Virus record (IMG/VR): IMGVR_UViG_3300037517_000124
Span: 1 to 28,923 of that record
Reading direction: 5' to 3' (one strand)
Length of the DNA stretch: 28,923 nt
Source of the DNA: a virus
Every line of letters starts with the position of its first letter. The stretch's first letter is position 1. Of this stretch, positions 1 through 28,923 are shown piece by piece. Made by a program: the position numbers and the translations under genes. Below the pieces are notes generated by a model. That model searched no databases and had not been told where the DNA came from. It saw only the letters and a program-made list of their open reading frames with translations.

Positions 1-851
1 GTATGGAGTACGCTCGCTACGGCGAAGAGCACAAGGAAATCTACGAGACCGAGACTTCCGAGCGTTCGTTTGAAGAGGAAACCAAACTGTCTGGCTTCTC
101 CGCCGCTCCGGTGAAGAACGAGGGCAGTGCGATTGCTTATGACAACGCGCAAGAGGCTTGGACGACTCGCTACACCCACGAAACCATTGCCCTGGGTTTC
201 TCGATCACCGAAGAGGCGATTGAAGACAACCTGTATGACAGCCTGTCTGGCCGTTATACCAAGGCTCTGGCTCGTGCCATGGCTTACACCAAGCAGGTGA
301 AAGCCGCTGCCGTGTTGAACAACGGTTTCTCCAGCACCTACCCCGGTGGTGATGGCGTTTCCCTGTTCAATGCGAACCACCCCCTGGTGTCGGGTGGCGT
401 CAACAGCAACACTCCCGGTACTCAGGTTGACCTGAACGAGACTTCCCTGGAAGCCGCCGTTATTCAGATCGCAGCCTGGACCGACGAGCGTGGCCTGCTG
501 ATCGCAGCCAAGCCCAAGAAGATGATTGTTCCCCCGAGCCTGATGTTCGTTGCCAAGCGTCTGCTTGACACTGAACTGCGGGTTGCAACTGCTGATAACG
601 ACATCAACGCTATCAAGCAGATGGGCGCAATCCCCGACGGTTACACCGTCAACCACTGGCTGACTGACAACAATGCATGGTTCCTGACCACCGATGTTCC
701 CAACGGCATGAAGCACTTTGTGCGGACCCCGTTGCAGAACTCGATGGACGGTGACTTTGACACTGGCAACGTCCGCTACAAGGCCCGCGAGCGTTATTCG
801 TTCGGCTGGTCTGACCCCCTGGGCATGTGGGGTTCGTCGGGTTCGACCTGA
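1..851 (+). CDS. Major capsid protein (Mu gpT-like, HK97 fold), 5' truncated
   Basis: This encodes the main shell subunit of the phage head. The 282 visible residues match the pattern I know for the Mu gpT-like major head family: a conserved block AAPVKNEGSAI, then YTHETIALGFSITEEAIEDN, the motif LFNANHPL about 120 residues in, and a C-terminal YKARERYSFGWSDP segment. The frame is open to the left edge. The ATG at position 3 is probably an internal methionine, because relatives carry roughly 40 further N-terminal residues, so the gene most likely starts before the window. It ends in TGA followed by a strong terminator, as expected for a highly expressed capsid gene. Portal, protease and scaffold genes would be expected upstream. 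The capsid assignment is firm; the exact subfamily is from memory. Confidence 0.88.
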   Translation, partial: MEYARYGEEHKEIYETETSERSFEEETKLSGFSAAPVKNEGSAIAYDNAQEAWTTRYTHETIALGFSITEEAIEDNLYDSLSGRYTKALARAMAYTKQVKAAAVLNNGFSSTYPGGDGVSLFNANHPLVSGGVNSNTPGTQVDLNETSLEAAVIQIAAWTDERGLLIAAKPKKMIVPPSLMFVAKRLLDTELRVATADNDINAIKQMGAIPDGYTVNHWLTDNNAWFLTTDVPNGMKHFVRTPLQNSMDGDFDTGNVRYKARERYSFGWSDPLGMWGSSGST

Positions 852-884
852 TGAGGTGTTGGCGGTGAGTAACCGCTAATCCGG

Positions 885-912
885 ACGGGGGCCTTGTGCC
901 CCCGTTTCTTTT
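885..912 (+). terminator. Rho-independent terminator after the capsid gene
   Basis: A perfect 8-bp stem (ACGGGGGC at 885-892 and GCCCCCGT at 898-905) encloses a 5-nt loop and is followed by TTTCTTTT. It lies 33 nt after the capsid stop codon. It should end or attenuate capsid transcription before the next promoter. Confidence 0.88.
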
Positions 913-914
913 GC

Positions 915-943
915 ATTTAAACGCTTGCACGGCACGTTTAAAT
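915..943. repeat. Inverted repeat, operator-like, overlapping the promoter
   Basis: ATTTAAACG at 915-923 is repeated as its exact reverse complement CGTTTAAAT at 935-943, with an 11-nt spacer. The repeat straddles the -35 element of the promoter candidate at 925-953. That placement suits a repressor or activator site. It has no T-tract, so it is not a second terminator. Whether any protein binds it is unknown. Confidence 0.5.
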
Positions 944-953
944 CAGATATATT
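925..953 (+). promoter_or_regulatory. Sigma-70-like promoter for the downstream late genes
   Basis: TTGCAC at 925-930 and TATATT at 948-953 are separated by exactly 17 nt, in a non-coding gap just after a terminator. The -10 matches consensus at 5 of 6 positions and the -35 at 3 of 6. It would drive the operon that begins at 1045, leaving a leader of about 85 nt. The fit to host-type consensus suggests the host polymerase transcribes these genes. Confidence 0.55.
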
Positions 954-1044
954 GGCCTCATTCCGGGGTTTCCGGCGTTTCTGACAGTCCCGGCTGACGA
1001 CAAGCAGACAGAGCGCCCACAGTTAACTCGCTTGTGAGGATCAA

Positions 1045-1563
1045 ATGGCAAACACCACCTTCAACGGCCCAGTTCGGTCGCAAAACGGCTTTCAATCTAT
1101 CACCACCAACAGCACCACTGGCGCTGTTACTGTGAACGCCACTTTTGGCGCGGCCACCAGTGTGACCGACCTAACGACCACAAATTTGGTCTTTACCGAC
1201 CAAAACCACCCCACCACTGCCGCAATCAACGCTACGGCCACCGCCACCGCAGCAGAAGTTGCAACGGGTTACATCACCTCCACATCAGCGGCTCCAACGA
1301 CCATTACGCTGCCCACGGGCACGGCGCTTGGTGCCGCTATTGGTGCGGTCAGAGGTACCGTTCTTGACCTGTACGTGGACAACACTGCTGGCGCATCGAC
1401 CGTGACCATTGCTGTTGCTACCAACGGCATCTTGTCCAGCGCTGCTGCGGACACTCCCGGCTCGTTTGGCGACTTGACCATCGCATCTGGCGCTACTGGC
1501 CTTGCCCGGTTCACCATCATGTTCTCCAGTGCCACCGCCTACGTGTTTACCCGTACGGCTTAA
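1045..1563 (+). CDS. Capsid-proximal virion protein (FNGPVRS family), unknown function
   Basis: A 172-residue protein starting at the ATG after GTGAGGA (1034-1040). It is Thr/Ala/Val-rich with few charged residues, typical of a beta-sandwich virion protein. The N-terminal FNGPVRSQNGF and the later DQNHPTTAAINATATATAA and TLPTGTALGAA motifs are ones I recall from proteins encoded directly after the capsid gene in uncultured aquatic phages. No signal peptide or membrane segment is seen. It is the first gene after the promoter at 925-953. Its position suggests a head decoration or head-fibre protein, but this is inference only. Confidence 0.72.
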   Translation: MANTTFNGPVRSQNGFQSITTNSTTGAVTVNATFGAATSVTDLTTTNLVFTDQNHPTTAAINATATATAAEVATGYITSTSAAPTTITLPTGTALGAAIGAVRGTVLDLYVDNTAGASTVTIAVATNGILSSAAADTPGSFGDLTIASGATGLARFTIMFSSATAYVFTRTA

Positions 1564-1575
1564 TAGGAGCGCATC

Positions 1576-2076
1576 ATGACGATGCAGTATGACGTAAAGT
1601 CGAAACACATGACCTCTTCGGGCGTGGCGGTAAACTACCGAACACGCCTCAAGGGGGCCGTTGTGTCGGCAAACACTAGTGCGGCGGCGCGGCACACGGT
1701 GTTTGCAAACAATGTGATGCAAACGGGCACTTACGGGCGGTCTACGACCACTGTGACGGTGACTATCACCAATCATGGCCTCACTACTGGGGACCGCGTT
1801 TGGTTGGACTTTTCTGCTGGCACAGGTGGTACGGCAACGGATAACATCTATTCGGTCACGGTTTCAGATGCCAATACGTTCACGGTAACGGACTCTGCCA
1901 GTGGCACCATCACCGGGTCTCCTGCGGTGTCGATGTACGCTGACATTTTGATGGAAGCAGATTCGTACAACGCGACTGCGTTTCCTGTGGTGATTCCGGG
2001 CGAAGGAATTTTGGCCAAAGACGGTATTTTTGTTGGTTTGGTCGCAAACGTAACAACCACTTTGTTCTATGGCTAA
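1576..2076 (+). CDS. Capsid-proximal virion protein with an inserted beta domain
   Basis: A 166-residue protein; the ATG at 1576 follows AGGAG at 1565-1569 (a second ATG at 1582 is possible). The outer parts (MQYDVKSKHMTSSGVAVNYRTRL and PVVIPGEGILAKDGIFV to the end) resemble a short phage structural family. Residues about 51-115 look like a separate insert with NHGLTTGDRVWLDFS and SDANTFTVT, a small beta module seen in many phage virion proteins. A similar module sits in the nozzle-like protein at 19342. The gene overlaps the next by 8 nt. The role is probably head surface or head completion, by position only. Confidence 0.68.
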   Translation: MTMQYDVKSKHMTSSGVAVNYRTRLKGAVVSANTSAAARHTVFANNVMQTGTYGRSTTTVTVTITNHGLTTGDRVWLDFSAGTGGTATDNIYSVTVSDANTFTVTDSASGTITGSPAVSMYADILMEADSYNATAFPVVIPGEGILAKDGIFVGLVANVTTTLFYG

Positions 2077-2323
2077 GACCGCAGCATGGACTCGCAAGGA
2101 AGGCAAGAACCCCAAAGGCGGACTCAACGCCAAGGGGCGAGCCTCCTACAACAAAGCCAACCCTGGCAAGCCTGGGCTCAAGCCCCCGCAGCCCGAGGGC
2201 GGCTCACGCCGAGACTCTTTCTGCGCCCGCATGGAAGGCATGAAGAAGAAGCTGACCGGCGAGAAGGCCAAGAAAGACCCGAACAGTCGCATCAACAAAA
2301 GCTTGAGAGCTTGGAATTGCTGA
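2069..2323 (+). CDS. Small basic protein, KNPKGGLNxKGR family
   Basis: An 84-residue protein very rich in Lys, Arg and Gly. It carries AWTRKEGKNPKGGLNAKGRA near the N-terminus and SFCARMEGMK in the middle. I recall this motif from a widespread family of unknown function in phages and some large eukaryotic viruses (I believe DUF6321, not checked). The start overlaps the preceding stop by 8 nt, so translation is probably coupled. The charge suggests binding to nucleic acid or to an acidic protein surface, but no catalytic motif is visible. Confidence 0.78.
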   Translation: MAKTAAWTRKEGKNPKGGLNAKGRASYNKANPGKPGLKPPQPEGGSRRDSFCARMEGMKKKLTGEKAKKDPNSRINKSLRAWNC

Positions 2324-2324
2324 C

Positions 2325-2528
2325 ATGAGCCAGAATCACGACACCGTCAAGAACGCGCTGGACATTGTTTCGGTGGTTGCAACCATTGGCTCGTTCTTGG
2401 AATTGCTCACGCCGGTATTTGGCCTGATTGGTGCGATCTGGACACTGATGCGCATCGCTGAGATGGTCTCTGGCAAGACGTTTGCGGAGCTGATCCGCCG
2501 AAAGAAAGCAGATGCCGAGCAAGAGTAA
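2325..2528 (+). CDS. Small holin-like membrane protein
   Basis: A 67-residue protein whose residues about 11-46 are almost wholly hydrophobic (IVSVVATIGSFLELL, then VFGLIGAIWTLMRI), giving one or two membrane helices. The C-terminus is charged (IRRKKADAEQE). The size and charged tail fit small phage holins, and similar proteins in aquatic phages are sometimes labelled that way. It begins one base after the previous stop and overlaps the next gene by 17 nt. It lies far from the endolysin, and a better holin candidate sits beside that enzyme at 18319. A different membrane role in virion assembly is therefore equally possible. Confidence 0.65.
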   Translation: MSQNHDTVKNALDIVSVVATIGSFLELLTPVFGLIGAIWTLMRIAEMVSGKTFAELIRRKKADAEQE

Positions 2529-2997
2529 GGCGCAGCACAACTTGATGGCGATGGTTGCAAATAACCCATCTGCCGCCAAGCGCAAAGGAATCCCTCAGTC
2601 TGTCGGTCAGGAGTTCATGAAGGCAGACAAGGGTCGGAGGTTTGGTTCTGGCAACCGCGCAGATGCGCAGGTAATCAACAGGCCCAAAACCAATCAAGGC
2701 AAGATGGAACTTTTCTCAAGAGGTGGTGACATGAAAGAGTCGAAAGAGATGATGAAGAAGGAAGTGTCGTTCATGAAAAAGAAGGGTGCTCCAAAGTCCA
2801 TGATCAAGCATGAGATGGCCGAGGCTGGCATGAAGAAAATGGCCAACGGCGGCATCACCAAAGCCAAGATGGGCGCTGTTCGCACTGCCGCTCCCAGCAA
2901 AGATGGTCTGGCCGCCAAAGGTAAGACCAAAGGCACCATGGTCAAGATGTCTGGAAGCAAGCCCCTGGGCATGAAAAAGGGCGGCTACGCCTGCTAA
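2512..2997 (+). CDS. Basic protein, SKAQHNLM family, with tag-like motif near the C-terminus
   Basis: A 161-residue, strongly basic protein. The N-terminus (MPSKSKAQHNLMAMVANNP, then GIPQSVGQEFMKADKGRRF) belongs to a common phage family of unknown function. The middle is a Lys/Met-rich stretch. Nucleotides 2896-2946 encode SKDGLAAKGKTKGTMVKM, closely similar to the C-terminal tag of the genes ending at 4056, 4293 and 5331. Here a short extension ending MKKGGYAC follows it. The start lies inside the preceding gene. No enzymatic motif is seen; a virion-associated or DNA-binding role is inference. Confidence 0.75.
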   Translation: MPSKSKAQHNLMAMVANNPSAAKRKGIPQSVGQEFMKADKGRRFGSGNRADAQVINRPKTNQGKMELFSRGGDMKESKEMMKKEVSFMKKKGAPKSMIKHEMAEAGMKKMANGGITKAKMGAVRTAAPSKDGLAAKGKTKGTMVKMSGSKPLGMKKGGYAC

Positions 2998-3009
2998 TTG
3001 GAGGCCGAC

Positions 3010-4056
3010 ATGGCTAAAAGACGTATTCGCGCAGCAGAGCTTGCGGGTTTGGCCGCGCTTGGCGCTTTTGGTTACAACTTCTTTGGCCCAGGGCGCGACA
3101 AAAAGGCTGGGGAAAGACGTGCTGACGTAGAGTATCGAGGGACTGATCGTCCGCCCGCAGAAAGTGTTGCAGCCGCCCCAGCAGCCCCCGCAGTTTCGAC
3201 GGCCCCACAAGCTCAAAGACCTGTGGCCAGCGTTGATGACGGCGACATTGGCCGGTTTGCGGATGTTGGGTCCAACTTTAACGAAACTGGACAACCGTAC
3301 AATCCTGTTGGGTCGTCTGCCACTTATCGTCCGCGCCCTCGCCCTCCTTTTGTCGCCGACGATTCTCAGCGCAGGGCTAATGCCGCTGCTGATGCGATGT
3401 ACGAAAATCGCGCGTCTGCTAATCGGCGCACCAGTGTTGATCCCACCACTCTAGAGGGATATGGTGTAAACGAAGTTGGTCGTGGCAGGGCTCCCGTCTC
3501 GCGTGTTAATGCAAGCGCCCGCCAATACAACCAAGACAGCCAAGGGAATCGAGCAGGAACTCAAGCTGATGGCGGCCCGCCAATCACAGAAGAAATGCGT
3601 CGAAACCCAGTCGCAAGGATTCCCGGTCAAGATGCCAGGGCACCTGAAGATGGTCGTCGCGTGACTGGCGGCAATATCTCAAGGAATCTTGCAAATATGG
3701 CGGCTGCCCTTGGTCCAACCAGGGCTGCCGGATTTGGTAATGCCGCAGTTGAGGCCGCAACTGCAAGGGGTGCCCTTCAAAGGGCTGCTGCTGCACGGGC
3801 GGAGCGAACAGAAGCTGCTCGTCGCGGTCAAACGCCAACCAACCTCACGAGCACAAAATCAAGTTCAACCGCCAGGACGAACGAAGCCTCCAAGCGGACA
3901 AGAAAGTTTGACGAAGACTCTGAGAACGTTGAGTTTAAACGTGGCGGGAAGACAAAGGCCATGCCAAAGAAGATGGCTTCTGGCGGCATGTCGTCTGCAT
4001 CCAAACGCGCTGACGGCATTGCCTCCAAAGGCAAGACCAAGTGCAAAATGTACTAA
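3010..4056 (+). CDS. Disordered basic protein with hydrophobic N-terminus and C-terminal tag
   Basis: I start this 348-residue protein at the ATG at 3010, which has GGAGG at 3000-3004 with ideal spacing, rather than at the TTG at 2998. It begins MAKRRIRA, followed by a hydrophobic patch (AELAGLAALGAFGYNFF). The long middle is rich in Ala, Pro, Arg and Asn and probably disordered. It ends with KRADGIASKGKTKCKMY. The gene at 4816 has the same plan (MAKR, LAALGALGAIG patch, tag) with a different, shorter middle, so the two look like diverged duplicates. I do not recognise the middle. A virion-internal protein held by its tag is a guess. Confidence 0.75.
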   Translation: MAKRRIRAAELAGLAALGAFGYNFFGPGRDKKAGERRADVEYRGTDRPPAESVAAAPAAPAVSTAPQAQRPVASVDDGDIGRFADVGSNFNETGQPYNPVGSSATYRPRPRPPFVADDSQRRANAAADAMYENRASANRRTSVDPTTLEGYGVNEVGRGRAPVSRVNASARQYNQDSQGNRAGTQADGGPPITEEMRRNPVARIPGQDARAPEDGRRVTGGNISRNLANMAAALGPTRAAGFGNAAVEAATARGALQRAAAARAERTEAARRGQTPTNLTSTKSSSTARTNEASKRTRKFDEDSENVEFKRGGKTKAMPKKMASGGMSSASKRADGIASKGKTKCKMY

Positions 4057-4065
4057 GGGCAAACC

Positions 4066-4293
4066 ATGTCAGAAAAACCCAGGAAACCCAAGCAAGTCTT
4101 GAACCCTGCTGAACAGCAAATGATTCAGGAGGAAAAGGACAAGCAGATGGCCCCCAAGCTGGAAAGTGCTTACAACAAGGCGCTGACCACCACGGTTCCC
4201 GCTCCCGCCCCGGTTGACAAAAAAGCCAAGGGTGGCGTCACTCGCGCCGACGGCTGCATCACTAAGGGCCACACCCGTGGCAAGATGGTGTAA
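4066..4293 (+). CDS. Small basic protein ending in the shared C-terminal tag
   Basis: A 75-residue hydrophilic protein. The N-terminal half looks helical (LNPAEQQMIQEEKDKQMAP). A Pro-rich linker follows, then KKAKGGVTRADGCITKGHTRGKMV split as a Lys/Gly segment plus the tag. The tag occupies the last 17 codons (4240-4293). The gene starts 9 nt after the preceding stop. It is the simplest member of the tagged set: a helical head, a linker and the tag. Function is unknown. Confidence 0.72.
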   Translation: MSEKPRKPKQVLNPAEQQMIQEEKDKQMAPKLESAYNKALTTTVPAPAPVDKKAKGGVTRADGCITKGHTRGKMV

Positions 4294-4295
4294 AT

Positions 4296-4823
4296 ATGAT
4301 GTCCAGCCGTGGCATGGGGGCCATCAACCCCAGCAAGATGCCCAAGAAGAAGGTCATCCATCGTAAGGATGACCCGAATACCGTGGACATGTACGCGGCT
4401 GGCGGCGAGGTGGAATCAAAATTTGAGCCGGTTAAACCAAACTATGGCATGAGAGCCATGGGTGGCTCTGGAGAGACTGGTTCCGGTGCTGGCGGACGGT
4501 TTACGGTTCAAAAAAATCTTGGCAAAGACCTTGACCTTGAGGCGTATCTGGAAGGTCAAGCGTTTAAACCAAAGGGTATGTCGCCTAAAGGTGAGATAAC
4601 AGGTGGCGGAGTTAAATTGACCAAGAGGTTTGCCAAGGGTGGCAAGACAGAATCCAAGGTCAATCAGGCTGGTGTCTACACCAAGCCGGGTATGCGCAAG
4701 TCGCTGTTTGAGTCAATCAAGTCTCGGGCGGTGCAGGGCACAGGCGCAGGCCAATGGTCGGCCCGCAAGGCACAGTTATTGGCCAAGCAGTACAAAGCGA
4801 AAGGCGGTGGTTATCGTGGCTAA
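4296..4823 (+). CDS. Basic protein with C-terminal GQWSARKAQ domain
   Basis: A 175-residue protein starting at one of two adjacent ATGs (4296 or 4299), 2 nt after the preceding stop, with no clear ribosome site, so coupling is likely. The C-terminal third (YTKPGMRKSLFESIK, then GAGQWSARKAQLLAKQYKAK) is a short conserved domain of unknown function that I recall from phages and large DNA viruses of algae. Upstream are Gly-rich stretches with the A-x-GG type motifs YAAGGEV and FAKGGKT. It lacks the RADG tag but is embedded among tagged genes. A nucleic-acid-binding role would fit the charge but is not shown. Confidence 0.75.
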   Translation: MMSSRGMGAINPSKMPKKKVIHRKDDPNTVDMYAAGGEVESKFEPVKPNYGMRAMGGSGETGSGAGGRFTVQKNLGKDLDLEAYLEGQAFKPKGMSPKGEITGGGVKLTKRFAKGGKTESKVNQAGVYTKPGMRKSLFESIKSRAVQGTGAGQWSARKAQLLAKQYKAKGGGYRG

Positions 4824-5331
4824 AAGAAAAGCTCTTGGAACACTTGCTGCCCTTGGTGCGCTTGGTGCCATAGGCGCGGCTGCGTCACGAGGGCGCTCGG
4901 CTTCAAATGGGCCCCGGAAATTGGTGCTTTCGGATAGTTCCGGTGGCAGGGAAGAAATCGACCCGTTTTACAGGGATGTCGCAGAGGACATAACCAGTAA
5001 GCCCTTAATGACCAGGGGAAAAACTGCGGCTCAAGTCGCAGAGATGGTAAGAAACCCCATTGGCCGTGAAGCGACAGATTCAGAAATGAGACGCATTGCC
5101 GATATGGCGGAGCAGCTTCGCGGCAAGAAGTATGCTCGCACCGCAGCAGGAGCGCCAATTTTTACGGCGGACGGGGATGCCGTGCAGTTTGGTTCTAATA
5201 ACCCCCAGCCGATGTATGGCATGAAAAAAGGAGGCAAAGTGTCGTCCGCAAAAAGCGGCAAAACTGCCTCTGCATCGAGGCGCGGAGATGGTATTGTTCA
5301 ACGGGGTAAAACTCGCGGCAAGATGGTATGA
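4816..5331 (+). CDS. Basic protein with hydrophobic N-terminus and C-terminal tag
   Basis: I take the GTG at 4816, which overlaps the preceding stop by 8 nt and gives MAKRKALGTLAALGALGAIG. This start restores a strong likeness to the N-terminus of the protein at 3010, and AAAGGCGGTGG lies just upstream. The 171-residue protein has a folded-looking middle (EEIDPFYRDVAED, then SEMRRIADMAEQLRGKKY). It ends GMKKGGK, a short linker and RRGDGIVQRGKTRGKMV (5278-5331). The stop overlaps the next ATG as ATGA. Function is unknown. Shared ends and differing middles suggest duplication followed by divergence or domain replacement. Confidence 0.73.
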   Translation: MAKRKALGTLAALGALGAIGAAASRGRSASNGPRKLVLSDSSGGREEIDPFYRDVAEDITSKPLMTRGKTAAQVAEMVRNPIGREATDSEMRRIADMAEQLRGKKYARTAAGAPIFTADGDAVQFGSNNPQPMYGMKKGGKVSSAKSGKTASASRRGDGIVQRGKTRGKMV

Positions 5332-5561
5332 AAGACCCGCAGCAATCGCTCAAGGACTGGGGTGACCAGAAGTGGCGCACCAAGTCCGGCAAACCGTCTT
5401 CCAAGACGGGGGAGCGATATCTGCCTGAGAAAGCCATCAAGGCTCTCAGCCCAGCCGAGTATGCCGCTACGACTCGTGCCAAGCGGGCAGGCAAGAAGGC
5501 CGGGAAGCAGTTTGTGAAGCAGCCGCCCAAAGTGGCGGCAAAGACAGCAAGGTATCGGTGA
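5328..5561 (+). CDS. Small basic protein, KWRTKSGKPS / GERYLPEKAI family
   Basis: A 77-residue protein with 15 Lys and 6 Arg against 6 acidic residues. It carries LKDWGDQKWRTKSGKPS, KTGERYLPEKAIKAL and EYAATTRAKRAGKKAGKQF, which I recognise as a compact family of unknown function common in phages and also reported in large eukaryotic viruses. It starts by ATGA overlap and ends by TGATG overlap with the adaptor gene. High conservation of such a short basic protein suggests a structural or nucleic-acid-binding role. Confidence 0.8.
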   Translation: MKDPQQSLKDWGDQKWRTKSGKPSSKTGERYLPEKAIKALSPAEYAATTRAKRAGKKAGKQFVKQPPKVAAKTARYR

Positions 5562-6496
5562 TGGCTACCACATCCGGCGCAAGCAGTTTTAACCTTGACC
5601 TGACCGAGTTGGTCGAGGAGGCGTTTGAACGCGCCGGTTCAGAGTTGCGCACGGGCTATGACCTCAAAACTGCCCGACGCAGTTTAAACATCATGTTTGC
5701 CGATTGGGCGAACCGTGGCATCAACCTCTGGACGATTGAGCAGGGCACGATTGACCTTGTGCCGGGGCAGAACACCTACGCTTTGCCGACCGACACGATT
5801 GATCTTCTGGAGCATGTGATCCGCACTGGGGCCAACGTGGCAGCAACTCAGGCAGACCTGACCATCACCCGGATCAGTGTTTCCACCTACGCCACGCTGC
5901 CCAACAAGCTCCAGCAGGCCCGACCGATCCAAGTCTGGGTCCAGCGGTACAACGGCCAGCAGAGCCCGACCGGCCTGTCCATCAGCGGCGGTGGAATCAG
6001 TGCCACCGTCAATCAGATTACCCTCAACTCTGTGGTTGGCCTGCCCGCCACGGGGTTTATCAAGGTTGACTCTGAAATCATCAACTACGGATACATCTTA
6101 GGGAATACCCTATACAACTGCTTCCGGGGTCAGGCCGACACCACAGCCGCATCCCACGCCAACGGGGCAGCGGTTTACTGGCAGCAGCTTCCTGCTGTCA
6201 CGGTCTGGCCAACGCCGGACAACGCCCAGCAGTATCAGTTCGTGTACTGGCGTCTGCGCAGAACGCAGGATGCTGGTGGCGGTGTAAACGTCATGGATGT
6301 TCCCTTCCGGTTCATCCCGTGCATGGCGGCTGGCTTGTCCTATTACATCGCCGGGAAAATCCCTGGCGGCATGGAGCGACTGCCCATGCTGAAGGCCCAG
6401 TATGACGAGGCTTGGCAGTTGGCCGCCGATGAAGATCGTGAGAAGGCTGCGATTCGGTTCGTGCCCCGCCAGCAGTTCATTGGGAGCACTTACTGA
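5561..6496 (+). CDS. Head-to-tail adaptor-like protein (gp4-like) with inserted domain
   Basis: A 311-residue protein from the ATG at 5561 (TGATG overlap, AAGG at 5549-5552); a GTG at 5558 would add one residue. The N-terminal LVEEAFERAG, LKTARRSLNIMFADWANRG and VPGQNTYALP are typical of phage adaptor or accessory proteins that sit below the portal in short-tailed phages, like P22 gp4. The C-terminal PFRFIPCMAAGLSYYIAGK and AQYDEAW complete that helical core. Residues about 137-207 interrupt it with a beta module (LPATGFIKVDSEIINYG, FRGQADTTAASHANGAAVY). Relatives without the insert are shorter, from memory. It probably closes the portal and links it to the tail. Confidence 0.68.
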   Translation: MATTSGASSFNLDLTELVEEAFERAGSELRTGYDLKTARRSLNIMFADWANRGINLWTIEQGTIDLVPGQNTYALPTDTIDLLEHVIRTGANVAATQADLTITRISVSTYATLPNKLQQARPIQVWVQRYNGQQSPTGLSISGGGISATVNQITLNSVVGLPATGFIKVDSEIINYGYILGNTLYNCFRGQADTTAASHANGAAVYWQQLPAVTVWPTPDNAQQYQFVYWRLRRTQDAGGGVNVMDVPFRFIPCMAAGLSYYIAGKIPGGMERLPMLKAQYDEAWQLAADEDREKAAIRFVPRQQFIGSTY

Positions 6497-6918
6497 TGGG
6501 CAACAGGTTTGCCAGTGGTAAGTATGCGATTGCTCAGTGTGACCGCTGCGATCAGCGGTACATGCTTTCGCAACTTCGTCGTGAGGTCGTCAAAACCAAG
6601 AACTACGAACTGCTGGTGTGCCCGGAATGTTGGGACCCGGATCAGCCGCAGTTGCAGTTAGGCATGTACCCGGTGGATGACCCGCAGGGTTTGAGGAATC
6701 CTCGTCCAGACCGCAGCTACAGGCTTTCTGGGACCAGCGGATTGCAGGTTGAGGTGGGCTCGGGTCCATTGGGTACTGGAACGGTAGAGGGCGGGAGTCG
6801 CATATTTCAATGGGGATGGAACCCAGTTGGTGGTTCTTCATTTTTCACCGCAAACGAAACGCCAAACAACTTGGTGTTGTCGGTGAATTTGGGTACAGTT
6901 ACAGTTGCAACGACATAA
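6496..6918 (+). CDS. Zinc-ribbon virion-type protein
   Basis: A 140-residue protein starting by TGATG overlap with the adaptor gene. Two CxxC pairs, C15/C18 (CDRC) and C42/C45 (CPEC), separated by 23 residues, form a clear zinc-ribbon. The motif VCPECWDPDQPQLQLGMYPV and RNPRPD follow. The C-terminal half is Gly/Ser/Thr-rich and beta-like. I recall similar proteins in aquatic short-tailed phages next to the adaptor, annotated only as structural. Its placement suggests a head-tail junction part, with zinc stabilising a small fold. A regulatory DNA-binding role is the alternative. Confidence 0.72.
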   Translation: MGNRFASGKYAIAQCDRCDQRYMLSQLRREVVKTKNYELLVCPECWDPDQPQLQLGMYPVDDPQGLRNPRPDRSYRLSGTSGLQVEVGSGPLGTGTVEGGSRIFQWGWNPVGGSSFFTANETPNNLVLSVNLGTVTVATT

Positions 6919-6928
6919 GGAGTCGATC

Positions 6929-7096
6929 ATGATGGACGCAAAGAAGGCAGTGCATAAGCACGAAAAGGCCATGCACCCCGGCAAACCCATGACCAAGATG
7001 CGTGCTGGTGGCAAGACCAACAGCGACATGCTCAAGATGGGCCGCAATATGGCCAAGATTGCCAACCAGAAGTCCCCTGGCCGCAAAGGAGCCTAA
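6929..7096 (+). CDS. Very small Lys/Met-rich basic protein
   Basis: A 55-residue protein starting at the ATG at 6929 (or 6932), with AAGGAG at 6917-6922; an upstream TTG at 6905 is less likely. It reads as a helical KKAVHKHEKAMHPGKPMTK, then MRAGGKTNSDMLKMGRNMAK, ending GRKGA. It contains the A-x-GG-type motif seen across this genome but no RADG tag. I recall similar short proteins in uncultured phages, without known function. It forms a tight pair with the next gene. Confidence 0.7.
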   Translation: MMDAKKAVHKHEKAMHPGKPMTKMRAGGKTNSDMLKMGRNMAKIANQKSPGRKGA

Positions 7097-7097
7097 G

Positions 7098-7298
7098 ATG
7101 GCTACGTACAAACAACCTACAAAAGTAGCATCGGTTGTGGTAGGTGAAGAACCCGCCAAGACGACCATGCGCAAGGCCAATGTGGCTGTGGCCAACACCC
7201 GCAGTCAAGACTACCCGCCGATGAAAACCAGCGGCATCAAGATTCGCGGCACTGGCTGTGCAACTAAAGGTGTGATGGCTAGGGGTCCGATGGCATGA
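7098..7298 (+). CDS. Small basic protein ending in a variant C-terminal tag
   Basis: A 66-residue protein; the ATG at 7098 follows AAGGAG at 7086-7091 and begins one base after the previous stop. The last residues, IKIRGTGCATKGVMARGPMA, follow the same spacing as the tag at 4056, 4293 and 5331 (R-G-x-G-C-x-x-K-G), but end in PMA. This C-terminal motif is one I recall from many aquatic phage proteins of unknown function. The stop overlaps the next start as ATGA. It is probably a virion or assembly protein, by context. Confidence 0.72.
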   Translation: MATYKQPTKVASVVVGEEPAKTTMRKANVAVANTRSQDYPPMKTSGIKIRGTGCATKGVMARGPMA

Positions 7299-8002
7299 AC
7301 TACGCTGCCCTGTCTGCTGCAATTCAGGACTACACCCAGAACTACGAAACGGAGTTCGTGGCGAATATCCCTGTCTTCGTCAAACAGGCAGAGCAGCGCA
7401 TCTACAACACGGTTCAGTTCCCGTCGCTGCGCAAGAACGTCACAGGCTCGACTTCGACGAACAACAAGTACTTGGCGTGTCCTGGCGATTTTTTGGCCGC
7501 TTACTCTATGGCGGTTGTGACGGGCGTTACGGGCGGCAACATCAATACCGGCTCGTACGAGTACTTGCTCAACAAGGATGTGAACTTCATCCGGCAGGCA
7601 TACCCAACGCCAAATGACACCGGGGTTCCCAAGTACTACGCGCTGTTTGGGCCGACGGTATCGGGCACGACGATCTCCGATGAGCTGTCTTTCATCCTTG
7701 GTCCGACCCCAGACGGCGTGTACTATGTTGAGCTGCACTACTATTACTACCCGGAATCAATCGTTACGGCGAGCACTTCTTGGCTGGGCGACAACTTCGA
7801 TTCAGTTTTGCTCTACGGCTCTCTGGTCGAAGCGTACACGTTCATGAAGGGTGAGGCCGACATGATGGCTTTGTATGACGGCAAGTACAAGGAAGCCCTC
7901 ATGCTGGCCAAACGTCTGGGCGATGGCCTTGAGCGCAGCGATGCATACCGCAGTGGTCAGTACCGCACACCCCCGCTGCCGCAGAATAATGGGGTGGCAT
8001 GA
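7295..8002 (+). CDS. Phage adaptor-like / tail connector protein
   Basis: A 235-residue protein starting by ATGA overlap. Motifs IQDYTQNYETEF, FVKQAEQRIYNTVQFPSLRKN, YEYLLNKDVNFIRQAYP, LGPTPDGVYYVELHYYYYP and LYGSLVEAYTFMKGE are those of a widespread family I know as phage adaptor proteins (I believe the SU10-adaptor type, not checked). Such proteins form a ring between portal and tail nozzle. The length is normal and there is no break. Together with the gene at 5561 there are two adaptor-type candidates. Which one contacts the portal cannot be told from sequence. Confidence 0.68.
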   Translation: MNYAALSAAIQDYTQNYETEFVANIPVFVKQAEQRIYNTVQFPSLRKNVTGSTSTNNKYLACPGDFLAAYSMAVVTGVTGGNINTGSYEYLLNKDVNFIRQAYPTPNDTGVPKYYALFGPTVSGTTISDELSFILGPTPDGVYYVELHYYYYPESIVTASTSWLGDNFDSVLLYGSLVEAYTFMKGEADMMALYDGKYKEALMLAKRLGDGLERSDAYRSGQYRTPPLPQNNGVA

Positions 8003-8424
8003 TGGCGCTCACTGGCAATTATTCCTGCAACACGCTGCGGTCTGGCCTTGCCAACGGCACGATCAACTTTGCCACCGACACGTTCTATTTGGCGCTGTAC
8101 ACCAACTCCGCCACGCTAGATCAGACCACCACGGCATACACAACGATTGGTGAAGCCTCTGGTGGCGATTATGTTGCCGGTGGTTTGGTGGTGACGGCCA
8201 CCGTTGCAAGCCAAGAAACGGCAAGCGGCAGCACCACGTACGTCAATTTCTCGTCCCCCGCATGGACGGGGAACATCACGGCTCGCGGCGCGTTGATCTA
8301 CACTCCCGGCGACAACGGTGCGGTGTGTGTTCTTGACTTTGGCTCAGACAAAACGTCTATCGTTTCTTTCACCGTACAGATGCCTGCCAACACCAGCACA
8401 TCTGCTCTCATCCGACTTGTTTAA
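8002..8424 (+). CDS. Virion structural protein, beta-rich, unknown role
   Basis: A 140-residue protein. The ATG at 8002 is preferred because GGGTGG at 7991-7996 then has workable spacing; the ATG at 7999 would add one residue. It is Thr/Gly/Ser-rich with short strands (YLALYTNSATLDQTTTAYT, YVAGGLVVTATVA, FSSPAWTGNITARGALIY). I recall the family from tail and fibre regions of aquatic phages, where the role is not established. It lacks Cys-rich, membrane or catalytic motifs. It directly precedes another beta-rich virion-type gene and the giant adhesin, so a tail or fibre-base role is plausible. Confidence 0.7.
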   Translation: MALTGNYSCNTLRSGLANGTINFATDTFYLALYTNSATLDQTTTAYTTIGEASGGDYVAGGLVVTATVASQETASGSTTYVNFSSPAWTGNITARGALIYTPGDNGAVCVLDFGSDKTSIVSFTVQMPANTSTSALIRLV

Positions 8425-8434
8425 GGAGTATCCC

Positions 8435-9013
8435 ATGTCGAACGAAATCGTAAAATCTGTTGATACCATGAGCGCCGGTCTGGTGGCAGGCACCCGTTCT
8501 GGCGAAGAGATGATGGCTCTGGGCCGCTTCAAAGTTCAGTGCTTTGACAAAGACGGCAACCTCAAGTGGGAAGATGAAAACCACAACCTCGTGGTAAACG
8601 TGGGTTTGCAGTACATGTGCGGCACGGCCCTGACCAGCGTGACTCAGATCACGACTTGGTACATCGGCCTGTACGGCGCTGGCGCATCCAACACCCCCGC
8701 TGCTGGTGACACGATGGCTTCCCACGCCGGATGGACTGAAGTTGTCCCGTACAGCAACGCCAACCGCCCGACCTGCACCTTTGCAACCGCAACGACGGCC
8801 AACCCGTCTGTGGCCACCAACTCCGCTTCTGTCGCGGTGTTTAACATCAATGCCACCCAAACTGTGGGCGGTGCGTTCTTGACCAGCGACAACACCAAGA
8901 GCGGCTCGACTGGTACGCTGTTTTCCGCAGCGGATTTCTCCGCCCCCGGTGACCGGGCCGTCACATCGGGCGACACATTGAATGTATCGTACTCGTTGTC
9001 ACTTGCAGGTTAA
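8435..9013 (+). CDS. Virion structural protein, unknown role
   Basis: I start this at the ATG at 8435, with AAGGAG at 8423-8428, giving MSNEIVKSVDT and 192 residues. An N-terminal alpha/beta part (EEMMALGRFKVQCFDKDGNL, WEDENHNLVVNVGLQYMC) is followed by a Thr/Ser/Ala-rich beta region (TWYIGLYGAGASNTPAAGDT, ADFSAPGDRAVTSGDTLNV). I recall this combination from small virion proteins near tail fibres in metagenomic phages. The gene sits 10 nt after the previous stop in the same operon. No enzyme motif is present. Confidence 0.7.
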   Translation: MSNEIVKSVDTMSAGLVAGTRSGEEMMALGRFKVQCFDKDGNLKWEDENHNLVVNVGLQYMCGTALTSVTQITTWYIGLYGAGASNTPAAGDTMASHAGWTEVVPYSNANRPTCTFATATTANPSVATNSASVAVFNINATQTVGGAFLTSDNTKSGSTGTLFSAADFSAPGDRAVTSGDTLNVSYSLSLAG

Positions 9014-9024
9014 AGGGGTCGTCG

Positions 9025-9210
9025 ATGATCAAAATCGACTTTGAATTCCAAACCCCCCACGGTAAGTTTGCTGATGCTTTGCATCTGCCTGATGATCACA
9101 CCTTCACGGATGCTGAGATTGAGGCGATGAAGCAGCAGCGTGTGGACAACTGGATTGCTGTGGTGACTGCTCCTCCTGCGGAAGAAGTGCCTCCAACTGA
9201 GGGGGTGTAA
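9025..9210 (+). CDS. Small acidic protein preceding the adhesin, unknown function
   Basis: A 61-residue protein; the ATG at 9025 follows AAAGGGG at 9012-9018. It begins with a strand-like IKIDFEFQTPHGKFADAL and continues HTFTDAEIEAMKQQRVDNWI, ending in a Pro/Glu-rich tail. It is acidic, unlike the basic small proteins upstream. Its stop is 2 nt before the GTG of the giant protein. A chaperone or assembly factor for the adjacent fibre would fit its position and size, but nothing in the sequence proves it. Confidence 0.65.
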   Translation: MIKIDFEFQTPHGKFADALHLPDDHTFTDAEIEAMKQQRVDNWIAVVTAPPAEEVPPTEGV

Positions 9211-9212
9211 CC

Positions 9213-12200
9213 GTGGCTGCAAGGTTCTGGGTCGGTGGTACGGGCACTTGGAACTCGACCAACACAGCTAATTGGTCTGCAACATCTGGCGGTGCTGGCG
9301 GTGCATCTGTTCCCGGCGCGGCTGACGATGTAACCATCAACACTGCTTCGATTACCGTCACAACAGATTACAACGTATCTGTAATTTCGGTTACGATTAA
9401 CGCTTCCGCTGCGACATTAAGTCTTGGCGGTACGTTGACTTGCTCTGGTGCTATCACCCTTACCCAAGGAACCTTCACCACCAACAACTTCAACGTCACT
9501 GCAACAGCCCTATCGTCCAACAACAGCAACACCCGCACGATCAATCTGGGCAGCAGTACGGTTACGGTGACTGCAAACACGGCGATAATTTTTACCAGCA
9601 CAACAAACATGACGTTTAATGCTGGAACGTCACAAATAAATTTGTCAGGAGCTACTGCCACCATTAATAGCGGTGGTTTGACGTTTTACAACGTATCTTT
9701 TACAGATACCACTGCTGCAACTCGCGTAATTACTGGCGCGAACACATTCAACAACTTAACCGTTTCTGGCCCAGCATCTGCTGGCGTTGTTCAACTCACT
9801 TTCGACTCTCGCCAAACCATCAACGGCACACTGTCCACCACAGGCACAGCAGGAAACCGCCGTGTTTGGTTCCGTGGTGCCACCTACGGCATTGCCCAAA
9901 CCCTCACCATCAACAGCGCACCAAGCCTGACTGATGCTGATTTCCGTGACATCTACGTCATTGGCACTGCTGCACCGATCAGCGGCACAAGGATTGGCGA
10001 TCTGCGTGGCATCAGGGGGATCACTGCGTCTACACCAAAGACGGTGTATTGGAACTTGGCAGGAGCGCAAAACTGGTCGGCAAACGGCTGGGCTACAACA
10101 TCTACAGGTACACCATCCACAGACAACTTTCCGTTGGCTCAGGACACGGCTACGTTTACCAATGCCGGGAGTGTGACTGGCACGATTACGCTTGATGCTG
10201 CCATTCCATATACGGGCACTGTAGATATGTCTGGTCGGACAAGCGCAATGACGCTTGGAGGATCAACGGCCTATGAGGTGTACGGAAATTGGGTGCTTGG
10301 TAGTGGGGTAACTCAAAGCTATTCTGGTACTTTGTCATTTTCAGGTCGTAATACACAGACTATTACTAGCGCCGGAAAGACTCTTTCGAGCGCAATCACC
10401 GTAAATTCTTACGGCGGCACAGTTGAACTTGCTGATGCGCTGAACATTGGCAGCAACAGCCTCGCCGTCACCAACGGCACGTTTGACACCAAGAACTTCA
10501 ACGTCACTGCTGGTTCTTTAACTTCCACTAACAGCAACGTCAGGACGATTACTCTGGGGTCGAGTACGGTGACGTTGAGTGGATCGTCTCCGGTAACTTT
10601 TACAACAAGCACAAACTTGACGTTCACTGCTGGAACATCACAGATTAACATGAGCAATAGCTCCACTTTTAGTGGAGGCGGCGTTTCTTTTTACAACATA
10701 TCTTTTACTGGAACTGGCGCAGGAGTTGCTCACCAAATATCAGGAACAAACACATTTAACGCCATTACGGTAACAGCCCCAGCGTCTGCGGGTCTAACAG
10801 GGCTCTTGTTCAGTGCAAACCAAACCATCAACGGAACTTTGACCTGCGCTGGAGCCACAGCAGTACGCCGTATCTTCCTGCGCTCTGACACCCTTGGCAC
10901 TCCCCGCACATTAACCGTCAACAGCCTGTCAGCCACTGACTGCGACTTCCGTGACATCACAATAGCTGGCACTGCTGCTGGCTCATCGCCTACCCGTGCT
11001 GGTGACTGCGGTGGCAATACAGGCATCACGTTCCCTGCGGCCAAGACGGTGTACTGGAACTTGGCTGGAAGTCAGAACTGGAGTGCTACAGCTTGGTGTC
11101 CATCGTCTGGGGGTACGCCTGACATCAATCAGTTTCCATTGGCTCAAGACACGGCTGTCTTTGATAACGCTGGTACTGTTGGCACTGTTACGGTTCAAAC
11201 AGCATGGAACATTGGCACGTTAAATATGTCGGGCAGAACTACTGCTTGCACAATTGACTGGTCAAACGGCAGCCCGACTTATTACGGCGATGTGCTTTTA
11301 GGTTCTGGTGTAACACCGGGAACTATTGGTTTTTCCACTATGGGTAAAAGGGGAACGCAAACCATCACAAGTAGTGGGAATACGTGGAGTGGGGCGATGA
11401 CTATCGACTCCGCGACAGGCACGGTACAACTGGCAGACGCTCTGACACTTATTGCTGCACGAACCCTAACCCTGACCAGCGGCACGTTTGATGCTGTGAC
11501 GTACAACGTGACAACGGGATTGTTTACAGGCGCATTTTCAACTATTAAAACATTAAAAATGGGTTCCGGTACATGGACGTTAACAGGAACAGGCAATGTC
11601 TGGAATTTTTCGGGTGCGGCATCGTTTGTAAATTTTTATAAGGGAACCGCAAACATTATTTTGTCTGATACTAGTTCAACAGCAAGAAATTTTCAGGGTG
11701 ACGGTCTTTCCTACAACAAACTTACCATCGGCGGCACAACGGGCACATCAACTCTGACCATCGGTGGCAACAACCAATTCACCGAACTAGCCTCCACCAA
11801 GACCGTAGCCCATACCATTGCCCTTGGCACAACCACACAGACCTTTGGCGCTTGGACGGTCACAGGCACAGCAGGTAACGTGGTCACAGTCACAGGTACT
11901 GCTGCTTTGACGATTGCTGGTGCAGCGGTGTCAGGCGTGGATTACTTGGCGCTTGGCACAACCACAGTCAGCGCAACAAGCCCCGGTGAGTTCTACGCTG
12001 GTGCAAACAGCACGGCAACTTCTGCGGCTGCTCCTTTGTACTTGACTGCCAAGCCTGCCGACAGCACCCGATACTGGGTTGGCGGCGCGGGCAACTGGAG
12101 CGACACGGCTCGGTGGTCTACGTCTTCTGGTGGCGGCTCTGGAGCCTCTGTGCCCCGCAGCCATGATGATGTGGTGTTTGACTCACTGTCCAACGCTACT

Positions 12201-13800
12201 GCCTACACGGCCACGGTAAATGCCGTCACTGGAGGCATCAGAACAAAGGCGCTGACGATTGCTGGGCCTTTGACGGGCAACCTGACGCTGGCCGGATCAA
12301 CTGCAATTGTTGGTATTCACGGCAACGTGACGCTGCCCGCAACGGGCCTGACGAGGACGTACACGGGTGACATTACTTTATCTGGATCGGCTACGGGGCG
12401 TACACTGACAACCAATGGCGTTGTACTGGCATCTAGTGTTGTGCTTAACGGTGTAAATTCTGGCTGGACACTTGGAAGTGCTTTTGATAATACGGCAACC
12501 AGTGCAGATTTTACTGTTACTAACGGAACGTTTAACACTGGAAACTTCAATCTTACAACCAGAATTTTTTCCTCAGACAATTCAAACTCAAGAACAATAA
12601 CATTTGGTTCTTCCACTGTTTTATTAAACTTTGCAAGTTCTCCTGCGCTTAATTTTGGCACAACTGAATCAGTTCGTGCTGGATTAACCTTTAACTCAAA
12701 CACATCTCAGATTAATTTTTCTGGAGCAAGCTCTGGCATTTCGGGAAACAACCAAACGTTTTACAACGTAGCCTTTACCAGCACATCCGCAGGCACAGTT
12801 ACCATCAACGGAGCAAACACCTTCAACAACCTGTCGGTCACAGGCATTACCTCTGCTGGCCTGAAGAACGTATCTCTCACAGCCAACCAAACCATCAACG
12901 GCACACTGACGCTTTCCGCTGGCACTAACGCCACGATGCGGCACTTCGTCCGCTCAGACACCATTGGCACAACCCGCACACTGACCTGCGCTGCTTTCTC
13001 AGGAACAGATGCAGACTTCCGTGACATCACCATTGCTGGTGCTGCTGCCCCTGTCAGTGGTACTCGTTTGGGTGATTGCAAAGGCAACAGTGGGATTACG
13101 TTCCCTGCGGCTAAGACGGTCTATTGGAACTTTGCCACAACGGCAAGCTGGAGCGGTGTTGTGTGGGCATCGTCAATTGGCGGCACACCAGACAACATTT
13201 ATTTCCCTCTTGCCCAAGACACAATTGTGTTTCCCAGTTCTTCACCAAATAGCGGTGTAACTGTGAGTCTTGGCAACTCTTACAACATCGGCACGATTGA
13301 TATGTCTGCCCGTACCAGCAACACAATGACGCTGGCAACGAGTACGAATACACCAGCAATCTACGGCAACTGGATCAATGGTACTGGCACAACGCTGACG
13401 GGTACGGGTGTGATGACCTTTGCAGGGCGTGGCAGCCAAACGATTACAAGTGCTGGCATTACGTTTACGCAACCTTTTACGTTTGACACTCCTGGTGGAT
13501 CAGTCACGCTACAAGACAATTTTTTCCCAGGCAGAAACACAAGCGGTGCGGTCATTCTTACTTCTGGAACATTTAATGCTAATGGGTATAACGTTACTTT
13601 TGCTGGGTCAACTAGCGGGATGCAAAGCTCAGGAACAGCAATAAGGACACTTTCTTTTGGTTCTGGTACATGGACTTTTGCTGGAGCGTCTACGCCATTT
13701 ACTGCTGTGTCTACCAACCTCACCGTCACAGGCACAGGCACGATCAGCCTCACCAATGCATCTGCCAAGACGTTTGCTGGCGGCGGCATCTCCTACTCAG
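9213..13800 (+). repeat. Coding repeats: five W-rich headers with beta-solenoid modules
   Basis: The header plus following module recurs roughly every 335-350 codons after the first, shorter interval (about 272 codons). DNA identity is still visible: TTCCCTGCGG followed by AAGACGGT and GGAACTT occurs at about 11031 and 13101. The arrays arose by internal duplication and could recombine with each other or with related phages. Confidence 0.75.
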
Positions 13801-15125
13801 GCATCACCCTTGACCAAGGCGGAGCTGGTGCATTGACCATCACAGGCAACAACACCTTTGCCAACATCACCAACACCTACAGCGCAACGGGTGCAACGAA
13901 CATCACCATTGGCACGACAACGCAGCGTGTAACGCAATGGACGGCCACAGGGGCGGCAACTCGGGTTCTGACGGTACAGGGCACATCTGCATCCAGCCCC
14001 GGCACATTGATCCTGACAGGCGGCACAGACCCCAGCGTCGATTATTTGGCAGTCACTGGGGTACGGGCATACAGTCTTGATACCACATGGTATGCGGGGG
14101 CCAACTCAACCAACAACGGTTCGCTGGGCTGGTATTTTGAAGCTGGCGTGGTGGCAATTACCGCCACCATTTCTGAGACATCCACTGCAACCGATGCGGT
14201 ATCTGCGGTACTCACATACGTTTCAAGCATCAGCGAAACGTCCACAGCAACGGACACTGTAGGCGCACCGGGCAGCACATTTAACCCCAGCCTGTCTGAA
14301 GCAGCCACGGCAACGGACGCTGTCGCAGGCACACTGACCTTGCTGGCGCAGGTGGCTGACGCCCTCACTGGCACAGACACTGTAGCTGCCACGCTTGCAA
14401 TCAATCGTAGCGTTTCTGAAACTGCTACGGCAACGGACGCAACAGCAGGCAGGTTTGCGTTTGCCGGCATTATTCTGGAGTCCGCCACGGCCACAGATGC
14501 GACCAGCACAACTGGCACATTCAATCCCAGCCTTGCAGAAACCAGCACGGCAACCGACTCGGACAGCGCCAGCGGAGTGTTCAATCCCAGCCTGTCTGAA
14601 ACCGCCACGGCTACAGACGCGCCCAGCACGGCCAACAACACGTTCAACCCAAGCCTTGCGGAAACGGCTACGGGGACTGACAGCCCGGTTGCCAATCTGA
14701 GTGTTGCTGGCGCTGTTTCCGAAACCGCCACTGCCACGGATACAACTCAATCGGTGGTAATTTTTGTGGGGGCAGTATCTGAAACTGCCACGGCAACTGA
14801 TCTGATCAGCGCCCTGACTAACTTCTTGGGGCAGATTGCAGAGACGGCTACGGCAACGGACATTACGCTGGTGGCCCCGTCAGTGTTTGGCCCGCAGGTT
14901 CAAGAGGCTGTTGCCGCGCTGGACTTGGTGTCTACCTTTGCCACGTTCAATGTTCAGCTTGTGGAGTCCGCCACGGTGCTGGACTCCGTCATTGGGGCAT
15001 TCCTGTGGAACCTGATCGACGACAACCAGAACCCCAACTGGGTGGTCATCTCGACCCCGCAGAACCCCGGTTGGTCAGTCATAGATGACAGCCAGAACCC
15101 GAACTGGCAAAATACCGACGCATAA
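9213..15125 (+). CDS. Giant modular repeat protein, probable adhesin or tail fibre (1970 aa)
   Basis: A 1970-residue protein from a GTG start 2 nt after the previous stop, with GGGGG upstream. It is Thr/Ser/Asn/Gly-rich and almost free of Lys-rich regions, like secreted beta-solenoid adhesins. It has five repeated headers: RFWVGGTGTWN near residue 4, VYWNLAGAQNW near 276, VYWNLAGSQNW near 611, RYWVGGAGNWS near 952 and VYWNFATTASW near 1301. Between them are beta-helix-like blocks (GTLTCSGAITL, NTFNNLTVSGPASAG). Residues about 1650-1930 are 14 imperfect SETATATD repeats. The protein ends with three QNP[NG]W motifs. It has no signal peptide and sits inside virion genes, so a virion receptor-binding protein is the best inference. 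No enzymatic motif is visible. Confidence 0.78.
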   Translation: MAARFWVGGTGTWNSTNTANWSATSGGAGGASVPGAADDVTINTASITVTTDYNVSVISVTINASAATLSLGGTLTCSGAITLTQGTFTTNNFNVTATALSSNNSNTRTINLGSSTVTVTANTAIIFTSTTNMTFNAGTSQINLSGATATINSGGLTFYNVSFTDTTAATRVITGANTFNNLTVSGPASAGVVQLTFDSRQTINGTLSTTGTAGNRRVWFRGATYGIAQTLTINSAPSLTDADFRDIYVIGTAAPISGTRIGDLRGIRGITASTPKTVYWNLAGAQNWSANGWATTSTGTPSTDNFPLAQDTATFTNAGSVTGTITLDAAIPYTGTVDMSGRTSAMTLGGSTAYEVYGNWVLGSGVTQSYSGTLSFSGRNTQTITSAGKTLSSAITVNSYGGTVELADALNIGSNSLAVTNGTFDTKNFNVTAGSLTSTNSNVRTITLGSSTVTLSGSSPVTFTTSTNLTFTAGTSQINMSNSSTFSGGGVSFYNISFTGTGAGVAHQISGTNTFNAITVTAPASAGLTGLLFSANQTINGTLTCAGATAVRRIFLRSDTLGTPRTLTVNSLSATDCDFRDITIAGTAAGSSPTRAGDCGGNTGITFPAAKTVYWNLAGSQNWSATAWCPSSGGTPDINQFPLAQDTAVFDNAGTVGTVTVQTAWNIGTLNMSGRTTACTIDWSNGSPTYYGDVLLGSGVTPGTIGFSTMGKRGTQTITSSGNTWSGAMTIDSATGTVQLADALTLIAARTLTLTSGTFDAVTYNVTTGLFTGAFSTIKTLKMGSGTWTLTGTGNVWNFSGAASFVNFYKGTANIILSDTSSTARNFQGDGLSYNKLTIGGTTGTSTLTIGGNNQFTELASTKTVAHTIALGTTTQTFGAWTVTGTAGNVVTVTGTAALTIAGAAVSGVDYLALGTTTVSATSPGEFYAGANSTATSAAAPLYLTAKPADSTRYWVGGAGNWSDTARWSTSSGGGSGASVPRSHDDVVFDSLSNATAYTATVNAVTGGIRTKALTIAGPLTGNLTLAGSTAIVGIHGNVTLPATGLTRTYTGDITLSGSATGRTLTTNGVVLASSVVLNGVNSGWTLGSAFDNTATSADFTVTNGTFNTGNFNLTTRIFSSDNSNSRTITFGSSTVLLNFASSPALNFGTTESVRAGLTFNSNTSQINFSGASSGISGNNQTFYNVAFTSTSAGTVTINGANTFNNLSVTGITSAGLKNVSLTANQTINGTLTLSAGTNATMRHFVRSDTIGTTRTLTCAAFSGTDADFRDITIAGAAAPVSGTRLGDCKGNSGITFPAAKTVYWNFATTASWSGVVWASSIGGTPDNIYFPLAQDTIVFPSSSPNSGVTVSLGNSYNIGTIDMSARTSNTMTLATSTNTPAIYGNWINGTGTTLTGTGVMTFAGRGSQTITSAGITFTQPFTFDTPGGSVTLQDNFFPGRNTSGAVILTSGTFNANGYNVTFAGSTSGMQSSGTAIRTLSFGSGTWTFAGASTPFTAVSTNLTVTGTGTISLTNASAKTFAGGGISYSGITLDQGGAGALTITGNNTFANITNTYSATGATNITIGTTTQRVTQWTATGAATRVLTVQGTSASSPGTLILTGGTDPSVDYLAVTGVRAYSLDTTWYAGANSTNNGSLGWYFEAGVVAITATISETSTATDAVSAVLTYVSSISETSTATDTVGAPGSTFNPSLSEAATATDAVAGTLTLLAQVADALTGTDTVAATLAINRSVSETATATDATAGRFAFAGIILESATATDATSTTGTFNPSLAETSTATDSDSASGVFNPSLSETATATDAPSTANNTFNPSLAETATGTDSPVANLSVAGAVSETATATDTTQSVVIFVGAVSETATATDLISALTNFLGQIAETATATDITLVAPSVFGPQVQEAVAALDLVSTFATFNVQLVESATVLDSVIGAFLWNLIDDNQNPNWVVISTPQNPGWSVIDDSQNPNWQNTDA
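14161..15000 (+). repeat. Fourteen imperfect SETATATD repeats, about 20 codons each
   Basis: The core [SA]E[TS][AS]TATD recurs 14 times with short hydrophobic spacers that often contain FNPSL. The last two copies are diverged (QEAVAALD, VESATVLD). This is coding repeat DNA, not a CRISPR: spacing varies and the reading frame is kept throughout. A shaft or spacer domain is the likely role. Confidence 0.85.
15022..15123 (+). repeat. Three QNP[NG]W motifs at the adhesin C-terminus
   Basis: Within the last 34 residues, DDNQNPNW, TPQNPGW and DDSQNPNW occur at intervals of 11-12 residues. Two of the copies also share the preceding IDD. They stand apart from the SETATATD array and close the protein, so they may be an anchoring or tip segment. 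Confidence 0.75.
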
Positions 15126-15179
15126 AATACTCAAGCGCCAAGCTGGACTCAAATCCAAACAGTCTGATAAGGAATCCAC

Positions 15180-17141
15180 ATGCCAACATCATACACATCC
15201 CTTCTCGGTCTGGCTCTTCCGGTTACGGGAGAACTGTCCGGCACTTGGGGCGCTACGGTAAATGACTCCATCACTTCTTTGCTGGACACCGCTGTGGCGG
15301 GCACAACCAGCATTACGACCGATGCGGATATCACGCTAACGACCACCACGGGCGCGTCCAATCAAGCACGACAAGCGATTATTTTGTGGAGCCCTGCGTC
15401 TGGTACTACGACTCGCAACATTACAGCCCCCGCACAGTCCAAGATTTACACGGTGATCAACGCTTCTGGTGGTACGCAGTCCATCGTTTTCCGTGGCGTA
15501 GGCCCGACCGTAGGCCCGACAACTGGCGTGACCATCGTTAAAGGCGAGGCCGCTGTTGTTACATGGAACGGCTCTGACTTCATCAAAGTTAGCAACACCA
15601 GCGGCGCAGGAACATTTACCGACCTGACTGTTACGGGCAACCTGGGCGTTGGGACGAGTTCGCCGGTACAGAAGCTGGATGTCCGAAACGGCTACATCGT
15701 TTCCGGAACTTCCCCTTCTACATCTGGCAGCAAGATTCTTGGCGGCTACTACACAAGCGGACAACTCGCCACATTTGGCGGCGAGAATTCCAATGGTGGC
15801 CCAGTTATTGGCTACGGAGTTTGGCCCTCAACTTCTGCGGCCGGTTCGTTTGTAAGCTCAACCACCATCAATGTGGCTCGCGGTGCGTACACCATAGTTG
15901 GTGATCAGCATGTCTGGAGCGGCGGCGGTGCGCAAACCGTAGCTATTGATAGCGCGGTCACCACTTCTGAACGAATGCGCCTCGACGCCTCCGGCAACCT
16001 GGGTATTGGGACGAGTTCGCCGGGTTCAAAGCTGCAAGTTGTTGGTGAAGATCAAGTAATTCGATCACTTAGAGACACTGGCTCTGGCGGGCTTTCAGCC
16101 AACGACTATGGCGGTCGGATTGCCTTTGGTACTTCAGCCGGAGCCGGTACGGGATACATCGGGGGTCAGATTGGCATTATTGCCGACGCGGCATGGACGG
16201 CTGGGTCATCTCAACCATCAAGCCTTGAGTTTTTTACAGTCCCATCTGGCAGCACGACACTTACTTCACGTATGCGCCTTGACGCCTCCGGCAACCTCGG
16301 CCTGGGGGTGACGCCGAGTGCTTGGCCAACCACCGCGCCTGCACTGCAAATGCAGAACGGGTCGCTGAGTTCTTTGGGTGGGCCTTACGGTCAAGTCAAC
16401 TTGACAAGCAATGCATATGCGAGTGGCAGCGGAGACATCGGCTTTACCACATGGCGATACGCTCGGGGCGCTACCGGAGATTTGGGTGCTGCTGCGCGGT
16501 ACACGATGACCGGCGCTAACCACCAATGGTTCATTGCCTCCTCTGGCATCGCAGGCAACGCGATCACGTTTACGCAGGCGATGACGCTGGATCAGAACGG
16601 CAATTTGCTGGTGGGGGCGACGGATACAACTGTAGGCTCCGGAACGGGGCTGAAGCTAGTTGCAACATCAGGTGTAGCTGCGGCAAGAATGCAGATTGGG
16701 GACAGTGGAAGCACAGATAGCAATATCGGTTATTCAATGTATTCGACGGGCGCAGGTGCCTATCGGTTCTATGTTGGTTACGGTGGCACCATCTTTGCCA
16801 CCAGCACCACAATTACTGCTATTTCTGACCAGCGCCTAAAAGAAAATGTTCAAGACCTTGATGTCGGCCTTGACAAGATCATGGCACTCAAGCCGCGCAA
16901 GTTTGATTGGAAACCCGGCAAAGGCAAAGACATCAAAGGCGACCGTGGTTGGATTGCTCAAGAGTTTGAGCAAGTGTTCCCAGACATGGTGGATCAATGG
17001 ATTGACCCAGCGCCAGAAGGTGAAGAGCCTTACAAGGCAGTCAACGCTGACCTGATCCCTGTTCTTGTCAAAGCCATCCAAGAACTCAAAGCCGATCTCG
17101 ACGCAACCAAGGCCGAATTGGCCGCACTCAAAGGAGCCTAA
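15180..17141 (+). CDS. Tail fibre with C-terminal S74 self-cleaving chaperone domain
   Basis: A 653-residue protein; the ATG at 15180 follows AAGGA at 15169-15173. The N-terminus (TSYTSLLGLALPVTGELSGT, WGATVNDSITSLLD) is a virion-attachment motif common in phage fibres. The shaft carries fibre repeats NLGVGTSSPVQKLDV, NLGIGTSSPGSKLQV, NLGLGVTPSAW and NLLVGATDT, each usually preceded by MRLDASG. The C-terminal 105 residues, from ISDQRLKENV, form the intramolecular chaperone domain (peptidase S74) that trimerises the fibre and then cuts itself off. The expected nucleophile is Ser549. A coiled coil (QELKADLDATKAELAALK) ends the protein. It probably binds the host surface together with the giant adhesin just upstream. 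Confidence 0.87.
   Translation: MPTSYTSLLGLALPVTGELSGTWGATVNDSITSLLDTAVAGTTSITTDADITLTTTTGASNQARQAIILWSPASGTTTRNITAPAQSKIYTVINASGGTQSIVFRGVGPTVGPTTGVTIVKGEAAVVTWNGSDFIKVSNTSGAGTFTDLTVTGNLGVGTSSPVQKLDVRNGYIVSGTSPSTSGSKILGGYYTSGQLATFGGENSNGGPVIGYGVWPSTSAAGSFVSSTTINVARGAYTIVGDQHVWSGGGAQTVAIDSAVTTSERMRLDASGNLGIGTSSPGSKLQVVGEDQVIRSLRDTGSGGLSANDYGGRIAFGTSAGAGTGYIGGQIGIIADAAWTAGSSQPSSLEFFTVPSGSTTLTSRMRLDASGNLGLGVTPSAWPTTAPALQMQNGSLSSLGGPYGQVNLTSNAYASGSGDIGFTTWRYARGATGDLGAAARYTMTGANHQWFIASSGIAGNAITFTQAMTLDQNGNLLVGATDTTVGSGTGLKLVATSGVAAARMQIGDSGSTDSNIGYSMYSTGAGAYRFYVGYGGTIFATSTTITAISDQRLKENVQDLDVGLDKIMALKPRKFDWKPGKGKDIKGDRGWIAQEFEQVFPDMVDQWIDPAPEGEEPYKAVNADLIPVLVKAIQELKADLDATKAELAALKGA
15497..15520 (+). 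repeat. Perfect 12-nt tandem duplication in the fibre gene
   Basis: CGTAGGCCCGAC occurs twice in direct succession (15497-15508 and 15509-15520) and encodes VGPTVGPT. The two copies are identical, so the duplication may be recent. Confidence 0.8.
16824..17138 (+). other. S74 intramolecular chaperone domain and predicted self-cleavage site
   Basis: SDQRLKENV (the S-D-x-R-x-K signature) begins at nucleotide 16824, Ser549 of the fibre. In known S74 fibres the chain is cut just before this serine after trimer folding. The downstream RGWIAQEFEQVFPDMV and YKAVNADLIPVLVKAIQEL are typical of the domain. Cleavage would leave a mature fibre of about 548 residues. Confidence 0.85.
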
Positions 17142-17144
17142 GCT

Positions 17145-17465
17145 GTGATCACTATCACTTGGACCATCACCGCGATGGACTGCCACCCGCAAGAAGGTGG
17201 CAACATTGATGTTGTCTTCAACGTCCACTGGACCTGCGCCGGTACGGATGGCACATACAACGCCTCTGTTTACTCCACCTGCTCGGTCCCTGCGCCGACT
17301 GGCTCCGCCTTCACGCCCTACGCAAACCTGACTCAAGAGCAAGTCTTGGGCTGGATTTGGGCTGACGGGGTGGACAAAGCAGCCACAGAAGCCGCTGTGC
17401 AGCAACAGATCAACAACCAGATCAACCCTCCGGTGGTTACGCCCCCGCTGCCTTGGGCGGCATAA
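17145..17465 (+). CDS. Small conserved phage protein, unknown function
   Basis: A 106-residue protein from a GTG at 17145, with AAGGAG at 17131-17136 inside the end of the fibre gene. It begins ITITWTITAMDCHPQEGG, has a central VVFNVHWTCAGTDGTYNAS, and ends with LTQEQVLGWIWADGVDK and INPPVVTPPLPW. I recall near-identical small proteins after S74 fibres in uncultured phages. Three cysteines (MDC, WTC, STC) occur in the first half. It may be a fibre-associated or baseplate-type accessory protein; the function is unknown. Confidence 0.78.
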   Translation: MITITWTITAMDCHPQEGGNIDVVFNVHWTCAGTDGTYNASVYSTCSVPAPTGSAFTPYANLTQEQVLGWIWADGVDKAATEAAVQQQINNQINPPVVTPPLPWAA

Positions 17466-17554
17466 TTAATGAGGTCATACCGCTGGACCTGATAGCGGCA
17501 ATGGCACGGAGAATGACATGGACGATCTTCGCGGCAATCTGGATCACGAGGTGA
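17453..17554 (+). CDS. Possible 33-residue membrane peptide before the lysis genes
   Basis: The stretch between the genes ending at 17465 and starting at 17561 contains an open frame from a TTG at 17453: GGIINEVIPLDLIAAMARR, then MTWTIFAAIWITR and TGA. The composition is protein-like, with an amphipathic N-terminal half and a hydrophobic C-terminal half. No clear ribosome site precedes the TTG. ATGs at 17501 and 17516 would give only 17 or 12 residues. Its stop falls within the ribosome site of the next gene. It could be real, a decayed gene or chance. Confidence 0.3.
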   Translation: MGGIINEVIPLDLIAAMARRMTWTIFAAIWITR

Positions 17555-17560
17555 CCTGTC

Positions 17561-17830
17561 ATGGCATGGGCTGACGTACTCAAAGCAATCATCCCGATTG
17601 TGGTCATGTCATTGGCTTGGCTTCTCGGGGAGGTCAATTCGTTTTCTGAGCGCCTGACCAAGATCGAAGGCCAGATGCCTGCTCTCATCACCAAGGAGGG
17701 TGTGCCTACCGACAGCCCAATCAGTGCGGAGCGCAGGGCCATCATGAAAGAACAGTTGATGACCCACATCAATGATCTTCAGGTCAAAGTGAGACTTCTT
17801 GAAGAGCGAGAAAAACTCGGCAAGAAGTAA
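17561..17830 (+). CDS. Membrane-anchored coiled-coil protein in the lysis region
   Basis: An 89-residue protein; the ATG at 17561 follows GAGGTGA at 17548-17554. Residues 7-23 (LKAIIPIVVMSLAWLLG) form one membrane helix. The rest is polar, with a helical, coiled-coil-prone C-terminus (MKEQLMTHINDLQVKVRLLEEREKL). The middle ALITKEGVPTDSPISAERRA is conserved in relatives I recall from aquatic phages. An N-terminal anchor with a coiled coil resembles inner-membrane spanins such as Rz, but no outer-membrane lipoprotein partner is seen in either overlapping frame. A holin-associated role is the alternative. Confidence 0.7.
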   Translation: MAWADVLKAIIPIVVMSLAWLLGEVNSFSERLTKIEGQMPALITKEGVPTDSPISAERRAIMKEQLMTHINDLQVKVRLLEEREKLGKK

Positions 17831-17836
17831 ACGCAT

Positions 17837-18319
17837 ATGATCGACCCGATCACCGCCCTTGCTGCAATATCGTCAGCGGTTGAGCTTGTTAAAAAGGTCG
17901 CCGCGACGGTTGATGATGTCACCTCGCTCGGGCCGGTGCTGGGTAAGTATTTTGACGCCAAAGCCGACGCGATTGAAGTTGTTCAAAAGTCGCAAGAGGG
18001 TGGGTTCAAGGGGTCGGCGCTGGGCAAGGCGCTTGAGTTGGAGATGGCCATCGAGCAGGCAAAGCAGTTTGAAGAGCAGATCAAGATGCTGTTTTTCCAG
18101 GCAAACAAAATGGATGTCTGGGTTCGGATTGCTGCTCGGGCGCAAAGGATGGAAGCCGACGCGGCACATGCAACACGGCGCAAAAAAGAAGCCCAAAAGA
18201 AACACGAACAGGAAATGGAAGAATTGTTTGTCGTGGTGATTGGCATCGTCGTGGTGTTCGTCACTGTCGGCGCAACCGTCTGGTTTATTATGGAAGCAAC
18301 CGCACAAGGAACAAGATAA
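17837..18319 (+). CDS. Helical protein with C-terminal membrane anchor, unknown function
   Basis: A 160-residue protein. The N-terminus (MIDPITALAAISSAVELVKK) is amphipathic. The middle is helical and highly charged (RRKKEAQKKHEQEMEE around residue 120). Residues 131-152 form a strong membrane helix (FVVVIGIVVVFVTVGATVWF). I recall the family as a hypothetical protein in many aquatic phages near the lysis genes. The stop overlaps the ATG of the holin candidate by one base. A tail-anchored lysis regulator or an internal virion protein are both possible; the sequence does not decide. Confidence 0.7.
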   Translation: MIDPITALAAISSAVELVKKVAATVDDVTSLGPVLGKYFDAKADAIEVVQKSQEGGFKGSALGKALELEMAIEQAKQFEEQIKMLFFQANKMDVWVRIAARAQRMEADAAHATRRKKEAQKKHEQEMEELFVVVIGIVVVFVTVGATVWFIMEATAQGTR

Positions 18320-18822
18320 TGCTGTCACTCATCTCTACCCTCGGCGGCCTGCTGATCAGCGGCCTGCCCAAACTGCTTGAGTACTTTCAAAACAAGGCCG
18401 ACCAGAAGCACGAACTTGCCCTGGCCAGGATGCAGAACGAACGGGAGCTTGCCCTTGCGGCTCAGGGCTACGCCGCCCAGCAGAAGATCGAGGAAATCCG
18501 CACCGATCAGGTCATGATGCAGACCGAAGCGCAGATGACAGAAGCTGCGCTTAAGCACGATGAAAAGGTGCTCGACAGGGCTAGCCAGTGGGTTGCCAAT
18601 TACGTCGGCACCGTGCGCCCGACGGTGACGTACATCTTCGTGCTGGAGTTGGTGCTGATCAATCTGTTCCTGTGCTACTACCTGTACACAAACCCCGGCA
18701 TGATCAAGAGCATGGACGACGTGCTGCGCTACTCGGACATTATCTTCAGCCCTGACGAAATGGCCATGTTGGGTGGAATTATTGGGTTTTGGTTTGGTTC
18801 TAGAAACTGGAACAAAAAGTGA
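18319..18822 (+). CDS. Holin (3TM holin superfamily-like)
   Basis: A 167-residue protein with AAGGA at 18306-18310 before its ATG. A short hydrophobic N-terminus (LISTLGGLLISGLPKLLEYF) is followed by a charged coiled-coil segment to residue 90. Then come WVANYVGTVRPTVTY, a membrane helix (IFVLELVLINLFLCYYLY) and a final hydrophobic IIGFWFGSRNW. The V-R-P motif before the helix and the C-terminal G-F-W-F-G-S-R match what I know of the three-TM holin family found in gene transfer agents and marine phages. It overlaps the endolysin start, the usual holin-endolysin arrangement. It would form the lesion that lets the lysozyme reach the cell wall. Confidence 0.75.
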   Translation: MLSLISTLGGLLISGLPKLLEYFQNKADQKHELALARMQNERELALAAQGYAAQQKIEEIRTDQVMMQTEAQMTEAALKHDEKVLDRASQWVANYVGTVRPTVTYIFVLELVLINLFLCYYLYTNPGMIKSMDDVLRYSDIIFSPDEMAMLGGIIGFWFGSRNWNKK

Positions 18823-19334
18823 AACTGAGCAAGGTCGGCGTTGACTTGATGCACAAGTACGAGGGGTGTAAGAACCGCCCGTACCTGTGCCCGGCGCACA
18901 TCTGGACAATTGGCTACGGCCATGTGCTGTACCAAGAACAAATTCGCCTGCCCATGATGCGGCCAGAAGGCAAAACCAAGGCCGACATTCCCATGATCCG
19001 CAGTGAGTACCCGCTCAAACCGGAGGACAATCGTGTCTGGTCCAAGCAAGAAATTAATGATCTCTTCGACGCGGATGTCGCAAGTTTTGAACGTGGTGTT
19101 CTTCGACTTGTTCCCGGCAGTGTTGGCAGTCAAGGCCGCTTTGACGCTCTGGTCAGTATTTCCTTTAATTTCGGGCTAGGCAATCTCCAGCGCAGCAGCA
19201 TCCGCATGAAAGCCAACCGAGGCGATTGGGAAGGCGCAGCAGACGCTTTCTTGCTTTGGAACAAGGGCGGGGGTAAAGTGTTGGCAGGGTTGGATCGCCG
19301 CCGCAAGGACGAACGCGCCCTCTTTTTGTCGTAG
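18819..19334 (+). CDS. Endolysin, GH24 phage lysozyme
   Basis: A 171-residue enzyme from a GTG overlapping the holin stop (GTGA). It shows the classic catalytic arrangement E-x8-C-x5-T: E15 in HKYEG, C24, and T30 in TIGYGH. FNFGLGNL and LLWNKGGGKVLAGLDRRRKDE follow, matching the helical lobe of phage lysozymes. It cleaves the glycan backbone of peptidoglycan. An insertion between TIGYGHV and the W-S-K-Q-E helix (about residues 40-70) makes it somewhat longer than the minimal family. There is no signal peptide or anchor helix, so export depends on the holin. It ends with TAG and is followed by the tail nozzle gene. Confidence 0.93.
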   Translation: MKLSKVGVDLMHKYEGCKNRPYLCPAHIWTIGYGHVLYQEQIRLPMMRPEGKTKADIPMIRSEYPLKPEDNRVWSKQEINDLFDADVASFERGVLRLVPGSVGSQGRFDALVSISFNFGLGNLQRSSIRMKANRGDWEGAADAFLLWNKGGGKVLAGLDRRRKDERALFLS

Positions 19335-19341
19335 GACAGCC

Positions 19342-21273
19342 ATGCCACTCCAAAAACTTCAACTGCGCCCCGGCGTCAACAGAGAGTCAACCACGCTGGC
19401 CAATGAGGGTACGTGGTTTGAGATGGATAAGGTGCGCTTTCGTTCGGGATACCCCGAAAAGCTTGGCGGCTGGGTTCGAGATAATGGTGCGCAGGACAGC
19501 GGTTTGATGCCGCCCACCGGGTCTTTTTGGGGTGTTTGCCGCTCCCTGTGGAACTGGATTACCCTTTCTGGTTACAACCTGTTGGGCTTGGGGACTAACC
19601 TCAAATTTTATGTTCAAAATGGCGTTGACGGCAATTTTTACGATGTGACTCCGCTGCGAGAAACTGTCACTATTTCGTCTAATGCCTTTACCACAACCAA
19701 CGGCTTGACCACTGTTGTTATCAACGATACGGCTCACGGCGCGATAACAAACGACTTTGTGACCATTTCTGGGGTATCGGGTCCAGTAAATGGTATTCCG
19801 GCAGCGGACCTTAATAAAGAGTTTCGCATTACTTATTTGACATCCAACACTTACAGTATCACGGTTGCAACTCAAGCCACATCCTCTGGCACCACAGGCG
19901 CGGCCACCTTTGCCTACCAAATTACTCCAGGCGAAGAAATTGAAACAGTGGTTGTTGGTTGGGGCGCTGGTGGTTGGGGTGGCACAACGCCTGGATTTGC
20001 GCCAACGGGTTGGGGACAGTCTGCCGCATTGACGCAGCTTCGGCTTTGGAGTCAAGCCAATTATGGTCAGGACTTGGTCATAAATCCGCGTGGCGGTGCG
20101 TTGTATCTTTGGAAGGTCAATGTCAACCCGTTAATTTATGACCGCGCTGTTTTGCTGTCACCAACAAGCCCATCACCCTACACGACGGACTCTGGATGTC
20201 CAGCGGTCGCCAACGCCGTCGCGGTTTCCGACGCTTCGCGTTTTGTGATTGCTTTTGGCTGTAACGATTACGGCTCTGTGGAGCAAGACCCACTGCTTAT
20301 TCGCTGGTCGGATCAGGAGGATTACGCCGTCTGGAACCCTGCTGCGACTAATCAAGCTGGCAGCTATCGCCTGTCCACTGGGTCAAGCATTGTTGCTCAC
20401 CAGCAAACCCGTCAGGAGATTCTTGTCTGGACTGATGCCGCGCTGTATTCCATGCAGTACCTCGGCCCCCCTTATATTTGGGGATTTCAGGTTTTAGGCT
20501 ACAACATATCAATCGCTGGGCCCAACACCACCGCAACGGCATCCAACATCACATATTGGATGGGGTTGGACAAGTTCTACATGTACTCCGGTCGAATTGA
20601 GACCTTGTACTGCCCGCTGCGTCAATACATCTTTGGCGACATTAATTTGAATCAGCAGTATCAGTTCTTTGCGGGCACGAATGAAGGCTACAACGAAATC
20701 TGGTGGTTTTACTGCTCTGCAAACTCAACCGTCATCGACAAATACGTCATCTACAACCACTTGGAGCGTATCTGGAGCTATGGCAACTTGTCGCGCACAG
20801 CATGGCTGGACACCCCATTGAGGGACTTCCCATCTGCTGCGGGGTATGGTGGGAATTTGATCTACCACGAGAGCGGCGTGGACGATGGCAGCACCAACCC
20901 GCCAGCGCCGATCAGTTCCTACATTCAGTCTGCCGACTTTAATATCGGTGACGGGCACAACTACGGCTTTGCGTGGCGCATGATCCCCGACATCACGTTC
21001 GACGGGTCGTACGTCAACAACCCACAGGTGACGTTTACACTGCGCCCTCGCCAGAACCCAGGTGCCGATTACAGCACCGCAGATACGCCGACAGTGACCA
21101 GCGCCCAAAACTACACCGGGCAGAGAAACTACACGGTGCAACAGTTCACGCAGATTGTTTACACGCGCATCCGTGGGCGGCAGATGGCGTTTAAGGTCAG
21201 TTCTGATGGGCTCGGGGTTAACTGGCAGTTGGGCGTCCCGTCGCTTGATGTGCGTCCTGATGGTCGCAGGTGA
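19342..21273 (+). CDS. Tail nozzle-like / tail tubular protein B-type virion protein
   Basis: A 643-residue protein; the ATG at 19342 follows TAGGA at 19332-19336. It begins LQKLQLRPGVNREST, then WFEMDKVRFRSGYPEKLGGW, which are strong signatures of a large virion protein in short-tailed phages, comparable in place and length to P22 gp10 or T7 gp12. Aromatic-rich repeats (LIRWSDQEDYAVWNP, TDAALYSMQYLGPPYIWGF, YWMGLDKFYMYSGRIETL) suggest a beta-propeller. Residues about 108-192 carry an inserted module (AHGAITNDFVTISG, SNTYSITV). It probably forms the distal tail tube. The assignment rests on motif memory, not on a search. Confidence 0.66.
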   Translation: MPLQKLQLRPGVNRESTTLANEGTWFEMDKVRFRSGYPEKLGGWVRDNGAQDSGLMPPTGSFWGVCRSLWNWITLSGYNLLGLGTNLKFYVQNGVDGNFYDVTPLRETVTISSNAFTTTNGLTTVVINDTAHGAITNDFVTISGVSGPVNGIPAADLNKEFRITYLTSNTYSITVATQATSSGTTGAATFAYQITPGEEIETVVVGWGAGGWGGTTPGFAPTGWGQSAALTQLRLWSQANYGQDLVINPRGGALYLWKVNVNPLIYDRAVLLSPTSPSPYTTDSGCPAVANAVAVSDASRFVIAFGCNDYGSVEQDPLLIRWSDQEDYAVWNPAATNQAGSYRLSTGSSIVAHQQTRQEILVWTDAALYSMQYLGPPYIWGFQVLGYNISIAGPNTTATASNITYWMGLDKFYMYSGRIETLYCPLRQYIFGDINLNQQYQFFAGTNEGYNEIWWFYCSANSTVIDKYVIYNHLERIWSYGNLSRTAWLDTPLRDFPSAAGYGGNLIYHESGVDDGSTNPPAPISSYIQSADFNIGDGHNYGFAWRMIPDITFDGSYVNNPQVTFTLRPRQNPGADYSTADTPTVTSAQNYTGQRNYTVQQFTQIVYTRIRGRQMAFKVSSDGLGVNWQLGVPSLDVRPDGRR

Positions 21274-21276
21274 CCT

Positions 21277-22668
21277 ATGACCCTAATCGTCACATCAGAG
21301 TTTGAACTCAACCGGGTCGTTGCACCCCGTCTGCCGACCGCGCCTATTGAGTATGAGAAGCGATATCACGATCAGTTCGCTGATGTCCTGCGTCTGTACT
21401 TCAACCGACTCGACAACATTTTGGGGCAACTCGTGGCAACTTTAGACACCATCCCCGTCTCCATTGGCGGCACCAACGTAGATGCCTTCGGGCGGCTGCG
21501 GGTAAGCGAACCATACACCTTGTTTGATAGCCAGAGCCGCTACGCTGCGGACAATCAATTCAGCACATCTACGTCTGGCACAGGGACTTCCACGTTTAAC
21601 GCCAATCAATCGAGTGTCAGCATGGCTGTAACTGGTGGCGGTGTTGGCTCTGTTGTGCGGCAGTCGTTTCGCAACATGCTGTACCAGCCCGGCAAAGGCT
21701 TGCTCGTCTTGGCCACGTTCCAAATGGACAACGGCGAATCTGCAAACCTTAACCAAAAGGTGGGGTACTTCGACACACAAAACGGCGTGTTTTTTCAGCG
21801 CACATCCGGCATCAACTCTTTTGTAATGCGGTCCTACACGAGCGGTTCAGTAAATGACTCAAGGGCGTTTACGCAAGCAAATTGGAACGGTGACAAGCTC
21901 GATGGCACTGGGGCTTCTGGCCTGACCCTTGATTTGACGCACCCGCAGATTTTGTGGATGGATTTTGAATGGCTGGGTGTTGGCTCGGTGCGCTGCGGCT
22001 TCATCATCAACGGTCAATATGTTGTCTGCCATACCTTTGATACGGCCAACGTGTATGGCACGACCGTTTACATGACCACGGCTATCCTGCCCGTGCGGTA
22101 TGAAATTACCACCACAACTGCCGCAGTTGCAGCCACGCTCACTCAGATTTGTTCGTCTGTAATATCTGAGGGCGGCTTTGAGGCTACGTCAATTGAGCAC
22201 GTTGCCAGACGTACAACCGTGCTTGGCACCATAAATACCGCCGCCAACTTTCTGCCGGTTGTTTCGATTCGACTAACATCAACGTCTCTGGGCGCTGTCG
22301 TGCTTCCAAACAGGATACAGTTTCAGCCAACGACGTCCCAGAACTATGAGATTGCCTTAATCAAAAACCCGGTCCTTACAGGGGCCACATGGGCTGCAAC
22401 AGTGCCTTCTGACAGCAACGTTGAGTTTGATGTTGCAGCTACGGCGATTGCCACGGCGGGCACGATTGTTCAAACCGCCTACATCTCAAGCTCTGGCGGT
22501 GGCGGCCAAGCCGACACAATATCGCCAACTGGATTTAACTGGGATCAGCAGCTTGGGGTGTCTTTGACCAGCGTCAGCGACATCTATACATTGGGTGTAC
22601 GCACCATCTCCGGCGCTACGACAGGCGATGGGGTTGGCTCTATTTCCTTCTACGACCTGACGCAGTAA
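21277..22668 (+). CDS. Virion structural protein, DAFGRLRVSEPYTLFD family
   Basis: A 463-residue protein; GCAGGTGA at 21266-21273 precedes its ATG. A short helical N-terminus (YEKRYHDQFADVLRLYFNRL) leads to VDAFGRLRVSEPYTLFDSQ, a motif I recall from virion proteins of marine and freshwater phages. A long beta-rich body follows (FRNMLYQPGKGLLVLATFQ, HPQILWMDFEWLGVGSVRCG). It ends at 22668, before a 57-nt gap. The helical N-terminus could dock to the nozzle-like protein just upstream, making this a tail-tip or appendage protein. That role is inferred from order. Confidence 0.7.
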   Translation: MTLIVTSEFELNRVVAPRLPTAPIEYEKRYHDQFADVLRLYFNRLDNILGQLVATLDTIPVSIGGTNVDAFGRLRVSEPYTLFDSQSRYAADNQFSTSTSGTGTSTFNANQSSVSMAVTGGGVGSVVRQSFRNMLYQPGKGLLVLATFQMDNGESANLNQKVGYFDTQNGVFFQRTSGINSFVMRSYTSGSVNDSRAFTQANWNGDKLDGTGASGLTLDLTHPQILWMDFEWLGVGSVRCGFIINGQYVVCHTFDTANVYGTTVYMTTAILPVRYEITTTTAAVAATLTQICSSVISEGGFEATSIEHVARRTTVLGTINTAANFLPVVSIRLTSTSLGAVVLPNRIQFQPTTSQNYEIALIKNPVLTGATWAATVPSDSNVEFDVAATAIATAGTIVQTAYISSSGGGGQADTISPTGFNWDQQLGVSLTSVSDIYTLGVRTISGATTGDGVGSISFYDLTQ

Positions 22669-22697
22669 TTGAACAAATAAACCCCCCATGATAGACT
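22669..22697 (+). promoter_or_regulatory. Weak sigma-70-like promoter candidate before the internal protein genes
   Basis: TTGAAC at 22669-22674 and TAGACT at 22692-22697 are 17 nt apart, each matching consensus at 4 of 6 positions. They lie in the only gap between 15180 and the right end large enough to hold a promoter. The palindrome GTTTAAAC (22699-22706) follows immediately, echoing the repeat at the first promoter. Confidence 0.35.
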
Positions 22698-22725
22698 CGT
22701 TTAAACCCTTTTTCGTGAGGCAACC

Positions 22726-24867
22726 ATGAGCCTTCAACAAGCCGCCCAGTACTTGGCAGCGCAGGGGCGTGGCCCCGACACAATGCTTGTTCACATGACC
22801 CCTCGGGAGGTTGCTGGACTCGATGAGCTTGCAAGAGCTTATTACGGTCGGTCGTTGCCCACCAACCCAAAGACTGGCCTCCCAGAAGCAAACTTCCTTA
22901 AAAAAGTTGCGCTTCCTATGTTGGCTGGCGCTGTTTTGGGGCCCGCTGGGTTTGGTTTAACTGCTGGGCAAGCGGCTTTGACGGCGGGCGCAATCCGTGG
23001 TGCCACCTCTGGCAGTCTTGAGAAGGGTATTGCGTTTGGTCTTGGTGCTTATGGTGGCGCGGGGTTGTCCGGTGCTCTGTTGAATACGGGTACGCAAATG
23101 GCGGCAAACACTGCCGTTGCCGGAGACCTTGGGGCCGCAGCCGGAGATTCTGCTCTAACCGCTACGCAAGCAGCGCAAGCGGCAAAAGCTTCTCCTCTTT
23201 CGACTATGGGCCAAGGGGCTAAGGGTCTCTTTGAGAAAGAAGGTCGAGATATATTCATGAAGGAAGCTGGCGGCCTCTCCGGGCTCTCCCAGTACGGCAT
23301 GGCAGCCGCTGCCCCGGCGCTGATGGCCCCACAAACAACCACGCCCATGCCCACATCAAATGGCGTGAGGCGGCAGTACTATTCATTTGACCCCGGTCGC
23401 AGACAAGACCCCGAAGCAGGTTACACGGGGCCAAGGTCTGGAGAGCGCACGTACTTCAACCCCACGTTTAGACGCCTCCCAGAACCAGGGATGGCTGAAG
23501 GCGGATCAACAAGCCGATTCAGTGGAAATGCATATTTAAACAACCTTGCGCGGCAGTCTGTTCCAAGCCCGACAGCCGGGCTTACTCCTCTTGAAAAACC
23601 ATTTGAAAGCGAAGAGGAGCATGAGTACATTTACGACCCGATTACTCAACGTTTTAGACGCGCCAAAAAACCAAAAAAACAAGATGACAACAAGCTTGGC
23701 AGTTCAGTGAGCGACCAATTTCCTCCCTTGGATACTGGTGGCGGGATCGGTACTGGCATGGATTCAGGTAGTACGCTTGGCGATTTTGGCCACAGCATGG
23801 GCGATGCCGGTGTTGGCGCAATTAGTCTTGGTCAGGGGTTGTCTGCACTTGGGGTTGGGCTTGGGTTTAACGCGGGGGCGACTGGAAGTGGGCGCGGGGG
23901 TTGGGGGGATGCAATATCAAATTACGGCATCGACCAGCTTGGCAGAGCAGAGGCTCAGGCTGCTGCTGACAGCACCGCGTATGGCCGAGGGCCAACTGGG
24001 GACGCTGCTGCCGCCGCCGCCGCTGCTGCTGGTTACGCTGCCGCTGATGCCCAAGCCGGGGATGCAGCTTTCGGGGGTGCAAGTTTTGGCAATACCGCTG
24101 CAAGTAACAACACCGCAGGATTGAGTGCTGCTGCTGGTGATTCTAATGCTAGTACCAGTGGCACCAGGGGGTTAGGGTCGAGTACTGGCAACACTGCGGG
24201 CCTGGGCAATGCCGCTGCGAGTAGCAACAACGCAGGATTAGCTGCTGCCCTCGCTGCCGCAGAGATAAGCGCGGCAATGGATGCAGCATCTGCGCAGGCG
24301 GCGGCAGATCAAGCCGCTGCTGCTGCTGCTGCTGAGTCGATGGGTAGTGCCTTGGCGGCAGATCAAGCTGCTGCCGCTGCTGATGCCGCTGCCGATGCCG
24401 CCTCCGCCGATGCTGCCGCTGGTGCGGCGGGTGCTGCCGCTGGCGCTGATGCGGGCTCTGGCTTGGGGTATGGTGGTGATGGGTATGGTGGCACTGGGGA
24501 TGGTAGCGGGGGTTTTTACGCCGAGGGTGGCACTATTAACCGCAACATGGGCGGCATCAGTTCTTATGCTGGCGGCGGCTACAACCTCGGGGACTACTCT
24601 GACGGCGGCAGGCTGCTGCGTGGCCCTGGTGATGGGGTGTCCGACTCCATCCCTGCGGTGATTGGTCAGAGGCGTCCTGCGCGGCTTGCTGATGGCGAGT
24701 TTGTTATTCCGGCCCGCATCGTCTCTGAGCTTGGGAATGGATCAACTGAGGCGGGCGCTCGTAAGCTTTACGCCATGATGGATCGCGTGCAGCGGGCGCG
24801 TGGAAAAACCACTGGTAAGGGCAGGGTGGCCAAGAATACCCGTGCCGACAAATACTTGCCCGCATAA
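22726..24867 (+). CDS. Large Ala/Gly-rich virion protein, probable internal (ejection) protein
   Basis: A 713-residue protein with GTGAGG before its ATG. The N-terminus has GRGPDTMLVHMTPREVAGLD and NPKTGLPEANFLKK, then a Gly/Ala hydrophobic region (residues about 64-120). I recall this combination from uncultured phages. Residues about 425-605 are low-complexity poly-alanine and Gly-rich. Motifs MAEGGST, YAEGGTI, YAGGGYN and YSDGGRL link it to the small tagged proteins. Residues 633-713 (GPGDGVSDSIPAVI, RLADGEFVIPARIVSELGNG, ARKLYAMMDRVQRAR) are a conserved C-terminal domain of unknown function. Its place after the tail genes matches the first internal protein of short-tailed phages. That role is inference. 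Confidence 0.68.
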   Translation: MSLQQAAQYLAAQGRGPDTMLVHMTPREVAGLDELARAYYGRSLPTNPKTGLPEANFLKKVALPMLAGAVLGPAGFGLTAGQAALTAGAIRGATSGSLEKGIAFGLGAYGGAGLSGALLNTGTQMAANTAVAGDLGAAAGDSALTATQAAQAAKASPLSTMGQGAKGLFEKEGRDIFMKEAGGLSGLSQYGMAAAAPALMAPQTTTPMPTSNGVRRQYYSFDPGRRQDPEAGYTGPRSGERTYFNPTFRRLPEPGMAEGGSTSRFSGNAYLNNLARQSVPSPTAGLTPLEKPFESEEEHEYIYDPITQRFRRAKKPKKQDDNKLGSSVSDQFPPLDTGGGIGTGMDSGSTLGDFGHSMGDAGVGAISLGQGLSALGVGLGFNAGATGSGRGGWGDAISNYGIDQLGRAEAQAAADSTAYGRGPTGDAAAAAAAAAGYAAADAQAGDAAFGGASFGNTAASNNTAGLSAAAGDSNASTSGTRGLGSSTGNTAGLGNAAASSNNAGLAAALAAAEISAAMDAASAQAAADQAAAAAAAESMGSALAADQAAAAADAAADAASADAAAGAAGAAAGADAGSGLGYGGDGYGGTGDGSGGFYAEGGTINRNMGGISSYAGGGYNLGDYSDGGRLLRGPGDGVSDSIPAVIGQRRPARLADGEFVIPARIVSELGNGSTEAGARKLYAMMDRVQRARGKTTGKGRVAKNTRADKYLPA
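24003..24466 (+). repeat. Poly-alanine low-complexity tract with in-frame 54-nt duplication
   Basis: Runs of GCT/GCC/GCG codons make up much of this stretch. GGCGGCAGATCAAGC occurs at 24300-24314 and again at 24354-24368, exactly 18 codons apart, which shows an in-frame duplication. Such tracts change length by slippage. Confidence 0.75.
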
Positions 24868-24887
24868 ATATTGCAAGGAGCATTTAA

Positions 24888-27386
24888 ATGGCTGAAGCAA
24901 CGCAAACCTCAATTTCAGACTTGCCGGAATGGGCCAGAGGTTATGGCCCGCAACTATTGGGGTTGACAGAAGCTGTTGCATTCCAAAAGCAATACAACCC
25001 CGAAACCAAGCAGTACGACATCGTCGGACCCTCGGAGTATCAAAAATATGGCGGGGAGAGGATTGCGCCATTCTCTGGTTTGCAGGAGAAGGCGTTTGAG
25101 CGTGCTGGCGAAATGGGGACTTCGTCGCAGCTTGGTTCGGCAACAACAGATACCCAGACCGCCATAAACAAGGCGCTCGGCACAAGTTATGACCCGTATC
25201 AGATGGGTCAGTTTACTGCGAGTACTGCCGCGCAGTACATGAATCCGTTTGTTGAGGCGGCGATGGCACCCCAGCTTCGGGAAGCCCAACGCTCCTCAGA
25301 AATGCAGCGCATGTCCGATCAGGCCCAGGCGGTTCGATCTGGTGCATTTGGCGGCAGCCGTCAGGCGATTGTTGAAGCCGAGCGGCAGCGCAATCTGGGG
25401 ATGCAGCAGGGGGACATCCGCGCCCGTGGGTATCAAACTGCTTTTGATCAAGCCCAGCAAAATTTTGCCCGTGAGCAGCAGCTTCGTGAGCAGTCCCGCC
25501 AGTACGGTGCTGGCCTGGGTATGCAGGGCATCGGACTTGGCTTGCAGGGCGCTGGTCTTATGGGTCAGCTTGGTCAGGCACAGTTTGGCCAGGGCAGAGA
25601 CATTACGAACTTGCAGGCGCAGCTTGGCACCCAGCAGCAGCAGGTTGGACAGCTAGACCTGAACCAGAAGTATCAAGACTTCCTGAACCAGCAGCGGCAT
25701 CCGTACCAGCAGTTGGAGTTCATGTCGAACATGTTGCGCGGCACCCCAATGGGCACTGTCAACACAATGTACGCCCAGCCGCCCAGCACATTGGGTCAGA
25801 TTGCTGGCCTTGGCACTGGCTTTCTTGGTTTCGGACAAGCCGCAAGAATGTTTGGCAACAAAGAGGGCGGCCAAGTCAAAGAGTATGCCGATGGCGGCAG
25901 TGTCACCAGCGACTACAACATCGACAACATCATTGACAGGCTCAGTGACGCTCAGTTGCAGCAAGCCCGCATGGCGGCCATCAACAACAAGGATATGCGC
26001 CGCCTTCAGGCCATTGACGAGGAGTTGGCAGAACGAGCATCGGTGCGATCCGGTCTTGGTGGTGCGTTTAACTCGCTGCCGGAAGAAACCCAGGAGTCTG
26101 TCACCAACATGGCCGAGGGTGGCATCGTTGCCTTTGCCGGACCAAACGAAGCCAACAACTACAACCTTGTCGAAGACCCTCAGTTCGGCGGTTCGTCTTC
26201 TGGTTCGGCAGATATGGATCGGCTTCGGATTGAATCTGAACGCGCTCGCCGTGCAGCGCAAGAGCATGAGGCGCGGATGAAATTTTTGAGGGAATCAGCC
26301 CCAGAAACTTATCAGCGACTGCTGACAGAGCAGCCAAATGCGCCTGCTCAGACTGCTCCCGCTCGGGTCGCTCCAGCGCAGGCTCCACGCACCGCCCAGG
26401 CCGCTCCTCAAGCCGCAAGGCGTGATGAGCCTCGCAGATCAGCAACCATCACGAGGCAAGAAGCCAGGAGTGCGGTTGAGACAATTGCTCAGGGAAACAA
26501 TGTTGAAATCCCCAAGGATGACACAAAGGAACTTACTGAACAGTTCATGAAAGAGTTCAGCGCCAAGTCAGCGCCTGAGCGAGCAGAAGTTAAGGCCGAC
26601 TTGGAGAAGGCCAAAAGCCGTGCCAAAGAGATTGAGGCTCGGGGCATTGGTGAGGCAATGATGAGGTTTGGCTTTGGTATGGCCGCAGCAGCTTCAAAAC
26701 CCGGAGCGGGTACTGGGCTGGGTGGGGCGCTTAGATCAGCAGCGGCAGCCTCTCCAATCTTTGCGGAGTCTCTGGCGGAAACCAATAAGCTCAAGCAAGC
26801 GGCAGAGGACAACTACACCAAGCTGCGCATGGAGAACAGGCGTTATGAGAACGCCCTTGATCAAGGCAACATGCAGCTTGCCTCCAGCTTGGCAAACAAC
26901 ATCAACCAGCGCAAGCTTGCCCAGGCAAACCTTGAGCGTCAGATTGTTCAGCAAGACCGCCTGTTTGAGTTGGAAAAGCAAAAGGCAGCTTTTGCACGGT
27001 CGCAGGCTGGACGCCCTGGATCATCCCTGGAGATGGCCTACAACGTCCTTCGTGCTGACCCCAAAAACAAGGACAAGAGCAATTCCGATCTGCTTGAAGA
27101 CGCCGCAAGAAAGGTTGGCTTCGCATCCAACTATCGCACAGATGTTTCAGCGGACATCAGGCGTCAAGACCAGTTGCGCAAAGATTTGGGTGAAAACATG
27201 GAATACAAAAAGTTGGGAGTTCAAATGGCCACCGCAAAAACACCAGAAGAGCGTTTGTCCATCCAGCAAAGAATGAATGTCATTGAGGCAGATGCCGCTA
27301 GGAAAATTGGTATTCAGCCCAGCGGTGGTGTAGGATCGCCCACTCAAGTCTATCGGTTTGACTCAAAAGGCAACCCTATTCAATGA
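24888..27386 (+). CDS. Large Gln/Ala-rich virion protein, probable DNA-ejection protein
   Basis: An 832-residue protein; CAAGGAG at 24874-24880 precedes its ATG. Near the N-terminus are YMNPFVEAAMAPQLREAQR, then QAVRSGAFGGSRQAIVEAE and ARGYQTAFDQAQQNF, which I know as a very common block in internal or ejection proteins of uncultured phages. A Gly/Gln-rich middle (GLGMQGIGLGLQGAGLMG) may insert into membranes. KEYADGGSV and NMAEGGIVAF repeat the A-x-GG motif. The C-terminal half is long, helical and charged, with coiled coils (residues about 550-720). It is likely the second of three proteins injected with the DNA. Membrane insertion is a guess. Confidence 0.7.
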   Translation: MAEATQTSISDLPEWARGYGPQLLGLTEAVAFQKQYNPETKQYDIVGPSEYQKYGGERIAPFSGLQEKAFERAGEMGTSSQLGSATTDTQTAINKALGTSYDPYQMGQFTASTAAQYMNPFVEAAMAPQLREAQRSSEMQRMSDQAQAVRSGAFGGSRQAIVEAERQRNLGMQQGDIRARGYQTAFDQAQQNFAREQQLREQSRQYGAGLGMQGIGLGLQGAGLMGQLGQAQFGQGRDITNLQAQLGTQQQQVGQLDLNQKYQDFLNQQRHPYQQLEFMSNMLRGTPMGTVNTMYAQPPSTLGQIAGLGTGFLGFGQAARMFGNKEGGQVKEYADGGSVTSDYNIDNIIDRLSDAQLQQARMAAINNKDMRRLQAIDEELAERASVRSGLGGAFNSLPEETQESVTNMAEGGIVAFAGPNEANNYNLVEDPQFGGSSSGSADMDRLRIESERARRAAQEHEARMKFLRESAPETYQRLLTEQPNAPAQTAPARVAPAQAPRTAQAAPQAARRDEPRRSATITRQEARSAVETIAQGNNVEIPKDDTKELTEQFMKEFSAKSAPERAEVKADLEKAKSRAKEIEARGIGEAMMRFGFGMAAAASKPGAGTGLGGALRSAAAASPIFAESLAETNKLKQAAEDNYTKLRMENRRYENALDQGNMQLASSLANNINQRKLAQANLERQIVQQDRLFELEKQKAAFARSQAGRPGSSLEMAYNVLRADPKNKDKSNSDLLEDAARKVGFASNYRTDVSADIRRQDQLRKDLGENMEYKKLGVQMATAKTPEERLSIQQRMNVIEADAARKIGIQPSGGVGSPTQVYRFDSKGNPIQ

Positions 27387-27393
27387 GGTTTAA

Positions 27394-28923
27394 ATGACGA
27401 TCAGAGCCGAACTTGCCGATGGTCGAGTCCTTGAATTTCCCGATGGAACAGACCCCGGAGTAATTCAGGCGACGGTCAAGCGAATGATTGCCGCCCCCCA
27501 GGGGGCGCAAGATTTTTCTCAGGTGCCAACTGCTGAATTGGAGGCGATGCCAAGTGCGCCGACTTCCATCTCTGACATTGCTCGGTCTCTTGGGATTGGC
27601 GTCGTTGGTGGCGCAAAAGCGTTGACTGATGTTTTTGGCGCTGGCTCTACTGCGTCAGAGTACCTGGGTGAAACCGCAAGAGAGCTTCAAAAGGGTTTGA
27701 CACCGGCCCGTCAGGCTGAAATTGCCAAACGCCAAGAACTGGAAAAACGAGCCGCCGAATCTGGTGACACGCTCAAAGAAGTCAAAACATTCCTTGGTGG
27801 TGTTGCCGAGGCACCTCTACAGTCGTTGGTTCAAGGTGTTGGCTCTTCTGCGCCAACCTTGCTTGCGTCATTGGCTGCCATCCCTGCGGGAGCGCCAGCG
27901 GGCTTGGCGCTTGGCGTGGGCATTATTTCAAGAGCCGCCCTTGGAGCTGCTCAAGGCGTTGGCGAACAAAAAGGCTCCATCCTTGATGAGGTTGAGCAGG
28001 CTTACATAAAGGCTGGCTACGAAAAAGAGCAGGCCAGGGAGCTTGCCCTTAAGGCTCAGGAGTACTCACAAGACAAGGCCCTTCAATTTGGCGGGGCCGC
28101 CCTTCTTGGCGCGTTGGATGCGTTTACCGGGATGGAGAGCGGCGTTTCAAAAGCCGCCCGCGCCGCAGCCTCCAAGAAAATTGCTGGCGCAACAGCCGAC
28201 AAAATTGTTGAAGGATTGCCCGAGAAAGAGCTTGCACGCCCAGGCGTCATTGGTTCCGCTGCACGCTCCGCAATTGGAGAGGCCCCGCTTGAAGGCGTTC
28301 AGGGTGGCTATGGCCAATACTCAACCAACCTAGCCCTCATCAAAGAGGGTTTGCTCGATCCTGATTTGGCCATGCAGGGCGTTTACGGTGCTGCCGCCCG
28401 TGACGCAGCAGTTGGCGCATTGACTGGTGCCGCGTTTACACCTGTTGAACAAGCCAATAGGATGCGCGAATACCAAATGGATCAGGCTCTTCGTCAGCAA
28501 CAAGATGCTGGCCTTGCCGTTTCCGAAGAAGAGCTTGCCCAGCGGTTCCCCGATGTTCTTCCTGGCGGTTTCAAGATCAACCGCGAAGAGCTTGGCACTG
28601 AGACTGTGCCGCAGGGCTTCAGCATCATGGCCGAAGGCAGGGATGAACCCCTGTCTGTGGTTGATACCCAAGATGAGGCCAATGCCAAGCTTGAAGCTCT
28701 GACCAAAATCAGGGAGCAAGAGCGCGAGAAAATCCTCAAGGACGAAGAAAAGATCAACGCCGATGTCAAGAAGTCCAGAGACAGGCTGGAGTATCTTGAG
28801 GCCACCGAACAGACCGGCACGGACGAGTATCAATCACTGAAGGCTGAACTGCCTAACCTGATGGACGAGTCGGCGCAGAAGATCAAGGACTTGTACGAGC
28901 GGTCTGAGTCGCTGTCCAAGCCC
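27394..28923 (+). CDS. Very large internal virion protein, 3' truncated by the window
   Basis: An open frame from the ATG at 27394 runs 510 codons without a stop to the right edge, so the gene is incomplete. It follows the preceding gene by 7 nt, with TGAGG at 27384-27388 upstream. The N-terminal ELADGRVLEFPDGTDPGVIQ and VKRMI form a short motif I recall at the start of very large phage internal proteins. Residues about 135-195 are hydrophobic and Gly/Ala-rich (LGGVAEAPLQSLVQG, GLALGVGIISRAALGAAQG). Residues about 430-510 are a charged coiled coil. By position and start motif it resembles the giant third ejection protein of short-tailed phages. Any lytic transglycosylase domain would lie beyond the window. 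Confidence 0.75.
   Translation, partial: MTIRAELADGRVLEFPDGTDPGVIQATVKRMIAAPQGAQDFSQVPTAELEAMPSAPTSISDIARSLGIGVVGGAKALTDVFGAGSTASEYLGETARELQKGLTPARQAEIAKRQELEKRAAESGDTLKEVKTFLGGVAEAPLQSLVQGVGSSAPTLLASLAAIPAGAPAGLALGVGIISRAALGAAQGVGEQKGSILDEVEQAYIKAGYEKEQARELALKAQEYSQDKALQFGGAALLGALDAFTGMESGVSKAARAAASKKIAGATADKIVEGLPEKELARPGVIGSAARSAIGEAPLEGVQGGYGQYSTNLALIKEGLLDPDLAMQGVYGAAARDAAVGALTGAAFTPVEQANRMREYQMDQALRQQQDAGLAVSEEELAQRFPDVLPGGFKINREELGTETVPQGFSIMAEGRDEPLSVVDTQDEANAKLEALTKIREQEREKILKDEEKINADVKKSRDRLEYLEATEQTGTDEYQSLKAELPNLMDESAQKIKDLYERSESLSKP

Follow-up and report, generated by a model that had tools for sequence, protein, structure and literature searches.

What do small basic proteins of one phage have in common when they end in nearly the same short peptide and otherwise look different? 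This question is raised by a podovirus-like IMG/VR contig of 28.9 kb, the whole of which was analysed and is called the window here. The tags are located between its capsid and adaptor genes, and all features of the window described below lie on the plus strand.

Tag copies of the window and their gene setting

The sequence-only reading of this DNA had picked out five tag copies, all of which were confirmed in sequence and position. Three of them form class A, each followed by a stop codon. The tag KRADGIASKGKTKCKMY (4003–4056) ends the protein T1 (3010–4056), which has 348 aa, an N-terminal LAALGA segment and the GG motifs FKRGG and MASGG, and falls into no PHROG or Pfam family. The tag TRADGCITKGHTRGKMV (4240–4293), with KKAKGG just before it, ends T2 (4066–4293), a protein of 75 aa with a predicted single helix at residues 14–41 and then a disordered tail carrying the tag; the AlphaFold2 model of T2 had a mean pLDDT of 59.5, and the blocks across residues 51–75 had about 48–54. 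The tag RRGDGIVQRGKTRGKMV (5278–5331) ends T3 (4816–5331), which is about 171 aa long when read from a GTG start and has an N-terminal LAALGALG segment and an MKKGG motif; the stop of T3 overlaps the ATG of the next gene (ATGA). The class B tag IRGTGCATKGVMARGPMA, also with a stop (7242–7298), ends a protein of 66 aa (7098–7298). No convincing PHROG or Pfam match, including the known ejection protein families, was obtained for these tagged proteins. The fifth copy, SKDGLAAKGKTKGTMVK (2896–2946), is internal and lies 17 residues from the end of a small basic PSKSKAQ-family protein (2512–2997; phrog_16759; tag HMM E 7e-4), which has three GG motifs and an N-terminus similar to two virion structural phrogs.

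The major capsid protein (3–851) is of the HK97-fold Phage_capsid_4 or Mu gpT type (PF25209, E 5e-16; phrog_371, E 1e-18) and lacks its N-terminus because the contig starts inside the gene. It is a candidate receptor or container for the tagged proteins. The class A island is bounded by an SU10-adaptor-like head-tail protein (5558–6496; PF24175, E 7e-7), and a second protein of the SU10_adaptor family (7295–8002; PF24175, E 1e-21; phrog_2941, virion structural protein) is encoded directly 3' of the class B gene. In cultured relatives, scaffold-like, GroES and capsid genes stand immediately upstream. Sequence searches of the PDB with a related capsid and with the adaptor-like protein of the window gave no usable relative.

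Other small basic proteins are encoded near the tagged ones. A DUF6321 protein (2069–2323; PF19846, E 1.7e-19) is untagged in the window and has a C-terminal tag in some relatives, where the tagged copies form one body cluster; L357 also has a tagged copy. A conserved untagged protein with GG motifs (4296–4823; phrog_17747) served as a marker of the island and has relatives in HTVC034P, HMO-2011, CRP-1 and MEP402, and a further small basic protein (6929–7096) contains an MRAGG motif. The DUF6321 and PSKSKAQ proteins are net basic, as are the neighbours g175, p14910 and g55. Like the tagged proteins, the DUF6321, PSKSKAQ and phrog_17747 proteins are basic, of unknown function and located in the same island, but they are conserved families, some with a tag, whereas many other tagged bodies belong to no family. 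From the literature on the cultured relative HTVC023P and on DUF6321, no function of the small basic proteins could be learned.

Occurrence and form of the tag

The tag was searched for in 80 relatives chosen by their capsid together with the window. A C-terminal regular expression matched 74 of the 6,175 plus-strand ORFs and none of the 8,101 minus-strand ORFs. With a tag HMM, the coding strand gave all of the 103 domains found (E<0.01), and reversed proteins gave none. We therefore reject a chance origin of the tag; such a profile search of relatives had been set beforehand as a test, and the tag came out well above chance. The consensus of the region is SSASKRADGCAxRGKTRGKMV, with the GG motif just N-terminal to it. 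D, G, G and T are fixed at 91–93% and A at 79–83%, and K and R are interchangeable at three positions. The net charge of the tag is about +4.5, and every tagged protein is net basic.

Class A had two to six matches in 15 of 16 long records, all within one stretch that follows the capsid and spans no more than ~5 kb, and class B had exactly one copy in 15 of the 16; six further genomes agreed with this pattern. At least one C-terminal tag was present in 67 of the 70 loci having both capsid and adaptor, and up to five different C-terminally tagged proteins were found per contig. The class B tag had been taken for a variant of the others. It does have the core RxxGxAx[KR]G in common with them (hhalign E 0.012), but nothing beyond this core, and it is better treated as a separate class with one member per genome. 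Marine relatives frequently have a related motif at the C-terminus, RGxGAAx[KR]G.

The description of the tag as C-terminal holds for most copies. In relatives, the general motif had 140 matches, and although the search required no stop, every one lay 5–11 residues from the C-terminus. Among 392 tagged ORFs, the match was located at most three residues from the end in 266 and at most 50 in 125. Besides the internal copy of the PSKSKAQ protein, rare N-terminal copies exist in one gene of phage DSL-LC04 and in some homologues of the 6929–7096 gene, where the tag-like motif reads ADGITKxGKTKGKNLG.

Tags in isolates were identified by reading individual loci, and the statements on isolates refer to those loci only; searches of cultured phages by tblastn with short tag queries gave no matches, probably owing to the low-complexity filter and the short length. 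The protein UMO75986.1 of Planktothrix phage Pag-Yong1 ends in RDGCAKRGRTKGRFI. No convincing tag was seen in HTVC027P, CRP-902, QDWS535 and GB2A, though their capsids are homologous. A third class, C, is located among portal, scaffold and adaptor genes; gp32 and gp51 of HTVC023P have class C ends. Five of the 11 class C records tested, one from a divergent group, had a Phage_capsid_4 capsid; since the other six, among them two long records (46.5 and 56.8 kb), gave no capsid match, the link of the tag to this capsid type is incomplete.

The class A tag was also sought, as a DNA pattern, in 84,980 species genomes of bacteria and archaea, which together amount to 257 billion bases. The single match came from a metagenome bin, on a contig of 5.9 kb that belongs to the same type of phage, and the class A form was present in no cellular gene of these genomes. 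The tag is restricted in lineage, and a host-targeting signal by mimicry of a common cellular address is therefore disfavoured.

Unrelated bodies and selection on the peptide

The rest of each tagged protein had been described as different, and the comparison of the bodies bore this out. T1 and T3 showed no BLAST similarity outside the tag, and none of the 171 same-contig pairs of tagged proteins in relatives had detectably similar bodies; homology of the full-length proteins had been named beforehand as an outcome that would speak against a shared address, and it was not seen. Singletons made up 71 of the 129 tagged bodies. Only 12% of tagged bodies fell into families of at least five, versus 87% of untagged genes matched by position. 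Loci with unrelated tagged bodies had capsids 82–95% identical to that of the window. Within one tagged family, AKGG and the tag stayed constant, and the bodies and linkers varied.

The observation that the DNA of the tags differs at third codon positions was likewise upheld, as comparable four-fold sites differed in 58% of cases within a contig and in 60% between contigs. Because the synonymous sites vary so widely, we conclude that the peptide is under selection. The four-fold divergence, the unrelated bodies and the low share of bodies that fall into families led us to reject full-length homologues or recent tandem copies.

An N-terminal segment of the LAALGALG type was found by pattern in 12 of 262 bodies, and only 8% had a stretch of 19 residues with a Kyte-Doolittle mean of at least 1.2. 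By these two counts the segment is not a general feature, and it was rejected as a common membrane anchor.

The GG motif and the possible role of the tag

A second element, missed by the sequence-only reading, stands next to the tag. A motif of the [MYF]xxGG type precedes 99.6% of 258 tags versus 35% in shuffles. It was present in 9 of 10 tagged proteins versus 11 of the remaining 309 proteins, and in all eight ejection-type proteins versus 4 of 36 other large proteins. In the window, a predicted DNA ejection protein of 832 aa (24888–27386; phrog_4287 'DNA ejection protein', E 3.6e-12) contains YADGG and MAEGG, and the adjoining protein of 713 aa (22726–24867) contains MAEGG, YAEGG and YSDGG; both carry the motif without the tag. 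The motif is the only resemblance of the tagged proteins of the window to the phrog_4287 protein. It is common to tagged and ejection proteins and is not found in adaptors. Its role may be that of an additional contact, or of a site for cutting at maturation.

That the tagged proteins bear a common address read by one receptor is the part of the earlier proposal that is well supported: the peptide is conserved although its synonymous sites have diverged, the bodies are non-homologous, and the tags are restricted to one stretch of morphogenesis genes. Of the three receptors considered there, that for head packaging is favoured because the tag-adjacent GG motif is common to predicted DNA-ejection proteins and rare elsewhere in the genome; host targeting through a mimicked cellular address lost ground. 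We give an even chance to the reading that the tag and the GG motif form a cargo-targeting signal which loads variable small basic proteins into the prohead, to be released together with the DNA when the phage infects. The peptide stands at the C-terminus of small basic proteins that are mostly disordered and, as a set, hypervariable; it would bring this cargo into the prohead during assembly, presumably by binding the HK97-fold shell on its inner face, or else the scaffold. The tagged proteins would thus be virion components; they would exit with the DNA and enter the host, where their bodies might act in host takeover or DNA organisation. The accessible literature yielded no virion proteomics of a tagged protein.

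Several other explanations were weighed against this one. That the tag docks variable plugs or connector subunits onto the portal-adaptor neck, outside or below the head, is in our view doubtful. The island does have capsid genes on one side and adaptor genes on the other, an SU10-adaptor gene directly adjoins the class B gene, class C tags occur among portal, scaffold and adaptor genes, and adaptor genes as neighbours are equally consistent with a neck function. However, gene order does not discriminate between neck and head because phages group all their morphogenesis genes; the few identical sites of a neck fit poorly with up to five different tagged proteins per contig, and the GG motif is a feature of ejection proteins, not of adaptors. 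A DNA-binding tail, histone-like or condensing, that covers or compacts the genome, be it inside the cell or inside the head, and needs no protein receptor would account for the charge, the net basic neighbours and the interchange of K and R, but charge alone does not explain the fixed D, G, G, T and A, and neighbouring proteins more basic than the tagged ones occur without the tag. We consider it unlikely.

Quite improbable is a role in assembly only, in which non-virion factors would bind the scaffold or capsid and then be released. The scaffold-like, GroES and capsid genes upstream in cultured relatives agree with it, and a basic tag could bind the net-acidic scaffold or capsid; yet hypervariable bodies would not be expected beside so conserved a capsid. 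The adjacency of the tagged genes and the overlap of 65 of 262 tag stops with a possible start of the next gene could also suggest remnants of duplication or conversion, or a recombination or translation signal in the DNA, with no function of the peptide. Four-fold divergence that is equal within and between contigs, the lack of similar same-contig bodies and a peptide that stays constant while bodies and linkers change make this highly improbable.

If the tag is indeed a loading signal, it provides a sequence rule by which cargo without homologues can be recognised, and ORFs that cannot be annotated become one defined class, whose location can be tested. Where the capsid has the HK97 fold, it would also serve as a compact encapsidation tag at the C-terminus. 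Most of the phages concerned are uncultured, and they are common both in fresh water and in the sea; the question which molecules other than DNA such abundant aquatic phages inject would become directly approachable. Cargo involved in an arms race would be expected to look like this, with a constant address and bodies that change more quickly than the genes around them. On the most far-reaching reading, to which we give somewhat less than an even chance, sequence alone would suffice to find hundreds of unknown ejected effectors, with the tag as bait.

By analogy, the best reading is that the tag works like the capsid-targeting sequence (CTS) of T4 or the targeting peptides of encapsulins, to which it is unrelated in sequence. 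The internal proteins of T4 are diverse, with the targeting sequence as their only conserved part (PMC3012670), and they are injected with the DNA and act against host defences (PMC3012670, PMC7697877). The CTS of IPI, IPII and IPIII resembles the tag in being one short conserved peptide on diverse small proteins, which here are putative cargo. It is, however, N-terminal, about 10 residues long and cut off by the head protease, whereas the tag is C-terminal, about 17 residues long, rich in Gly, Lys and Arg and preceded by the GG motif. The tagged phages also differ from T4 in their Mu gpT-type capsid and in having no recognised protease; as regards removal by a protease, the adjacent [MYF]xxGG-type motif is conserved, and Pfam and PHROG profile searches found no maturation protease family among the genes scanned.

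Encapsulin targeting peptides are short, mostly C-terminal and sometimes N-terminal, and are read on unrelated cargo by an HK97-fold shell (PMC8346489). The tag, too, has a few N-terminal copies, and here, likewise, an HK97-fold shell gene (PF25209 / phrog_371) is near the tags, including those of the divergent tag-bearing group. The encapsulin consensus SDGSLGIGSLKRS with its TVGSL core (PMC8346489) is absent from the tag consensus, and encapsulins are cellular nanocompartments, unlike infectious virions, in which the tag would bind the capsid. In phage P1, an N-terminal peptide of under 30 residues sends the antirestriction cargo DarB into the head (PMC9024508). No consensus is seen in the N-terminal signals of the P1 Dar proteins, whereas here one consensus is common to all tagged proteins.

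Occurrence and anatomy of the tag

The window (28,923 bases, IMG/VR virus record) consists entirely of phage late genes. The capsid gene (3-851) is followed by a series of small basic genes between 2069 and 7298, interrupted once by an adaptor-like gene; also present are another gene of the SU10-adaptor type, genes for the tail and fibres, a lysozyme, and two adjoining large proteins of 713 aa (22726-24867) and 832 aa (24888-27386). The 59,275-base record G017 has 91.5% of sampled 31-mers in common with the window and represents almost the same phage. The protein encoded at 9213-15125 (1,970 residues) is repetitive, with long imperfect repeats and a run of ETATATD-like units at its C-terminus.

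The sequence-only reading had described a short tag shared by otherwise unrelated proteins, and all five of its motifs were found where it placed them: three of class A (4003-4056, 4240-4293, 5278-5331), one of class B (7242-7298) and one internal (2896-2946). For the comparison, 80 relatives were gathered by capsid similarity and hence independently of the tag. The C-terminal regular expression gave 74 matches on the coding strand and none in 8,101 minus-strand ORFs; in the capsid-selected loci, the class A profile found 103 domains at E<0.01 and none in reversed proteins, which places the tag above chance. As the profile seeds were picked by a regular expression fixing DG and [RK]G, conservation at those positions is partly built in, yet over 258 profile hits, which this expression does not constrain, conservation of D, G, G and T remains at 91-93%. 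A DNA pattern for GKTRGKMV-stop identified 115 loci, each with marker genes of this lineage.

Long records hold 2-6 matches to class A (SSASKRADG[CI]AxRGKTRGKMV), at most about 5 kb past the capsid gene. Class B (KTxGIKIRGTGAATKGxMARGPMA) lies a few kb beyond class A, as a single copy in 15 of the 16 long records. Both contain RxxGxAx[KR]G, and the profile comparison (E 0.012) is no more than suggestive of a relationship. A third form, class C (RGxGAAx[KR]Gxx[FY]), is frequent among marine relatives; its stop-free DNA pattern matched 120 stretches, whose 140 protein matches all lay 5-11 residues from a C-terminus. The tag is preceded by a second element, overlooked in the sequence-only reading: a GG motif (xxxGG; usually MAKGG, YKSGG or FKKGG), found in 99.6% of 258 tagged proteins versus 35% in shuffled tails and often directly adjoining the tag in class C. 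The position is not strictly C-terminal. The PSKSKAQ protein (2512-2997) holds an internal copy, and N-terminal copies occur in certain homologues of the 6929-7096 gene and in one gene of phage DSL-LC04, where a class B-like motif (RGMGCATRGGGAV) begins a small protein (L201:22953-23180) encoded immediately upstream of the adaptor gene.

Conserved peptide and variable bodies

Within a contig, 58% of comparable four-fold sites differ between tags, and between contigs 60% (241 tags); 71% is expected when third bases are drawn independently from the pooled composition. Since the two divergences are about equal, the tags of one genome did not arise by recent duplication. Selection acts on the peptide, and not on the DNA or the bodies (the proteins minus the tag).

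No body similarity was detectable in any of 171 pairs of tagged proteins from the same contig. When untagged genes from the same interval, between capsid and adaptor in 70 loci, served as a position-matched control, 87% of them fell into clusters of five or more, versus 12% of tagged bodies; of the 129 tagged bodies, 71 were singletons. BLAST may over-split short disordered sequences, yet the untagged controls were even shorter (median 72 versus 92 residues). In a multi-member tagged family, AKGG and the tag are kept while bodies and linkers change.

The bodies are short (median 86 residues ahead of the tag) and almost never net acidic (2%), with 65% disorder-promoting residues, compared with 47% for the capsid, the adaptor and neighbouring genes. 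The low-confidence model of T2, a tagged protein of 75 residues (4066-4293; mean pLDDT 59.5), weakly suggests a single helix and, after it, a disordered tail holding the tag. Three small basic families, DUF6321 (2069-2323), VYPSAYANAYA and PDLTGDGxITxADVLKGRGVF (the latter two exemplified at L201:22277-22465 and L199:26635-27018), are conserved and, throughout these phages, recur beside genes for the capsid and tail, in some cases with the tag fused on; PDLTGDGxITxADVLKGRGVF looks like an EF-hand loop.

The GG motif and a candidate head-targeting signal

In four near-complete genomes, [MYF]xxGG occurs in 9 of 10 tagged proteins and 8 of 8 homologues of the 713 aa and 832 aa proteins, but in just 11 of 309 remaining genes. 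Other large proteins have it in 4 of 36 cases (Fisher p 3e-6), though genes from such related genomes do not count as independent. A match to phrog_4287, 'DNA ejection protein' (E 3.6e-12), was obtained for the 832 aa protein. In ejection-type proteins of this kind, the third position of the GG motif is often D or E, and the tag is lacking. Both large proteins contain repeated [MY]A[DE]GG motifs, the GG motif being kept in relatives; the 713 aa protein additionally holds a PGDGVSDSIPAVIGQRRPARLADGEFVIPA segment.

We favour the reading that the C-terminal unit would be a head-targeting signal for cargo varying between strains, which the HK97-fold shell or the scaffold would recognise. The data show that the unit is conserved, modular, set in its position, tied to a lineage and accompanied by a shared GG motif; from this it is inferred that the tagged proteins lie in the virion, bind a receptor, are ejected and have a function as cargo. 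The head interior is preferred over the neck, indirectly, mainly because the GG motif is common to tagged and ejection-type proteins. Mimicry of a cellular address is disfavoured: across 84,980 genomes of bacteria and archaea, the exact class A DNA pattern matched once, on a contig from this type of phage.

Terminal targeting peptides on diverse cargo are already known. Published precedents are the capsid targeting sequence of T4, which alone is conserved among highly diverse internal proteins (PMC3012670) and is removed by the head protease (PMC7697877), the P1 DarB signal (PMC9024508), and encapsulin targeting peptides, which act on an HK97-fold shell (PMC8346489). The tag would act in the manner of these signals. 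Because the T4 and P1 signals are N-terminal and the encapsulin consensus does not match, it was classed with none of them. No prior description of the motif was found in the open-licence papers searched; as far as tested, it is new in sequence, terminus, phage group and scale.

Distribution among phages

Class A tracks a single phage lineage, whose members have a Phage_capsid_4 capsid, a scaffold-like protein of phrog_28737 and adaptors of the SU10 type. In the cultured loci examined, it occurs in Pag-Yong1, MinM2 and Pra-JY27, in one identical 308 aa protein, and class C-like ends were seen in gp32 and gp51 of pelagiphage HTVC023P. Despite their homologous capsids, HTVC027P, CRP-902, QDWS535 and GB2A gave no convincing tag. 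One divergent group with class C, which lacks the usual portal and adaptor clusters, nevertheless has a Phage_capsid_4 capsid; a capsid match was absent in 6 of 11 class C records tested, some of them fragments.

The contig L357 (CAIMTR010000124.1), placed in the bin of a gammaproteobacterial metagenome genome, comes from this phage lineage: it is a fragment encoding the capsid, DUF6321, five tag-profile hits and the adaptor; its binning is either a host hint or a binning error. The cyanophage records OL906435.1, OQ594354.1 and PP438419.1 (L197, L198) state different hosts, yet each is 65,014 bases long, their capsids match with equal scores and their tagged protein is identical, so that they look like one phage recovered three times.
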